Shown: piece by piece, positions 1 through 64,000 of the stretch
How the letters are laid out: every line of letters starts with the position of its first letter
How positions within the stretch are numbered: position 1 is the first letter of the stretch
Source of the DNA: Pseudomonas sp. S09G 359
Lineage (GTDB): Bacteria > Pseudomonadota > Gammaproteobacteria > Pseudomonadales > Pseudomonadaceae
Reading direction: 5' to 3'
NCBI RefSeq assembly: GCF_002843605.1
Contig: NZ_CP025263.1
Span: 6,685,501-6,749,500, forward strand
DNA: 64,000 nucleotides
Position numbers and translations under genes: made by a program
Notes under the pieces: generated by a model
Seen by the model: the letters and a program-made list of their open reading frames with translations, nothing else
What the model was told of the DNA's origin: nothing
The model's database searches: none

Positions 1-1
1 C

Positions 2-139
2 AAAGCCAAGCGCCTGTCACCGGTGGCCCATGCGTTCCTGGGCTTTATTCGCAGCGAACGGCTACAGATCAGCGCGCTGGCTGAGCGTTTCGCTGGGCAG
101 CCACGGGTGCCTGCCAGTGGAGTTCCGGGTAGTCACTGA
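2..139 (+). CDS. C-terminal end of a LysR-type regulator, possibly PycR (partial)
   Basis: An open frame enters from the left edge and stops at TGA 137-139, giving 45 residues beginning KAKRLSPVAHAFLGFIRSER. That LSPVAxAFLxFI pattern is typical of the last helix of LysR substrate-binding domains. By position (next to an RpiR regulator and a GGDEF/EAL gene, as PA5437 is next to PA5438 and PA5442) this is probably the regulator of the pyruvate carboxylase genes, but only the tail is visible, so the identity is inferred from synteny. Its last 70 bases overlap the convergent small gene ending at 69. Confidence 0.6.
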   Translation, partial: KAKRLSPVAHAFLGFIRSERLQISALAERFAGQPRVPASGVPGSH

Positions 140-266
140 TGCTTTGCAGCAGTTGGCGCTCGTCGCAGCGATCTTCGATTGCACGACGGAACGCCATGCG
201 GCGTTGGTCTTCCTGCTGACGACGGGTCTTGACGGAGCTGTTGCTGTCTTCGTAGGGACGGGCCAT
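69..266 (-). CDS. small conserved Pseudomonas protein, PA3496-like
   Basis: A 65-residue highly charged protein starting MARPYEDSNSSVKTRRQQED. It has no signal peptide and no membrane segment. The sequence resembles the short PA3496-type family annotated as putative envelope integrity proteins; the biochemical role is not known to me. The start at 266 is chosen because a GGGAGA Shine-Dalgarno lies six bases upstream on the minus strand. A longer frame to 356 lacks such a site and its N-terminus looks non-coding. The 3' end overlaps the tail of the convergent LysR gene. The family naming is from memory of the conserved N-terminus and is less certain than the reading frame. Confidence 0.65.
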   Translation of the reverse strand: MARPYEDSNSSVKTRRQQEDQRRMAFRRAIEDRCDERQLLQSISDYPELHWQAPVAAQRNAQPAR

Positions 267-365
267 TTCAAGTCTCCCAAAGCGAGTACGAGGGAGTTCA
301 GGATGGCCCTGGGGGATGACACGGCGATGACAGCCTGGTGAAGATTCTGGGCACACAGGAGATGC

Positions 366-461
366 AAATGTGGGAGGGGGCTTGCCCCCGATAGCGGTGT
401 ATCAGCCAAAACATTCAGTGACTGACACACTGCAATCGGGGGCAAGCCCCCTCCCACATTT
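366..461. repeat. REPIN (inverted pair of REP sequences)
   Basis: Two inverted copies of GTGGGAGGGGGCTTGCCCCC face each other, starting at 370 and ending at 458, separated by a poorly conserved middle. This is the classic P. fluorescens REPIN arrangement, mobilised in trans by RAYT transposases; no RAYT gene is in the window. It lies between two minus-strand genes. Confidence 0.9.
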
Positions 462-481
462 GGAATGGGTTTGGACTGTAG

Positions 482-1348
482 TCAGTCGTCGAGGGCTTTG
501 ACGGATTTGGGCGAGAGACGCAGGCTGCGCAAGCTGCGCTTCACACTCTTGAGGTGGTTGACCAGGCTCGGCCCGCGCGCCATGGCCACACCCATCGCCA
601 ACACGTCGATCACCACCAGGTGGGCGATACGCGAGGTCAGCGGCGTGTAGATTTCGGTGTCTTCGTGCACATCGATCGCCAGGTTGACCGTGGACAATTC
701 CGCCAACGGCGTCTGGCTCGGGCACAGGGTGATCAACGACGCGCCGCTTTCACGCACCAGGTTGGCGGTGATCAGCAGGTCCTTGGAGCGGCCCGACTGG
801 GAAATACAGATCGCCACATCGGTAGGCTTCAAGGTCACCGCCGACATCGCCTGCATATGCGGGTCGCTGTAGGCCGCCGCCGTCAGCAGCAAGCGGAAAA
901 ATTTGTGTTGGGCATCCGCCGCCACCGCACCGGAAGCACCAAAGCCGTAGAACTCCACACGCTGGGCCTGGGACATGGCGGTCACGGCTTTTTGCAGTTC
1001 TACCGGGTCGAGCTTCTCGCGCACTTCCATCAAGGTGTGCAGGGTGGTGTCGAAGATTTTCAGGCTGTAGTCGGCGACGGAATCGTCTTCGTGGATCGCA
1101 AACTGCCCGAAGCTGGCACCGGCAGCCAGGCTCTGGGCCAGCTTGAGTTTCAAGTCCTGGAACCCGGAGCAACCGATGGCGCGGCAGAAGCGCACGATGG
1201 TCGGCTCGCTGATGCCCACGCTGTGAGCCAGGTCGGCCATGGAACTGTGCATCACGGCCGCAGGGTCAAGCAGCACGTGATCGGCAACCTTGAGTTCCGA
1301 TTTGCGTAACAGGTGGCGCGACTGGGCGATATGTTGCAACAGGTTCAA
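482..1348 (-). CDS. MurR/RpiR family regulator, HexR-like paralogue (PA5438 type)
   Basis: A 288-residue regulator with an N-terminal RpiR helix-turn-helix (residues about 1-77, SVGISEPTIVRFCRAIG) and a C-terminal SIS sugar-phosphate-binding domain (about 125-260, FYGFGASGAVAADAQHKFFRL). It resembles HexR, which senses KDPG and controls glucose catabolism. It differs from the zwf-linked HexR of P. putida as I remember that sequence, and it sits in the PA5438 position, so it is probably a paralogue with a different effector. The start codon is TTG at 1346-1348, with only a weak ribosome site. The palindrome at 1395-1409, 46 bases upstream, matches the HexR consensus and suggests autoregulation. 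Confidence 0.85.
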   Translation of the reverse strand: MNLLQHIAQSRHLLRKSELKVADHVLLDPAAVMHSSMADLAHSVGISEPTIVRFCRAIGCSGFQDLKLKLAQSLAAGASFGQFAIHEDDSVADYSLKIFDTTLHTLMEVREKLDPVELQKAVTAMSQAQRVEFYGFGASGAVAADAQHKFFRLLLTAAAYSDPHMQAMSAVTLKPTDVAICISQSGRSKDLLITANLVRESGASLITLCPSQTPLAELSTVNLAIDVHEDTEIYTPLTSRIAHLVVIDVLAMGVAMARGPSLVNHLKSVKRSLRSLRLSPKSVKALDD

Positions 1349-1392
1349 AGGACAGGACTCTTGTTATTGGCAGGTGCCAGGGATGTAGCAAG

Positions 1393-1411
1393 CTTGTAGT
1401 TATACTACAAG
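1393..1411. promoter_or_regulatory. HexR/RpiR-type operator palindrome
   Basis: CTTGTAGT-TAT-ACTACAAG is a perfect 8-bp inverted repeat with a 3-base centre. Its core TGTAGTTATACTACA (1395-1409) fits the gamma-proteobacterial HexR consensus TGTARTWWWAYTACA. It lies just upstream of the RpiR-family gene on the minus strand. A related imperfect element, TTGTAGCAACAA, occurs near 1481-1492. Confidence 0.65.
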
Positions 1412-1510
1412 AATTGTCGTTTTACCCGTCCGATGCATCACTAAATCGCCCTGCTCGCCTTTGAATCTAAGGGCAGCCAAGTTGTAGCAACAAGGGCTGG
1501 CGGCGCAGCA

Positions 1511-4384
1511 CTAGGGAAAATCTGCATTTTTCCGTAACAAATCTGCCAACCCTTCGGCCTCCATCGGCCGACTGATCAGGTAACCCTGCACCTCGTCGCA
1601 ACGCTCCCCGCGCAGGAAATCCAGCTGCTGCTGATCTTCTACGCCCTCGGCCACCACCTTAAGGGCCAAACCATGGGCCATGGCGATAATGGCCCGGGTG
1701 ATGGCCGCGTCTTCGCGCCCCTGGCCGAGGCCACGGATAAAGGTCTGGTCGATTTTTACGTAGTCCACCGGGATGCGCTTGAGGTAACTGAGGGACGAAT
1801 AGCCGGTGCCAAAGTCGTCGATGGCCAGCTTCACGCCCAGGTCGCGCAGTTGCTGGAAGGTCGCGATAATGTGCTCAACGCTGTCGAGCAGTTGGCTCTC
1901 GGTCAGTTCCAGCTCCAGGTATTGCGGGTCCAGGCCGGTTTCTTCCAATACCTGGCGCACCAGGCTGACCAGCTTGCCCTGGCGCAACTGATGCACCGAC
2001 AGGTTCACCGACACCCGAATCGGCGCCAGCCCTTCGCGCTGCCACTCGCAGGCTTGCCAGCAGGCCTGGCGCAGCACGAATTCACCCAGCGGCACGATCA
2101 GCCCGGTCTCTTCGGCCAGGCCGATAAAGTCCCCCGGCGGCACCCTGCCCCACTGCGGGTGGTCCCAACGGACCAGCGCTTCGGCGGCATTCAGCTTGCC
2201 GCTGGCCAGGCACAATTTCGGTTGGTAGAACACCGTGAGCTGGCGCTCTTCGATGGCCTTGCGCAGGTGGTTTTCCAGCTGCAATCGCTCAAGTGTGCTG
2301 GCTTGCAGGCTGTCGGTGTAGAACTGGAAGTTGTTGCCGCCCAGGTGTTTGGCATGCTGCATGGCCATGTTCGATTGGCTGACCAGCGCGGAAATTTCCC
2401 GCGCATTATCCGGTAACAGGCTGACGCCCATGGAAGCACTGACCACCAGCTCATGCCCTTCCACTGTGACCGGCACACGCAGTTTCGCCAGCAGCCGTGT
2501 GGCCACCCGCGCCAGGCTGGACAAGTTGCCGTAGGCGTCAAACAGCACGGCGAACTCATCCCCGGACAGGCGCGCAATGGTGTCCGCTTCCGGCAAGGCA
2601 TTGATCAAGCGCCGGGCCATTTTCTGCAACAGTTGGTCGGCCACTTCATGGCCGAGGCTGTCATTGAGCAATTTGAAGCGGTCGAGGTTGATGTGCAGCA
2701 ACGCCAGGCTGCGCCCACCCTGACGCACGCGCTGGTGGGCTTCGCGCAGGCGTTCGCGAAACAGCGAGCGGTTGGCCAGCCCGGTCAATTCGTCATAGTG
2801 GGTGAGGTAGCGCATGCGCTCTTCGGATTCGCGCCGCGCCGACAGATCGGCGAAGAAGCCCACGATATGGCTGACTTTTCCGCGAACATCGCGCACTACA
2901 TTCAATTGCAGCCACTGCGGGTACAGCTCGCCGTTCTTGCGCGTTTCAACCAGTTCGCCCTGCCAGGTGCCATGGCTGAGCAACGCCTGGCGGATCACTG
3001 GGAAGTGGCGCCGCGCGTCGCGGCTGCTGGGCAACTCCACGACATTGCGGCCGATCATGTCGTCGATGTCAAAGCCGGTGACACGGCTGAACGCCTGGTT
3101 GACGGCAACCAGCACATACTCCGGGTCAAGAATCACAATGCCTTCGCTGGCCGCTTCGAACACCGTCGAGGCCAGGCGCTGCTGTTCCTCCAGGGCCTTG
3201 CCGGCGCTGATATCGCGCCGCGTACCGAGCATGCGCGTGACGCGCCCACTGGGCGTACGTTCGACGGCGCGACCGCGGTCTTCGATCCACACCCAGTGGC
3301 CATCGCCATGGCGCACACGGTACTCCACCAGGTAATCCTCGCTGCGACCCTTGAGGTGTTCCACCAAGGCGCGCTTGAGCAATGGCAAGTCCTCGGGGTG
3401 CAAGCGCGGCTTGAGGTGGCTGAGCATCGCCGTGACGTACTCAGGCTCCAGGCCGAACAGCTCCTTGAGCTGGGTGTGGTGGACTTCGTCGGTTTGCAGG
3501 TTCCAGTCCCACAGCCCCAGTTCACTGGCTTGCAGGGCCATGGCCAGGCGCGCTTCACTTTTATTCAGGGCCAGGCTGGCGGCGTCCAGCTCCTGGCTAC
3601 GCTGCGCCACGCGGTCCTGCAGGCCGACTTGTGCTTCGCGCAGTTCCTGCTCGACCTGCCGGCGCTGCTCGACCTCACGTACCAAGTCCTGGTTCAGTTG
3701 CTCGCTGCGTTGCTGCGCCTGTTGCAGGTGCTCGATCAATGCCTGGTTCTGGAAGCGTCGCAGCAGCCCGCGCTGGATCAAGCGGTTGACCTGCCACGCC
3801 ACCACGCTCAGGGATGCCAGCAGGATCAAGCCCAGCACGCCCCAACCCTGCTGCTGCGGCGTACCGTTCCAGAACAGGTAGGCGATGGCCGGCACCAGGC
3901 ACGGCAAGGCAAAGGACAGGAACGCCGGCAGGCTCACGGCATAGGCCACGCTGGCCGACAGCGTCGCGGCGCCGATTAGGCCGAACACCCAGGCCTGTTG
4001 CATAAAGCTGTCGACCGGCACCAGGGCGATGGCGGCGGTGGCCAGGGTCAAGCCGCTGACCGCCGACCCCAGCATGAACATACGCCCCCAAATGGGCTGG
4101 GCCTGGCGGCTGGGCATCGCCGAATCAAAGGCTGCCACCTGGATCACGCGCATGGCGACCAGGGCCAGCAGCCAGACCAGCCAGATGCTGTCCAACAGGT
4201 ATTGCTTGGGGTTCCACAACAGCCAAGCGCAGACCAGGCCGTTTACCAACATCAATAAGGTCGGCAGCAACGAACCTTGATACAGCAAGCGCGTGCGCTC
4301 GACCGCCATCTCGGTTGCGTAGTGTTTGCGGATAACCTGCGCGGGCGCCAACGAGGGGCCGAGCAGGTCGGTGCTGAGGGTCAT
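1511..4384 (-). CDS. membrane PAS-PAS-GGDEF-EAL cyclic di-GMP enzyme
   Basis: A 957-residue c-di-GMP turnover protein. Several membrane helices occupy residues about 30-215. A coiled coil (about 220-290) follows, then two PAS domains (about 295-410 and 420-530), a GGDEF domain whose signature is SGDEF (near 607), and an EAL domain with intact EALVRW (near 735), ELTES, DDFGTGYSS, KIDQTFI and AEGVED motifs. The phosphodiesterase half therefore looks active. The cyclase half has Ser for the first Gly, a substitution seen in both active and regulatory GGDEFs. The start at 4384 (MTLSTDLLG) matches the protein logic better than the in-frame ATG at 4462; the ribosome site is weak. By synteny it corresponds to PA5442. 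The ligand of the sensory part is unknown. Confidence 0.88.
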   Translation of the reverse strand: MTLSTDLLGPSLAPAQVIRKHYATEMAVERTRLLYQGSLLPTLLMLVNGLVCAWLLWNPKQYLLDSIWLVWLLALVAMRVIQVAAFDSAMPSRQAQPIWGRMFMLGSAVSGLTLATAAIALVPVDSFMQQAWVFGLIGAATLSASVAYAVSLPAFLSFALPCLVPAIAYLFWNGTPQQQGWGVLGLILLASLSVVAWQVNRLIQRGLLRRFQNQALIEHLQQAQQRSEQLNQDLVREVEQRRQVEQELREAQVGLQDRVAQRSQELDAASLALNKSEARLAMALQASELGLWDWNLQTDEVHHTQLKELFGLEPEYVTAMLSHLKPRLHPEDLPLLKRALVEHLKGRSEDYLVEYRVRHGDGHWVWIEDRGRAVERTPSGRVTRMLGTRRDISAGKALEEQQRLASTVFEAASEGIVILDPEYVLVAVNQAFSRVTGFDIDDMIGRNVVELPSSRDARRHFPVIRQALLSHGTWQGELVETRKNGELYPQWLQLNVVRDVRGKVSHIVGFFADLSARRESEERMRYLTHYDELTGLANRSLFRERLREAHQRVRQGGRSLALLHINLDRFKLLNDSLGHEVADQLLQKMARRLINALPEADTIARLSGDEFAVLFDAYGNLSSLARVATRLLAKLRVPVTVEGHELVVSASMGVSLLPDNAREISALVSQSNMAMQHAKHLGGNNFQFYTDSLQASTLERLQLENHLRKAIEERQLTVFYQPKLCLASGKLNAAEALVRWDHPQWGRVPPGDFIGLAEETGLIVPLGEFVLRQACWQACEWQREGLAPIRVSVNLSVHQLRQGKLVSLVRQVLEETGLDPQYLELELTESQLLDSVEHIIATFQQLRDLGVKLAIDDFGTGYSSLSYLKRIPVDYVKIDQTFIRGLGQGREDAAITRAIIAMAHGLALKVVAEGVEDQQQLDFLRGERCDEVQGYLISRPMEAEGLADLLRKNADFP

Positions 4385-4631
4385 AGGCAGTGTTCTTATA
4401 ATGGTGAGCCCGAAACGTCGACGGAGCATACACAAGCAAGCGCTTGGGCCAAACTGCTCCACGTCATAAAAACCCCACGTTCACCCACCGCAAACCTAGG
4501 GCCCAGACGGCTTGAGTGAGGCGCGGCGCGGCTTGCGGCCGTTGACCGACCAGTCATCAGCCTGAATATTTTCCGCCGACCACCCGGCATTGGGATTTGC
4601 CCCACTTCCCCGGGGGCCATAGAATGCGCCG

Positions 4632-6815
4632 ATGCGCGATGATCTCTCCCTTTTGCTGAACTCCCTCAACGATGCCCAACGCCAGGCTGTAGCAGCCCCC
4701 GTTGGCCGTCAGTTGGTCCTGGCCGGTGCTGGCTCCGGTAAAACCCGAGTGCTGGTGCACCGTATCGCCTGGTTGATCCAGGTCGAGAACGCGTCCCCGC
4801 ATTCCATCCTGTCGGTGACCTTCACCAACAAGGCCGCTGCCGAGATGCGCCATCGCATCGAGCAGTTGATGGGCATCAGCCCGGCCGGCATGTGGGTGGG
4901 CACCTTCCACGGCCTGGCGCACCGCCTGTTGCGGGCGCACTGGCAGGAAGCCGGCCTAAGCCAGACCTTCCAGATTCTGGACAGCGACGACCAGCAACGC
5001 CTGGTCAAGCGGGTGATCCGCGAGCTGGGCCTCGACGAACAGCGCTGGCCCGCGCGCCAGGCCCAGTGGTTTATCAACGGCCAGAAAGACGAAGGTCTGC
5101 GCCCGCAGCATATCCAGGCCAGCGGCGACTTGTTCCTGGCCACCATGCGCAGCATCTATGAAGCCTACGAGGCAGCCTGCGTGCGCGCCGGCGTCATCGA
5201 CTTCTCCGAGCTGCTGCTGCGCGCCCTCGACCTGTGGCGCGACAACCCGGGCTTGCTGGCGCATTACCAGAAGCGCTTCCGCCACATCCTGGTGGACGAG
5301 TTCCAGGACACCAACGCCGTGCAGTACGCCTGGTTGCGCCTGCTGGCCAAGGGCGGCGACAGCCTGATGGTAGTGGGCGACGACGACCAGTCGATCTACG
5401 GCTGGCGTGGCGCGAAAATCGAGAACATCTACCAGTATTCCGACGACTTCCCGGACGCGATCACCATCCGCCTGGAGCAAAACTACCGCTCCACCGCCGG
5501 GATCCTCAAGGCGGCCAACGCCTTGATCGCCAACAACACCGGGCGCATGGGCAAAGAGCTATGGACCGACGGCGGCGAAGGGGAGGCAATCAACCTGTAC
5601 GCCGCCTTCAACGAGCACGATGAAGCGCGCTATGTGGTGGAAACCATCGAAAGCGCGCTGAAAACCGGCCTGGCGCGCAGCGACATCGCGATTCTGTACC
5701 GTTCCAACGCCCAATCGCGGGTGCTGGAAGAAGCCTTGCTGCGTGAGCGCATCCCGTATCGCATCTATGGCGGGCAGCGCTTCTTCGAACGTGCCGAAAT
5801 CAAGAACGCCATGGCCTACCTGCGCTTACTCGAAGGCCGTGGCAACGATGCCGCGCTGGAGCGGGTGATCAATATCCCGGCGCGTGGCATCGGTGAGAAG
5901 ACCGTTGAAGCCATTCGCGACCACGCACGCCACGCCGATGTGTCGATGTGGGAAGCCATGCGCTTGCTCATCGCCAATAAAGGCCTGACCGGCCGTGCGG
6001 CCGGAGCGTTGGGTGTGTTTGTCGAGCTGATCGAAAACCTGGCGGCCAAGTGCGCGGAAATGCCCCTGCATTTGATGACCCAGACCGTGATCGAACAGTC
6101 CGGGCTGATCGCCTATCACGAAGCGGAAAAAGGCGAAAAAGGCCAGGCCCGGGTAGAAAACCTTGAGGAACTGGTCAGCGCCGCGCGGGCATTTGAAAAC
6201 ACTGAGGAAGATGAAGAGCTGACTCCGCTCGCCGCGTTCCTCGGCCACGCTTCGCTGGAAGCCGGCGACACCCAGGCCGACGAGCATGAAGACAGCATCC
6301 AGCTGATGACCTTGCACAGCGCCAAGGGCCTGGAGTTCCCGTATGTGTTCCTGGTGGGCATGGAAGAAGGCCTGTTCCCCCACAAGATGAGCCTGGAAGA
6401 GCCCGGCCGCCTTGAGGAAGAGCGCCGCCTGGCCTACGTGGGCATCACCCGGGCGATGCAGAACCTGGTGATGACCTACGCCGAGACCCGACGCCTGTAC
6501 GGCAGCGAAACCTACAACAAGGTGTCGCGCTTCGTACGTGAAGTGCCGAAGGGGCTGATTCAGGAAGTGCGCCTGTCCAACAGCGTCAGCCGCCCGTTCG
6601 GCGGCGGCCAGCAGCAGAACTCCAGCAGCATGTTCGCTGGCTCAGAGATTCCGGAAACCCCATTCAGCCTTGGCCAGCAGGTCAAGCATGCGATCTTCGG
6701 CGAAGGCGTGATCCTCAACTTCGAAGGCGCCGGCGCCCAGGCCCGCGTGCAGGTGAACTTCGCCGAAGGCAGCAAGTGGCTGATGATGGGTTACGCGAAG
6801 CTCGAAGCAATCTGA
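4632..6815 (+). CDS. uvrD: DNA helicase II UvrD
   Basis: A 727-residue SF1A 3'-5' helicase for nucleotide excision and mismatch repair. It unwinds the incised strand after UvrABC or MutHLS-type nicking. The Walker A motif AGAGSGKT is at residues 31-38 and the DEFQDTN motif II near 222. GDDDQSIYGWRGA (motif III), QNYRST (motif IV), TLHSAKGLEFPYVF (motif V) and AYVGITRA (motif VI) are all present. The C-terminal Tudor-like tail (FSLGQQVKHAIFGEGVI) that binds RNA polymerase is complete. The length is normal for UvrD. It is transcribed alone, divergently from the GGDEF/EAL gene, with 247 bases of shared upstream sequence. Confidence 0.97.
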   Translation: MRDDLSLLLNSLNDAQRQAVAAPVGRQLVLAGAGSGKTRVLVHRIAWLIQVENASPHSILSVTFTNKAAAEMRHRIEQLMGISPAGMWVGTFHGLAHRLLRAHWQEAGLSQTFQILDSDDQQRLVKRVIRELGLDEQRWPARQAQWFINGQKDEGLRPQHIQASGDLFLATMRSIYEAYEAACVRAGVIDFSELLLRALDLWRDNPGLLAHYQKRFRHILVDEFQDTNAVQYAWLRLLAKGGDSLMVVGDDDQSIYGWRGAKIENIYQYSDDFPDAITIRLEQNYRSTAGILKAANALIANNTGRMGKELWTDGGEGEAINLYAAFNEHDEARYVVETIESALKTGLARSDIAILYRSNAQSRVLEEALLRERIPYRIYGGQRFFERAEIKNAMAYLRLLEGRGNDAALERVINIPARGIGEKTVEAIRDHARHADVSMWEAMRLLIANKGLTGRAAGALGVFVELIENLAAKCAEMPLHLMTQTVIEQSGLIAYHEAEKGEKGQARVENLEELVSAARAFENTEEDEELTPLAAFLGHASLEAGDTQADEHEDSIQLMTLHSAKGLEFPYVFLVGMEEGLFPHKMSLEEPGRLEEERRLAYVGITRAMQNLVMTYAETRRLYGSETYNKVSRFVREVPKGLIQEVRLSNSVSRPFGGGQQQNSSSMFAGSEIPETPFSLGQQVKHAIFGEGVILNFEGAGAQARVQVNFAEGSKWLMMGYAKLEAI

Positions 6816-6840
6816 TACATCTTCCTGCATGAAGGATTGT

Positions 6841-6871
6841 GGCCCGCCCTTGTTTTTACAGGTGGCGGGCC
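6841..6871. terminator. stem-loop after uvrD
   Basis: GGCCCGCC (6841-6848) and GGCGGGCC (6864-6871) form an 8-bp GC stem with a 15-base loop, 25 bases after the uvrD stop. There is no T tract after it, so it is a possible terminator or mRNA-end hairpin rather than a canonical intrinsic terminator. Confidence 0.45.
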
Positions 6872-7004
6872 AATATCTGTAATTAGTCTTACAGACCCTT
6901 CGGATTTGGTCTTACGCAAAAGCCCGAAACACTATGCCGCTAGCCACTGTCACGACACCTGTGCAACATGGCGCGCGTGCAATCCACAAATGGGAATTCC
7001 CTTT

Positions 7005-7877
7005 ATGAAACGTTTTCTTAGCATCGCCATGGCGTTGTGCATCGGCCTGACGATGAGCCTCGACGCCAACGCCAAACGCTTCGGTGGCGGCAAAAGCATG
7101 GGCTCGGCACCGACTCACCAGACCAGCCAAATGGCTCCATCCGCCGGCGGCATGGGCGGGGCGGCTGCCACTGCAGGCGCAGCCGGTGCTGCTGGCGCTG
7201 CTGCCAAGGCCGGCGGTGCTTCGCGCTGGTTGGGCCCTCTGGCCGGTATCGCGGCCGGTGGCCTGCTCGCCTCCATGTTCATGGGCGGCGGCTTCCAGGG
7301 CATGCAGATCTTCGACATCCTGATCCTGGCGGTCATCGCCTTTGTGATCTTCCGCTTTATCGCCGCCCGTCGCCGCAAGCAACAGGAGCACCTGGCTCCA
7401 GCCGGCGCGCCGATGCAGCGTGAAGTGTTCGAGCAAAAACCAGCCATGGGTTCGATCTTCGGTGGTTCGTCAGCGCCTGCCGCTGCACGCCCGGTGATCA
7501 ACGCCCCGGCCTGGTTCAACGAAGAGCGTTTCGTCGAAGCGGCCCGCAGCCACTTCCAGTCCCTGCAGCAGCACTGGGACGCCAACGAAATGGACAAGAT
7601 CTCCGAGTTCGTGACCCCGCAACTGCTGGAGTTCCTCAAGCGCGAACGTGCCGAGATCGGCGATGCATTCCAGTCGACCTACATCGACGACCTGCGCGTT
7701 CAACTGGAAGGTGTGGATGATCGCGCCGACAAGACCATCGCCACCCTGACTTTCAGCGGTGTGTCGAAGACCTCGCGCTTCGATCAGGGCGAAGTGTTCA
7801 GCGAAAGCTGGAACATGGAACGTGCCCAAGGCGACAACCAGCCATGGCTGGTCGCCGGTATCCGCCAGAACGGCTGA
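7005..7877 (+). CDS. Tim44-like domain membrane protein
   Basis: A 290-residue protein. It has a signal-like N-terminus (MKRFLSIAMALCIGLTMSLDANA) and a low-complexity Gly/Ala-rich region (residues about 35-75). Two hydrophobic segments (about 78-95 and 100-118) follow, then a C-terminal Tim44-like domain (about 155-290) ending near WLVAGIRQNG. Tim44-like domains bind membranes or partner proteins; the bacterial role is undefined. The start at 7005 is preferred because GGGAA precedes it and it gives the signal peptide; an in-frame ATG at 6990 is the alternative. A strong terminator follows at 7911. Confidence 0.85.
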   Translation: MKRFLSIAMALCIGLTMSLDANAKRFGGGKSMGSAPTHQTSQMAPSAGGMGGAAATAGAAGAAGAAAKAGGASRWLGPLAGIAAGGLLASMFMGGGFQGMQIFDILILAVIAFVIFRFIAARRRKQQEHLAPAGAPMQREVFEQKPAMGSIFGGSSAPAAARPVINAPAWFNEERFVEAARSHFQSLQQHWDANEMDKISEFVTPQLLEFLKRERAEIGDAFQSTYIDDLRVQLEGVDDRADKTIATLTFSGVSKTSRFDQGEVFSESWNMERAQGDNQPWLVAGIRQNG

Positions 7878-7904
7878 TACCCGCGCGCTTGAGCAAGCCG
7901 TTAC

Positions 7905-7934
7905 AAAAAACCCCGGACCTGTCCGGGGTTTTCT
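7905..7934 (+). terminator. intrinsic terminator after the Tim44-like gene
   Basis: CCCCGGAC (7911-7918), a CT loop, then GTCCGGGG (7921-7928) followed by TTTT. A run of A precedes the stem, so it may also work on the other strand. Confidence 0.85.
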
Positions 7935-8013
7935 ATTTCACGGTTGCACTTATAGCGAGCTACTGTATAAAACGCCCCTATTAACCGCGCCATCTAGCAA
8001 GAGGATCCCGGCC

Positions 8014-8421
8014 GTGGAAGAAATCATCGAACAATTGCGTGAAGCCAACGAACCGGTCCCGGTTCCTCTGGAACTGCCTGACGAAGACCAACTGGTGGAA
8101 ATCGAAGAACAATTGTTCATCGACATCCCGTTTGTCTTCCGTGAATTCCTGCTGACCGTCAGCGACGTGGTCTACGGCAGCCTGGAGCCCGTGACCGTCA
8201 CCGACCCGCAATCCCACACCTACCTACCGGACGTGGCCGCCAACGCCTGGGATGCCGGCGTAGACCGCAGCATGATCCCGATCTGCCAGGACGGTGACGA
8301 CTACTACTGCGTCGAAGAAGACGGCACCGTGGTGCTGTGGTCCGGCGAAGAAGAGCTGGTCACCGAAGAAACCTGGGAATCGGTGTGGCACTGGGCGCGG
8401 GACGTCTGGCTGGAAAGCTGA
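8014..8421 (+). CDS. SMI1/KNR4 family protein
   Basis: A 135-residue acidic cytoplasmic protein with the SMI1/KNR4 fold signature: IDIPFVFREFLL near residue 34, then the YLPDVAANAW and W-rich C-terminal part (WESVWHWARDVW). In bacteria this fold is common among toxin immunity proteins, but this single-copy copy beside housekeeping genes has no toxin partner in view, so a general role is equally possible. The start is GTG at 8014, preceded by GAGG nine bases away. A longer upstream frame runs through the preceding terminator and is rejected. Confidence 0.8.
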   Translation: MEEIIEQLREANEPVPVPLELPDEDQLVEIEEQLFIDIPFVFREFLLTVSDVVYGSLEPVTVTDPQSHTYLPDVAANAWDAGVDRSMIPICQDGDDYYCVEEDGTVVLWSGEEELVTEETWESVWHWARDVWLES

Positions 8422-8475
8422 TACCTGTGCAGAAGGGCTTTGGGTGTTAACCGAGCTTATTGTGGCGGCAAGACT

Positions 8476-8655
8476 TTGTGGCGAGCGAGCTTGCTCGCGT
8501 TGGGCTGCGAAGCAGCCCCAGTCCGGCGAATGAGTTCCTTCAGCTAGGGCGAGGTGAGCTTTTTGGGACTGCTGCGCAGTCCAACGCGAGCAAGCTCGCT
8601 CGCCACAACAAGCTCACTTGCCACAATAAACTCACTTGCCACAAAAGCTCGCGCG
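8476..8655. repeat. REP-type inverted repeat with extra half-repeats
   Basis: An inverted pair, TTGTGGCGAGCGAGCTTGCT near 8477 and its complement ending at 8608, encloses further nested inverted pieces (GGGCTGCGAAGCAGCCC). To its right, two degenerate direct copies of CTCACTTGCCACAA occur at about 8613-8626 and 8631-8644. The core differs from the GTGGGAGGGGGCTTGC class elsewhere in the window. It fills most of the 241-base gap between two convergent genes. Confidence 0.8.
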
Positions 8656-8662
8656 CCGACGC

Positions 8663-10426
8663 TTAATGTTCCGGCGAATCCTTGTGGTTATCCAGGGTCT
8701 CCAGCAACGCGACCTGCATCCGCGTATGCACGCGGATGAACCAGCGCCAGAGCACGGCCGCCACTGCCGCCGCGACCACGGCGATCAGTACCAGCAACTT
8801 GTTGGTCGGCAGAATACTCGCCGACAAGGCTGCCAATAGCAGGAAAATCACCAGCAGCGACAGCAGCGGGATCAGCTCGGCGATTACCCGCCGCACACGC
8901 TGGGTATGGCGCCCGGCCATTTCCGGTTTGACGCTCATCTCTGCCAGCAGCATCGACAGCGCCTTGAGCTTGCGATACGCCGCAATCAGAAACGGCAGCG
9001 ACAACAGCAACGCCCCGCCCCAGATCAACGCCTTCTGCCAGCTTGGATCACTGATCCAGCCCTCCAGATACCCGCCAATACGCACCGCGAAGTAGCTGCC
9101 GGCGAAGAAGATCGCCACCACCAGCGCCAGGTTCACCCCCACTTGCAGGATGATCTTGCGGATCATCGAAGCCAGCATCGCGCCCTCGCCTTGCGGCTGG
9201 ATGCTGCGCAGCCATTCGCCATACATGCCGAACACCCGGCTCATGCGCTTGGGCATCACGGCGGCAATCTTCAACGACAGGGGGTCAGCGCCGCGAATCA
9301 GGTAGGGCGTCAGCAGCGTAGTGATCGCCGAAACGGCCACCGCGACCGGATACAGAAAGTCGCTGGTGACCTGCAAGGTCATGCCCAGCGCGGCGATAAT
9401 GAAGGAAAATTCGCCAATCTGTGACAGCCCCATGCCCACGCGCAGTGACGTGCGCCCATCATTACCGGCGATAAAGGCGCCCAGGCCGCAGGACAACATC
9501 TTGCCCAACACCACCGCTACGGTGATCACCGCGATCGGCCAGGCGTATTGCAGCAGGATCTGCGGGTCGATCATCAAGCCGATGGCAACGAAGAAGATTG
9601 CGCTGAACATGTCGCGAACCGGCTCGATCAGGCGCTCAATCTTGATGAGCTGGCGGGACTCGGCCATGATCGCGCCAATCAAAAACGCGCCCAGCACCAT
9701 GCTGTATTCAAGCTTGACCACCAGCAGGCAGAAGCCGAAGCACAAGCCGAGCACGGTGATCAGCAGCATCTCGTTGCTTTCGAACTTGGCCACATAAGCC
9801 AGTAGGCGCGGCACCAACAAAATACCGATGACCAACGCAACGATCATGAACAGCGAGAGCTTGCCGACCGTGGAAAACACCTCGCCGGAGCTGACCGTGC
9901 CGCTGACGGCGATGCTCGACAGCAAGGCGATGATGCCAATGCCGAGGATGTCTTCGACGATCAGCACGCCAAATATCAGTTGGGCGAACCGCTGGTTCTT
10001 CATCTTCAGGTCATTGAGCGCCTTGACGATGATGGTGGTCGAGGAAATCGCCAGGATCGCGCCAAGGAACAGCGAATCCATGGTGTTCCAATCAAACCAG
10101 CGGCCAATTTCGTAGCCGATCCAGATCATCAGGATGATTTCCAGGAAGGCCGCGATAAACGCCGTGGCGCCGACCTTGAACAGCTTGCGCAGGCTGAACT
10201 CCAGGCCCAGGCAGAACATCAGGAAGATCACCCCCAGCTCGGCGAGGGTCTTGATGGTGTCTTCGTCGTGGATCAGGCCGAAAGGCGGGGTGTGCGGGCC
10301 GATGATAAAGCCGGCGACGATATACCCCAGCACCACCGGCTGCTTGAGGCGGTGAAACAGGATGGTGACCACCCCTGCCACCAGCATGATCACGGCCAGG
10401 TCCTGGATAAAGCTGATGGCGTGCAT
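8663..10426 (-). CDS. CPA2-family cation:proton antiporter (KefB-like)
   Basis: A 587-residue polytopic membrane protein of the monovalent cation:proton antiporter-2 family. Typical features are GYIVAGFIIGP (about residues 34-44), FLMFCLGLEFSLRKL and the paired-helix region GVLIVEDILGIG. Unlike KefB/KefC it has no C-terminal TrkA-N nucleotide-binding domain. The last ~170 residues instead carry four more hydrophobic segments. The start at 10426 (MHAISFIQDL) has AGGAG eight bases upstream; a longer frame to 10492 runs into the leader hairpin. The substrate (K+ or Na+) cannot be read from sequence. It is divergent from the thioesterase gene. Confidence 0.88.
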   Translation of the reverse strand: MHAISFIQDLAVIMLVAGVVTILFHRLKQPVVLGYIVAGFIIGPHTPPFGLIHDEDTIKTLAELGVIFLMFCLGLEFSLRKLFKVGATAFIAAFLEIILMIWIGYEIGRWFDWNTMDSLFLGAILAISSTTIIVKALNDLKMKNQRFAQLIFGVLIVEDILGIGIIALLSSIAVSGTVSSGEVFSTVGKLSLFMIVALVIGILLVPRLLAYVAKFESNEMLLITVLGLCFGFCLLVVKLEYSMVLGAFLIGAIMAESRQLIKIERLIEPVRDMFSAIFFVAIGLMIDPQILLQYAWPIAVITVAVVLGKMLSCGLGAFIAGNDGRTSLRVGMGLSQIGEFSFIIAALGMTLQVTSDFLYPVAVAVSAITTLLTPYLIRGADPLSLKIAAVMPKRMSRVFGMYGEWLRSIQPQGEGAMLASMIRKIILQVGVNLALVVAIFFAGSYFAVRIGGYLEGWISDPSWQKALIWGGALLLSLPFLIAAYRKLKALSMLLAEMSVKPEMAGRHTQRVRRVIAELIPLLSLLVIFLLLAALSASILPTNKLLVLIAVVAAAVAAVLWRWFIRVHTRMQVALLETLDNHKDSPEH

Positions 10427-10720
10427 GGCGAGGGGCTCCTTGAGGGTACTGGCGCTTTTCCCACTTCCGCACGCGCCTTTGAACAGTCGCAAAGAGCGGA
10501 AGGAAAAGTCTGCCTTGATCGTAAGAAATACCCTGAGATGGGCTTTCGAAGGTTAACACCGCGACTTCCGACAGAAAGCCGGTGCAATATATGGAAACAG
10601 AACCGTGTGTGCGTGACGGCAAGCCGCCCACCGGCGTCCCGTTAGGGATGGCGCTGCAAAAGATTCCAGCACCCGCAGAGGTGCCTCCCCAACCAATGCC
10701 TACAAACCCGTGAGTGTGCT
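10427..10720. other. divergent intergenic region with a leader stem-loop
   Basis: This 294-base gap separates the antiporter (minus) from the thioesterase (plus). On the antiporter side, CTTTTC plus CTTCCGC (10455-10470) pairs with GCGGAAG plus GAAAAG (10496-10508), a 13-bp interrupted stem with a 25-base loop. It ends 29 bases before the antiporter start codon. The remainder must hold both promoters. I recognise no known riboswitch in it. Confidence 0.5.
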
Positions 10721-11197
10721 ATGGAACCCGGAAACGCCCAGCTGTCGATGACGGTATTGATGACCCCTGACATGGCCAACTTCTCAGGCAATGTCCACGG
10801 CGGCACCCTGCTCAAGTACCTCGACGAAGTGGCCTACGCCTGCGCGAGCCGTTATGCCGGCCGCTATGTGGTGACATTGTCGGTAGACCAGGTGATTTTT
10901 CGCGAGCCAATCCATGTCGGTGAGCTGGTGACCTTCCTGGCGTCGGTCAACTACACCGGCAACACGTCGATGGAAGTGGGCATCAAGGTGGTGACCGAGA
11001 ACATCCGCGAGCGCTCGGTGCGCCATACCAACAGCTGCTTCTTCACCATGGTGGCCGTGGACGACCAGCGCAAACCCGCCGCCGTCCCGCCGTTGCAACC
11101 GCAGAACAGCGAAGACAAACGCCGGTTCGTGCAGGCCCAGCAGCGCCGGCAAATTCGCCAGGAGCTGGAAAAGCGCTATCAGGAAATCAAAGGCTGA
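10721..11197 (+). CDS. acyl-CoA thioesterase (hotdog fold)
   Basis: A 158-residue single hotdog-domain thioesterase of the YciA/BACH type, hydrolysing acyl-CoA to free acid and CoA. The motif NFSGNVHGGTLLKYLDEVAY (near residues 21-40) supplies the HGG turn and acidic catalytic residue. The C-terminal ~40 residues are charged and helical (KRRFVQAQQRRQIRQELEKR), as in hexameric family members. The length is normal. The ribosome site is weak (GTGAG). A perfect REPIN follows the stop codon and may end transcription from both sides. Confidence 0.88.
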   Translation: MEPGNAQLSMTVLMTPDMANFSGNVHGGTLLKYLDEVAYACASRYAGRYVVTLSVDQVIFREPIHVGELVTFLASVNYTGNTSMEVGIKVVTENIRERSVRHTNSCFFTMVAVDDQRKPAAVPPLQPQNSEDKRRFVQAQQRRQIRQELEKRYQEIKG

Positions 11198-11229
11198 GGC
11201 CCTGTAGCCTGGACTTGTAAACTGGATCA

Positions 11230-11322
11230 AATGTGGGAGCGGGCTTGCTCGCGAATGCGGAGTGTCAGTCAATTATTCAGTGACTGACACTCCGCATTCG
11301 CGAGCAAGCCCGCTCCCACATT
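11230..11322. repeat. REPIN with perfectly matched 42-bp arms
   Basis: Arms 11230-11271 and 11281-11322 are exact reverse complements (42/42), with a 9-base loop. The core is GTGGGAGCGGGCTTGCTCGC, a variant of the main class. The perfect match suggests recent arrival or conversion. It lies between the convergent thioesterase and pdxY genes. Confidence 0.9.
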
Positions 11323-11336
11323 AGGTTTTCGCGTAC

Positions 11337-12209
11337 CTACAAGCCGATCGGTGTGGCCTCGAAGCGCACACGCGGATGGGCAATCCGATCCTGCGCCCGC
11401 ACCAGCTCCAGCTCGTAGCTGGCGCAGGCCTGGGTTTCCAGCAGCACTTCATGCACGGCTGCGGCGGTGAACTCGAAGGCCGCCAACAGGCTGTCGCCCA
11501 GCAGCACCCGCGCCAGGAACAGCCCCGAGGTCAGGTCGCCCACGCCCACCGGCTGACGCGGGAACGCCAGCAATGGGCGGCGCAGGTGCCAACTGCCTTC
11601 GGCGGTCACCAACAGCATTTCGAAGCCCTCCGGCAGCTTGCCCGGGTAATCCAGGTGCTTGACCAGCACGGCCTTGGGCCCGCGTGCCAGCAACGCCTTG
11701 GCCATCGCCAGGCAATCGAACAACGACTGCGGCTTGCGCCCGGCAAAACTGTCCAGCTCCAGCTGGTTGGGGCACAGGAAGTCGGCCATGGCCGCGGCTT
11801 CGTCCAGCAGGAAATCACTTACTTCCTGGGGCACGATGCAGCCCTTTTCCGGGTGGCCCATCACCGGGTCGCACAGGTACAGGGCCTTGGGGTTGATGGC
11901 CTTGATGCGCGCCACGCCGGTGAGAATCGCGCGGCCCTGATCGGCACTGCCCAGGTAGCCGGACAGAACAGCGTCGCAGTTGCCCAGCTCGCCGATGGCG
12001 GCAATACCTTCAACCAGCGCCGGAATTTGCTGCGGCGCCAACACTTCGCCCGCCCACTGGCCATACTGGGTGTGGTTGGAGAACTGCACCGTGTTCAACG
12101 GCCAGACGTTCACCCCGACCCGCTGCATGGGGAACACGGCGGCGCTGTTTCCGGCGTGGCCAAAGACCACATGAGACTGGATCGCAAGCAGATGAGGTGT
12201 GCGTTTCAT
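11337..12209 (-). CDS. pdxY: pyridoxal kinase PdxY
   Basis: A 290-residue ribokinase-fold kinase that phosphorylates pyridoxal to PLP in the vitamin B6 salvage pathway. The N-terminal [20 protein letters not shown] and the C-terminal anion-hole region ([19 protein letters not shown]) are diagnostic of the PdxY/PdxK group; the GVGD Asp is the catalytic base. The length is standard for PdxY. It is divergent from the DUF3301 gene, the same arrangement as PA5516/PA5515. Confidence 0.93.
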
Positions 12210-12326
12210 GCAGGGGATTTCCGTAAAGCCATTGAAATTCTGGCCGCGCAGTATGCGACTAAACGCAGCCTGTACGACAGACCGGCGACACAGTTAAGCT
12301 GCTCTCACTTTGTTGGAGTTTTTCGC

Positions 12327-12722
12327 ATGCTGACCCTCGGAAACATCTTCGTGTTGATGCTGCTGGCGACCGCTGCCGCCTGGGTGTGGCACAACCACGG
12401 CCTGCGTGAACGCGCGCTGGCGCGGGTCAAACAGCATTGCGCCAAGCTGGATATCGAACTGCTCGACGGCGCAGTGGCGCTCAAGCGCATCGGCTTTGTG
12501 AAAGATGCCAACGGCCGGCGGCGCCTGGCGCGGGTGTACAACTTCGAATTCACCGTGACCGGCGAAACCCGCCATGCAGGTGTCATCACCCAGTTCGGCG
12601 CCCACAGCGCGCAGATCGAACTGGCGCCCTACCCGTTCGAAGTCAAGGAACCCCTGCCCAGCGCCGAAGTGATCGAGCTGAGCCAATGGCGCCAGGACCA
12701 CGCGACCAAAAACCGTCAGTAA
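12327..12722 (+). CDS. DUF3301 family membrane-anchored protein
   Basis: A 131-residue protein with one N-terminal transmembrane helix (residues about 4-20, LGNIFVLMLLATAAAWVW). A soluble domain follows, with RRRLARVYNFEFTVTGETRHAG, typical of the DUF3301 family. No function is known. The start at 12327 has GGAG eight bases upstream, and the longer frame beginning at 11376 is antisense to pdxY. Its stop overlaps the convergent CobW gene by 7 bases. Confidence 0.85.
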   Translation: MLTLGNIFVLMLLATAAAWVWHNHGLRERALARVKQHCAKLDIELLDGAVALKRIGFVKDANGRRRLARVYNFEFTVTGETRHAGVITQFGAHSAQIELAPYPFEVKEPLPSAEVIELSQWRQDHATKNRQ

Positions 12723-13678
12723 CGGCAGGCGGCCAGTGCGGCCTGCAACGCTGCCATGTCCTGTGGCGCACTGAAGATCAATTCAATACGCGAATCGCGC
12801 CGCCACTCGCTGGGTTGCCAGGCCAGCGAGCTGTTATCCACAGCGTTGGCCGAGACCCAGCCCTGGCGGCTGTGGATAACCAGCTTGGCGCGCCGCCAGC
12901 CCAGGCTTGCCACCCATTCATACAGGCGCTGGGTGTCGAATTGCTGGCTCGGGTGCCAGCGCCAGCCGATGCTCCAGCCGCCCTCCTGGGCCTGGCTCAA
13001 GCAGATTGGCAGCGTAGGGTCACTCCAAATGGCTGGCATTTGCGCGAGGCCCTTGGGCACCTCGACGTTATCCACAGCCGCGCTAGCCTGTGCGGTCAGG
13101 CCGGGTAACAGGTCGATCGGCAATTGCGCCTGGCGCGTCCAATACAGCGGGCAATCGGGTAATTGTCGTTCGACGGCCTGTCGTTGTACGGCATCCAGCC
13201 CTTCATCCTTGTTCAACACCAACAGCCCGGCGCTGGCCAGTGCATCCTGCTGGGCTGGCGGCAGCGGTTTGCCCGCCGCCAGGGCTTGGGCATCCAGCAC
13301 CAGCACGCACGGTTGAACCGCCAGCACCGTCTGCCAGGGCGCTTCGCGCAACTGCTTGAGCAACTGCGCCGGGTGGCCCAGGCCCGAGGGTTCGATAAAC
13401 AACCGATCCGGCTTGGCCTTACGCAACAGACGGCCCAGGCCTACCTGGAACGGTGCACCATTCACACAGCACAGGCAGCCGCCGGCGACTTCGCCCAGGG
13501 CAATGCCGTCGTCGTCCTGGGTGAGCAAGGCGGCATCCAGGCCGATCTGCCCGAACTCGTTGATCAATACGGCCCAGCGCTCGTTGGCCGGGCGTTGGGC
13601 CAGCAGGTGCTTGATCAGGCTGGTCTTGCCGGCGCCCAAGGGCCCGGCAATCACGTGGGTGGGAATGTTCTGCAGCAT
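12716..13678 (-). CDS. COG0523 CobW-type GTPase
   Basis: A 320-residue G3E-family GTPase. The P-loop GPLGAGKTSLI is at residues about 12-22, the GGCLCCV metal-binding motif (CXCC) near 66-72 and the base-specificity motif NKDE near 155. A CobW C-terminal domain follows from about 220. These proteins are thought to be metallochaperones that deliver zinc to client enzymes under deficiency. It lies 44 bases downstream of the DUF1826 gene on the same strand, so it is probably the last gene of the dksA2-zigA Zur unit. ATG 13678 is taken as start; a GTG at 13687 is also in frame and neither has a clear ribosome site. Three DnaA-box 9-mers lie in its sequence. Confidence 0.85.
   Translation of the reverse strand: MLQNIPTHVIAGPLGAGKTSLIKHLLAQRPANERWAVLINEFGQIGLDAALLTQDDDGIALGEVAGGCLCCVNGAPFQVGLGRLLRKAKPDRLFIEPSGLGHPAQLLKQLREAPWQTVLAVQPCVLVLDAQALAAGKPLPPAQQDALASAGLLVLNKDEGLDAVQRQAVERQLPDCPLYWTRQAQLPIDLLPGLTAQASAAVDNVEVPKGLAQMPAIWSDPTLPICLSQAQEGGWSIGWRWHPSQQFDTQRLYEWVASLGWRRAKLVIHSRQGWVSANAVDNSSLAWQPSEWRRDSRIELIFSAPQDMAALQAALAACRY
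12834..13076. other. three exact DnaA-box 9-mers within 243 bases
   Basis: TTATCCACA occurs at 12834-12842 and 13068-13076, and its complement at 12871-12879, all inside the CobW-type gene. Sequence match only; whether DnaA binds here is unknown. Confidence 0.45.
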
Positions 13679-13722
13679 AGGGGGCACAATTCGGACCGTG
13701 TAGAACGCTTGATCCTACCCGG

Positions 13723-14367
13723 TTATGCCAACCAATCCAGCGTCAGGATCAAGCGACGCTCATCCGCCTTGAGGGCCGGCGAGCGGTGGATCAGGCCGTA
13801 ACCTTCATTGCCATGCCATTTTGTGCCCTTGAGCAAGGCCACTTCGCCGCACTGGATCTGCTCGACCCGCTCGGTCGGCTCAGCCGCCGGCTGGCTCAGT
13901 TTGCGGCGGTCCATCACGCCTTCGCGCAGCCACTGGCTGCCGATGCCGGCGTAAGTGGTGATCAGCCGCACCGGCACATGGTCCACGTGAAAACGCGGGC
14001 ACATGGCCTTGTCCAACAGGCGCAAACGCACGCCGATACGCTTGGCACCGAGCAGACAGGCGAACGCGCTGACCAGCCACGACACGTCGGCGATAAAGCC
14101 TTCGTAGCCTTCAAGATCACGACAACTGGCCGCCAGACCGTGCAAATTCGGCTCGGCGTCCTCGCTGTTGAGTTCGATCACCATCGAGTCCGCCAACGGC
14201 TCGTTGAGTGCCACCAGCAACGCGCCGAACTCGGCAATGTGCAACGGCAACTGGCGCTGCCACAGCGCCAGGTTGACGCCGTCTTCGAGGATCTCCGACA
14301 GGGCCAGCGGGGTTTCACCGCGGGTTTGGCGGATCACCGGGCGTAACGCAATCACTTGGGCCAACAT
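13723..14367 (-). CDS. DUF1826 family protein of the zinc-starvation operon
   Basis: A 214-residue protein of the DUF1826 family. It contains CPRFHVDHVPVRLITTYAG (near residue 122), whose H-x-D-H pattern resembles a 2-oxoglutarate/iron-dioxygenase-like site, and a C-terminal WHGNEGYGLIHRSP segment with further His and Arg. That enzymatic reading is inference. The family repeatedly neighbours COG0523 GTPases in Zur regulons (PA5534 next to zigA in P. aeruginosa). Its ATG overlaps the zigA stop (TGATG at 14365-14369), indicating translational coupling. Confidence 0.82.
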   Translation of the reverse strand: MLAQVIALRPVIRQTRGETPLALSEILEDGVNLALWQRQLPLHIAEFGALLVALNEPLADSMVIELNSEDAEPNLHGLAASCRDLEGYEGFIADVSWLVSAFACLLGAKRIGVRLRLLDKAMCPRFHVDHVPVRLITTYAGIGSQWLREGVMDRRKLSQPAAEPTERVEQIQCGEVALLKGTKWHGNEGYGLIHRSPALKADERRLILTLDWLA

Positions 14368-15575
14368 CAGGCGGCTGCCTCCTCATACCAAGGGCCAAAG
14401 GGGTCGGCCAGTTGGCGCCAACCTTCGACGCCCAGGGCCATTTCTGCATCGGTGAGCAAGCAGGCGTCCAACTCGGCGCGCATCTGTGCGAAGTCGATGT
14501 TCTGCCCGATAAACACCAGTTCCTGGCGGCAATCGCCGGTGCTCAGTTGCCAGTTGCCCATGATCGCCGCCACGCTTTCTTCGTCCTGGGGCCATTGGCT
14601 TTTCGGCACAAACCGCCACCAGCGTCCGGCAAACCCGTGGCGCATCAAGCCACCGGCCTGGGACCAACTGCCGGCGTCCTGGTGCTTGCTGGCCAGCCAG
14701 AAGAACCCCTTGGAGCGCAGCAGTTTGCCGTTGACCCACGGGCGGTCGATAAAGTCGAAAAAGCGTTGCGGGTGAAACGGGCGCCGCGCGCGGTAAGCCG
14801 TGGAGGCAATGCCATATTCTTCGGTTTCCGGCACATGCTCGCCGCGTAGTTCCTGCAACCAGCCTGGGGCCTGGGCGGCGCGCTCGAAGTCGAAACGGCC
14901 GGTGTTGAGGATCTTGTGCAGCGGCACTTCGCCCATGACCATCGGGATGATTTCCGCCTGGGCGTTGAGGCGCTCGAGGATCGCCATCAGCTCCTCGCGC
15001 TCGCGACTGCTGATCAGGTCGATCTTGCTGATCAGGATCACGTCGGCGAATTCGATCTGCTCGATCAGCAGGTCGGTGATCGAGCGTTCGTCCTCCTCAC
15101 CCAAGGTTTCGCCCCGCGAAGCCAGGCTTTCAGCGGCCTGATAGTCGAGCAGGAAATTCATCCCATCGACCACGGTGACCATGGTGTCCAGGCGCGCGAT
15201 ATCGGCGAGGCTTTGCTCGTTTTCATCGCGAAAAGTGAAAGTTTCGGCCACGGGCAAGGGTTCGGAAATGCCGGTGGATTCGATCAACAGGTAATCGAAG
15301 CGACCCTCCTTGGCGAGTTTTCCGACTTCTAACAGCAAGTCTTCCCGCAAGGTGCAGCAGATGCAGCCGTTGCTCATCTCCACCAGTTTTTCTTCCGAAC
15401 GGTTGAGGGTGACATCGCGCTGCACCTCGCTGCCGTCGATGTTGATTTCACTCATGTCGTTGACGATCACCGCCACCCGCAGGTTGTCGCGGTTGCGCAG
15501 GACGTAGTTGAGCAGCGTGCTTTTACCGGCGCCGAGAAAGCCGGACAACACGGTAACGGGGAGACGATTGGGCAT
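14367..15575 (-). CDS. zigA: zinc metallochaperone GTPase ZigA
   Basis: A 402-residue COG0523 GTPase. The P-loop [11 protein letters not shown] is at residues about 12-22, the NGCICCTL zinc motif near 69-76, the switch ESTGISEP near 98 and SKID base recognition near 188. The large CobW C-terminal domain is intact. ZigA proteins are zinc-starvation GTPases thought to allocate scarce zinc. It lies 27 bases downstream of dksA2 and is coupled to the DUF1826 gene, forming the leftward unit from the Zur box at 16041-16055. Length matches ZigA. Confidence 0.92.
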
Positions 15576-15602
15576 CAGGTATTCCTCATCTGGGTTGGCC
15601 GG

Positions 15603-16007
15603 TCAAATCGCCCGTTTATGGCGTTCGCGCAGCTCTTCACGTTCTTTGGCTTCGATACACAGGGTGGCGGTAGGGCGCAGCAGCAGGCGTTGCAAGCCAA
15701 TCGGTTCGCCGGTTTCGCGGCACCAGCCGTACTCGCCGCGGGCCAGCAGCTCGAGGGCGTCATCGATCTTGTCGAGCAGCTTCTTTTCCCGCTCCAACAG
15801 GCGCAGTTGCCATTGGCGCTGTTCTTCCGCGCTGCCGATATCGGCGAGGTCACTGTTGGTTTCCTGCTCGCGCAGCTGCTGGAACTCGGCCTCGATGCGC
15901 ACTTGCAGCTCGTTGCGCTGGGCCAGCAACAGCGCACGGAAGAAGGCCTGCTGGGCTTCATTCATGTAGTCGGCAGGCGGCTGGGCCAACAGGTCTTGTT
16001 CAGTCAT
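15603..16007 (-). CDS. dksA2: Cys-poor DksA paralogue DksA2
   Basis: A 134-residue RNA polymerase secondary-channel factor that replaces zinc-dependent DksA when zinc is scarce. An N-terminal coiled coil occupies about residues 20-95. The C-terminal globule has WCRET near 100 and LCIEAK near 121, so the four-Cys zinc finger is reduced to Cys-Thr-Cys-Ala, exactly the pattern described for P. aeruginosa DksA2. Start at 16007 gives the expected length. The Zur-type palindrome at 16041-16055 lies 34 bases upstream. It heads the operon with zigA, the DUF1826 gene and probably the CobW gene. Confidence 0.94.
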   Translation of the reverse strand: MTEQDLLAQPPADYMNEAQQAFFRALLLAQRNELQVRIEAEFQQLREQETNSDLADIGSAEEQRQWQLRLLEREKKLLDKIDDALELLARGEYGWCRETGEPIGLQRLLLRPTATLCIEAKEREELRERHKRAI

Positions 16008-16040
16008 GGGGGGCGGTTCACGGGTCAGGCTGTGCTTTAA

Positions 16041-16055
16041 TGTTATAGTATAACA
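16041..16055. promoter_or_regulatory. Zur box between dksA2 and a divergent secreted-protein gene
   Basis: TGTTATAGTATAACA is a perfect 15-bp palindrome matching the Zur consensus GTTATAATATAAC around a single central base. It sits 34 bases before the dksA2 start (minus) and 80 bases before the small secreted-protein start at 16135 (plus), so it could control both. Confidence 0.88.
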
Positions 16056-16134
16056 ATGCAAATAAGCCAATCCCTCTTGCTCGCCACGACGAAGGGCGCA
16101 ATGCTTGGCCCTCCCCCAACCCCCGAGAACCCCT

Positions 16135-16503
16135 ATGAAATACCTGGTGTGCGCCCTGTTATTGGCAGCGGCAGGCCCCGCCTGTGCCCAGGCACCGAGC
16201 CCGTTGGCCCACTGCACGCGCAGCGCCAACCTGCTGGCCTGCGTGGACCCGCTGGGCAATGCCTACAGCGTGGCGACGGTGGGCAGCACCACGTATTTGA
16301 GGGGGTTTGAGGTGATCGGCAAACGCTATTGGGCACAGACCAACAGCCGCTATGGGCAGCTGACGTTCTTTACCGGGTTGGCGTCGGATGGTGAGGCGTG
16401 GGTCGGCTACACCCGGCGTGTGGGCTGGACCACCCTGAACCGGTTCTCCAGTTCGGGTGGCGCCAGCGCCAAGTTCACCTGCAGCCGAATCACCGGCTGT
16501 TAG
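16135..16503 (+). CDS. small secreted protein with four mature cysteines
   Basis: A 122-residue protein with a clear Sec signal peptide (MKYLVCALLLAAAGPACAQA, cleavage probably after AQA). The mature part of about 102 residues has four Cys, two near its start (HC, LAC) and two at the very end (FTC, TGC), likely to make two disulfides. I recognise no family. It is divergent from dksA2, with the Zur palindrome in the shared gap, so a zinc-responsive periplasmic or secreted role is inferred. Its stop codon overlaps the end of the convergent amidase gene by 4 bases. The ribosome site is poor. Confidence 0.75.
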   Translation: MKYLVCALLLAAAGPACAQAPSPLAHCTRSANLLACVDPLGNAYSVATVGSTTYLRGFEVIGKRYWAQTNSRYGQLTFFTGLASDGEAWVGYTRRVGWTTLNRFSSSGGASAKFTCSRITGC

Positions 16504-17702
16504 GCCTGGGCGTCTTTCTGTTCCTGCACCCAGGCCATGTAGCTGTTCATCGGCGGGTTCTTCTGGAAGTACTTTTTCAGCCCTTCGAACAGGCCATCCG
16601 CAACCGCCTGTTGATGCCGTGCGGTGACCAGCCGCGCACTGTCCCGCGCATTCGAGATAAACCCGGTTTCCACCAGGATCGACGGCACATCCGGTGACTT
16701 GAGCACCGCGAAACCGGCCTGTTCCACGCGCTTCTGGTGCAACGAGGTGATGCCTTCCAGGCTGCCCAGGATCGAGCTGCCCAGTTGCAGGCTGGAGGCG
16801 ATGGTGGCATTCATCGACATATCCAGAATCACCCCGGCCAGCATCGGGTCCTTGTCCTTGAGGTTGAGCAGACTGGTAGCACCCAGCAGGTCGGCACCGT
16901 TTTCCCGTTGCGCCATAAACCGCGCGGTGGCGGAGGTGGCGCCGCCTTCAGACAAGGCATACACCGACGCCCCCGAGGCGGTGATGCGCGGTGCCGCATC
17001 GGCGTGTACCGAGATAAACATGTCGGCGTTGTGCTTGTGGGCAATCTCCACGCGCTTGCGCAGCGGCACGAAGAAATCGTCGTTGCGCACCAGCTTCACG
17101 TCAAAACCCTTCTCGCGCTTCAAGCGTTTGGCCAGCAATTGGGCGATGGACAGCACCACGTCTTTTTCGCGCTGGCCCTTGGACCCAACGGCGCCGGGGT
17201 CTTTGCCGCCGTGGCCGGGGTCGACCACGACGATGATGTCGCGTTTCGGGTGCGCCTTGTCCACCGGGCGGGCGGGTTCTGCGGCTATTTGCCGAGGTGC
17301 TTGCATGGCGCCGCTGAGATCCAGCACCAGGCGATGACCTTGGCCATCCTGGGGCGGCAGCAGGAAGCTGTTGAGCTGCATCGGCGCGGCCAGGTCCAAC
17401 ACGATGCGCGTGTCGCCCTTGCCAAAATGCCCAGAGCGGATTGCGGTAATGCCACTGCCCTTGAGCATCAATTGCGAGAAATCCCCACTGAGCCCGGCGC
17501 CACTCAAGTCGATGATCAGGCGTTCAGGCGCGCTCAGGGAAAAGGTCCTGTATTGCACCGGCCCGCTGAGGTCGAACACCAATCGTAGCTTGTCATCCGA
17601 GCGCCACAGGCGGGCGTTGCGAATCTGCGTGGCCGAGGCGGTGAAGGGCAAGGTGAACAAAGGGCTGGCCAGAAGCAGGTTAAGGAGCTGACGTCTGTGC
17701 AT
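16500..17702 (-). CDS. amiA: N-acetylmuramoyl-L-alanine amidase (AmiA type)
   Basis: A 400-residue periplasmic zinc amidase that cleaves the stem peptide from N-acetylmuramic acid. It has a signal peptide (residues 1-25, with two Arg near the start), an AMIN domain (about 26-130) and an Amidase_3 catalytic domain (about 155-385). Zinc-site motifs are DPGHGGKDPGAVG, RKRVEIAHKHNADMFISVHADA and LVETGFISN. It occupies the PA5538 position in the Zur cluster and is divergent from folE2, with the Zur box 85-97 bases upstream of its start. A zinc amidase paralogue under Zur suggests a replacement enzyme for low zinc, which is inference. Confidence 0.92.
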   Translation of the reverse strand: MHRRQLLNLLLASPLFTLPFTASATQIRNARLWRSDDKLRLVFDLSGPVQYRTFSLSAPERLIIDLSGAGLSGDFSQLMLKGSGITAIRSGHFGKGDTRIVLDLAAPMQLNSFLLPPQDGQGHRLVLDLSGAMQAPRQIAAEPARPVDKAHPKRDIIVVVDPGHGGKDPGAVGSKGQREKDVVLSIAQLLAKRLKREKGFDVKLVRNDDFFVPLRKRVEIAHKHNADMFISVHADAAPRITASGASVYALSEGGATSATARFMAQRENGADLLGATSLLNLKDKDPMLAGVILDMSMNATIASSLQLGSSILGSLEGITSLHQKRVEQAGFAVLKSPDVPSILVETGFISNARDSARLVTARHQQAVADGLFEGLKKYFQKNPPMNSYMAWVQEQKDAQA

Positions 17703-17786
17703 GAAAAATACCGCTAATAAAAGGAGCGTCCTTACTCGACATGACTGAAAAAAGGCAGGAGCAGAAAAATCATCGTCGACTCAATA

Positions 17787-17799
17787 GTTATAATATAAC
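17787..17799. promoter_or_regulatory. Zur box in the amiA-folE2 intergenic region
   Basis: GTTATAATATAAC, a perfect 13-bp palindrome identical to the usual Zur consensus. It is 33 bases before the folE2 start and 85 bases before the divergent amiA start. It probably governs the seven-gene folE2 to pyrC unit and amiA. Confidence 0.9.
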
Positions 17800-17831
17800 A
17801 TGTCTTTTTATTTCCAACGATGGACCTGCCC

Positions 17832-18728
17832 ATGAATGCGCTGACTCTGCCGGATATCGCCGCGCAGGCTTCACGCCAAGCCTTGCCACTCGACTGGGTG
17901 GGTATGTGCGGCATCGCCTTGCCGATAATCATCGACGGCCAGCGCCTGACCGCCACCGCCGATGCCGGTGTGAGCCTGGACGACGGCGCCGCCCGTGGCA
18001 TTCATATGTCACGCCTGTACCTTGCCCTGGAAATGCTCGACCAGCAGCCCCTTACGCCTGCACTTCTGCGTAATGTACTGCAGCGTTTTCTCGACAGTCA
18101 TGAAGGTTTATCTAATAACGCCTACCTGCGTATCCACACCAACTTGCTGCTCAAACGAGCGGCACTGGTCAGCCCATTGACCGGCTGGAAAGGCTACCCG
18201 GTGAGCATCGAAGCGCGCCTGGAAAACCAGATGTTCCACGTGGAACTAAAAATTGACGTTACCTATTCCTCAACCTGCCCTTGCTCGGCTGCCCTCGCCA
18301 GGCAGTTGATTCAGCAGCAATTTCTTCAGGATTTCAGCAACACCGCGTTGCAGCATGATGATGTGTTGGCCTGGCTCGGCAGCGCCAACGGCATCGTCGC
18401 CACGCCCCACAGTCAGCGCAGCAGTGCACAGATGCTGATCGAATTGGACGGCAACCAACTCAGCTTGCCCCTCACCGAGCTGATCGATAGCGTCGAAGCT
18501 GCCCTCGGCACCGCCGTGCAAACCGCCGTGAAACGTGCGGATGAACAAGCCTTCGCCCTGGCCAACGGGCAGAACCTGATGTTCTGCGAAGACGCCGCCC
18601 GCCGCCTGAACCTCGCCTTGAAACGCTCGGATGCCGTCAAAGCCTTCCACCTGAAAGTGATCCACGCCGAAAGCCTGCACGCGCACGATGCCGTGGCTGA
18701 AAGCCGCTGGACGAGAAACCCTGCATGA
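17832..18728 (+). CDS. folE2: GTP cyclohydrolase FolE2 (type IB)
   Basis: A 298-residue GTP cyclohydrolase IB making dihydroneopterin triphosphate for folate. Unlike zinc-dependent FolE it works with other metals, so it is the zinc-sparing isozyme. The motif SSTCPCSA (near residue 147) carries the conserved catalytic/metal Cys. The start MNALTLPDIAAQ at 17832 is the usual N-terminus; an ATG four codons earlier (17820) is possible. Its end overlaps the next ABC ATPase start by 4 bases (ATGA). A parS-like 16-mer is embedded at 18232-18247. Confidence 0.95.
   Translation: MNALTLPDIAAQASRQALPLDWVGMCGIALPIIIDGQRLTATADAGVSLDDGAARGIHMSRLYLALEMLDQQPLTPALLRNVLQRFLDSHEGLSNNAYLRIHTNLLLKRAALVSPLTGWKGYPVSIEARLENQMFHVELKIDVTYSSTCPCSAALARQLIQQQFLQDFSNTALQHDDVLAWLGSANGIVATPHSQRSSAQMLIELDGNQLSLPLTELIDSVEAALGTAVQTAVKRADEQAFALANGQNLMFCEDAARRLNLALKRSDAVKAFHLKVIHAESLHAHDAVAESRWTRNPA
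18232..18247. other. parS-like ParB-binding site
   Basis: TGTTCCACGTGGAACT matches the parS consensus TGTTCCACGTGGAACA at 15 of 16 positions, and the inner 14-bp palindrome GTTCCACGTGGAAC is perfect. It lies within folE2 (encoding MFHVEL), about 45 kb from the parB gene at the other end of the window. Origin-proximal parS sites inside genes are normal in Pseudomonas. Confidence 0.8.
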
Positions 18729-19393
18729 TCACCTGCACCGCTTTGCGCTGGGGCGCCCCCGGCCAACCGCTGACACCTGCGGTCGATTTCACCCTGGAAA
18801 AAGGCAGCCTCACCGGCATCATCGGCGCCAACGGCACCGGTAAAAGCAGCCTGCTCAAAGTCATCGCCGGGCTGCAAAAACCCTTGGCCGGTAAAGTGAC
18901 AGTGGCTGTTCCACGCCGTGGCGGCCTGTCGTTCCTGCCCCAGCAGCAACACCTGGATCGCCAATTCCCGATCAGCTTGCAAGAGCTGGTAGCCGCCGGT
19001 TTCTGGGGCACCAAGCTCACCCCGGAGCAACGCAGCCAGCGCCTGCAAGCGGTACTGGATGACTGGTGCCTCAACGGCCTGGAACATCGCCCGTTGATGG
19101 CCTTGTCCGGCGGCGAACTGCAACGCGCCCTGCTCGCCCGCATGAGCCTGGCCGAAGCGCCAGTGTTGCTGCTCGACGAACCCCACGCCGCCCTCGACGA
19201 AGAAGGCCAGGCGCTGTGCTGGAAACACATCCACGCCTGGCACGAACAGGGCCGCACGCTGATCGTCGTCTGCCATGACTTGGCCTCCGTGCGCCACCAC
19301 ACCCAGCAAGTGGTGCAGATCAAAAGCAGCGGCTGCGTGTTCGGCCCCAGCAAAGAACTGATCCGCCCGCAACCGCACATGCAGGTGGCCTGA
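18725..19393 (+). CDS. metal ABC transporter ATP-binding protein (ZnuC-like, second system)
   Basis: A 222-residue ABC ATPase. Walker A GANGTGKSS is near residue 34, the Q-loop at LPQQQ, the signature LSGGELQRALLAR near 123, Walker B VLLLDEPHAALD near 146 and the switch His in VVCHDL. It is encoded with a family-3 (ABC-3) permease and a cluster A-I binding protein, a metal importer set. Because the set sits inside a Zur-box unit, zinc is the likely substrate. It is probably a second importer beside the usual zur-linked ZnuABC, which is not in the window. Overlapping ATGA junctions link it to folE2 and to the permease. Confidence 0.88.
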   Translation: MITCTALRWGAPGQPLTPAVDFTLEKGSLTGIIGANGTGKSSLLKVIAGLQKPLAGKVTVAVPRRGGLSFLPQQQHLDRQFPISLQELVAAGFWGTKLTPEQRSQRLQAVLDDWCLNGLEHRPLMALSGGELQRALLARMSLAEAPVLLLDEPHAALDEEGQALCWKHIHAWHEQGRTLIVVCHDLASVRHHTQQVVQIKSSGCVFGPSKELIRPQPHMQVA

Positions 19394-20259
19394 TGCACTT
19401 CACCGCCCAATTGTGGATGCCGTTTTTCGACTTTGTGTTTATGCGCCGCGCCTTGATCGGCGGGCTGGTGCTCGCGTGCAGCACCGCGCCGTTGGGGGTG
19501 TTCCTGATCCTGCGCCGCATGAGCCTGATCGGTGACGCCGTGGCCCACGGCATCCTGCCCGGCGCGGCCCTGGGCTTCTGGTTCGCCGGCCTTAGCCTGC
19601 CGGCGCTGACCATCGGCGGCCTCGGCGCGGGCCTGGGCATGGCCGGGTTGTCGGCGTGGATCACCCGCCGCACCGGCCTGCGCGAAGACGCCAGCCTCGC
19701 CGCCATCTACCCCATCTCCCTGGCCGCCGGCGTGCTGATCCTAGGCATCGCCGGCAAGCGCCTGGACCTGCTGCACCTGCTGTTCGGCTCGGCCCTGGCG
19801 GTAGACGAAACCACCTTGACCGGCATGCTGTGGGTATCCGGGTTCAGCCTGATCGCCATGGCGTTGATATACAAACCGCTGCTGCTGGACACCCTCGACC
19901 CACTGTTCTTGCAAACCGTCAGCCGCCTCGGGCCGCTGGCCCATGGGCTGTTTCTGACCCTGGTGGTGCTGAACCTGGTGATCGGCTTCCAGGCCATCGG
20001 CGCCTTGATGGTGGTGGGTTTGATGATGTTGCCGGCGATTGCTTCACGTTTCTGGAGCCGGCGCCTGCCGGTGTTGATCGCGGTATCGGCGGTGCTGGGA
20101 TGCCTGTCGGTGTGGTTGGGTTTGTTGTTGTCGTTCTACTACTCACTGCCCAGCGGCCCGGCGATTGTGCTGGTGGCTGGCGGTGGGTACCTGCTGTCCG
20201 TGGTCTTCGGTCCGGTGCACGGTTTGCTGCGCCGCCCGCCCTTGCTGTCATCCCAATGA
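19393..20259 (+). CDS. metal ABC transporter permease (ABC-3 family)
   Basis: A 288-residue inner-membrane permease with about eight hydrophobic segments. The ABC-3 family features are RRMSLIGDAVAHGILPGAALGF (near residues 42-63) and the conserved IGFQAIGALMVVGLMMLPAIAS segment (near 197-218). It forms the channel of the putative zinc importer with the ATPase before it and the binding protein after it. Its first base is the last base of the ATPase stop codon, and its own stop overlaps a possible ATG at 20256. Confidence 0.9.
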   Translation: MHFTAQLWMPFFDFVFMRRALIGGLVLACSTAPLGVFLILRRMSLIGDAVAHGILPGAALGFWFAGLSLPALTIGGLGAGLGMAGLSAWITRRTGLREDASLAAIYPISLAAGVLILGIAGKRLDLLHLLFGSALAVDETTLTGMLWVSGFSLIAMALIYKPLLLDTLDPLFLQTVSRLGPLAHGLFLTLVVLNLVIGFQAIGALMVVGLMMLPAIASRFWSRRLPVLIAVSAVLGCLSVWLGLLLSFYYSLPSGPAIVLVAGGGYLLSVVFGPVHGLLRRPPLLSSQ

Positions 20260-20270
20260 GGTGTTTCCCG

Positions 20271-21149
20271 ATGCGCGCTCTACTCGTGCTGTTCAGCCTG
20301 CTGCTGCCACTTTCACTGGCGCAGGCCGCCGACAAACTCCAAGTGGTTACCAGCTTCAGTATTCTGGATGACATCACCCACCAGATCGGTGGTGATCACA
20401 TCCAGATCAGCAACATGGTCGGCCCCGATTCCGACGCCCACACCTACGAGCCAACACCCGACGACGCCAAGGCGCTGCTCAAAGCAAAAGTCATCATCAA
20501 GAACGGCCTCGGTTTCGAGCCGTGGCTGGACCGCCTGGTGACCAGTACCGAAACCAAGGCCACCGTGGTTACCGCCAGCAAAGGCGTGATTTCCCACACC
20601 ATGGAGGAAGACGGCGAAACCATTCCCGACCCGCACGCCTGGCACAACCTGGCCAACGCCGAAATCTATGTGAACAACATTACCAAGGCGCTGGTTGCCG
20701 CCGACCCGGCCAACACAGCCGACTACCAGCGCAACAGCCAGGCCTACCTGAAAGAGATCTACCGCCTGCTGGCTGAAGCCAAGACCAAGTTCGGCGCGCT
20801 GCCAGCGGGCAACCGCCGCATCGTCACCTCCCATGACGCCTTCGGTTACCTGGGCCAGGCCTATGGCATTCAGTTCCTGGCGCCGCAGGGTTTGTCCACC
20901 GAGCGTGAACCGTCTGCCGCCGAAGTGGCTGCGCTGATCACCCAGATCCGCAAGGACAAGGTCAAGGCGGTGTTCATGGAAAACATCAAGGACTCGCGCC
21001 TGCTCAAGCAGATCGCTGACGAAAGCGGCGCGCAGATCGGCGGCACGCTGTACTCCGACGCCCTCGCTGCCGAAGGCCCGGCCAGCACCTTTACCGGGCT
21101 GTTCGAATACAACCTCAACACCCTGTGCGCGGCCCTCGGCAAGCCATGA
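20271..21149 (+). CDS. metal-binding ABC transporter substrate-binding protein
   Basis: A 292-residue periplasmic cluster A-I binding protein with signal peptide ([19 protein letters not shown]). Likely metal ligands are the His of DAHTYEP, the His of DPHAWHN, the His of TSHDAFGY and the Asp of LYSDAL near the C-terminus. It lacks the long His/Asp-rich loop of classical ZnuA, so it is closer to TroA-like proteins. Zinc is inferred from the Zur context and manganese cannot be excluded from sequence. The start at 20271 has GAGG nine bases upstream; the ATG at 20256 is the alternative. Confidence 0.88.
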
Positions 21150-21559
21150 AGCTGAGCATGCTCGACCTGGAAGGGGCTGCCCTGGGCAGCCGCTTTCCCC
21201 TTGAACCCGTGCTTGATGGGCTGCAGTGGAACAGCGACGGCCTGATTGCCGCCATCGCCCAGCAACACGGGACTGGCGAGGTATTGATGCTGGCCTGGAT
21301 GAACCGCCAGGCCCTCAACGAAACCCTGGCCACTGGGCAAGCCTGCTACTGGTCGCGCTCGCGCCAGCAGCTGTGGCGCAAAGGCGAAAGCTCCGGCCAC
21401 TGGCAACAGCTGGTGGAGGCTCGCCTGGATTGCGACGGCGACGCGGTGTTGCTGATCGTCAACCAACTGGGCCCGGCGTGTCACACCGGTCGACCCACCT
21501 GCTTCTACAACGCCATCGACGGCGACTACGTCCACATTATTTCGGAGCCCGCCGCATGA
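21146..21559 (+). CDS. hisI: phosphoribosyl-AMP cyclohydrolase paralogue (HisI2)
   Basis: A 137-residue HisI, which opens the adenine ring of phosphoribosyl-AMP in histidine synthesis. It keeps the metal-binding motif DCDGDAV and the Cys pair in [12 protein letters not shown]. It is a paralogue placed in a zinc-starvation unit, as known for Zur-linked hisI copies beside COG0523 genes; presumably it has altered metal affinity, although the classical ligands are unchanged here. ATGA overlaps link it to the binding protein upstream and the carbonic anhydrase downstream. Confidence 0.88.
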
Positions 21560-22116
21560 TCCGCAAGAACCCTTCCGGCGATCTGCCGGTGATTGCCGAA
21601 TCGGCCTACGTCGACAAAACCGCGATCATCTGCGGCAAGGTGATCATCGGCGAGAACGTCTTCGTCGGCCCCTACGCCGTGATCCGCGCCGACGAAGTCG
21701 ACGCCAGCGGCGCCATGGACCCGATCACCATCGGTGCCAACTCGAACATCCAGGATGGCGTGGTCATCCATTCCAAATCCGGTGCCGCCGTGACCATCGG
21801 CGAGTTCACCTCCATTGCGCACCGCTCCATCGTCCACGGCCCGTGCACGGTCGGTGACCGCGTGTTTATCGGCTTCAACAGCGTGCTGTTCAACTGCGCC
21901 GTGGGCGACGGCTGCGTGGTGCGCCATAACTCTGTGGTCGACGGCCGCGACTTGCCCGCCGCCTTCTACGTGCCCTCCACTACCCGCATCGGGCCGAATA
22001 CCGACCTGTCGCAATTCCCGCCGGTGAGCGTCAGCGCCTCGGAATTTTCCGAAGACGTGGCGCGCACCAACGTCGACCTGGTGCGCGGCTACAAAGCCCT
22101 GCAAAACGAGTTCTGA
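21556..22116 (+). CDS. gamma-class carbonic anhydrase-like protein
   Basis: A 186-residue left-handed beta-helix protein with repeated hexapeptides ([20 protein letters not shown]). Candidate metal ligands are the His in VIHSKSG and the two His in [11 protein letters not shown], spaced as in Cam-type gamma carbonic anhydrases. It matches PA5540 by position. Gamma enzymes can use iron or cobalt, so it may replace zinc-dependent beta enzymes under deficiency; this is inference. It starts within the hisI stop codon. Confidence 0.87.
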
Positions 22117-22119
22117 ACC

Positions 22120-23457
22120 ATGAGCCGCCTGTTGATCCGCAACGCCCGCCTGGTGAATGAAGGCCAGGAATTCGACGCCGATGTGCTGGTCGCCAATGGC
22201 CGAATCGAAAAGATCGCCAGCAGCATCGAAGGCTGCGTCGCCCCCGTGGCCATCGATGCTAGGGGCCAGTGGTTGCTGCCGGGCATGATCGACGACCAGG
22301 TGCACTTTCGCGAACCCGGCGCGCCGGACAAAGGCAGCTTCTACAGCGAATCGCGCGCGGCGGTGGCCGGCGGTATCACCAGCTTCATGGACATGCCCAA
22401 CACCAGCCCAGCTACCCTGGACCTGCCAGCCCTGGCCGATAAAAAGCGCCGCGCGGCCCTGCACTCGGTAGCCAATTACGGTTTTCACTTTGGCGTGAGC
22501 AACGACAACCTCGACACCGTCGCCGCCCTCGACCCGCGCGAGGTGGCCGGGGTCAAAGTGTTCATGGGCGCCTCCACCGGCAATATGCTGGTGGATGACC
22601 CGCGCATTCTGGAGCGGCTCTTCGCCGAGGTGCCGACCATCCTGCTGGCCCACTGCGAGCATACGCCGAGCATCCTGGCCAACGAACAGCGCCTGCGTGA
22701 ACGCTTCGGCGACAAGATCCCGGCCGTCGCTCACCCGCTGATCCGGGATGCCGAGGCGTGTTATCGCTCGTCGTCTTTTGCGGTGGAATTGGCCCAGCGC
22801 TTTGGCACGCGCCTGCATGTGCTGCACCTGACCAGCGCCCGTGAACTGGCGCTGTTCGAAGACAAGCCGTTGGCGGACAAACGCATTACCGCCGAAGTCT
22901 GCGTGCACCACCTGCTGTTCGATGACCACGACTATCACCGCCTCGGCCACCAGATCAAATGCAACCCGGCGATCAAGACCCGCGCCGACCGCGACGCCTT
23001 GCGCCAGGCTCTGCTCAGTGATCGCCTGGATGTGATTGGCACCGACCATGCGCCGCACACCTGGGCGCAAAAACAGTTGGGCTATCGTGAAGCGCCATCG
23101 GGTTTACCCCTGGTGCAGCATGCGCTGCCGGCGTTATTGGAGTTGGTGGCCGATGGGCTGCTGCCGCTGACCACTCTGGTGGCGAAAACCAGCCACCGGG
23201 TCGCCGACCTGTTTGCCATCCCGGACCGGGGTTATCTACGCGAGGGGTATTGGGCCGACCTGGTGCTGATCAAACCGGAGCCGGCGGGCAAGCCGGTGAG
23301 CAGCCAGCCGATCCTGGCCCGCTGCGGCTGGACGCCATTTGCCGAACGCAGCTTTCGCCATAGCGTCAGCACCACCTTGGTGTCCGGCCACCTGGCCTGG
23401 CACAACGGCCAGGTGGTCGACAGTTGCCAGGGCCTGCCCCTGTATTTTTTGCGTTAG
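22120..23457 (+). CDS. pyrC: dihydroorotase PyrC2 (class I type)
   Basis: A 445-residue amidohydrolase closing carbamoyl-aspartate to dihydroorotate in pyrimidine synthesis. It has the carboxylated-Lys region GVKVFMGASTG, metal His residues in LLAHCEHTP and VLHLTSA, and the catalytic Asp in GTDHAPHTW. The usual D-x-H-x-H motif near the start reads DDQVHFREPG, with Gln for the first His, a variant I associate with one dihydroorotase subgroup. It is the last gene of the Zur unit, 3 bases after the carbonic anhydrase, matching PA5541. Its stop overlaps the convergent DUF3617 gene. Confidence 0.9.
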   Translation: MSRLLIRNARLVNEGQEFDADVLVANGRIEKIASSIEGCVAPVAIDARGQWLLPGMIDDQVHFREPGAPDKGSFYSESRAAVAGGITSFMDMPNTSPATLDLPALADKKRRAALHSVANYGFHFGVSNDNLDTVAALDPREVAGVKVFMGASTGNMLVDDPRILERLFAEVPTILLAHCEHTPSILANEQRLRERFGDKIPAVAHPLIRDAEACYRSSSFAVELAQRFGTRLHVLHLTSARELALFEDKPLADKRITAEVCVHHLLFDDHDYHRLGHQIKCNPAIKTRADRDALRQALLSDRLDVIGTDHAPHTWAQKQLGYREAPSGLPLVQHALPALLELVADGLLPLTTLVAKTSHRVADLFAIPDRGYLREGYWADLVLIKPEPAGKPVSSQPILARCGWTPFAERSFRHSVSTTLVSGHLAWHNGQVVDSCQGLPLYFLR

Positions 23458-23975
23458 GCGCGCGGTTTGACCGTGCCGCAATCGTTGCCCAGCCACTGGG
23501 CGTGGCTATCCAGGCTGCCCTTCTGCTGAATGCCGGTGGCATTGAACGTGCCGTTGACGGTGGTGGTGAATTCCTTCTGGCTCTGGAAAGTCGCCACGCC
23601 AGTGCCCTGGGCTTTCGGGCAACTGAAGCGGAATTTCCACTGGTTGCCGGTCTTGTCGGTCACTTCCTGCTTGCAGCCCGATTGCGGGTCGGTCAGGGGG
23701 ATCGAGTCCGAGGCCACTTGGGCCGGAGTGAGGCACACCTGCACGCCTTTACCGGCCATGGTGATGCCTTGTTTTTCCAGCATGGCGCGCTGTTCCGGGG
23801 TCATCTGTTGCTTGAGCTGACCGAGGATCAGCGACAGGTCCGGCAGGTCCTGGTTATCGACTTTCATATTGCTGGTGGTCAATTCCCACAAGCCTGGCGC
23901 CAGCATCTGCGCCTGTGCTGCCACCGGCAGCGACAAACCAACAACCATGGCTAAACAGAGCAGACGAGCATTCAT
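23454..23975 (-). CDS. DUF3617 family periplasmic protein
   Basis: A 173-residue exported protein with signal peptide (MNARLLCLAMVVGLSLPVAAQAQ). The mature part shows the DUF3617 pattern: PGLWELTTSNM near the start, VCLTPAQV in the middle, three further Cys (GCKQ, FSCPK, NDCG) and an immunity-like beta-rich C-terminal part (GTFNATGIQQKGSLDSHAQW). Function unknown. It stands alone, convergent with pyrC and divergent from cardiolipin synthase. Confidence 0.85.
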   Translation of the reverse strand: MNARLLCLAMVVGLSLPVAAQAQMLAPGLWELTTSNMKVDNQDLPDLSLILGQLKQQMTPEQRAMLEKQGITMAGKGVQVCLTPAQVASDSIPLTDPQSGCKQEVTDKTGNQWKFRFSCPKAQGTGVATFQSQKEFTTTVNGTFNATGIQQKGSLDSHAQWLGNDCGTVKPRA

Positions 23976-24105
23976 CGGGTAACTCCTGGGTAATTGTGGG
24001 CGTTAGACGCCGCAAAGGCGCCAGTGTTGCACGGCAAATAAAATAGCGACATTCGCAGCCGTTCATGGTCTGTTAGGCAATGGATCGTCTGGAGTCATGT
24101 CGTTC

Positions 24106-25545
24106 ATGGATTTTTTTGGCCCGCACCTGCTCGCCTACTTCATTGCCTCACTGCACTTTCTCGGGACCCTCGCCGCGATCCACGCGGTGCTGACCGTCAG
24201 GACCGCCCAAGGCTCGATCGCCTGGGCCTTGTCGCTGATGTTCATGCCCTACCTCACGCTGATCCCCTACCTGATTTTTGGCCGTAGCACCTTCGACGCG
24301 TACATCCAGGCGCGGCGCCAGGCCAACCAGGAAATGCACACCGCCATCGCCGCGCTGAACTGGCGCCCGTGGGTCGAGGAAGCCCTGGCCGCGCGCAGCT
24401 CAAGTGCCTATACATCGTTGCGGGCCATGCCCAAGTTGGGCCGCATGCCGTGCCTGGCTAACAATGAAGTGCACTTGCTGATTAATGGCGATGCCACGTT
24501 CAGCGCGATTTTCGAGGCCATCCGCAACGCCAAAACCGCTGTGCTGTTCCAGTTTTTTATCATCCATGACGACGAGCTTGGCAGGCAGTTGCATGCCCTG
24601 CTGAAGGAAAAGGCTGCGCAAGGCGTAAGCATCTATGTGCTCTACGACCGCATTGGCAGCCACGCCTTGCCCCATCGTTATGCGCAATCGCTGCGCGACG
24701 CCGGGGTGCAGGTAAAAGCGTTCGCCACCCGCAGCGGCTGGCTCAATCGGTTCCAGGTGAATTTCCGCAACCACCGCAAGATCGTGGTGGTGGACGGCCT
24801 CACCGGGTTTGTCGGCGGCCACAACGTGGGCGATGAATACCTGGGCAAAAAACCGCCCCTGGCGCCGTGGCGCGATACCCATGTGCAAGTCACCGGCCCG
24901 GTGGTGGCGTGCCTGCAGGAATCGTTCGCCGAAGACTGGTTCTGGGCCGCTCGGGAACTGCCGCCGCTGATCCTACCAGACACTTACCCCGAAGACGGCG
25001 TGCTCTGCCAGTTGCTCGCCAGCGGCCCGGCCGACCCGTATGAAACCTGCTCGCTGTTTTTTGTCGAAGCCATCCACGCGGCCACCGAACGCGTGTGGAT
25101 CACCAGCCCGTATTTCATCCCCGACGAAGCCGTATTTGCCGCCCTGCGCCTGGCGGTGCTGCGCGGGGTGGACGTGCGCCTGTTGCTGCCCTCACGGCCC
25201 GACCACCGCATTGTGTATGCCGCCTCCAGCCTTTACGCGATCGAAGCGGTGCGCGCCGGTGTGCGGGTGTTCCGCTATACGCCGGGGTTTCTGCATCAGA
25301 AAGTGGTGTTGGTGGACAGCGAAATCAGCGCCATCGGCAGTGCGAACATGGACAACCGTTCGTTCCGGCTGAACTTCGAAGTGATGTTGCTCACCGTCGA
25401 CGAAGCCTTCGCCAAGCAGGTAGAGCAGATGCTGCTGGACGACTTCGACCAGGCCCATGAAGTCAGCCAGGAAGAAAGCCGCGAGACCCGCCGCTTGCAG
25501 CAACTGGGCATGCGCGTGGCGCGGCTGATCTCACCGATTCTTTAA
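24106..25545 (+). CDS. clsA: cardiolipin synthase A
   Basis: A 479-residue inner-membrane phospholipase D-type enzyme joining two phosphatidylglycerols into cardiolipin. It has two N-terminal transmembrane helices (about residues 5-30 and 38-58) and two HKD motifs, [10 protein letters not shown] (near 224) and [21 protein letters not shown] (near 400). The start MDFFGPHLL is chosen because other Pseudomonas ClsA proteins begin this way and GGAG lies 11 bases upstream. The ATG at 24097 is only two bases from that site. Confidence 0.93.
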
Positions 25546-25561
25546 AAAACGCTGAAGATCT

Positions 25562-25686
25562 AAATGTGGGAGGGGCGGTGCGACGACTCGACTTGCTCCC
25601 GATAGCGATGTATCAGTGCCAGATCAGCTGGCTGACATACCGCCATCGGGGGCAAGTCGAGTCGTCGCACCGCCCCTCCCACATTT
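25562..25686. repeat. variant REPIN with extra sequence in both arms
   Basis: Outer arms begin GTGGGAGGGG as usual, then each carries about 15 extra bases (CGGTGCGACGACTCGACT) before TTGC-CCCGAT resumes. The two 42-base arms (25562-25603 and 25645-25686) are reverse complements except for one base. It lies between the convergent clsA and cfa genes. Confidence 0.88.
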
Positions 25687-25713
25687 TTACCGCGTTGTTT
25701 GTCTAAGCGTATT

Positions 25714-26898
25714 TCAGCGGTAGATATCTTCCCGCGTCCACGGCAGTTCATGGCCGCCATCGGCGTGGGGTTTTACCGCCAGGATCTGGTGCAAGTTGAT
25801 CCAGCCCCGCGCAAACGCATAAGCGCAACCGGCCAGGTACAGCCGCCAGATCCGCAACGCTTGCTCCGGTACCATCTTCGCCGCAGCTTCCAGGTTGTCC
25901 TCCAGGCGCTCGCTCCAATGGTCCAGGGTGCGCGCGTAGTGCAGGCGCAGGCTTTCGACGTCGACCACTTCCAGCCCGACTTCGCTGATTTCGGCGGTCA
26001 TCATCGCCAGGTGCGGCAGCTCGCCGTTGGGGAACACATACCGCTCGATAAAATCCCCGGCGCCACGGCCCACAGGGCGGCCGTCGGTATGCTTGGCGGT
26101 AATGCCATGGTTCATCACCAGGCCGCCTTCACGCACCGCGCCAAACAGCGTCTTGCAGTACTCCGCCAGGTTGGCGTGGCCGACGTGCTCGAACATGCCC
26201 ACGCTCACCACTTTGTCGAAACGACCGTCTTGCGGCAGGTCGCGGTAGTCGAGCAGTTGCAGGTCAACCTGGTCCTCCAGCCCCTCGGCCTTGACCCGTT
26301 CCCGCGCCAAAGCCAATTGCTCCTTGCTCAGTGTGATGCCAAACACCTTGACCCCGAATTCCCGCGCCGCATACCGCGCCAGCCCACCCCAACCGCAGCC
26401 TACGTCGAGCAAATATTCACCCGGCTGCAGCCGCAACTTGCGGCACAGGTGGCGAAATTTGTCTTGTTGGGCCTGGTCGATGGACTCGCTACCGGTTTCG
26501 AAATAACCGCAGGAGTACGCCATGTCCTGGTCCAGCCAGAGCTGGTAGAACTCGTTGGACAGGTCGTAGTGGTAGGAAATGGCCGCTGCGTCTGTGGCCT
26601 TGTCGTGGATGGAGCGCACCGGACGACTTCCCCCGTCGTCTTCGATCAGGGCGTGACTCAACTCGTCACATACCCGAATGACCTCGGAGATGGAGCCTTC
26701 CAGCTCCAGCTTGCCCTCGACGAAGGCTTCGCCCAGTGAGTCGAGCGTGGGATGGGTCAGTTGCGTGACGACGGTGGGGTCCTTCACCACGATGGTCACA
26801 CTGGGCTCGGGGCCCAAGTTGAATTCATGGCCATCCCAGAGTCGAAGACGCAGCGGTAACTGAAGATTCTGTAAGGCCGGTGGAAGTTGCGCGAGCAT
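25714..26898 (-). CDS. cfa: cyclopropane-fatty-acyl-phospholipid synthase
   Basis: A 394-residue SAM-dependent enzyme adding a methylene to unsaturated acyl chains of membrane phospholipids. It has an N-terminal lipid-binding part (1-120) and a Rossmann methyltransferase domain with LLDVGCGWGGLARYAA (near 155) and VSVGMFEHVG (near 226). Further family motifs are YHYDLSNEFYQLWLD and ERYVFPNGELP. AAGGGGGG precedes the ATG by seven bases. It matches PA5546 by position; Pseudomonas often carry a second, RpoS-controlled cfa elsewhere. Confidence 0.92.
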   Translation of the reverse strand: MLAQLPPALQNLQLPLRLRLWDGHEFNLGPEPSVTIVVKDPTVVTQLTHPTLDSLGEAFVEGKLELEGSISEVIRVCDELSHALIEDDGGSRPVRSIHDKATDAAAISYHYDLSNEFYQLWLDQDMAYSCGYFETGSESIDQAQQDKFRHLCRKLRLQPGEYLLDVGCGWGGLARYAAREFGVKVFGITLSKEQLALARERVKAEGLEDQVDLQLLDYRDLPQDGRFDKVVSVGMFEHVGHANLAEYCKTLFGAVREGGLVMNHGITAKHTDGRPVGRGAGDFIERYVFPNGELPHLAMMTAEISEVGLEVVDVESLRLHYARTLDHWSERLEDNLEAAAKMVPEQALRIWRLYLAGCAYAFARGWINLHQILAVKPHADGGHELPWTREDIYR

Positions 26899-26984
26899 GA
26901 GTAGTCCCCCCTTGTTTCAGACGTCTGCTGTGAGGGTAGACCATCCGAAGAAAAGTAGGAGGCTATCGATTTGATAGCCGTCTT

Positions 26985-27773
26985 CTATGACCCTCGGCGC
27001 TCGAGCAACCCATCCTGGACCCACTGTTTCAGCCATGTAACGGCTTGCAGGGAGGCACCCTCTGCATAAGTGACTGCCAGTTCGGCGCACAGTTCTGAAA
27101 AACTCCAGCCGGTGGTCACCATGCCCGCCAGGGCTGCACTTTGCGCCGGGTCCAGGCTGCGGTAATGGCACACGTTTTCATGGCGCCACACCAGGCAGAT
27201 GTGCGCCGAGTCCAGCGCCTGGCTGTCGGGGAAGTCCGCTGCCTCCTTGCTGGCACGCCAGAGTGCCACCGAGTTGAAGCGGCACAGCAGCTGCTGCACC
27301 GAAGGCGCCAGGGTTACCTGCAAGCCCGGCCAGTCTTCCGCCGGCAGTTGCGCCATGGCATTCAGCGTCAACGGCTGCCCTTGCGGCGCGTCAAATGCCA
27401 GGGTGAATGCCCATTCCAGCCGCGCCAGTTCGGCCAACGGCGCGCTTTGCTCGGCTACCAGATGCTCAAGGATAAACGCCGGGAACCGTTCACCCAGCCA
27501 GCGCAGGCTGTAATGGGCCGACGGATAACGGCGCAGGTAAACCGCGGTCAACGCCGCAAACTCGTCGTCCCCCAGCCAATACCAGATGGCGCCGAAGTCA
27601 TGGCGCAGTACTTCCTGCAAGCGCGACAGGTAAGCGTTGTGATAAATCGCCAGGCCGGTATCCACATCCAGCGTCGGCCCGCCCAGCAACGTAGCGGCAA
27701 AACCACTGTTGGCCACGGGGGTTTCAGCTAACAGGTGTTCTTCGAACGCCAACTGCCAATCGGTCAGGCGCAT
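26985..27773 (-). CDS. bufC: bufferin partner protein BufC (DUF2063 family)
   Basis: A 262-residue protein of the DUF2063 type, once called a putative DNA-binding domain and now seen as the partner subunit of MNIO enzymes in bufferin-like RiPP pathways. The N-terminal helical domain (1-95) contains GLAIYHNAYLSRLQEVLRHD, the family hallmark, followed by a C-terminal domain that probably guides the precursor to the enzyme. It overlaps the upstream bufB gene by 10 bases, so the two are translationally coupled. No DoxX-type bufD gene follows; the next gene is cfa. Confidence 0.85.
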   Translation of the reverse strand: MRLTDWQLAFEEHLLAETPVANSGFAATLLGGPTLDVDTGLAIYHNAYLSRLQEVLRHDFGAIWYWLGDDEFAALTAVYLRRYPSAHYSLRWLGERFPAFILEHLVAEQSAPLAELARLEWAFTLAFDAPQGQPLTLNAMAQLPAEDWPGLQVTLAPSVQQLLCRFNSVALWRASKEAADFPDSQALDSAHICLVWRHENVCHYRSLDPAQSAALAGMVTTGWSFSELCAELAVTYAEGASLQAVTWLKQWVQDGLLERRGS

Positions 27774-28609
27774 AACGCTCTCCTGGCCAGGGCGGTGGCG
27801 CCCAGTTCACGGGCCTTGCTCAGTTCGGTGAGCAGCTCTTCGAACGGCGGAAAATGGTCATCGCGCTCCAACAAGGTCGAGACCGGCCCCAGGTGCTCAA
27901 GCGTCTGCTGATACAGCGCCCACACCGGATCACACACCGGGTGGTCATGGGTATCGACCACGTAATCGCCGTAGTCCATATGCCCGGCCAAGTGGAGTTG
28001 GCGGATGCTTTCGGGCGGCAAGCTGTGAATAAACGTCCAGGCATCAAAGCCATGGTTACGCGAACTGACATACACATTGTTCACGTCCAGCAACAGCTGG
28101 CACCCGCTGAGATGCGCCAGGGCCTTGAGAAATTCCCACTCGGTAAATTCATCAGCCTTGGCGCGTACATAGCTGGAGACGTTTTCCAGCACCAATGGCC
28201 GCTGCAGCACGTCCTGCACTTGGCGAACGCGGGCGGCCACGTGGTAGAGGCTTTCTTCGGTGTAAGGCAGCGGCAGCAGGTCATGCAACTGGTGCGCGCT
28301 GCCACGGCTCCAGCACAGGTGATCAGAAATCCACGCCGGCTGGATGCGCTCGGCCAGGGCTTTGATGTGTTTCAGGTAGTCGGTATCGAGGGCATGCGGC
28401 CCACCGATGGACAGGGACACCCCGTGCATCACAAGGGGATAACGCTCGGCTATCGCGTCCAGGTAGTACAAGGCTTTGCCGCCCTGCACCAGATAGTTCT
28501 CGGAGATCACTTCAAACCAATCCACGGCCGGCGACTGTTCAAGGATCTGCTGGTAGTACTCACTGCGTAAACCCAGGCCGTAACCCAGAGTTGGAAGGCA
28601 AGCGGACAT
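27764..28609 (-). CDS. bufB: MNIO-family iron enzyme BufB (DUF692)
   Basis: A 281-residue TIM-barrel enzyme of the multinuclear non-heme iron oxidative family. These enzymes convert Cys side chains of precursor peptides to heterocycles such as thiooxazole in bufferins. Likely iron ligands lie in MHGVSLSIGG, ISDHLCW, LVLENVSSY, LLLDVNNVYVS, HLAGH and DTHDHPV, all intact. AGGAGT precedes the start. It lies between the precursor bufA and bufC. A strong GC hairpin sits in the bufA-bufB gap. The modified product is inferred from family knowledge. Confidence 0.9.
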   Translation of the reverse strand: MSACLPTLGYGLGLRSEYYQQILEQSPAVDWFEVISENYLVQGGKALYYLDAIAERYPLVMHGVSLSIGGPHALDTDYLKHIKALAERIQPAWISDHLCWSRGSAHQLHDLLPLPYTEESLYHVAARVRQVQDVLQRPLVLENVSSYVRAKADEFTEWEFLKALAHLSGCQLLLDVNNVYVSSRNHGFDAWTFIHSLPPESIRQLHLAGHMDYGDYVVDTHDHPVCDPVWALYQQTLEHLGPVSTLLERDDHFPPFEELLTELSKARELGATALARRALCA

Positions 28610-28631
28610 GACTCACTCCTGGGCAAAGTGT

Positions 28632-28660
28632 CCGCGGCGCTGGGGGGGCAGCCGCCGCGG
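28632..28660 (-). terminator. bufA-bufB intercistronic hairpin (attenuator or mRNA-stabilising)
   Basis: CCGCGGCG (28632-28639) pairs with CGCCGCGG (28653-28660) around a 13-base G-rich loop, in the 68-base gap between the precursor and enzyme genes. No T tract follows. Such hairpins commonly lower downstream expression so that RiPP precursor exceeds enzyme. Confidence 0.55.
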
Positions 28661-28677
28661 TTGCACTCGTTGGCCGG

Positions 28678-28932
28678 TTACTCGCCGACTTTGCCGCCCG
28701 CCTTGGTGCAGGCATCGGCACTGGCCATGGCCTTGAAACCCTGGCCTTTGCATGAGCCCTGGCCTTTGCAGGCGTGGTCCTTGGTTTTGCAGTCGTTCTG
28801 GCCTTTGCAGGCGTTGATGCCGTAGCAGTGCACAGCGCTGTCGGCAGCCTGAGCCTGGGTAACGACACCCGCAAACAGAGTAGCGGCGGCCATTGCGAGA
28901 GCGGCACCAGCAGCGGCGGATTTAATGTTCAT
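28678..28932 (-). CDS. bufA: bufferin-type metallophore precursor BufA
   Basis: An 84-residue precursor with a Sec signal peptide ([20 protein letters not shown], then AGVVTQAQA). The mature part of about 54 residues has six Cys in [23 protein letters not shown] and ADAC contexts, with three CKGQ repeats, the pattern of periplasmic bufferins (DUF2282 and relatives). The Cys are expected to be modified by BufB/BufC and to bind copper or another thiophilic metal in the periplasm. The start at 28932 has GAGG nine bases upstream; an in-frame ATG at 28947 is less likely. Confidence 0.88.
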
Positions 28933-28966
28933 TGTTGTAGTCCTCATGATCGGTAGTGGAGCCGGT

Positions 28967-28983
28967 CTGAACGGATTGTTCAG
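28967..28983. promoter_or_regulatory. inverted repeat upstream of bufA
   Basis: CTGAAC-GGATT-GTTCAG, a perfect 6-bp inverted repeat with 5-base spacer, 35 bases before the bufA start. A second one (ACCGC-N7-GCGGT, 29014-29030) lies further upstream. No regulator is identified, and neither matches the Zur consensus. Confidence 0.4.
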
Positions 28984-29049
28984 TCTCGACATACCACTAG
29001 AGTGAGGCCCCCTACCGCCGTTACAGCGGTGGGCAAATATTTCTAAAAA

Positions 29050-30930
29050 TTATTCTTCCAGCTTCAACAGCGGTTCCTGAAAGCGCAGCAAACGCCCGGC
29101 ATTGCCCAGCACCAACAAGGTGCTGAGGTTATGCAACACCGCTGCAATCATCGCCCCTGCGGCGCCTAACCAGCCAAACGCGGCGAACACCACGATGGCC
29201 AGGGTCCAGCCCAAACCAATGATCACGTTGACCTGCAACGTCTGCCGGCACTGGCGACTCAAGCGCACACAGGTGCCGAGACGACGCAGGTCACTGCCGA
29301 TCAACACCACGTCCGCCGAGGCCAGCGCGATATCCGCCCCGCCCGCCCCCATCGCCACGCCGACCACACCGGCCTTGAGCGCCAGGGAGTCATTGATGCC
29401 GTCGCCCACCACCATGGGCCGAAAACCGCTGCCGATCTCGCCCAACACGCGGTTGAGTTTGTCTTCCGGCAAGGCCTGGGCTTCGACGTCGCTGATGCCC
29501 ACCTCCAGCGCCAGGCTGTCGGCGACACTTTGGCGGTCGCCGGTCAGCAGTAATTGGCGGCCCAGGCCCAATTCCCGGAGTTCCTGCAAGGCCTGACGGG
29601 CTTCCGGCTTGACGCTGTCGGCCAGCAGCAGCCAGGCGAGGAATTGCCCGTTCAGCGCCAGCCCGGCAATCGGACCGTCGTGGTTCGGGACGGCCGTGGT
29701 GGCAATGTCCAATTGCTCGAACAACTCGGGGCGGCCCAGCGCGGCCTCGCCCTCTTCAGTTTGCGCAACAACGCCCAGGCCTTGGCGTTCGCGGATGTCG
29801 GTCAGCGCTAACGGCCGCGTTCCCAACCCCGCCAGTGCGCGGCTGACCGGGTGGCTGCTGGCCGAGCCGAGGCTGGCCGCGAGGTTCAGCAACCCTTGGC
29901 GGTCTGGCGCGGTGGTCTCGATGGACTGCAACCGCAGGGTGCCAAAGGTCAGCGTGCCGGTCTTGTCGACCACCAGCGAGGTCAGGTCCGCCAACTCTTC
30001 CAGGAACGCCGAGCTGCGAATCAAAATCCCATGGCGCGCCGCTACCGCAATCCCGGCAATCGCCGTGGCCGGTGCCGACAGCACCAGCGCACACGGGCAC
30101 GCCGCCACCAGCACGGCCAACATGGCCTGGGCGTCGTTGGTGACAAACCAGGTCACCGCCGCCAGCAACAACACCAGCACCATATAGCTGCCGGCATAGC
30201 GCTCCAGCAGCCGCGTGATCGGCGGCTTGGAGCGCTCGGCGTTCTGCATCAGCGCGATAACTTTGCCCAAGGTCGATTCAGTACCGGTGCGCGTCACCTC
30301 AAGGCGCAGCAAGCCATCGAGGTTGATCGCCCCACCAAACACCTGCACGCCCGCGCTGGCTTCCAGGGGCACCGACTCACCGGTGATCGGCGCCGTGTCC
30401 AGGCTCGCCTGGCCGGACAGCACCACGCCATCGGCGGGCACGCGGTCGCCGGCGCGCACTTCGACGATATCGCCGGTGTGCAGCGTGGCGTTGTCCACTT
30501 CAACAATACTGCCGTCGGCCTGCACCCGGCGCGCATGGCTGCGGGTCAGTTTGCCGAGGGCGTGGATCGCTTCCTGGGAGCCGATCACACTGCGCTCTTC
30601 CAGTACATGGCCAAAGATCATGATGATCGGCAGCAGTGCGGCGGTCAGCAGGTCGCCGGTGGCCCACGCGCCCATCATCGCCAGCGCGATCAGTTGGTCG
30701 GTGATGCCGTGCAGGCTCGGAAAGCGCAGGCTGTACCAGGCCGACCGCATCACCGGCACCGCCACCAGCAGGGACGCCACGCCGAGCAACAACTGGCTCA
30801 CGCCACTCTGGTCCGGCGCCAGCCAGCGCCACACCAGGCCCAATATCAGCAGGCCCAAGGCCAACATGGCCAAGGTCAATTGCCGGGCAGCGCTGCGCTG
30901 CTCGGCGGAGGTCAGCATGGGTGCGCTCAT
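29050..30930 (-). CDS. hmtA: P1B-type heavy-metal ATPase, HmtA-like
   Basis: A 626-residue P-type ATPase. About eight membrane helices surround the actuator motif TGES (near 200), the membrane metal motif CPC (near 279), the phosphorylation site DKTGTL (near 319), the SHPVSRAL HP motif and GDGIND (near 510). There is no N-terminal metal-binding domain. The neighbourhood of SPFH genes and a Zur box matches the PA2435-2439 locus, whose PA2435 (HmtA) was described as a copper/zinc importer, unusual for this class. Direction of transport is inferred from that homologue. It overlaps the upstream gene by 4 bases. Confidence 0.87.
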   Translation of the reverse strand: MSAPMLTSAEQRSAARQLTLAMLALGLLILGLVWRWLAPDQSGVSQLLLGVASLLVAVPVMRSAWYSLRFPSLHGITDQLIALAMMGAWATGDLLTAALLPIIMIFGHVLEERSVIGSQEAIHALGKLTRSHARRVQADGSIVEVDNATLHTGDIVEVRAGDRVPADGVVLSGQASLDTAPITGESVPLEASAGVQVFGGAINLDGLLRLEVTRTGTESTLGKVIALMQNAERSKPPITRLLERYAGSYMVLVLLLAAVTWFVTNDAQAMLAVLVAACPCALVLSAPATAIAGIAVAARHGILIRSSAFLEELADLTSLVVDKTGTLTFGTLRLQSIETTAPDRQGLLNLAASLGSASSHPVSRALAGLGTRPLALTDIRERQGLGVVAQTEEGEAALGRPELFEQLDIATTAVPNHDGPIAGLALNGQFLAWLLLADSVKPEARQALQELRELGLGRQLLLTGDRQSVADSLALEVGISDVEAQALPEDKLNRVLGEIGSGFRPMVVGDGINDSLALKAGVVGVAMGAGGADIALASADVVLIGSDLRRLGTCVRLSRQCRQTLQVNVIIGLGWTLAIVVFAAFGWLGAAGAMIAAVLHNLSTLLVLGNAGRLLRFQEPLLKLEE

Positions 30931-31961
30931 TGTTCGGCTCCCTGGATGATCAAGCGGGAGTCGTCTTTAGGGTCGACCGTGGTAACAGAGCCGGCCTGGC
31001 CGAGAATCTTCGGCAAGCGCTCGCGGTACAGGCGCAACAGCAAGCCCGGGTCTTTCACCTGGGCCAGGCTGGCAACGGCTGCGGTTTGCGCCTGGGCATT
31101 GGCCAGGCGCTCGCTGGCCTGGGCGTGGGCCACTTGCACCAGGCGGTCGGCCTGCTGGTTGGCGGTCTGGGTAAGTTTTTCCGCGTCGGTGCGCGCGTTG
31201 GCCACGGCTTTGTCGGCTTGCTGGCTGGCGGTGAGCACCGCATTGAAGGCATTCACCGCCGGGCCCGGCAGACTCGATTGCACGTCGACGCGGGTAGCTT
31301 CGATGCCCAAGCCCAAGCCGGCGGAGGTCAACTCCGCCAGGCGTTTATTGATGCCTTGCACCAGGTCACCGCGCAGCCGTTCGCGGCGTTCGGCGGCGCC
31401 GTTGTCGGTGCCGATCAGCTCCGGGCGCGCTACCAGGATTGTGTCCAGGTCACGTGCGGCCGTCAGCGCCACTGCGCTGCGCGTCACCAGGCGATCCAGC
31501 GCGGGCAGCACATGCGCGCCCTGCAACACAAAGGCATAGGGCTCGGTGACCTTGTAGAACACCCGTACATCCAGCTGCACCACGCCGGCGTCGCCGGTCA
31601 GCAGGTAACCGGAGCCAGCCAGGGCATCGCTGAGCGGCGTAGCGAATGTCGCCACGCGGTCGGCCTGCACCGCCGCATCGGAGCGCAGCAGGTTTTCCAC
31701 CCGCCGCTCGATCACGCGATCGGCCGCCGGCAACAGCACCACCTGCTCGAACGGCTGTGGCCAGGCCAGCAGCAGGCCGGCATTCTGGATGCGGTCCAGG
31801 GCACCGAAATGCAGGACCACGGCGCGGTTCTGCGGGTCGATCTGGCGCACATTGGAAAACGCCCAGGCCAGCGCGGCCAACACGGTCACCGCGTACAGCG
31901 CCAGGAAGGTCAGGCGCCCGGCCTGAATCCAGGGGCTGTCCGGGCTGTGGCGCTCGGTCAT
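30927..31961 (-). CDS. SPFH/HflK-like membrane protein
   Basis: A 344-residue protein with one N-terminal transmembrane helix (about 14-36) and an SPFH/Band 7 domain (about 38-225, VRQIDPQNRAVVLHFGAL). An Ala/Gln-rich coiled coil (about 225-300) completes it. These proteins assemble large membrane-attached rings. It resembles HflK but is not the hflX-linked copy. Its start overlaps the stop of the HflC-like gene and its end overlaps hmtA, so it belongs to the four-gene unit under the Zur-like box at 34893. A scaffold role for the metal ATPase is inference. Confidence 0.85.
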   Translation of the reverse strand: MTERHSPDSPWIQAGRLTFLALYAVTVLAALAWAFSNVRQIDPQNRAVVLHFGALDRIQNAGLLLAWPQPFEQVVLLPAADRVIERRVENLLRSDAAVQADRVATFATPLSDALAGSGYLLTGDAGVVQLDVRVFYKVTEPYAFVLQGAHVLPALDRLVTRSAVALTAARDLDTILVARPELIGTDNGAAERRERLRGDLVQGINKRLAELTSAGLGLGIEATRVDVQSSLPGPAVNAFNAVLTASQQADKAVANARTDAEKLTQTANQQADRLVQVAHAQASERLANAQAQTAAVASLAQVKDPGLLLRLYRERLPKILGQAGSVTTVDPKDDSRLIIQGAEQ

Positions 31962-32947
31962 GGCTGAACGTCCTTGGGCCCGTCGACCAACGCGCGGAAT
32001 GGCGCCGCGTCGGTGCGCAGGATTATTTTGGTACCCGGCGTGACCACCGTACCCAGGGTGTCCAAGGAACGCAGCAAGTTGTACAACTGCGGGTTGCCGG
32101 CGTAGGCACGGCCATAGATCTGCGCCGCTTCAACCCGCGATTGCGCTTCGATATCGGCGGCTTTCACTGTGGCATCGGCCTGCACGATGCGCGCATCACG
32201 CTCGGCGGCGGAGCGGATCTGCGCCGCTTCACGCTTGCCCACGGCGGTGCGTTCGGTGGCGATGGTTTCACGCTCGGCGCGCATGCGGTCGACCGTGGCG
32301 GTTAGGGTTACCGAGGGCAAGGTCAGCCGCTCGATACCCACCTGGGCCACACGCACGCCATAGGTGGTGAGCAATTGTTGATCAATCTGCTGACGCAACT
32401 GCGCCTCGAAATCGGCGATGCGCACCTGGCTGGCGTCGGTGTTGATCAGGCTGGACAGATCAAAGCTGGCCGCCGTGGTTTCCAGCGCCGAGCCGACAAA
32501 GGTGCGGATCTGCCGCGCCGCCTCATCCGGCTGGTTCTGCACCGCGCGCATAAAGCGCTGCACATTGTCGGCATCGCCCTGCACCTGCCACGCCACATAG
32601 GCCTGCACGATGATGCGCAAGCCATCGCGGGTGCCCACATCCTGCAAGCCGCTGGAGGTGGTGCGCAGGCGCAAGTCCACCGGGATCGCCGCTTCGAACG
32701 GCGCCGGCCAGCGCCAGCCCAGGCCCGGCTCCAGCAGCACCCGCGACGGGTTGCCGAAACGCGTGATCACCGTGGCTTCACCGGAACGCACCTGCACCAG
32801 GCTCGCCGCCGCTACGGCAAACAGCACCAGCAACAGCGCCCAGGCCATGCGCCGCCAAGGGAACGGGCCGGCCGCCTGCTCATCGCCGTGATGATGGTGG
32901 TGGTGATGGCCATGATGATGACCGTGATCGTGAGAATGAGCGCTCAA
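31958..32947 (-). CDS. HflC-like SPFH protein with a His-rich N-terminus
   Basis: A 329-residue SPFH protein. Residues 1-22 contain thirteen His (HSHDHGHHHGHHHHHHHGDE), an obvious metal-binding tail on the cytoplasmic side if the following helix (about 30-50) is a standard anchor. The SPFH domain (about 52-240) includes TRFGNPSRVLLEPGLGWRWPAPFE, and a coiled coil follows. The start is TTG at 32947 with AGGAG seven bases upstream. It overlaps the next SPFH gene by 4 bases. The His tail fits zinc sensing or delivery to HmtA, an inference. Confidence 0.85.
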   Translation of the reverse strand: MSAHSHDHGHHHGHHHHHHHGDEQAAGPFPWRRMAWALLLVLFAVAAASLVQVRSGEATVITRFGNPSRVLLEPGLGWRWPAPFEAAIPVDLRLRTTSSGLQDVGTRDGLRIIVQAYVAWQVQGDADNVQRFMRAVQNQPDEAARQIRTFVGSALETTAASFDLSSLINTDASQVRIADFEAQLRQQIDQQLLTTYGVRVAQVGIERLTLPSVTLTATVDRMRAERETIATERTAVGKREAAQIRSAAERDARIVQADATVKAADIEAQSRVEAAQIYGRAYAGNPQLYNLLRSLDTLGTVVTPGTKIILRTDAAPFRALVDGPKDVQP

Positions 32948-32959
32948 CAGACAGACTCC

Positions 32960-34864
32960 TTATTGAACGGCTTTACGCGGCACCGAGGGATCGGCCGGCA
33001 AGGTAAAAGAACGCAGATCGATCGTCGGTGCGCCATCGGCGCCCAGGCGGTGATCCAGAATCAGCAGCTTGGCGTGGGCCAGGCCCTGGCTGAGTTGGCC
33101 CAGGTACTGCTCCAGCACGAAGGCGCGACCAGCGCTGGCATAGGCTTTTTGCTCGGCGGCAAAACGCAGGTCGGCGGCCTGGGCGCCGGCACTCACCTCA
33201 CGGGCGGTGGCCAACGCCTGGTCGCGGGCGGTGCTGGCTTGCAGCAAGGCCTGGTTCGTCTGTTCACCGGCGGCGCCGCGCTCGCGGGAGATCAACGCCT
33301 GGGCGCCGATCTGTGCCGCTTGCACACCGTGGTAGGCGTTGGCGGCACCGGCCGGCGGGTGGATGGCTTCCACCACGGTGGCGAGGATTTCCACGCCGCT
33401 GTCGAGTTTGTGCAGATCGGCTTGCACCGCGCGGCCGATTTCGTCGGCCAGACGCGTGCGTTGTTCGCCGAGCAATTCATCCAGGGTACGCGAGGCAAAA
33501 TCGTGCACCAGAATGCGGCTGGCAGTGCTGCGGATCAGGGTCGGCACATCCGCGCTGTTATAGGTGGCGGCCAGCGCGGCCCGGTCAGTGAGGCCGATGC
33601 GGTAGACGAACCGCACATCCATATTGACGATCTGGAAGCTCTGCTTGTCGCCGCTGCTGCTGGCGATCACCTGGGATTTGTCGTTGACATGGCTGGCGTC
33701 CCAGAGTCGATTGGCAATCGCGGGCGGCGGGCCTTCGGCGGGCGCCAGGTCAGGTTTTGCAGCCTCGCTGACGCTGGTGGCCAGTTCGTGTACCACGCCA
33801 TTTTCCACGCTGATCACACGGCCCAGCGGCCACGGCAACCCGGCATGCAGGCCCGGGCCAAAGACTTCCACGGGTTTGCCAAAGCGCTCATAAATCCCAC
33901 GAGCTTGCAGGGGTACTTCGTGCACGCCGGTCAGCGCCCAGCCGACGGCCAGCACCACCAGCAACACGGGCAAAAACGCCCGGCGCATGTAGGTAAAAGC
34001 CCAGATCTGGCGCAGGTCGATGCCGAAGCGGTTGTGCAATTCATGCTGCAAGGCGAGCAGGGGTTGGGGTGGCCAGCGCAGCAGGTCGGCGATAAAACTC
34101 TGCGCCATCAACCGCGGTTCGAGGCGTGGCTGGCGTGGGCTGAACAGCGACAGCACGGCCCTTAATAAAAACTCCAGCGCCACCAGCGCTGGCAACAGAC
34201 CAACCAGTGTCGCCAGGCGCAGCGGCCAGACCGACTCCGCGCCCGCAAACAGCAGGCAAATCGCACTGATCACCAGGCACACAATCGCCACCCGGCTCAA
34301 CTGCGCCAGTTGCCCAGCTTCCGGCCATTGCGCAGCAGTTTCCTGGGCCAGGCGACGCTCGAACACCAGCAAGCCAAACGCCAGGGCCAAGCCCAGCGCA
34401 GCGCCGATGCTGGCGGATTGACCGACCGCCGCAGCCGGCAAGGCCAGGTTCCAGAACTCGATAATGCTGACCAGCGCCAGCAGCGACCACCCCGCGAGCC
34501 ACAGCACCGGCGCGCCAATCTGCCCGACAACGCGGCCCAGCGCACGTGCGTAGCGGCCCGCGTCTTCACCCGGCAACTCAGCCGCCGGTTCTTCCAGCGC
34601 CTGGGCGCGCCAGTCGGCCACCCACCACGCCGACTGCAACCCGGCCACCAACACCAGCAACGCGCACGCACAGTTGATCAACACCACGGGCCAGACCGAC
34701 AGCGGCGCAAACAGTGCAACAAACAGCGCCAGCACCCAACCCGCAACCGCCAGCACCGTCAGGCTGATCCCGGCTTGCCGCAACCGGCGTGCATGGAACA
34801 CCCCTTGTTGAAAACGCGCGAGGCCCTCAACCGAGGCGCCGTCAGCTTCCAGATCCAATTGCAT
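32960..34864 (-). CDS. large polytopic SPFH protein, first gene of the hmtA unit
   Basis: A 634-residue protein joining an N-terminal membrane region of about six helices (residues 30-250) to a further helix near 305 and a C-terminal SPFH/HflK-like domain (about 325-620; YERFGKPVEVFGPGLHAGLPWP). It resembles PA2439-type proteins. The ATG at 34864 is taken as start; a GTG at 34885 is also in frame and neither has a strong ribosome site. A Zur-like box ends 28 bases upstream. The fused architecture is unusual for the SPFH family. Confidence 0.82.
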   Translation of the reverse strand: MQLDLEADGASVEGLARFQQGVFHARRLRQAGISLTVLAVAGWVLALFVALFAPLSVWPVVLINCACALLVLVAGLQSAWWVADWRAQALEEPAAELPGEDAGRYARALGRVVGQIGAPVLWLAGWSLLALVSIIEFWNLALPAAAVGQSASIGAALGLALAFGLLVFERRLAQETAAQWPEAGQLAQLSRVAIVCLVISAICLLFAGAESVWPLRLATLVGLLPALVALEFLLRAVLSLFSPRQPRLEPRLMAQSFIADLLRWPPQPLLALQHELHNRFGIDLRQIWAFTYMRRAFLPVLLVVLAVGWALTGVHEVPLQARGIYERFGKPVEVFGPGLHAGLPWPLGRVISVENGVVHELATSVSEAAKPDLAPAEGPPPAIANRLWDASHVNDKSQVIASSSGDKQSFQIVNMDVRFVYRIGLTDRAALAATYNSADVPTLIRSTASRILVHDFASRTLDELLGEQRTRLADEIGRAVQADLHKLDSGVEILATVVEAIHPPAGAANAYHGVQAAQIGAQALISRERGAAGEQTNQALLQASTARDQALATAREVSAGAQAADLRFAAEQKAYASAGRAFVLEQYLGQLSQGLAHAKLLILDHRLGADGAPTIDLRSFTLPADPSVPRKAVQ

Positions 34865-34892
34865 CCACTCAACGCCCGTCCGCACACAATTA

Positions 34893-34905
34893 GTTACGAT
34901 ATAAC
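34893..34905. promoter_or_regulatory. Zur-like box upstream of the SPFH-hmtA unit
   Basis: GTTACGATATAAC matches the GTTATAATATAAC sites of this window at 11 of 13 positions. It is 29-41 bases before the chosen start on the minus strand. Confidence 0.7.
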
Positions 34906-35158
34906 ACGCAGCGTGAAATTTTTGTTTGGTGAGGGCAGAACTCTTAACTACCGCACCTTCTAACGGCCCTGAAAATATTCTGTGTTCTCGAAAAATCAGC
35001 TACCTAGCCGAACGGTCAGTTGTTCGGTACTGCGCGATTCAGCACCATCCGCCCCCACGCCATTCAGGCGCTCTCCCACCGGCATCACTCAATTAACACG
35101 ACGGTGTTTGAGTCTTTCTGCACGCTAAAAAAGGAAGTGATATGGAAGGCACCCACCT

Positions 35159-36625
35159 ATGAGGCGCTACAACATCACCCACGACGCGAAAACAACGGCT
35201 GGAGGTAAAGTCGTCGCCACCACTCCCGGCGCCACAATCGACGGCAAGCTGGTGGCCCGGGAAGGCGACCCGGTCATTTGCCCAGCCTGCGGCACCCGTG
35301 GGGTTATCGTTTGTGTCGGGCCGCATTTGCATCAGACCTGGTTGGGCCGCCAGACAGCGTTAGAGGGCGATTTGTGCCGGTGTGAATGCAAACCGCCGCC
35401 ACAGTTGATCGCCAACCAGAGCATCATGTGGCAGCAGTTCGAGCAACAGCAGCGATCGAACCCTGCTCCTCGGATGGCACCGCAAGCGACTCCCCTGCCC
35501 CCAGCAAATTTCTCCGCACCTGCGGCAACCAGCAGGCCGATCAGCCCCTGTGTCTTCGCCAAGTCCTGCGTCTCGGTGCCCACCGGCTCTACCGCAGCGG
35601 GCACCGCACCCGAGCGCGCCGCCCACTTCGGCGCCACGGCTCTGCTAGCTTCGACGGGCACCGCAGGTACGGTGGGGCGTGTCGCCGGAACCCTCGGCAG
35701 CGAGTTAGGCAACTGGGCAGTACGCGGGCTAGCCGGGGCAAGCGCGGCGGTCAACGTCGTGCTGCTGGCCTTTATGCCCAGGGATATCGGCGACTCGACG
35801 CTATACACCCCGGAGCAACTGGCGGGCATGCAGTCGGCCAGTACACGGGTGCGTTTCCAGTTTCGTCAGGATGAGAACGGCGAGGTGCAGGTTTATGGCA
35901 TCCATACCCGGCCTGACAGCGGTATGGATCGTGTGCCCGTTACCCGGGCTCGATGGAATGCCGACAAGAGCGCGATGGTGGCGGTGCTGGACGGCATCAG
36001 CATTACCTGGACGCCGAACAATGGGCCGGTGGTCAGCGCGCCAAGCCCTTATCCAGGCACGCCGAAGCGGTTGGATAACCTGCTGGTTCACCCGATTGCG
36101 CCGGGGCAGGATACGAGGATTACGCATTACCCGGGGCGGGATCCTGAGGATATTACCTGGCAGGATACGATCATTACGTTTCCTGCTGACTCGGGTGTGG
36201 CGCCGTTGTATTTGGTGTTTGCCAAGCCGATGGTTAATCCGTTGGAGGTTGGGCAGGCATTAGATTTGATGAGCCGGAGTCGTAAGGACGGCTTGGATAT
36301 CGATCACATTCCAGCACAGAAAGCGTTGGAGTTGGCATTGAAGCGTCGTATCGAGGATTTAGGAGATGAAGACATTCAGAACTTTTTAAGCCACGCGGCC
36401 AGCATTGCAATTCCAACGAGAGTTCATCAGAAATACAGTGAGACGTATGGGGGGCGGAATACCAAGGCCAAACAGACCCAAGATGCTACTGACTTGCGCA
36501 CTGCCGTGAATAGTAACTTCGATGCCATTAAGCGCGGATTGCTTGAGGAGGGCTTTTCTGAGGTCGACATTGAGGCTGCTCGTGAGCAATTACACAATCT
36601 CAACAAAGAACAGGGGTGGTACTGA
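35159..36625 (+). CDS. orphan T6SS PAAR effector with S-type pyocin and nuclease-like domains
   Basis: A 488-residue effector. An N-terminal PAAR domain (1-85; TTPGATIDGKLVAREGD, CPAC) would cap a VgrG spike. A Pro-rich linker (95-130) and a Gly/Ala hydrophobic stretch (150-205) come next, then an S-type-pyocin-like domain (about 225-365). The C-terminal toxin (about 372-488) shows DIDHIP near 379 and a later VHQKYSETYGGRN near 422, an HNH-like pattern suggesting DNase activity; this is inference. No T6SS structural gene is near. From about 36.1 kb the GC drops below that of neighbouring genes, typical of exchanged toxin tips. AAGG precedes the start. Confidence 0.85.
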   Translation: MRRYNITHDAKTTAGGKVVATTPGATIDGKLVAREGDPVICPACGTRGVIVCVGPHLHQTWLGRQTALEGDLCRCECKPPPQLIANQSIMWQQFEQQQRSNPAPRMAPQATPLPPANFSAPAATSRPISPCVFAKSCVSVPTGSTAAGTAPERAAHFGATALLASTGTAGTVGRVAGTLGSELGNWAVRGLAGASAAVNVVLLAFMPRDIGDSTLYTPEQLAGMQSASTRVRFQFRQDENGEVQVYGIHTRPDSGMDRVPVTRARWNADKSAMVAVLDGISITWTPNNGPVVSAPSPYPGTPKRLDNLLVHPIAPGQDTRITHYPGRDPEDITWQDTIITFPADSGVAPLYLVFAKPMVNPLEVGQALDLMSRSRKDGLDIDHIPAQKALELALKRRIEDLGDEDIQNFLSHAASIAIPTRVHQKYSETYGGRNTKAKQTQDATDLRTAVNSNFDAIKRGLLEEGFSEVDIEAAREQLHNLNKEQGWY

Positions 36626-37101
36626 TGGACGCCGTAACTATTGAACGCTGGATCAGAAACTTGGGGCGTTTCTACGTGGAGTTAGTCTCCGAAGGCGTAA
36701 TTCCAGATCTGCCACTTACCGAGTTGTATCAAGGACGCGACTGGTTGACCTTGAAAAAACCAGGGAATGGTCTGGAGTTAAGTTTTTGGGCGCAAACGAA
36801 GCGCTACGAACGGCTCTTCATTACGCTACGTTCTACAGTGGAGGGCACAACAGAATACAACGACGAGCTTCCAGAACCTTTTGGATCAGTCGCGTCCCAG
36901 TCTGAAGTCCGTGCTGCTTTGGGCGTCCCCTTGGAATCACAAGGGCTGACCAAGCTGCCATTGAATACCGTGCTGGGTGGCTTTGATACCTATCCAATGG
37001 ATCAGATCATCTATCCCAATATTAAAGTCTCCTTTCAATACACATCTTCCATGCTGGTCAAAACCCTAGTCTTTTCGTTGATCAACAGAGACCACGACTA
37101 G
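36625..37101 (+). CDS. probable cognate immunity protein (DUF6392-like)
   Basis: A 158-residue cytoplasmic protein whose ATG overlaps the effector stop (TGATG at 36623-36627), the classic effector-immunity arrangement. It starts MDAVTIERWIRNLGRFYVEL and is rich in aromatic and acidic residues with no membrane helix or signal. It looks like the DUF6392 group found beside S-type pyocin effectors, but that naming is from memory. GC is lower than in surrounding genes, like the toxin tip. Confidence 0.78.
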   Translation: MDAVTIERWIRNLGRFYVELVSEGVIPDLPLTELYQGRDWLTLKKPGNGLELSFWAQTKRYERLFITLRSTVEGTTEYNDELPEPFGSVASQSEVRAALGVPLESQGLTKLPLNTVLGGFDTYPMDQIIYPNIKVSFQYTSSMLVKTLVFSLINRDHD

Positions 37102-37298
37102 ATAAGACGTGAGACAGCGAAAAAGGGCAGCCGCTACGTGGTTACAAACAACTCGGCCCGCTCCGTTCTTTGTTCGTCCAACAGCAGACCGTGACTAAAC
37201 CCCCATAAACACGCGCCATCACTGGTGCAGCCCCCAAATAATCGGCACACTCCAAACCAGTTTTTCGCGGGTTCACGGACAAGGAAGCGTCACCCCCC

Positions 37299-37916
37299 AT
37301 GATTTCGATCTATCAGCTCAAACCGCGTTTTCAGAACCTGCTGCGCCCCCTGGTGCAGCGCCTCTACGACAACGGCACCACCGCCAACCAGATCACCGTG
37401 CTGGCCGGCGTGGTTTCGCTGTTGGTCGGCCTGTTGATCGCCAGTTTTGCCGAGCACCGGTGGCTGTTTGCGCTGATCCCGCTGTGGATGATCCTGCGCA
37501 TGGCCCTCAATGCCATCGACGGCATGCTCGCCCGTGAATTCGGCCAACAGTCGCGCCTGGGCGCCTACCTCAATGAACTGTGCGACGTGATTGCCGACAG
37601 CGCGTTGATCCTGCCATTCGCGCTGATCCCCGGCGTGAGCCTGGCGCCGGTGCTGCTGGTGGCCTTGCTGGCGGTGTTCAGCGAATACGCCGGTGTGCTG
37701 GGGCCGATGGTGGGTGCTTCGCGCCGCTATGACGGGCCGATGGGCAAGAGTGACCGTGCGTTCGTACTCGGCGTGCTCGCCACCGGTGTGGCACTCGGCT
37801 GGCTCGGCGCCGGCTGGGTCGACACGGTGATGTGGCTGGTCGCCGCCCTGCTTGCCTACACCCTGGTCAACCGCGTACGCCAAGGCCTGAAAGAAACCAC
37901 TTCCCCTTCTGCATAA
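37299..37916 (+). CDS. ynbA: CDP-alcohol phosphatidyltransferase, YnbA-like
   Basis: A 205-residue membrane protein with about five helices. It carries the CDP-alcohol phosphotransferase motif at about residues 64-92, but the four metal/catalytic Asp positions read Asn-Asp-Asn-Asp (NAIDGMLAR, then GAYLNELCD). That differs from classical PgsA/Pss enzymes and, as I recall, agrees with E. coli YnbA. It opens an operon of six genes with small gaps or overlaps to 42979. The alcohol acceptor is unknown. The ribosome site is AAGGAAG, rather distant. Confidence 0.85.
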   Translation: MISIYQLKPRFQNLLRPLVQRLYDNGTTANQITVLAGVVSLLVGLLIASFAEHRWLFALIPLWMILRMALNAIDGMLAREFGQQSRLGAYLNELCDVIADSALILPFALIPGVSLAPVLLVALLAVFSEYAGVLGPMVGASRRYDGPMGKSDRAFVLGVLATGVALGWLGAGWVDTVMWLVAALLAYTLVNRVRQGLKETTSPSA

Positions 37917-37926
37917 GGATTTTGCG

Positions 37927-39681
37927 ATGCGCGAACAGCAAGCACACACCTTCAGTACCCATGATGGCGTCGAGCTTTTCTACCGCCACTGGCCAGCCAG
38001 CGCGCCCACACAGGGCGAGCCGCGCAAGGCCATCGTGCTGTTCCATCGCGGCCACGAGCATTCGGGGCGCATCGCCCACCTGGTCGATGAGCTGAACCTG
38101 CCGGGTTTCGACTTTTTCGCCTGGGACGCCCGTGGCCATGGCCAATCGCCTGGCGAGCGCGGCGACAGCCCAAGTTTCGCCACCAGCGCCCGCGACGTGC
38201 AGACCTTTTGCGACCATATCGGCGCCACCTATGGCATTGAAGAAGAAAACTTCGCTGTCATTGCCCAAAGCGTCGGTGCGGTGGTCGCGGCCACCTGGGT
38301 GCATGACTACGCGCCGAAAATCCGCGCGCTGGTGCTCGCCTCCCCGGCGTTCAAGGTCAAGCTCTACGTGCCCTTCGCCCGCCCGGGCCTGGCGCTGATG
38401 CGCAAATTTCGCGGCAACTTTTTCGTCAACAGTTACGTCAAGGCCAAGTTCCTCAGCCATGACCCGGAGCGCGTGGCGTCCTACGACAGCGACCCGCTGA
38501 TCACCAAAGCCATCTCGGTGAACGTGCTGCTGGGTCTGTACGAAGCCGCCGACCGCGTTGTAGCCGATGCCCAGGCGATTCAGGTGCCGACCCAGTTGCT
38601 GGTCTCCGGCTCCGACTTTGTGGTGCATCGCAAACCCCAGCAGCAATTTTTCGACCGCCTCGGCAGCCTGAAAAAAGAGCTGCACATCCTCCCCGGCTTC
38701 TTCCACGATACCCTCGGCGAACGCGACCGCGCGGTGGCCGTGAGCAGTGCCCGGCGCTTTATCCTGCAAAACTTTGCGCACCCGCTGGACCGCGCCTCGC
38801 TGCTGGACGCCGACAAATTGGGCGCCACTTGCGCCGAGTCCGAATCCCTCGCCGCGCCGCTGCCACGTAACTCACTGCGCGACCTCTACTGGCGCATGAC
38901 CCGCGCCAGCATGGGCCTGGGCAAGAACCTGTCGGACGGCGTAAAGCTGGGCTTCGACACCGGTTTCGACTCCGGCAGCACCCTCGACTACGTGTACCGC
39001 AACAAGCCCACCGGCAAAGGCGGGCTGGGGCGGATGATCGACACCAACTACCTCAACTCCATCGGCTGGCGTGGCATTCGCCAGCGCAAACTGAACGTCG
39101 AAGAACTGCTGCGCCTGGCCATGGCCAAATTGCGCGCGGATGACCGTGAAGTGCGCATCGTGGATATCGCTGCCGGCCATGGCCGCTACATTCTGGAAGC
39201 CTTGCAGGGTGTGTCGCCGTTGCCGGAATCGATCCTGCTGCGCGACTACAGCGATATCAACGTACGCGACGGTGGCGCGCTGATTCGCGAGAAAGGCCTG
39301 GGGGATATTGCGCAGTTCGTCAAAGGCGACGCCTTTGACCGCTTGGATTTGGCGGCACTCAACCCTAAGCCGACGCTGGCCGTGGTATCCGGGCTGTACG
39401 AGTTGTTTGCCGACAACGGCATGGTCGGCGGTTCGCTGGCCGGCCTGGCCGAAGCCGTGGAACCGGGCGGTTACCTGGTCTATACCGGCCAGCCGTGGCA
39501 CCCGCAGCTGGAGCTTATCGCCCGCGCGCTGACCAGCCATCGCCAGGGCCAGGCCTGGGTGATGCGCCGTCGCAGCCAGGCGGAAATGGATCAGTCGGTG
39601 GAGGCCGCAGGCTTTCGCAAAATCACCCAGCGCGTGGATGAGTGGGGCATCTTTACCGTGTCCCTGGCGCAGAAGATCTGA
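37927..39681 (+). CDS. ynbC: YnbC-like fusion of alpha/beta hydrolase and methyltransferase
   Basis: A 584-residue two-domain protein. Residues 1-290 form a monoacylglycerol-lipase-type alpha/beta hydrolase with WDARGHGQSPGERGDS and the nucleophile elbow AQSVGA (near 115). The likely Asp is in SGSDFVV and the His in GFFHDTLGE. Residues about 340-584 form a class I SAM methyltransferase with VDIAAGHGRYILEAL (near 413). The fusion length agrees with E. coli YnbC. It probably trims and methylates a lipid made by this operon; substrate unknown. It starts 10 bases after ynbA. Confidence 0.87.
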   Translation: MREQQAHTFSTHDGVELFYRHWPASAPTQGEPRKAIVLFHRGHEHSGRIAHLVDELNLPGFDFFAWDARGHGQSPGERGDSPSFATSARDVQTFCDHIGATYGIEEENFAVIAQSVGAVVAATWVHDYAPKIRALVLASPAFKVKLYVPFARPGLALMRKFRGNFFVNSYVKAKFLSHDPERVASYDSDPLITKAISVNVLLGLYEAADRVVADAQAIQVPTQLLVSGSDFVVHRKPQQQFFDRLGSLKKELHILPGFFHDTLGERDRAVAVSSARRFILQNFAHPLDRASLLDADKLGATCAESESLAAPLPRNSLRDLYWRMTRASMGLGKNLSDGVKLGFDTGFDSGSTLDYVYRNKPTGKGGLGRMIDTNYLNSIGWRGIRQRKLNVEELLRLAMAKLRADDREVRIVDIAAGHGRYILEALQGVSPLPESILLRDYSDINVRDGGALIREKGLGDIAQFVKGDAFDRLDLAALNPKPTLAVVSGLYELFADNGMVGGSLAGLAEAVEPGGYLVYTGQPWHPQLELIARALTSHRQGQAWVMRRRSQAEMDQSVEAAGFRKITQRVDEWGIFTVSLAQKI

Positions 39682-39683
39682 GC

Positions 39684-40982
39684 ATGCGCGAACCCGGTCT
39701 ACTGAAACCCGCCTGCCTGTGGCTGCTGCTGTTGGCGCCGCTGTTTTTCAGCACCTACGGCTTTGCCACCTGGGTCACCAGCCAGCGCAGCGACGTCGGC
39801 ACCCTGGTGTTCGACTGGGAAACCCATATGCCGTTCCTGGCGTGGACCATCGTGCCCTACTGGTCCATCGACCTGCTCTACGGTTTCTCGCTACTGCTGC
39901 CCAATAGCCGCCATGAGCTGAAACAACACGCCCTGCGCCTGTTGAGCGCCCAGTTGATTGCCGTGAGTTGCTTCCTGCTCTGGCCCCTGCGCTTCACCTT
40001 CGAGCGGCCGGAGCTGGATGGCGTGTTCGGCTGGCTGTTCGCCGTGTTGGCGGGCTTCGACAAACCGTTCAACCAGGCGCCGTCGCTGCATATCGCGCTG
40101 CTGGTGATCCTGTGGGTCATGTACCAGCGGCATACCCAAGGGGTGTGGCGCTGGGTGGTGCATGGCTGGTTCGGGCTGATCGGGATTTCGGTGCTGACCA
40201 CTTATCAACATCACTTTATCGACTTACCCACAGGCGCCCTCGCCGGCTGGATTTGCGTGTGGCTTTGGCCGACGGAGCATCCAAGCCCGCTACTGAATGC
40301 GCGGCTGACTCGGGATCGGCAGCGTTGGCGCCTGGGTGTGCGCTATGGCCTGGGCGCGCTAGCGCTGGTCGTCCTGGCATTCAGCTTGCGTGGCTGGTGG
40401 CTGTGGCTGCTGTGGCCGGCGGTGTCCCTGGGCTTGATCAAGGCGAATTACTTGGTGCTCGGCGCGACGGGCTTTCAGAAGCGTGCCGATGGCCGACTTA
40501 CACCGGCGGCACGCTGGTTGTATGCGCCTTACCTGGCCGCGGCGTGGATCAACTCACGGCTGTGGACGCGTAAACATCCGCAAGCAGACTTAATTGTGGA
40601 TAACGTTTGGCTCGGGCGGATTCCCACATCGAAAGAGCAGGATTCATTCAAGGCCATCGTCGATCTGTGTGCCGAACTGCCGATTAATCCACAGGCCCGT
40701 GCCTATCAATGTGTACCGGTGCTGGACCTGATTGCCCCCACCCCTGCCGAATGCCAGCAAGCTGCCGAGGCTATCGAACGCCTGCGCGCCAGCGGCCCCT
40801 TGCTGGTGTGCTGCGCCCTCGGCTACTCACGCAGCGCCACCGCCTTCGCCGCGTGGCTGCTGCATACCGGGCGCGCCACGACGGTTGAGCAGGCGCTGAC
40901 TATCATTCGTACAGCGCGGGCCGACGTGGTCCTGCACCCCGCACACCGTGAAGCGTTGGAGGGTTTGCCCCATGCCCGCTGA
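39684..40982 (+). CDS. ynbD: YnbD-like PAP2 and dual-specificity phosphatase fusion
   Basis: A 432-residue protein with six or more N-terminal helices forming a PAP2-like lipid phosphatase domain (PSLHIALL near 133, HHFIDLPTGALAG near 174). A further pair of helices (about 225-260) leads to a cytoplasmic dual-specificity phosphatase domain with the P-loop CCALGYSRSAT (near 375). Length agrees with E. coli YnbD. It begins 2 bases after ynbC. Two phosphatase types in one chain suggest removal of phosphate from a lipid head group, which is inference. Confidence 0.85.
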   Translation: MREPGLLKPACLWLLLLAPLFFSTYGFATWVTSQRSDVGTLVFDWETHMPFLAWTIVPYWSIDLLYGFSLLLPNSRHELKQHALRLLSAQLIAVSCFLLWPLRFTFERPELDGVFGWLFAVLAGFDKPFNQAPSLHIALLVILWVMYQRHTQGVWRWVVHGWFGLIGISVLTTYQHHFIDLPTGALAGWICVWLWPTEHPSPLLNARLTRDRQRWRLGVRYGLGALALVVLAFSLRGWWLWLLWPAVSLGLIKANYLVLGATGFQKRADGRLTPAARWLYAPYLAAAWINSRLWTRKHPQADLIVDNVWLGRIPTSKEQDSFKAIVDLCAELPINPQARAYQCVPVLDLIAPTPAECQQAAEAIERLRASGPLLVCCALGYSRSATAFAAWLLHTGRATTVEQALTIIRTARADVVLHPAHREALEGLPHAR

Positions 40983-41415
40983 TATGGAACTCCAGGTAGT
41001 TGCCAGCCTGCTGCGCCGTGGCCGTTCGCTGGATCAGTTATCCACAGGCCTGACCGTGGCCGGCGTGGTGTTCGGCCTCGCCCAATTGCTGATGGCGAGT
41101 ATTTCAACGATCTGCCTGCTGCTCAGCCTGTGGATGATTATCCTCGGGTTGCTGCAAAAGTACTGGGCGCTGCGCGTGGCGTTCGATGCCGACCTGTTTG
41201 CCCTGCTCGCCCGCGACATCGACCGCACCACGGACCTCGACCAGGCCCTGCAAACCCTTGGCCTGCAATCACCCAAGCGTGCCGGGCGGCCGTGGACCGA
41301 GCGCCGTCGCGGCGCGCTCAAACTGCTGCGCAAACAAGCCTGGTTGCTGGGCGCGCAAGCGCTGCTGACCCTGGGCGTGATTCTCGCCAGCCCTTGGCTG
41401 CCTTTCGCCGGATAA
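40972..41415 (+). CDS. small membrane protein in the ynb-like operon
   Basis: A 147-residue protein with three hydrophobic segments (about residues 24-40, 43-60 and 125-145) and a charged middle part (RDIDRTTDLDQALQTLGLQ). I recognise no family. The start at 40972 lies 11 bases inside ynbD and has GGAGGG eight bases upstream, so translation is coupled. It has no counterpart in E. coli ynbABCD as I recall it. A membrane adaptor role is possible but unsupported. Confidence 0.78.
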   Translation: MPADMELQVVASLLRRGRSLDQLSTGLTVAGVVFGLAQLLMASISTICLLLSLWMIILGLLQKYWALRVAFDADLFALLARDIDRTTDLDQALQTLGLQSPKRAGRPWTERRRGALKLLRKQAWLLGAQALLTLGVILASPWLPFAG

Positions 41416-41424
41416 GGAAACCCC

Positions 41425-42045
41425 ATGTTCGAACCCGTGGTCGCCACATTGATAACCTCCATGGCCCGCACCGTCACCGGCGCCCGCAGCCTGTGGCTGG
41501 GCTGCGCGCCGGTGCCGGTGCAACGCATCTACTTCGCCAACCACAGCAGCCACGGCGACTTCGTGCTGCTGTGGGCATCGTTGCCGCAGAACCTGCGCAA
41601 ATTCACCCGCCCGGTGGCCGGCAGTGATTACTGGAACAAAAGCGCGTTGCGCCGCTACATCATCAACCGTGTGTTCAATGGCGTGCTGATCGACCGCGAG
41701 CGCAAAGAGCCTGTGGATAACCCCTTGCAGCCCATGTTGGCGGCCCTGGAAGGCGGCGACTCACTGATCATCTTCCCCGAAGGCACACGTAATCTGGAGG
41801 ACGGCCTGCTGCCGTTCAAAAGCGGCTTGTACCACCTCGCGAAAAGTTACCCACAGGCCGAATTGATCCCCGTGTGGATCGCCAACCTCAACCGGGTCAT
41901 GCCCAAGGGCCGCGTACTGCCGCTGCCTTTGTTGTGCACCACCAGCTTCGGCGCGCCGCTGCAATTGGGGGACGGTGAAGACAAAGCCGCGTTCCTCGCC
42001 CGCACCCGCGACGCCCTGCTCGCCCTTGCCCCGGAGCATTCCTGA
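41425..42045 (+). CDS. PlsC-like 1-acyl-glycerol-phosphate acyltransferase
   Basis: A 206-residue acyltransferase with the catalytic HX4D motif in NHSSHGDFVLLW (near 39-50), the glycerol-phosphate-binding FPEGTRN (near 117) and VFNGVLIDRERK between them. It has no long membrane segment. It is a PlsC-family paralogue rather than the housekeeping PlsC, which is usually longer. It is nine bases after the small membrane protein gene. It probably acylates the unknown lipid of this operon. Confidence 0.88.
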   Translation: MFEPVVATLITSMARTVTGARSLWLGCAPVPVQRIYFANHSSHGDFVLLWASLPQNLRKFTRPVAGSDYWNKSALRRYIINRVFNGVLIDRERKEPVDNPLQPMLAALEGGDSLIIFPEGTRNLEDGLLPFKSGLYHLAKSYPQAELIPVWIANLNRVMPKGRVLPLPLLCTTSFGAPLQLGDGEDKAAFLARTRDALLALAPEHS

Positions 42046-42046
42046 G

Positions 42047-42979
42047 ATGGCTAGCCAAACCCTGATGTTGTTCGGCGGGATCGGCGCGATCCTGATACTG
42101 GCCTCGCTGATCGGCCTGATCCTCAAGCTGCGCACCCGTGGTACGCCGAATACGGTGATCGACAACCTCAACGCGCGCATCAACGCCTGGTGGGTGATGG
42201 TGGTGGTGATCGGCATCGCCTTCTGGCTCGGCACCGGCGCGGTGATCCTGTTGTTCTACGCCGTGTCGTTCTACGCCCTGCGCGAATTCCTCACCCTCAC
42301 GCCCACCCGCCGCAGCGACTACCCGGCGCTGGTAGCCGCGTTCTACCTGGCCCTGCCGCTGCAGTACCTGCTGATCTATGCGGACTGGTACGGGCTGTTC
42401 TCGATCTTTATCCCGGTGTACGTGTTCTTGCTGCTGCCGATCCTCGCCAGCCTCGGTGGCGACAGCACCCACTTCCTCGAGCGGGCCTCGAAAGTGCAAT
42501 GGGGGCTGATGATCGCGGTGTTCTGCGTGTCCTTCGTGCCTGCGCTGCTGACCCTCGACATCCCCGGCTACGAAGGCCGCAACCTGCTGCTGATCGCCTA
42601 CCTGGTGATCGTGGTGCAACTCTCGGACGTGTTGCAGTACGTGTGCGGCAAGCTGTTCGGCAAACATAAGATCGCGCCCAACCTGTCGCCGTCGAAAACC
42701 GTGGAAGGCTTTGTCGGCGGCATTCTGCTCTCCTCCCTGATCGGCGCGGCGCTGTGGTGGACCACGCCATTCAACCCGTGGCAGTCGTTCTTGATCGCGC
42801 TGTTGATCAACCTGCTCGGGTTTGCCGGCGGCATCGTGATGTCAGCCATCAAGCGCGACCGCGGCGTGAAGGACTGGGGCCATATGATCGAAGGGCACGG
42901 CGGCATGCTCGACCGCCTGGATTCGGTGTGTTTTGCCGCGCCAATCTTCTTCCACCTCGTGCGCTACTGGTGGACGTGA
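42047..42979 (+). CDS. ynbB: CdsA-like phosphatidate cytidylyltransferase, YnbB type
   Basis: A 310-residue polytopic protein with about eight helices. It has the CTP:phosphatidate cytidylyltransferase signature SAIKRDRGVKDWGHMIEGHG followed by GMLDRLDS (about residues 262-290) and SPSKTVEGFVGG (near 221). It would supply a CDP-activated lipid for the YnbA-like transferase. It is longer at the N-terminus than typical CdsA and is a paralogue of the essential cdsA found elsewhere. It is the last gene of the operon, 1 base after the acyltransferase stop. A REPIN follows. Confidence 0.88.
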   Translation: MASQTLMLFGGIGAILILASLIGLILKLRTRGTPNTVIDNLNARINAWWVMVVVIGIAFWLGTGAVILLFYAVSFYALREFLTLTPTRRSDYPALVAAFYLALPLQYLLIYADWYGLFSIFIPVYVFLLLPILASLGGDSTHFLERASKVQWGLMIAVFCVSFVPALLTLDIPGYEGRNLLLIAYLVIVVQLSDVLQYVCGKLFGKHKIAPNLSPSKTVEGFVGGILLSSLIGAALWWTTPFNPWQSFLIALLINLLGFAGGIVMSAIKRDRGVKDWGHMIEGHGGMLDRLDSVCFAAPIFFHLVRYWWT

Positions 42980-43010
42980 CACTACCGACCTCGAGCAAAA
43001 TGAAAATCAA

Positions 43011-43102
43011 AAGTGGGAGGGGGCTTGCCCCCGATAGCGGTGCATCAGTCACAACATTCAGTGGCTGACACACCGCCGTCGGGAGCAAGCCCCCTCCCAC
43101 AT
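43011..43102. repeat. REPIN
   Basis: GTGGGAGGGGGCTTGCCCCC at 43013 and its inverted partner ending at 43100, with a degenerate middle, between the ynb-like operon and the alpha-2-macroglobulin gene. Confidence 0.9.
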
Positions 43103-43156
43103 CTTTTGTATCAAAGACGCTGTAAGATACGCCGCACTTAGCCAGGGATGCTCACC

Positions 43157-46100
43157 ATGTTCGATTCGTTCAAAGCGATCAGCCGCCGTATTGTCGGTGC
43201 GTTATTGACTGTGGTGGGCGCCGTTTTCGGCCAATGGCAGCCGCCGTTCTGGCTGCGCGCCATCGGCCGTGGCCTGGCGAACCTGGGCAACAAGGCGCGT
43301 GCTTATCCGCGCCAGACCGGTGCCGGCGTACTGGGCCTGGTACTGCTCGCCGCCGCCGGTTTTTACGGCTGGCACTGGTATTCCAACCTGCCGCAGCCGC
43401 ACACCGCGAGCTATTCGCTGCACAAGCCCAACCTGACCAACTACACCCAGCAACCGCCGGTTGTGGATAACTTGCAGGTACGCTTTGCCGAATCCGTGGC
43501 TCCGCTGGCGGCCATCGGCAAGCCAGTGACTGAAGGCATCACCCTCAAACCCGAGGTGGCAGGCACCTGGCGCTGGTCCGATGACCGCACCTTGCTGTTC
43601 GTGCCGGAAAAAGACTGGCCGGTAGACGCCCATTACAGCCTCGACCTGGCCAAGAAAAACCTGCTGGCCGACGGCGTACTGCTGGACCAATACACCACTC
43701 AATTTTCTACCCAGCCGTTCCGCGCCACGTTGGCGCAAAACGAGCTGTACCAAGACCCGTCCAACCCCACGCTGAAACAGCTGGTAGCCACATTCCGGTT
43801 TTCCCACCCTGTAGATGAAGAAAGCCTACGCAAGCGCGTGTCCGTCACCCTCGGCAAAGGCCTGGCCTATCGCGACGCCCAGTTGCCTAACCGCCCGGAA
43901 ATCACCTTCGACGACACCAAGCTCAACGCCTACGTACGTTCTGCCGCCCTGGCCACCCCGCTGGAAAGCACGCCGGTCAGCGCCAAGCTGGACGAAGGCA
44001 TCAAGGCCCGCGACGGCGGCAACGCCAGCACCGCGCCGCTGGTGGCCGAAGTCACCGTGCCCGGCCGCTACCGCCTGACATTCACTGGCGCCGAAGTCAG
44101 CTTTGTGGATAACGAACGCGGTGAGCCGGAGCCCGTGCTGATGTTCAGCAGCTCCAGCGCCGTGGCCGATGACACCATCGCCGGTAAGGTCCAGGCTTGG
44201 CTGCTGCCGGAAAAAGCCCAGGACGATACCCGCCCCTACAGCAGCAACGATATCGACGATGCATTGCTCGCCCGCAGCAGCAAAATCAGCCTGACCCACG
44301 TGCCCAGCGTCGAACCGCTGAACACCCTGCACGCCTTCAAATTCAAGGCCCCTGCGGGTCGCGCGCTGTATGTAAGGGTGCCGGCCAACCTGGAAGCCAT
44401 CGGCGGCTATTTGGCGAAGAATCCTACGGCCTCGCTGCTGAGCATGCCGGCTTACCCACGCACCTTGCAGTTCCTGTCCGACGGCGCCTTGCTCAGCCTC
44501 AATGGCGAAAAACGCCTGGGTTTCATGGCCCGTGGCGTGCCCGGCGCCCACGTGGAAATCGCCCGCCTGCTGCCCAACCAGCTGCAACACCTGGTGGACC
44601 AGAGCAGCGGCAGCTTCGCCCGCCCCAACTTCGGCAACGAATATTTCGATCGCATGGTCGAGCGTCAGTCACTGGACATTCCACTGTCGTCCAATGACCC
44701 GGCCAAAACCGTCTACGACAACGTGGACCTCAGCCACTACCTCACCGCCAACGGCGGCCGACGCGGTATTTTCGTACTCAAGCTCAGCCCGCAGGATGAC
44801 ACGGCCCAGCGTACGTTCGAGTACGACCGCAGCAGCACCAGCGACCTGCGTTTTATCGTAGTGACGGACCTGGGCATCATCGCCAAGCGTTCCAGCGACG
44901 GCAGCCATGATGTGTATGTGCAGTCCATCGGCAACGGTTCGCCGGTAGCCGACGCGCAAGTCGACATCATTGGCCGCAACGGCCTGCCGGTCAGCAGTGG
45001 CCGTACCGATGGCGAAGGCCATGTGCATTTCGCCAAGCTGGATGAACTGCGCCGTGAGAAAACGCCGCTGATGTATGTGGTTACGCGCGGTAATGACCAG
45101 TCATTCCTGCCGATCGCACGCCAGTCTCAGCAGTTGGATTTGTCGCGCTTCGACGTAGGCGGTCTGGAAGAAGACGGTGCGATTGATCGCCTCAGCGCCT
45201 ACCTGTTTACCGACCGCGGCCTGTACCGACCCGGCGAAACCGCGCACCTGGGCATGATCGTGCGCAGCGGCAACTGGAAAGGCGCCCTGCGAGGCCTGCC
45301 GGTGGAGCTGCAAATCACCGACCCGCGTGGCCTGGAGGTAATCCGCCAGCCGCTGAAACTGTCCGCCAGCGGGTTTGAAACCTTTGATTTCCCCAGCAGC
45401 GAAGTCGCCCCCGCCGGGGAATACACCGCGACCCTGCAGTTGATTGGCCAGAAGCAGACCCGCACCGACCTGGGCAGCGTGAGCTTCAAGGTCCGCGACT
45501 TTGAACCGGACCGCATGAAAGTCAGCCTGAGCCTGCACGACACACCCGTGTTGGGTTGGATTGCACCGGACCAAGTAGTGGCAAAAGTCACCGCGATGCA
45601 CCTGTTCGGCGCCCCGGCATCTGGCCGGCGCGTGACCGCGAAAATGTCCCTGAGCCCGACGCTCGCGGCCTTCGACCGCTACCCGGATTACCGTTTCCGC
45701 CTCAATGACGCCCTGGAAGACGCCAGCACCGAAGACCTCGCCGAAACCACCGTGGACGATAACGGCCAGGCGGTCCTCGACCTCAACCTGCAACGCTTCG
45801 CCAACAGTACCTATCGCCTGCAAGTGGCAACCCAAGTGTTCGAGGCCGAGGGTGGCCGCAATGTGGCGGCGCAAAGTGCCCTGCTGGTGTCGTCCGCGCC
45901 CTACCTGGTGGGTGTGAAAAGTCAGGATTCGCTGTCGTACGTCGCCAAGGACGCGCCGCGTCAGGTGCAATGGCTGGCCGTCGCGCCGGACCTGACGCCG
46001 CTGGCGGTCGACGGCCTGACCAGCGAGGTGGTCGAACACCGTTATGTGTCGGTGCTGGTGAAGCAATCCAACGGCACCTACAAATACGAGTCGCGCATCA

Positions 46101-48961
46101 AGAACATCAGCCAGCCGGCCGCACCGCTGGTGATGACAGAGAAAGGCGCCAAGCAGGCCCTGAACACCGGTACGCCGGGGGATTACACCCTGCAACTCAA
46201 GGATGCCAACGGCAACCTGCTCAGCCAGATCGACTACAGCGTGGCCGGACGGGGCAACACCTCGCGCTCCCTGGAGCGTAATGCCGAGTTGCAACTGCGC
46301 CTGGATAAACGCAGCTACGCCACTGGCGACGAGATCGCGATCAGCATCCGCGCGCCCTACACCGGCGCCGGCTTGATCACCATCGAACGCGACAAGGTGT
46401 ATACCCAGCAATGGTTCAAGGCCGACAGCACCAACAGCGTGCAACATATCCGCGTGCCCGCAGGGCTTGAGGGCAATGCCTACGTCAACGTGCAGTTCGT
46501 ACGGGATATGGGTTCGGCCGAGGTCTACATGAGCCCGCTGTCCTACGGCGTGGTGCCGTTCAGCATCAACCTGGATGCACGGCGCATGGCGCTCAAGGTC
46601 GAAGGCCCGGCGAAGATCGAGCCGGGGCAGACGCTGGATATCAAGGTGAACGCCGACCGCCCGGGCCGCGCAGTGGTCTACGCGGTGGATGAAGGCATTC
46701 TGCAAGTGGCGCGCTACCAGACGCCGGACCCGTTGGGCTTCTTCTTCCAGAAGCGCGCGCTGGAAGTCGGCACCAGTCAGATCCTTGACCTGATCCTGCC
46801 GGAATTCAGCCGCCTGCTCAGTGGGGCAGCGCCCGGTGGCGATACCGAAGGCGCCCTGGCCAACCACCTCAACCCGTTCAAGCGTAAACATCAGCCGCCG
46901 GTAGCCTGGTGGTCCGGGCTGGTGGACTTGCCGGCCGGCGAAACCGTGCTGCATTACCAGGTGCCGGACAGCTTCAACGGCAAGCTGCATCTGTTTGCCG
47001 TGGCGGTGGACACCGACAGCGTGGGGGTCAGTGAGGCCAACACTGAGGTGCGCGGGCCGATTGTAATCACGCCAAACGTGCCGGCCTTTGTGGCGCCGGG
47101 GGATGTGTTCAACGTAAGCGCGGGCGTGTTCAGCAACCTCGACGCGGCGGCGGATGTGAAGTTTGAGGTACAGACCAGCGCTGGCCTGGTGGTGCAAGGC
47201 GACAAGGGCAGCACCTTGTCCCTGCAACCGCGCAAGGAAGGCACCGCCGAGTTCAAGATCAAGGTGGGCGAAACCCTGGGTTCGGCAGACCTGCGTTTTG
47301 TAGCGGTATTGCCGGATGGCAAACGCATCCAGGTGGCGGAAACCACCTCGATCCGCCCGCTCAGCGAGCACCGCGTAGCCTTGAGCCTGGGCCGCTTCGA
47401 CAGCGCCAGCAAAGAGCTGAAACCCACGCGCGAACTGTTCACCCAACTGCGCGACGTGCAACTGGGCGTCGCCGCTTCGCCGCTGGTATGGGCCAACGGC
47501 CTCAAGCATTACCTGGATGACTACGGCTATGCATGCACCGAGCAGTTGGTGTCCAAGGCCATGCCGGCGTTGATCTGGGGTGGTACGGAACCTGCGGCCG
47601 AGCAAGCCTTCAACAGCGCCGTACGCATGCTCCGTCAGCGTCAGAACCAGGCCGGCGGCTTCGGTTTGTGGGCGGCCAACCCGGACGTGGCGCCGTATGC
47701 CAGCCTGTACGCCACCGACTTCCTGATCGAAGCCAAGGAACGCGGGCTGCCAGTGCCGGAAGACGTGTTAGTGCGCTCGAACGCTTATCTGACAGACCTG
47801 GCCAACGGCCCGAGCGAAGGCCTGTCGGAATTACGCAACCGTGCCTACGCCAGTTACCTGCTGAGCCGTCAGGGGATTCTGGTGAGCGGTGCCTTAAGTG
47901 ATATCCGCGAGCGCTACGAAAGCTACTTCAAGGACAGTTGGCAGAACGACATTGGCGCCGCATACCTGGCCGCCAGCTACAAGCTGCTCAAGCAGGATCG
48001 CCAGGCGGATACGCTGTTCCGCAAGGTTCCATGGCGTTCGCTTGTGGATAAGTGGGACAGCGACGGCCTGTATTACGACCCGCTGGTGCACGATGCCGAA
48101 CACCTGCACCTGCTGGCGCGGCACTTCCCCGAGCTGCTGGACGACGTGCCGGTGGCCTTGCTGGATAAGCTCGGCAAGCGCCTCAACGAGCAACGCTACA
48201 ACTCGCTGTCGGCCGCCCTGTTACTGCGCGCCCTGGACAACTACGGCCAGCGTGCACAGAGCGACATGACCCTAAAAGCCACCGCCTGGCTGGGCGACAA
48301 GCAGCAACAACTGCTGGAAATGGCCGGCCAGCCGCCACGCGCCGCCGTACCAGGCGCCACGCAGAAGCTGGTGATGGAAAAATCCGACGGCCCAGCGGCG
48401 TTTTACATGCTCAGCGAAGCCGGTTTCGACAAGGGCGCCAAGCTCAAGCCGATCACCAATGGCCTGGAAATCATTCACGAATACCTCGACCTCAAGGGCG
48501 AGCCGGTGAGCAAAGTGGCGGTGGGCGACGAGTTCCTGGTGCGCCTGCGCCTGCGTGCCACCGACCGTGACCAGGTGCAGCAAGTGGCCGTGGTCGACCT
48601 GCTGCCAGGTGGCGTCGAGCCTGTGTATAACTTGCCGCCGGAGCCGGAAGCCGCCAGTTCCGAGGAAAGTGAAGGTGAAGAATCCGAGTACGTCGAAGCC
48701 AGCGACGAAGAGGCCGACACCTGGCAGGCGCCGATCGGCGAAACCGAACTGAGCAACTGGCAGCCGGAGTACGTGGATGTACGTGATGACCGGGTGGTGT
48801 TGTACGGCACTGCGCTGCGCGACGTAGGCACTTTCGTGTACCGCGTGCGCGCCACCAACGCAGGGACCTTCAATACGCCACCGGCCTACGCCGAAGGTAT
48901 GTACGAAACCACCCTGCAAGGGCGCGGCAAAGTAGGCCAGCTTGAAATTACCAAGCCTTAA
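43157..48961 (+). CDS. bacterial alpha-2-macroglobulin with intact thioester
   Basis: A 1934-residue periplasmic protease trap. It has an N-terminal transmembrane anchor (about residues 55-73, TGAGVLGLVLLAAAGFYGW) instead of the lipobox of E. coli YfhM. MG-type domains follow, then the thioester motif YACTEQL (CTEQ near 1458), a helical TED domain and a C-terminal receptor-like domain. An acidic insert (ASSEESEGEESEYVEASDEE) lies near 1834. The start at 43157 has AGGG nine bases away; the ATG at 43148 is alternative. The PBP1C gene overlaps its end, as in the E. coli yfhM-pbpC pair. The pair is thought to defend the envelope after wall breach. Confidence 0.92.
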   Translation: MFDSFKAISRRIVGALLTVVGAVFGQWQPPFWLRAIGRGLANLGNKARAYPRQTGAGVLGLVLLAAAGFYGWHWYSNLPQPHTASYSLHKPNLTNYTQQPPVVDNLQVRFAESVAPLAAIGKPVTEGITLKPEVAGTWRWSDDRTLLFVPEKDWPVDAHYSLDLAKKNLLADGVLLDQYTTQFSTQPFRATLAQNELYQDPSNPTLKQLVATFRFSHPVDEESLRKRVSVTLGKGLAYRDAQLPNRPEITFDDTKLNAYVRSAALATPLESTPVSAKLDEGIKARDGGNASTAPLVAEVTVPGRYRLTFTGAEVSFVDNERGEPEPVLMFSSSSAVADDTIAGKVQAWLLPEKAQDDTRPYSSNDIDDALLARSSKISLTHVPSVEPLNTLHAFKFKAPAGRALYVRVPANLEAIGGYLAKNPTASLLSMPAYPRTLQFLSDGALLSLNGEKRLGFMARGVPGAHVEIARLLPNQLQHLVDQSSGSFARPNFGNEYFDRMVERQSLDIPLSSNDPAKTVYDNVDLSHYLTANGGRRGIFVLKLSPQDDTAQRTFEYDRSSTSDLRFIVVTDLGIIAKRSSDGSHDVYVQSIGNGSPVADAQVDIIGRNGLPVSSGRTDGEGHVHFAKLDELRREKTPLMYVVTRGNDQSFLPIARQSQQLDLSRFDVGGLEEDGAIDRLSAYLFTDRGLYRPGETAHLGMIVRSGNWKGALRGLPVELQITDPRGLEVIRQPLKLSASGFETFDFPSSEVAPAGEYTATLQLIGQKQTRTDLGSVSFKVRDFEPDRMKVSLSLHDTPVLGWIAPDQVVAKVTAMHLFGAPASGRRVTAKMSLSPTLAAFDRYPDYRFRLNDALEDASTEDLAETTVDDNGQAVLDLNLQRFANSTYRLQVATQVFEAEGGRNVAAQSALLVSSAPYLVGVKSQDSLSYVAKDAPRQVQWLAVAPDLTPLAVDGLTSEVVEHRYVSVLVKQSNGTYKYESRIKNISQPAAPLVMTEKGAKQALNTGTPGDYTLQLKDANGNLLSQIDYSVAGRGNTSRSLERNAELQLRLDKRSYATGDEIAISIRAPYTGAGLITIERDKVYTQQWFKADSTNSVQHIRVPAGLEGNAYVNVQFVRDMGSAEVYMSPLSYGVVPFSINLDARRMALKVEGPAKIEPGQTLDIKVNADRPGRAVVYAVDEGILQVARYQTPDPLGFFFQKRALEVGTSQILDLILPEFSRLLSGAAPGGDTEGALANHLNPFKRKHQPPVAWWSGLVDLPAGETVLHYQVPDSFNGKLHLFAVAVDTDSVGVSEANTEVRGPIVITPNVPAFVAPGDVFNVSAGVFSNLDAAADVKFEVQTSAGLVVQGDKGSTLSLQPRKEGTAEFKIKVGETLGSADLRFVAVLPDGKRIQVAETTSIRPLSEHRVALSLGRFDSASKELKPTRELFTQLRDVQLGVAASPLVWANGLKHYLDDYGYACTEQLVSKAMPALIWGGTEPAAEQAFNSAVRMLRQRQNQAGGFGLWAANPDVAPYASLYATDFLIEAKERGLPVPEDVLVRSNAYLTDLANGPSEGLSELRNRAYASYLLSRQGILVSGALSDIRERYESYFKDSWQNDIGAAYLAASYKLLKQDRQADTLFRKVPWRSLVDKWDSDGLYYDPLVHDAEHLHLLARHFPELLDDVPVALLDKLGKRLNEQRYNSLSAALLLRALDNYGQRAQSDMTLKATAWLGDKQQQLLEMAGQPPRAAVPGATQKLVMEKSDGPAAFYMLSEAGFDKGAKLKPITNGLEIIHEYLDLKGEPVSKVAVGDEFLVRLRLRATDRDQVQQVAVVDLLPGGVEPVYNLPPEPEAASSEESEGEESEYVEASDEEADTWQAPIGETELSNWQPEYVDVRDDRVVLYGTALRDVGTFVYRVRATNAGTFNTPPAYAEGMYETTLQGRGKVGQLEITKP

Positions 48962-51242
48962 ACGCCTAACGCCGCCGCTGCTGGTAGCGGCGGTTCTGCT
49001 GGCGGGATTGCGGCTATGGCCGCATGCCCCGCTGGAACAGGCGGTAACGTCTTCAAGGGTGGTGCTGGCCGACGACGGCTCGCTGCTACGCATGACGCTG
49101 GCGGATGACGGCCAATACCGACTCTGGCTACCTCTGGAGCGGATTTCTCCTTCACTGGTCGAGGCCTTGCTGCTCAAGGAGGACCGCAATTTCTACTGGC
49201 ACCCGGGAGTAAATCCTCCGGCATTGCTACGCGCGGCACTCGCCACCTACAGCGGCGGCCAGCGCCAGGGCGGCTCGACCTTGAGCATGCAACTGGCGCG
49301 GCGCCTGTGGGACCTGAACACCCGCCAAGTGCCCGGCAAATTGCAGCAGATGGCCTTGGCGCTGTGGCTGGAGGCGCGCTACAGCAAGCACGACATCCTG
49401 GAGGCCTACCTGAACCTGGCGCCCATGGGCGGCAATATCGAAGGCGCCGAGGCCGCCAGCCGCATTTACTTCGGTAAGTCGGCGGCGCAATTATCCTTGT
49501 CCGAAGCCCTGGCGTTGGCCGTGATCCCACAGCAGCCGGGGCGGCGGGCGCGCTTTGGGCCGGCGCTGCAAAATGCGCGGCTGCGCTTGATGGCCGATTG
49601 GCGCGAGACTTATCCACAGGACCCACGCAACGACAGTTTGCTCAACCTGCCCCTGGAAGCGCGCAACCGCCAGCAGATCCCGTTTCTAGCGCCACACCTG
49701 AGCGAGCAACTGCTGGCGTCCCAGCCCGGCAATGAGTTGAACAGCACTCTCAACCTGCCACTGCAGCAATTGCTCGAGCGCTTGATCAACGGCTTTATCG
49801 CCGAGCGCCGCAGCACGGGTGTGGAAAACGCCACGGCGATCCTGATCGACAGCCGCGACCAGAGCGTGAAAGCCCTGGTGGGCTCCGCGGATTACTTATC
49901 CACAAGCCTGCACGGCCAGGTCAACGGCGTGCTGGCGCGGCGCTCGCCGGGGTCGACCCTCAAGCCATTCCTGTATGGGCTGGCGCTGGATCAGGGGGTG
50001 ATCCACCCCATGAGCATCCTCAAGGACCTGCCCAGTAACTTCGGCTACTTCCAGCCGGAAAATTTCGACGGCAGTTTTGTCGGGCCTCTGACGGCGCGGG
50101 ATGCCCTGATCCGTAGCCGTAATATCCCGGCGGTATGGCTGGCCAGCCAGGTCAAATCACCATCGCTGTACGGCCTGTTGCAACGGGCCGGCATCAAAGG
50201 CCTGCGCGACGAGAGCCATTACGGCCTGGCCCTGGCCCTCGGCGGTGGCGAGATGACCCCGGAGGAACTGGCGCGGCTGTATGTGATGCTGGCCGGCGAC
50301 GGGCACCTGCGCCCGCTGCGCTATCTGCAGGAGCAACCGCAAACCACCGGTGCGCAACTGCTGACGCCCCAAGCCGCGTTTATGGTGCGCGACATGCTGC
50401 GCCGCAATCCGCGCCCGGATGGCTTGCCCGGCCGCCATTGGCGCACCGCCTGGAAAACCGGCACCTCCTGGGGCTTTCACGATGCCTGGAGTGCAGGCCT
50501 GGTGGGCCCGTATGTGTTGGTGGTGTGGGTGGGCAACTTCGATGGGCGGCCGAACCCGGCGTTTATCGGCGCCAAGACCGCCGCGCCGCTGTTCTTCCGT
50601 ATCGCCGACGCCCTTCCCCTGGCCCTGCCCAATGTGCTGATCAAGCCCGACAAGCCGCCCGCCGGGCTGGTGCGCATCGACGTCTGCGCCGCCTCCGGTG
50701 AGCTGCCCAACCGCTGGTGCCCGCAAACCCGCAAGACCTGGTACATCCCTGGCGTCTCACCGATTCGCGTGTCCAACCTGCACCGCCCGGTGCTGATCGA
50801 CACCCGCACCGGCAAGGCTGCGTGCCCGCCGTTCGAGGCGCAATACACCCGCGAAGAAGTCTTCGAGTTCTGGCCCAGCGACATCCAACGCCTGTACCGC
50901 GCCGCCGGCCTGCCGCGGCGCACACCGCCCAGCGTGATGAAAAACTGCCAGCCCAACCGCATCAGCGACCAAAGCGAAGCGCCGCAGATCCGCTCGCCCC
51001 TGACCCAGGTGAGCTACCAGTTGCGCCTGTCCCAGCCCCAGGAAAGCATCCCACTGAATGCCAACGCCGCCAGCGATGCAGCGACCCTGTACTGGTTCGC
51101 CGACCAGACCCTGATCGGCCAGGGCCCGCCGCAAACCACGCTGAATTGGCGGCCGGGCAAGTCGGGGGAATACCGGTTGCGGGTCAGTGATGATCAGGGG
51201 CGCAGCACGAGTCGGGGGCTAAAAGTGGAGTTTGTGCCGTGA
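48942..51242 (+). CDS. pbpC: penicillin-binding protein 1C
   Basis: A 766-residue bifunctional wall synthase with one N-terminal helix (about 8-26). The GT51 glycosyltransferase domain (about 50-215) contains KEDRNFYWHPGVNP and GGSTLSMQLARRLW. The transpeptidase (about 280-560) has STLK (the active Ser in RSPGSTLKPF), SRN and KTGTSWG. A BiPBP_C domain (about 675-766) ends it. The start is TTG at 48942, 20 bases inside the alpha-2-macroglobulin gene, so translation is probably coupled. All catalytic motifs are intact. Confidence 0.92.
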   Translation: MKLPSLKRLTPPLLVAAVLLAGLRLWPHAPLEQAVTSSRVVLADDGSLLRMTLADDGQYRLWLPLERISPSLVEALLLKEDRNFYWHPGVNPPALLRAALATYSGGQRQGGSTLSMQLARRLWDLNTRQVPGKLQQMALALWLEARYSKHDILEAYLNLAPMGGNIEGAEAASRIYFGKSAAQLSLSEALALAVIPQQPGRRARFGPALQNARLRLMADWRETYPQDPRNDSLLNLPLEARNRQQIPFLAPHLSEQLLASQPGNELNSTLNLPLQQLLERLINGFIAERRSTGVENATAILIDSRDQSVKALVGSADYLSTSLHGQVNGVLARRSPGSTLKPFLYGLALDQGVIHPMSILKDLPSNFGYFQPENFDGSFVGPLTARDALIRSRNIPAVWLASQVKSPSLYGLLQRAGIKGLRDESHYGLALALGGGEMTPEELARLYVMLAGDGHLRPLRYLQEQPQTTGAQLLTPQAAFMVRDMLRRNPRPDGLPGRHWRTAWKTGTSWGFHDAWSAGLVGPYVLVVWVGNFDGRPNPAFIGAKTAAPLFFRIADALPLALPNVLIKPDKPPAGLVRIDVCAASGELPNRWCPQTRKTWYIPGVSPIRVSNLHRPVLIDTRTGKAACPPFEAQYTREEVFEFWPSDIQRLYRAAGLPRRTPPSVMKNCQPNRISDQSEAPQIRSPLTQVSYQLRLSQPQESIPLNANAASDAATLYWFADQTLIGQGPPQTTLNWRPGKSGEYRLRVSDDQGRSTSRGLKVEFVP

Positions 51243-51291
51243 TCAGGCGTCTTCGTCGTCGAAACTAGCCCAAAGAACCGACCAGAGCCGG

Positions 51292-51657
51292 TTAACGCGA
51301 GGACAGCTCTACGTAGCTCGACTCGCCACCGCCAGTGGCACCCGACAACCAGCCCCACTCGAAGCTCAGGGTGGTAAGCCCAGCAGGGTCTACACCGACC
51401 GTCCCACGCGACCAGCCGGACAGCAATTCACCGTCCAGCGTGAGGCACTGAAACAGCAACTCAATGGTATCGACGCCCGTAACCCGGCCGACTTGCTTAC
51501 CCAGGCGGATTCGGCCGCCTTGGTAGGTGCCGGAAATGGCATCACCGTCGACAAGGTAATGAAACACCGTGCCAGCACCGGAAAGCCCTTGGGTGTTGCT
51601 GGCGACGGTGAAGCGGCGGTTGTTCAAGCGTCGGTGGATTTCTGAGGGGGTGTGCAT
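51292..51657 (-). CDS. small conserved protein often misannotated as N-acetylglutamate synthase
   Basis: A 121-residue beta-rich soluble protein with NRRFTVASNTQG near the start, TVFHYLVDGDAISGTYQGGRIRLGKQVGRV in the middle and a Trp-rich C-terminal strand (FEWGWLSGATGGG). This family is sometimes labelled n-acetylglutamate synthase without support; it lacks a GNAT fold. AGGA precedes the ATG by about ten bases. It lies 58 bases downstream of glmS on the same strand and may be cotranscribed. Function unknown. Confidence 0.75.
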   Translation of the reverse strand: MHTPSEIHRRLNNRRFTVASNTQGLSGAGTVFHYLVDGDAISGTYQGGRIRLGKQVGRVTGVDTIELLFQCLTLDGELLSGWSRGTVGVDPAGLTTLSFEWGWLSGATGGGESSYVELSSR

Positions 51658-51715
51658 CGCGGTCGAATCCTTTCGAGGGGCCCTGGAGGCCAGGCGGCCT
51701 CCAGGGTGTGGCGTA

Positions 51716-53548
51716 TTACTCCACCGTCACCGACTTCGCCAGGTTGCGCGGCTGGTCAACGTCGGTGCCCTTGAGCACGGCCACGTAGTACGACAGCAGC
51801 TGCAGCGGGATGGTGTAGAGGATCGGCGACAGGGTGTCGTGGATGTGCGGCATATTGATGACGTGGGTGCCTTCGCCGTTGGTCATGCCGGCTTTTTCGT
51901 CGGCGAACACGATCAGTTGGCCACCACGGGCGCGCACTTCCTGCAGGTTGGACTTGAGCTTTTCCAGCAGTTCGTTATTCGGTGCAACGGTGACCACGGG
52001 CATGTCGTCATCCACCAGGGCCAGGGGGCCGTGCTTCAACTCACCGGCCGGGTAGGCTTCGGCGTGGATGTACGAAATTTCCTTGAGTTTAAGCGAGCCT
52101 TCCATCGCCACCGGGTATTGCGCGCCACGGCCGAGGAACAGGGTGTGGTTCTTGTCGGCGAACAGTTCCGCGACTTTTTCCACCACGCTGTCCATCGCCA
52201 GGGCTTCACCCAGGCGGGTCGGCAGGCGGCGCAGTTCTTCCACCAGTCGGGCTTCGACGCCGTCTGCCAAGGTGCCACGCACCTGGCCCAGGGACAGGGT
52301 CAGCAACAACAGGCCAACCAACTGGGTGGTGAAGGCTTTGGTGGAGGCCACGCCGATTTCGCGACCGGCCTGGGTCAGCAGGGTCAGGTCGGATTCACGC
52401 ACCAGGGAGCTGATGCTGACGTTGCAGATCGCCAGGCTGGCGAGGAAGCCCAACTCCTTGGCGTTGCGCAGGGCGGCCAGGGTGTCGGCGGTTTCGCCGG
52501 ATTGGGAGATGGTTACGAACAGTGTATCGGGCTGCACCACTACCTTGCGGTAGCGGAATTCGCTGGCGACTTCGACCTGGCAGGGGATGCCGGCCAGCTC
52601 TTCCAGCCAGTAACGCGCAACCATGCCGGCGTGGTAGCTGGTGCCGCACGCAACAATCTGCACATTGCGCACTTTGGCGAACAACTCGGCGGCTTGCGGG
52701 CCGAAAGCGTTGACCAGCACCTGGTTCTGGCTCAGGCGACCTTCCAGGGTGCGCTGTACCACAGCCGGTTGCTCGTGGATTTCCTTGAGCATGAAGTGGC
52801 GGTACTCGCCCTTGTCGGCAGCTTCGGCGCCGTCGCGATATTGCACGGCTTCGCGCTCGACGGAATTGCCATTAACGTCCCAGATCGCCACGCTTTCACG
52901 GCGAATATCGGCGATATCACCTTCTTCCAGGTACATAAAGCGGTCGGTCACCTGGCGCAGGGCCAGTTGGTCGGAAGCGAGGAAGTTCTCGCCCAGGCCC
53001 AGGCCGATGACCAACGGGCTGCCACTGCGGGCAGCAACGACGCGGTCTGGTTGGCTGGCACTGACCACGGCCAGGCCGTAGGCGCCATGCAATTCCTTGA
53101 CAGTAGCCTTGAGGGCGACGGTCAGGTCACCGAGGTCCTTGAGCTTGTGGTTGAGCAGATGGGCGATGACCTCGGTGTCGGTGTCCGAGGTGAACACGTA
53201 ACCCAGGCCTTTGAGCTGTTCGCGCAGCACTTCGTGGTTTTCGATGATGCCGTTGTGCACCACGGCCAAGTCACCGGAGAAATGCGGGTGGGCGTTACGT
53301 TCGCACGGCGCACCGTGGGTGGCCCAGCGGGTGTGGGCGATGCCGAGGCGACCGACCAGCGGCTCACCGGCCAGGGCCTGCTCCAATTCGCTGACCTTGC
53401 CCGGGCGACGCATGCGCTCAAGCTTGCCGGCGTTGGTGAAAACGGCCACACCGGCGCTGTCGTAGCCGCGGTATTCCAGGCGCTTGAGGCCTTCAAGCAG
53501 AATGGCGGTGACGTTACGTTCGGCGACTGCGCCTACAATTCCACACAT
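51716..53548 (-). CDS. glmS: glutamine-fructose-6-phosphate aminotransferase GlmS
   Basis: A 610-residue enzyme making glucosamine-6-phosphate from fructose-6-phosphate and glutamine, the entry to peptidoglycan and LPS amino sugars. The N-terminal Cys2 nucleophile ([12 protein letters not shown]) follows Met removal, and the glutaminase domain covers residues 2-220. Two SIS domains (about 285-425 and 455-600) and the C-terminal LAKSVTVE complete it. It is 9 bases after glmR on the same strand. No glmS ribozyme is expected or seen. The region just after its end is a usual Tn7 attachment position in bacteria. Confidence 0.97.
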
Positions 53549-53557
53549 GGTTTTCTC

Positions 53558-54325
53558 CTAGATGATTGCCGCGCATATCAGCGTAATGCCGCGGGCTTGG
53601 ATCTGGTCGCGGGCCTCAAGCGGCAGGCGATCATCGGTAATCAGGGTATGGACGCTGCTCCAGGGCAGTTCCAGGTTGGGGATCTTGCGGCCGATCTTGT
53701 CGGATTCGACCATCACCACCACTTCGCGGGCGACCTCGGCCATCACGCGGCTCAGGCCCAGCAGCTCATTGAAGGTGGTGGTACCGCGCTGCAAGTCGAT
53801 GCCGTCGGCACCGATAAACAGTTGGTCAAAGTCATAGGACCGTAGCACCTGCTCGGCGACCTGGCCCTGGAACGAGTCCGAATGCGGGTCCCAAGTGCCG
53901 CCGGTCATCAGCAGCACCGGTTCGTGTTCGAGTTCGCTCAAGGCGCTGGCCACGTGCAGGGAGTTGGTCATCACCACCAAGCCGGGCTGATGGCCCAGCT
54001 CGGGGATCATCGCCGCGGTGGTGCTGCCACTGTCGATGATGATGCGCGCATGCTCACGTAAACGCGTCACAGCAGCGCGCGCGATGGCGCGCTTGTAGGC
54101 CGAAACGGGCTGGGCAGCGTCGCCGACCAGTTCCTGCGGCATGGTGATGGCACCGCCGTAGCGGCGTAGCAGCAGGCCATTGCTTTCGAGGGCGGCCAGG
54201 TCCTTGCGGATGGTCACTTCCGAGGTTTCGAAACGCTTGGCCAATTCGTCCACGCTGACTTCGCCCTGCTCATTGAGCAAGGCGAGGATGTTGTGGCGAC
54301 GTTGGGGTGTATTTCGTTTCGACAT
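53558..54325 (-). CDS. glmR: DeoR-family regulator GlmR
   Basis: A 255-residue DeoR-type regulator with an N-terminal HTH (about 6-60, VSVDELAKRFETSEVTIRKDLAAL) and a C-terminal sugar-phosphate sensor domain containing the DeoRC motif SGSTTAAMI (near 98) and FIGADGID (near 175). It corresponds to PA5550. It is cotranscribed with glmS, so amino-sugar supply is the likely target. The start at 54325 excludes a weak upstream extension to 54364. Two copies of TTTCGTTTCGA flank and overlap the start, a likely autoregulatory operator. Confidence 0.87.
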   Translation of the reverse strand: MSKRNTPQRRHNILALLNEQGEVSVDELAKRFETSEVTIRKDLAALESNGLLLRRYGGAITMPQELVGDAAQPVSAYKRAIARAAVTRLREHARIIIDSGSTTAAMIPELGHQPGLVVMTNSLHVASALSELEHEPVLLMTGGTWDPHSDSFQGQVAEQVLRSYDFDQLFIGADGIDLQRGTTTFNELLGLSRVMAEVAREVVVMVESDKIGRKIPNLELPWSSVHTLITDDRLPLEARDQIQARGITLICAAII

Positions 54326-54351
54326 GGTGATGATAAGTTTCGTTTCGAAAG
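54312..54351. promoter_or_regulatory. candidate GlmR operator (paired TTTCGTTTCGA)
   Basis: TTTCGTTTCGA occurs at 54312-54322, overlapping the glmR start, and again at 54338-54348 extended to TTTCGTTTCGAAAG. The copies are 26 bases apart. TTTCG/CGAAA repeats are typical DeoR-family sites. Confidence 0.55.
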
Positions 54352-54427
54352 ATAACGAAGGCAATCAAAACCTATTGGTGAAAGATCGTCAAGCGGGGCG
54401 GATAAATTTTTAAGCCCACCACGCAGC

Positions 54428-54522
54428 AAATGTGGGAAGGGGCTTGCCCCCGGTAGCAGAGTGTCAGTCGATACATAAGCTGACTGATCTACCGCCATCG
54501 GGGGCAAGCCCCCTCCCACATT
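54428..54522. repeat. REPIN
   Basis: Inverted copies beginning TGTGGGAAGGGGCTTGCCCC (54431) and ending with GGGGCAAGCCCCCTCCCACA (to 54520). It separates glmR and glmU. Confidence 0.88.
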
Positions 54523-54535
54523 GATTGTGGATAAC

Positions 54536-55903
54536 TCAGGTTTTTTTGATTTTTACCGGGCGTTTCCAGCCGTCGATGTTGCGTTGGCGGGCGCGGGCCA
54601 CGCCCAACTGCAAGTTATCCACATCCTGATTGATGGTGGAACCGGCCGCCGTGGTGGCGCCGTCGCCGACCTTCACGGGCGCAACCAGCGAGTTATTGGA
54701 GCCGATGAACACATCTTCGCCCAGCACAGTCACGTGTTTGTTGGCGCCATCGTAGTTGCAGGTGATGGTGCCGGCGCCGATGTTGGTGCGCGCACCGATG
54801 ACGGCATCGCCCAGGTAAGTCAGGTGGCCGGCCTTGGCGCCTTCACCGAGGTGGGCGTTTTTCAGTTCGACAAAGTTACCCACATGGGCCTTGGCCTCCA
54901 ACACGCTGCCCGGACGCAACCGCGCAAACGGCCCGGCGTCGCTGCCCTCGCCCATCACGGCACCGTCGATATGACTGTTGGCCTTGACCACCACGCCCTT
55001 GCGCAGGGTGCTGTCCTTGATCACGCAGTTCGGGCCGATCACCACGTCGTCTTCGATGATCACGCGGCCTTCGAGGATCACGTTGATGTCGATCAGCACG
55101 TCGCGGCCCACGGTGACTTCACCGCGTACGTCGAAACGGGCCGGGTCGCGCAGGGTCACGCCCTGGGCCATCAAACGGCGGCTTTCGCGAAGTTGGTAGT
55201 GACGCTCAAGCTCGGCAAGCTGCTTGCGGTCGTTGGCGCCCTGCACTTCCATCGGGTCGTGGGGCTGCTCGGTGGCGACCAGCAGGCCGTCACTCACGGC
55301 CATCTCGATGACATCGGTGAGGTAGTACTCACCCTGGGCGTTGTTGTTGGACAGACGGCTCATCCAGTCGGCGAGCTTATTGGCCGGGACGGCGAGAATG
55401 CCGGTGTTGCCCTCGGTGATGGCGCGTTGGGCGTCGCTGGCGTCTTTGTGCTCGACGATGGCCGCGACCTTGCCGTCGGCCGTGCGCACTATGCGGCCGT
55501 AGCCGGTGGGGTCGTCCAGCTCAACGGTGAGCAGGCCCATCTGGCCCGGCACCACGTGCTTGAGCAGGCGTTGCAGGGTTTCCACTTCAATCAGCGGGAC
55601 GTCGCCGTAGAGGATCAGCACGGTGTCGGCGCTGATGAACGGCACGGCTTGGGCCGTGGCGTGGCCGGTGCCGAGTTGTTTGTCTTGCAGCACGAAATTC
55701 AGGTCATCCGCCGCAAGGCGTTCACGGACCACGTCGGCACCATGGCCGATCACCACGTGGATACGCTGCGGGCTCAACTGCCGGGCGCTGTGGATAACAT
55801 GGCCAAGCATGGAGTTGCCGGCAACCGGGTGCAGTACCTTGGGCAAGGCCGAACGCATGCGGGTGCCCTGGCCTGCGGCGAGAATGACGATTTCAAGAGA
55901 CAT
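54536..55903 (-). CDS. glmU: bifunctional UDP-N-acetylglucosamine synthase GlmU
   Basis: A 455-residue enzyme that acetylates glucosamine-1-phosphate and then transfers UMP to give UDP-GlcNAc. The N-terminal uridyltransferase domain (1-228) has [20 protein letters not shown] at residues 8-27. The C-terminal left-handed beta helix (about 250-440) carries the acetyltransferase site ([25 protein letters not shown]). Length is normal. It lies between the atp operon terminator and glmR, so the glm genes cluster around the REPIN at 54428. Two DnaA-box 9-mers (54615 and 55789) lie in it. Confidence 0.97.
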
Positions 55904-55964
55904 GAATGGCTACCAATCCTGGGCGGTCCGGCTTCAGACCAGAGAAGTGTTTTGCTTAAAAAGA

Positions 55965-55990
55965 AAAAGGGTAGCCGAGGCTACCCTTTT
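55965..55990. terminator. bidirectional terminator between atpC and glmU
   Basis: AAAAGGGTAGCC (55965-55976), loop GA, GGCTACCCTTTT (55979-55990): a perfect 12-bp stem including the A and T tracts. On the minus strand it ends the atp operon. Confidence 0.88.
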
Positions 55991-56026
55991 TAATCAATCG
56001 CGCATGAAGCATGACGGCGTGGCCGC

Positions 56027-56443
56027 TTACTTCTTGCGGATCTGCTGGAGCGTGCGCAGCTGGGCTGCAGCCTCGGCCAGACGTACAGCAGCAGCGCTGT
56101 AGTCGAAGTCCGCACCCTTTTCGTTCAGGGCCTTCTCAGCAGCCTTGACGGCTTCCTGAGCGGAGGCTTCATCCAGGTCGCCAGCACGTTGCACGGTGTC
56201 GGCAAGTACCTTGACCATGTTCGGCTGAACCTCGAGGAAACCACCGGAGATGTAAAACACCTCACGTTCCCCGCCTTGCTTGGTCAGCGTGATCGGACCT
56301 GGCTTCAAGCTGGTGATCAACGGCGCGTGGCCCATGGCAATACCCAGGTCACCGAGTTCGCCGTGTGCAATCACCATTTCTACCAGACCGGAGAAGATTT
56401 CCCCTTCCGCGCTGACGATATCGCAATGGACTGTCATAGCCAT
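56027..56443 (-). CDS. atpC: ATP synthase epsilon subunit AtpC
   Basis: A 138-residue epsilon subunit of the F1 central stalk, which can inhibit ATP hydrolysis. The N-terminal beta sandwich (1-88; [32 protein letters not shown]) and C-terminal helical hairpin (90-138) are both present. It is the last gene of the atp operon, 44 bases after atpD, followed by a strong terminator. Confidence 0.96.
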
Positions 56444-56487
56444 CTGATTGCCTCAACCTGATGAGCGCCCGTTTCCGGGCGCTTGGA

Positions 56488-57891
<1,404 letters not shown>

Positions 57892-58752
57892 TTAAACCGC
57901 GGCAGCGCCGCCGACGATTTCCGAGATCTCTTGGGTGATCGCAGCCTGACGCGCCTTGTTGTAGATCAGCTGCAAATCGCTGATCAGATCACCGGCGTTA
58001 TCGGTAGCGTTTTTCATCGCGATCATCCGCGCCGCTTGTTCAGCTGCGTTGTTCTCGACCACCGCCTGGTACACCTGCGACTCCACGTAGCGCACCATCA
58101 AGCCGTCAAGCAGCTCTTTGGCGTCTGGTTCGTAGAGGTAGTCCCAGTGGTGCTTGAGTTCCTGATCCGGAGTCGCCACCAGTGGAATCAATTGCTCCAC
58201 GGTTGGCTGCTGGGTCATGGTGTTGATGAACTTGTTGGATACCACGGAGAGGCGGTCAATCCGGCCTTCCAGGTATGCATCCAGCATCACCTTCACACTG
58301 CCGATCAAATCATTGATCGACGGCTCTTCACCCAGGTGGCTGATAGCTGCAACGACGTTACCGCCGAAGTTGCGGAAAAAGGCCGCACCCTTGCTACCAA
58401 CAACACACAGATCGATCTCGACGCCGTTTTCGCGGTTTACCGCCATGTCCTTGACCAGGGCCTTGAACAGGTTGGTATTCAGACCACCGCACAAACCACG
58501 GTCACTGCTCACTACCACATAACCCACACGCTTGACGGCGCGGTCGATCATGAACGGGTGGCGGTATTCCGGGTTGGCGTTGGCCAGATGCCCAATTACC
58601 TGGCGGATACGCTCCGCATAAGGACGGCTAGCAGCCATGCGCATTTGTGCCTTGCGCATTTTGCTGACCGCCACTTTTTCCATGGCGCTGGTAATTTTTT
58701 GCGTGCTTTTGATGCTCGCAATCTTACTGCGAATCTCTTTTGCGCCTGCCAT
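57892..58752 (-). CDS. atpG: ATP synthase gamma subunit AtpG
   Basis: A 286-residue rotor subunit of F1, with the N-terminal helix [20 protein letters not shown] and the C-terminal helix [18 protein letters not shown] that form the central coiled coil. The conserved [10 protein letters not shown] is near residue 78. It is 50 bases downstream of atpA. Confidence 0.96.
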
Positions 58753-58802
58753 GTAACACCTATCAGGTTAGCAAGCGGGAGCCTTGCGGCTCCCGCTGCG
58801 GC

Positions 58803-60347
58803 TTACCAGGTTTGGGTGGCCTTGAACTTCTCGATACCGGCTTTCATGCCAGCGTCGATATCGTCATTGAAGTCACCCTTCACGTTGATCTTCGCCATCA
58901 ATTCGGCGTGATCGCGGTTGAAGTAAGCAATCAGCGCTTGTTCAAAGCTGCCGACCTTGGCGATTTCAACGTCGGTCAGGAACCCACGCTCAGCGGCATA
59001 CAGCGACAACGCCATGTCAGCGATCGACATTGGGGCGTATTGCTTCTGCTTCATCAGCTCGGTAACGCGCTGACCATGCTCAAGTTGCTTACGGGTCGCT
59101 TCGTCCAGGTCAGAAGCGAACTGGGCGAATGCCGCCAGTTCACGGTACTGAGCCAGAGCGGTACGGATACCACCGGAGAGCTTCTTGATGATCTTGGTCT
59201 GAGCGGCACCACCCACACGGGATACCGAAACACCGGCGTTCACTGCTGGGCGGATGCCCGAGTTGAACATGGCCGATTCCAGGAAGATCTGACCGTCGGT
59301 GATGGAAATCACGTTGGTCGGAACGAACGCGGAAACGTCGCCAGCCTGGGTTTCGATGATCGGCAGTGCGGTCAGGGAACCGGTTTTGCCGGTCACTGCG
59401 CCGTTGGTGAACTTCTCTACGTACTCTTCCGAAACGCGGGATGCGCGCTCCAGCAGACGGGAGTGGAGATAGAACACGTCGCCTGGGTAAGCTTCACGGC
59501 CTGGTGGACGGCGCAGCAGCAGGGAAATCTGGCGGTAAGCCACTGCTTGCTTGGACAGATCGTCATAAACGATCAGCGCGTCTTCACCGCGGTCGCGGAA
59601 GAATTCACCCATGGTGCAACCGGAGTACGGTGCCAGGAATTGCAGCGCAGGAGATTCCGAAGCACTGGCAGCCACGATGATCGTGTTGGCCAGGGCGCCG
59701 TTTTCTTCCAGCTTGCGAACCACGTTGGCGATGGTCGATTGCTTCTGACCAATGGCTACGTAGACGCAGAAAATGCCGCTGTTCTTCTGGTTGATGATCG
59801 CGTCGATCGCCAGAGCGGTTTTACCGATCTGACGGTCACCGATGATCAGCTCACGCTGGCCACGGCCGACCGGGATCATGGCATCGACAGCCTTGTAGCC
59901 AGTCTGTACAGGCTGGTCTACCGACTTACGCCAGATCACGCCTGGAGCAACTTTCTCGACCGCGTCGGTCTCGGTGTTGCCCAGTGGACCTTTGCCGTCA
60001 ACAGGGTTACCCAGTGCGTCGACTACGCGACCCAGCAGTTCCTTACCAACCGGAACTTCCAGGATGCGGCCTGTGCACTTGGCGCTCATGCCTTCGGCAA
60101 GAGACTGGTAGGAGCCCAATACAACGGCACCTACGGAGTCTTGCTCCAGGTTGAGGGCCATACCGTAGACGCCGCCCGGAAACTCGATCATCTCGCCGTA
60201 CATTACGTCGGCCAGACCGTGAATCCGCACGATGCCGTCAGATACGCTGACGACAGTGCCTTCGTTACGGGCTTGGGAGGTCACATCGAGCTTGTCGATG
60301 CGGCCCTTGATAATTTCACTTATTTCGGAAGGATTGAGTTGCTGCAT
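58803..60347 (-). CDS. atpA: ATP synthase alpha subunit AtpA
   Basis: A 514-residue non-catalytic F1 subunit that binds nucleotide and supports the beta sites. The Walker [10 protein letters not shown] lies near residue 169. The alpha/beta signature [17 protein letters not shown] is near 363, and the N-terminal crown domain begins [17 protein letters not shown]. Length is normal. It is 21 bases downstream of atpH. Confidence 0.97.
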
Positions 60348-60368
60348 TGCTCTGCTGCCCCTTCAAAC

Positions 60369-60905
60369 TCAAGATTTCAATGCTTCGGCAAGTTTCGCGA
60401 TTTTGCCGCGAATCGAGCCATCGATAACCAGGTCGCCGGCACGGATAACAACACCACCAATCAGGGATGCGTCCTCCGAAGCTTGCAGGCGCACTTCCCG
60501 ATTGAGTCGTGCACTGAGAACCTTGGCGAGTTTGTCTTGCTGTTCTTGGTTCAATGCAAAAGCACTGGTCACTTCAACGTCTACCGATTTCTCTGCTTCG
60601 GCCTTGTACAGGTCGAACAGAGCGGCGATCTCCGGCAAAAGCGGGAGACGGTCGTTTTCGGCAACGACGTGGATGAAGTTCTGCACTTTCACATCAAACT
60701 TGTCGCCGCACACTTCAATAAAAGTGGCGGCCTTGTCTGCGCTCGTCAGGCGCGGGGCCTTGAGCACGCGCTGCATGGTGTCGTCTTGCGACACTGCTGC
60801 AGCCAGGCCGAGCATGGCTGACCAAGAGGCCAGTTGCTGGTGGGCCTGGGCGTGCTCGAAGGCTGCCTTAGCGTAAGGTCGGGCCAACGTGGTCAGTTCT
60901 GCCAT
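60369..60905 (-). CDS. atpH: ATP synthase delta subunit AtpH
   Basis: A 178-residue peripheral-stalk subunit linking F1 to the b dimer. The N-terminal six-helix domain ([15 protein letters not shown]) and the C-terminal [21 protein letters not shown] segment are typical. It is 12 bases after atpF. Confidence 0.96.
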
Positions 60906-60917
60906 GATCGCCCTCGC

Positions 60918-61388
60918 TTAAATTTCAGCAGCCAGTTTATTAACCAGCTCCGCGTGCGCGTTTTGATCGATTGTGGCACCGAGGATCTTCTCAGCACCGC
61001 CGACCGCCAGAGCACCCAGTTGGGCACGCAGCGCGTCTTTGACGCCGTTCAGTTCCTGTTCGATCTCGGCATGAGCCGAAGCCTTCACACGGTCAGCTTC
61101 GACGCGGGCTTTATCAACAGCCTCTTCGACGATCTGGTTACCGCGTTTCTTGGCTTGCTCAATGATTTCAGCTGCCTGTGCTTTAGCTTCGCGCAGTTGA
61201 TGACCCACTTTCTCTTGGGCCAACTCCAGGTCGCGAGCTGCACGGCTGGCAGCGTCCAAACCATCCGCGATCTTCTTCTGACGTTCGTGCAAAGCCGCGA
61301 TGACCGGAGGCCACACGAACTTCATGCAAAACACTACAAAAATGAAGAACGCAACGGATTGGCCAATCAGGGTTGCATTAATGTTCAC
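60918..61388 (-). CDS. atpF: ATP synthase b subunit AtpF
   Basis: A 156-residue Fo stator subunit with one N-terminal membrane helix (about 5-26, [20 protein letters not shown]) and a long charged coiled coil that dimerises. Length equals the E. coli protein. It lies 56 bases after atpE. Confidence 0.96.
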
Positions 61389-61444
61389 GCCAACACCTCG
61401 CTCATTCGTTGTCCATCACCCCAATCACTCGAAAATTCGAGTGA

Positions 61445-61717
<273 letters not shown>

Positions 61718-61789
61718 TTACGTCGTATGGTTTAGGTTTTTTAGATTTTAAAGCGGTAAAACAAATCGTTTCATAGCCCGGTAGGGCCA

Positions 61790-61811
61790 CCTTCCCGTTT
61801 CACCGGGAAGG
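61790..61811. other. atpB-atpE intercistronic hairpin
   Basis: CCTTCCCG (61790-61797) pairs with CGGGAAGG (61804-61811) around a six-base loop (GTGAAA on the transcribed strand). It has no T tract, so RNA stabilisation or processing is more likely than termination. Confidence 0.6.
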
Positions 61812-61835
61812 ACATCAGACTAGTCGAGACTGGTC

Positions 61836-63129
<1,294 letters not shown>

Positions 63130-63206
63130 CACTCTTGCTCCTCAATGGTCGGCTGCCGGAAATCAATAACTTGGCATAATTTGTGCCGACAAAATGCGCG
63201 CAGAGT

Positions 63207-63228
63207 ATAGGGGCGGTTCTGCCCCTAT
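63207..63228. terminator. hairpin between parB and atpI
   Basis: ATAGGGGC (63207-63214) and GCCCCTAT (63221-63228) form an 8-bp stem with a six-base loop, 50 bases after the parB stop on the minus strand. There is no T run. The remaining part of this 148-base gap must contain the atp promoter, which I cannot place with confidence. Confidence 0.4.
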
Positions 63229-63277
63229 TCAACTGCCGGGTAGTGATTTCCGATCACGCGCTACATAAGCAAATGTT

Positions 63278-64000
63278 TCAGCGGATGTGGGCAAGGACGC
63301 CCTGAAGCTCATCGAGAGAGTTATAACCGATGACCAATTGGCCTTTGCCTTTCTTGCCGTGGCGAATTTGCACCGCAGAGCCTAGGCGCTCGGCCAGGCG
63401 CTGCTCAAGGCGGGCAATATCCGGATCAGTTTTGGTCGTTTCGACCGGTGCAGGTTTACCGCTGAGCCACTGGCGAACCAGGGCCTCGGTCTGACGAACG
63501 GTGAGCCCCCGTGCGACAACGTGTCGCGCCCCTTCAACCTGTTGATTTTCCGGCAAACCGAGCAAAGCCCGAGCGTGGCCCATCTCCAGGTCGCCGTGGG
63601 ACAACATGGTCTTGATCACTTCAGGCAGCGCGATCAGGCGCAGCAAGTTGGAAACCGTCACGCGGGATTTACCCACCGCCTCGGCCACTTGTTGCTGGGT
63701 CAGCTGGAATTCCTGCTGCAAACGCTGCAACGCGATGGCTTCTTCGATCGGATTGAGGTCTTCGCGTTGGATGTTTTCGATCAACGCCATGGCGATGGCG
63801 GTTTCATCCGGCACATCGCGCACCATCGCCGGGATGGTTTCCTTGCCGGCCTGCTGGCTGGCACGCCAGCGGCGTTCGCCGGCGATGATCTCAAAACGGC
63901 CGCCGCCAATCGGGCGCACCACGATCGGCTGCATCACGCCTTGGGCCTTGATCGAGTTGGCCAGTTCTTCCAGCGCCTGGGGGTCCATGTCCCGGCGCGG
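63278..64000 (-). CDS. parB: chromosome partitioning protein ParB (partial, N-terminus cut by the window edge)
   Basis: 240 codons of ParB are visible; the gene continues beyond 64000. Present are box II of the N-terminal CTPase domain (GERRWRASQQAG), the ENIQREDLNPIEEA segment, and the HTH that reads parS (LTQQQVAEAVGKSRVTVSNLLRL). The C-terminal dimerisation domain ends ELQGVLAHIR. ParB binds parS and spreads to organise origin segregation with ParA. A matching parS-like site is at 18232. The order parB-atpI-atpB is the usual origin-proximal layout of Pseudomonas. Confidence 0.96.
   Translation of the reverse strand, partial: PRRDMDPQALEELANSIKAQGVMQPIVVRPIGGGRFEIIAGERRWRASQQAGKETIPAMVRDVPDETAIAMALIENIQREDLNPIEEAIALQRLQQEFQLTQQQVAEAVGKSRVTVSNLLRLIALPEVIKTMLSHGDLEMGHARALLGLPENQQVEGARHVVARGLTVRQTEALVRQWLSGKPAPVETTKTDPDIARLEQRLAERLGSAVQIRHGKKGKGQLVIGYNSLDELQGVLAHIR

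Follow-up and report, generated by a model that had tools for sequence, protein, structure and literature searches.

The window, a 64,000-nucleotide stretch of the genome of Pseudomonas sp. S09G 359, contains a six-gene operon that, by sequence comparison, is orthologous to arc1A–F (PA2541–PA2536) of P. aeruginosa, gene by gene and in the same order. The operon probably encodes an arc1-type inducible accessory phospholipid pathway, used under attack by neighbouring cells, whose modified phosphatidylglycerol (PG)-like lipid would limit phospholipase damage. In the wider sense, a role in making or mending some membrane lipid is very probable. The defensive role and the Gac/Rsm control assumed here are taken from work by others on P. 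aeruginosa, and the chemistry is one that we infer. Protein relationships also place arc1 and ynbABCD of E. coli in one family, a link that is new here.

Table 1. Genes of the operon and putative regulatory sites upstream (positions in the window)
Feature	Position	Strand	Length	Assignment
A	37299..37916	+	205 aa	CDP-alcohol phosphotransferase; ortholog of Arc1A (PA2541) and YnbA
C	37927..39681	+	584 aa	alpha/beta hydrolase–Methyltransf_20 fusion; ortholog of YnbC, second arc1 gene
D	39684..40982	+	432 aa	PAP2-like membrane domain + dual-specificity phosphatase; ortholog of YnbD
S	40972..41415	+	147 aa	small membrane protein; no known family
P	41425..42045	+	206 aa	PlsC-like acyltransferase
B	42047..42979	+	310 aa	CdsA-like cytidylyltransferase; ortholog of Arc1F (PA2536) and YnbB
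Putative RsmA/RsmE-type sites	37273..37288	+		at presumed Shine-Dalgarno of A

The six tightly packed genes that the preliminary description placed at 37299..42979 are present and intact, and the coordinates are correct. All are complete + strand open reading frames with ATG starts (ORF check on the window sequence), separated in the order A-C-D-S-P-B by 10, 2, −11, 9 and 1 bases. The operon is flanked in the window by a PAAR-pyocin gene pair on one side and an alpha-2-macroglobulin gene on the other. Its standing as a conserved unit was checked through the co-occurrence of the six families in two sets of loci. The first set, selected by C, consists of the best 80 matched loci, the window and the P. 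aeruginosa-like locus L150; among these 82 loci, A is present in 81, C in 82 (by selection), D in 82, S in 81, P in 80 and B in 80. Since all six genes recur across this set, their packing is not a matter of chance. The missing genes all belong to L039, L058 and L083, where a contig end falls inside the operon. In the second set, of 26 diverse loci, A accompanies C in 26/26, D is found in 23 (absent from three), B in 23, S in 21 and P in 20; A and C are the constant pair among the loci examined. The complete set also occurs in Shinella and Burkholderia, and the module spans alpha-, beta- and gammaproteobacteria; in one genome (G513), a P+B pair is located elsewhere. A scan of the genus detected C in 61/119 genomes (E of 1e-100 or below), and the operon is therefore not present throughout Pseudomonas.

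The identity with arc1 can be traced through primer pieces of the PA2541 deletion constructs (PMC8926400): three of four have exact matches in genome G766, and its A gene lies between two of these. A tblastn search with the window proteins on L150, where A is bracketed by the PA2541 primers, found all six genes in the order A-C-D-S-P-B, with identities of 72% (A), 80% (C), 63% (D), 49% (S), 67% (P) and 85% (B). The arc1A–F operon received its name in 2022, as an ‘antagonism resistance cluster’ under Gac/Rsm control; five of its six genes were predicted phospholipid genes and four resembled PG-synthesis enzymes (PMC8926400). The pathway is therefore not undescribed, as had been thought possible, the same operon being already known as arc1A–F (PMC8926400). 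The accompanying idea of a dedicated lipid-related pathway stands: although the locus already has a name for its part in bacterial defence, the available parts of the cited literature name no lipid product for it.

In P. aeruginosa, arc1A–F are required under T6SS attack and a second deletion within the operon has a non-additive effect; no role was reported in the survival of heat, peroxide, salt or detergent (PMC8926400). In the same article, removal of no single tested toxin rescued an arc1 mutant, only a single arc1 gene passed the cut-off for each of Tle3 and ColA, and attacker survival also rose modestly after arc1 loss (PMC8926400). In 2025, arc1A was tied to resistance against T6SS lipase effectors (PMC12663445). 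Loss of arc1A raised sensitivity to V. cholerae, an effect that weakened when the attacker had no active TseL, and to an A. baylyi attacker whose sole delivered effector was Tle1. In a strain without tssM1, arc1A, arc3A and aas, sensitivity to Tae1 or Tse2 did not exceed that of the parent; against V. cholerae, arc1A played only an auxiliary part beside arc3A (PMC12663445). The protection that arc1A gives against lipases alongside Aas and Arc3A (PMC12663445) and the likeness of four proteins to PG-synthesis enzymes (PMC8926400) are points in favour of a repair function. Under this rather unlikely alternative, the operon would be a stress-induced second set of PG-synthesis and lysolipid-recycling enzymes that makes no new lipid: the lipase half of C would clear lysophospholipids, P would reacylate them and B, A and D would restore ordinary PG or PE precursors.

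Protein A speaks against a repair function of this kind. It belongs to the PF01066 (CDP-OH_P_transf) family (33.9 bits), but it is not PgsA-like: its best NCBIfam matches are inositol-type enzymes, archaetidylinositol phosphate synthase (72.2 bits) followed by PIP synthase (48.0 bits), and PgsA scores only 22.1 bits. The canonical motif of CDP-alcohol phosphotransferases, D-x2-DG-x2-AR...G-x3-D-x3-D, has four Asp. The operon protein departs from it, reading N-x2-DG-x2-AR...G-x3-N-x3-D, with the first and third catalytic Asp replaced by Asn. This N-D-N-D pattern occurs in 106/106 operon copies and also in 120 homologs listed of 7997 found, two groups that overlap in kind, the listed homologs being nearly all close Pseudomonas relatives. 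The operon copies also carry a fixed GPxGKSDRA motif (GPMGKSDRA in the window). D-D-D-D is present in the strain's own PgsA, in E. coli PgsA and YnjF and, as judged by eye from printed matches, in two further paralogs of the strain; the Asp to Asn changes thus separate A from PgsA. Because two of the four catalytic Asp are Asn, the activity of A may be changed or lost. In a family of enzymes as well understood as this one, the fixed double change is unexpected and offers a precise target for biochemistry. A record with an apparent A–hydrolase fusion (P0084) continues into the beginning of C before changing to unrelated sequence; judged by eye, it was taken as a reading-frame error of the record.

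The inositol-type matches of A, including its best PDB match, a PIP synthase (E 6.6e-6), and the presence of a DSP phosphatase would suit a phosphatidylinositol-type pathway, with A as PIP synthase and D as PIP phosphatase, as in actinobacteria. Such a pathway is most improbable here. Both NCBIfam scores are far under the curated cut-offs (72.2 against 180 bits and 48.0 against 170 bits), and an inositol-phosphate synthase (PF07994) was found in 0/24 genomes with the C gene, the same search matching 5/14 control genomes, 3 of them above the cut-off. This result argues against phosphatidylinositol made from self-made inositol phosphate, and synthesis of that kind was mostly rejected; imported inositol could still serve.

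Protein C combines PF12146 (Hydrolase_4, 251.8 bits) with PF12147 (Methyltransf_20, 508.2 bits). It matches monoglyceride lipases in the PDB (best E 3.5e-26) and, far under the cut-off, the lysophospholipase L2 model (33.6 of 362 bits), both of which would fit a repair role; plain PG synthesis, however, has no use for a methyltransferase, and no gene accompanies A more constantly than C. The methyltransferase domain alone had no PDB sequence match up to E 0.1, and the full-length C profile gave one weak match, 9sls, a Methyltransferase type 12 (E 3.9e-4). In PADLOC, the methyltransferase part had a single 20.4-bit match to mad2, and in PHROGs, C and D had a single weak match each; these were given no meaning. 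Protein D contains PF00782 (DSPc, 39.0 bits) and a PF14378 (PAP2_3) match of 21.7 bits, under the cut-off of 27. C, D, P and B have largely retained their catalytic motifs: the oxyanion-type HxGHEHS of C is found in only 95/107, NQxPSLH of D in 104/104, QHHxxD in 103/104 and CxLGxxRS in 103/104, and, in P (PF01553, Acyltransferase, 58.6 bits), NHxxHxD in 98/99 and EGTR in 99/99. The lone exception to the D motifs is L039, cut by its contig end. Protein S has two hydrophobic segments in a simple hydropathy scan and no match in Pfam, NCBIfam, PADLOC or PHROGs.

Protein B matches PF01148 (CTP_transf_1) with 247 bits and the solved CdsA structure 4q2g with E 4.6e-15; its GHGGxxDRxD signature is present in 102/102 operon copies. 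At least two CdsA-family members were found in each of 13 searched genomes. In an unrooted tree of 29 rows, a 100/99 branch separates B and E. coli YnbB from housekeeping CdsA; their side holds 14 operon-type rows and one unassigned paralog (G638), and long branches meet at this branch, according to a warning from the program. YnbB makes CDP-DAG, supports MPIase and cannot replace CdsA for phospholipids (PMC6362211, PMC7018664). The grouping of B with YnbB raises the alternative of an MPIase-related glycolipid route, in which B would make GlcNAc-PP-diacylglycerol, as reported for YnbB, and the other genes would tailor it. This route is most improbable too: a ynbB knockout showed no significant MPIase change (PMC6362211), and nothing would be left to do for A, with which C is constantly paired.

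The leader of A contains two candidate sites, tcacggacaa (37273–37282) and acaaggaagc (37279–37288), each a 9/10 match to WCANGGANGW, and the ACAAGGA at the presumed Shine-Dalgarno is a predicted RsmA-type site. The putative site in the arc1A leader, seen in the window as well as in the P. aeruginosa-like genome, is a new observation from sequence; PA2541 is on a list of genes for which one RsmA site is known, at the Shine-Dalgarno (PMC4066749). ACAnGGA occurs in 53/81 arc1A leaders and is absent from 28/81. Among longer ORFs of these loci, the background was 6/812 leaders, and in the window alone it was 0/32; the contrast is inflated because the stretches differ (45 bases for arc1A, 22 bases for script-called ORFs ≥250 aa with guessed starts). 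The strain genome has three CsrA-family genes.

In the preferred accessory-lipid pathway, P would acylate a lysolipid or lysophosphatidate, and B would convert phosphatidic acid to CDP-diacylglycerol in a pool separate from that of housekeeping CdsA. A would attach the phosphatidyl group to an alcohol, the likeliest acceptor being a phosphorylated polyol, though not inositol phosphate made by the cell itself. The terminal phosphate would be removed by the phosphatase half of D, a step known from PG synthesis. C would deacylate a lysolipid or glyceride and methylate the product or its precursor, with S as a membrane partner; we infer the methylation and acylation steps from domain names. The resulting PG-like modified lipid, or the accompanying lysolipid recycling, would limit damage by injected phospholipases. 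A bolder and quite tentative version unites arc1 and ynbABCD in a single system, widespread among proteobacteria, for the on-demand synthesis of a methylated ‘armour’ phospholipid of new chemistry; the metal site of its A enzyme would be a rebuilt one, with Asn in place of two of the four Asp. This lipid would be a poor substrate for injected phospholipases, and the system would be switched on by different envelope-danger regulators in each lineage (Gac/Rsm in pseudomonads, RcsB-BglJ in E. coli).

Compared with known systems, LplT/Aas lysophospholipid repair and Arc3 share with arc1 the physiological setting of lipase-effector resistance, but their protein families are unlike those of the operon, save for the PlsC-type acyltransferase step that Aas carries. 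PIP synthase and other CDP-alcohol phosphotransferases have the PF01066 family and the DG-x2-AR core in common with A and differ at its first and third Asp, which are Asn; housekeeping CdsA shares the family and signature of B and lies on the other side of the 100/99 branch. The arc1A–F operon has the same six genes, order and strand, and ACAAGGA precedes the first gene both in L150 and in the window; the setting differs, the PAAR-pyocin pair and the alpha-2-macroglobulin gene being absent from the 19.9 kb of L150. Orthologs of YnbA, YnbB, YnbC and YnbD are found together in the operon; identities to E. coli (L005) are 45% for A, 57% for C (YnbC) and 41% for D, and YnbA has the same N..D..N..D motif. 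The likeness to ynbABCD suggested earlier holds as to relatedness, the A, C and D orthologs and the different gene order (A-B-C-D against A-C-D-S-P-B, with no S or P gene beside it), but ynbABCD does not lack the CdsA type: ynbB, annotated as a putative CDP-diglyceride synthase, is a CdsA paralog. ynbABCD lies at one place, over at least 80% of its length, in 4242/5426 complete E. coli genomes, and is activated by BglJ-RcsB (cited in PMC12871917) rather than Gac/Rsm. The tie to ynbABCD moves the lipid question into the best-studied laboratory organism, where it is open to lipidomics.

The operon consists of six complete ORFs on the plus strand within 37299–42979, designated A, C, D, S, P and B in window order, with successive intergenic gaps of 10, 2, −11, 9 and 1 bases. 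The source genome is a single contig of 6.77 Mb. The preliminary description of a packed six-gene unit, an expanded ynbABCD, is borne out in its ORFs and packing; its statement that E. coli ynbABCD has no CdsA type has to be corrected, since ynbB carries the annotation ‘putative CDP-diglyceride synthase’.

Operon genes, in order, and their neighbours in the window
Feature	Position	Strand	Description
PAAR + Pyocin_S gene	35159–36625	+	PAAR motif fused to S-type pyocin domain; upstream of operon
DUF6392 gene	36616–37101	+	Overlaps end of PAAR–pyocin gene; upstream of operon
A (1st gene)		+	CDP-alcohol phosphotransferase
C (2nd gene)		+	Alpha/beta hydrolase fused to Methyltransf_20
D (3rd gene)		+	PAP2-like/dual-specificity phosphatase
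S (4th gene)		+	Small membrane protein without family
P (5th gene)		+	PlsC-like acyltransferase
B (6th gene)		+	CdsA-like cytidylyltransferase
Alpha-2-macroglobulin gene	43148–48961	+	Large, bacterial; downstream of operon
ORF	48942–51242	+	Resembles penicillin-binding protein 1C (by eye only); after alpha-2-macroglobulin

In P. aeruginosa, genes PA2541–PA2536 have been named arc1A–F (PMC8926400). The orthology test made use of the PA2541 deletion primers of that work. One 21-base primer piece was present in a single genome (G766) out of 298 of the family, and the stretch fetched from it (locus L150, from a contig of 6.59 Mb) has exact matches to three of the four primer pieces but not to the other; the label ‘P. 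aeruginosa-like’ for this genome and locus is based on these matches. In L150, each of the six window proteins has a counterpart and the gene order is conserved, with identities of 72% (A), 80% (C), 63% (D), 49% (S), 67% (P) and 85% (B). The window operon is almost certainly the ortholog of arc1.

According to the passages of PMC8926400 on this cluster, arc1 genes were hits of transposon screens in P. aeruginosa under B. thailandensis T6SS attack, and their very low basal expression rises on Gac/Rsm activation; Arc1–3 are also mentioned as Gac/Rsm targets in PMC11888443. Complementation of single arc1 deletions was partial, a further deletion within the operon had no additive effect and mutants survived normally in heat, peroxide, salt and detergent (PMC8926400). 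The same source reports that attacker survival is also modestly higher on arc1 loss, that inactivation of no single tested toxin rescued an arc1 mutant, and that one arc1 gene passed the cut-off for Tle3 and one for ColA. Loss of arc1A is described as increasing sensitivity to V. cholerae, with a smaller effect if TseL is inactive, and to an A. baylyi attacker whose sole delivered effector is Tle1, a lipase; combined loss of tssM1, arc1A, arc3A and aas left a strain with no greater sensitivity to Tae1 or Tse2 than its parent, and against V. cholerae arc1A is seemingly auxiliary to arc3A (PMC12663445). A PA2537 transposon mutant is reported to have a colony phenotype and lower survival in mouse airways (PMC2246019), and PA2539 stands, with several T6SS genes, in a table of genes down-regulated under lipoprotein transport inhibition (PMC7685553). 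A defence role of the operon in Pseudomonas sp. S09G 359 is predicted with good confidence.

The source genome has three CsrA-family genes. Shortly 5′ of the ATG of A, the window leader contains ttcacggacaaggaagcg, which holds two overlapping 9/10 matches, putative sites, to what we take to be the RsmA/CsrA consensus. RsmA sites often sit in hairpin loops. In a single-strand fold of the window leader, AAGGA occupies a hairpin loop closed by a 3-base-pair stem; in the L150 leader, which contains ACAAGGACTG, AAGGA is not so placed, and owing to this disagreement, and as only the native leaders were folded, the fold evidence is counted as neutral. PMC4066749 includes PA2541 in its list of genes for which one RsmA site is known, around the Shine–Dalgarno sequence. 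The motif ACAnGGA is present in 53/81 arc1A leaders, compared with 6/812 leaders of longer ORFs in the 80 best C loci, a contrast overstated by the narrower stretch and guessed starts of the background count. It is absent from 28/81 leaders, so the control of arc1 may differ in some subgroups.

The motif of CDP-alcohol phosphotransferases normally has four Asp residues, which serve as metal ligands and as the base. In A of the operon the motif instead reads N-x2-DG-x2-AR...G-x3-N-x3-D (106/106 proteins), and N-D-N-D was likewise found in the Shinella and Burkholderia copies and in all the best 120 of 7997 A homologs, which are close relatives and no independent sample. D-D-D-D is present in the genome's own PgsA, in E. 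coli PgsA and YnjF and, by eye from alignments, in two further paralogs of the source genome; a PIP synthase, the best PDB relative of A, also differs from it in having D-D-D-D by eye. GPxGKSDRA is present in 106/106 A proteins. The site is altered yet strongly constrained, which favours changed chemistry over decay. Motif counts for the other proteins were as follows: in C, [QH]SVG 104/107, HxGHEHS 95/107 and DxAAGxGRY 106/107; in D, NQxPSLH 104/104, QHHxxD 103/104 and CxLGxxRS 103/104, the exception (L039) being interrupted by a contig end; in P, NHxxHxD 98/99 and EGTR 99/99; in B, GHGGxxDRxD 102/102, SxxKRDxxxKD 101/102 and [PS]xKTxEG 98/102.

At least 554 relatives of C occur in the named genome collection, and the best 80 of them all come from Pseudomonas; full-length relatives occur in 61/119 genomes of the genus, and one of these 61 copies has an internal stop codon (G970:C9:27451–29199). 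Across the phylum, 27/398 genomes have full-length relatives (30 passed E 1e-30, three with weak partial matches only), and 29/72,556 plasmid records, 13 of them Shinella, have such full-length relatives at E 1e-60. Co-occurrence of the families across genomes, which the preliminary description had proposed as a check, was assessed at 26 diverse loci (the window and E. coli together with sets of 4 and 20, with five more same-genus hits of the phylum scan left out): C is accompanied by A in 26, D and B in 23 each, S in 21 (weak matches of 28–40 bits in L141, L144, L146 and L147) and P in 20. In some loci A or P–B is on the opposite strand, and genome G513 has a P + B pair at a separate locus. 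All six types are found together in Shinella (Alphaproteobacteria) and Burkholderia ambifaria (Betaproteobacteria), S of the latter being an unnamed gene at the expected place. That these components have been brought together repeatedly points to a single pathway. Two loci carry an additional gene: a 717-aa WG-repeat protein is encoded between C and D in genome G650 (L136, 10808–12961), and where D, S and P are missing (L016), the gene between B and A codes for a SnoaL-like protein (11525–12121).

The PAAR–pyocin and DUF6392 genes directly upstream resemble an effector–immunity pair of a T6SS. Among the 80 best C loci, some of them shortened, alpha-2-macroglobulin (first 600 residues as query) is downstream of the operon in 16, the PAAR protein is matched in four, full-length in one only, and both occur together in one (L040). 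Being so rarely kept, the PAAR protein and alpha-2-macroglobulin are not part of the operon unit.

Among curated models, A best matches those for archaetidylinositol-phosphate synthase and PIP synthase, scoring far under the cut-off of both. A profile search gave no inositol-phosphate synthase match in 24/24 genomes with a C gene and matches in 5/14 control genomes (three above the cut-off); cell-made inositol phosphate is therefore an unlikely substrate. As phosphatase D usually accompanies A, our guess is another phosphorylated polyol. Most likely, the operon would provide an inducible, parallel phospholipid pathway, in which P and B would maintain a private CDP-diacylglycerol pool, A would form the lipid, D would dephosphorylate it, C would trim and methylate and S would assist. 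The benefit might be either a phospholipase-resistant lipid or lysolipid recycling. No lipid product is named in the cited passages of the arc1 literature, and the chemical scheme as a whole is tentative.

A ynbABCD match is present in 4579/5426 complete E. coli genomes, and at least 80% of the operon lies at one place in 4242/5426. In strain ET12567 (NZ_CP045457.1, 1780550–1786468), the matching stretch includes an IS4-like transposase gene and two annotated CDP-alcohol transferase features. A 100/99 branch divides an unrooted CdsA-family tree of 29 proteins, taken from E. coli and 13 genomes: on one side are 14 housekeeping-type proteins, on the other 14 of operon type, among them E. coli YnbB, Arc1F of the P. 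aeruginosa-like genome and the G513 copy from the separate locus. Three long-branch housekeeping rows are nearest the operon clade, where the program warned that long branches meet. A paralog from genome G638, assigned beforehand to neither group, is inside the operon (YnbB/Arc1F) clade; it is a third CdsA-family gene of G638 (L177; G638:C14:126167–126955) and is on a different contig from the operon. YnbB is reported to be able to form CDP-diacylglycerol and to support MPIase, a glycolipid, but not to substitute for CdsA in phospholipid making, and MPIase was not significantly changed in a ynbB knockout (PMC6362211, PMC7018664); the role of its N-terminal half is called unknown in PMC6362211. 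E. coli ynbA is cited in PMC12871917 as activated by BglJ–RcsB, and a review describes Rcs as defending E. coli from T6SS attack via osmotic-response genes and exopolysaccharide (PMC7825059); we infer that ynbABCD may have a share in this defence. The main text of PMC8926400 does not contain ‘ynb’, and a limited literature search for ynbABCD or ynbABC, with PMC12663445 outside it, found no printed link with arc1. YnbA, YnbC and YnbD are 45, 57 and 41% identical to window A, C and D, respectively, and arc1 and ynbABCD are one family.
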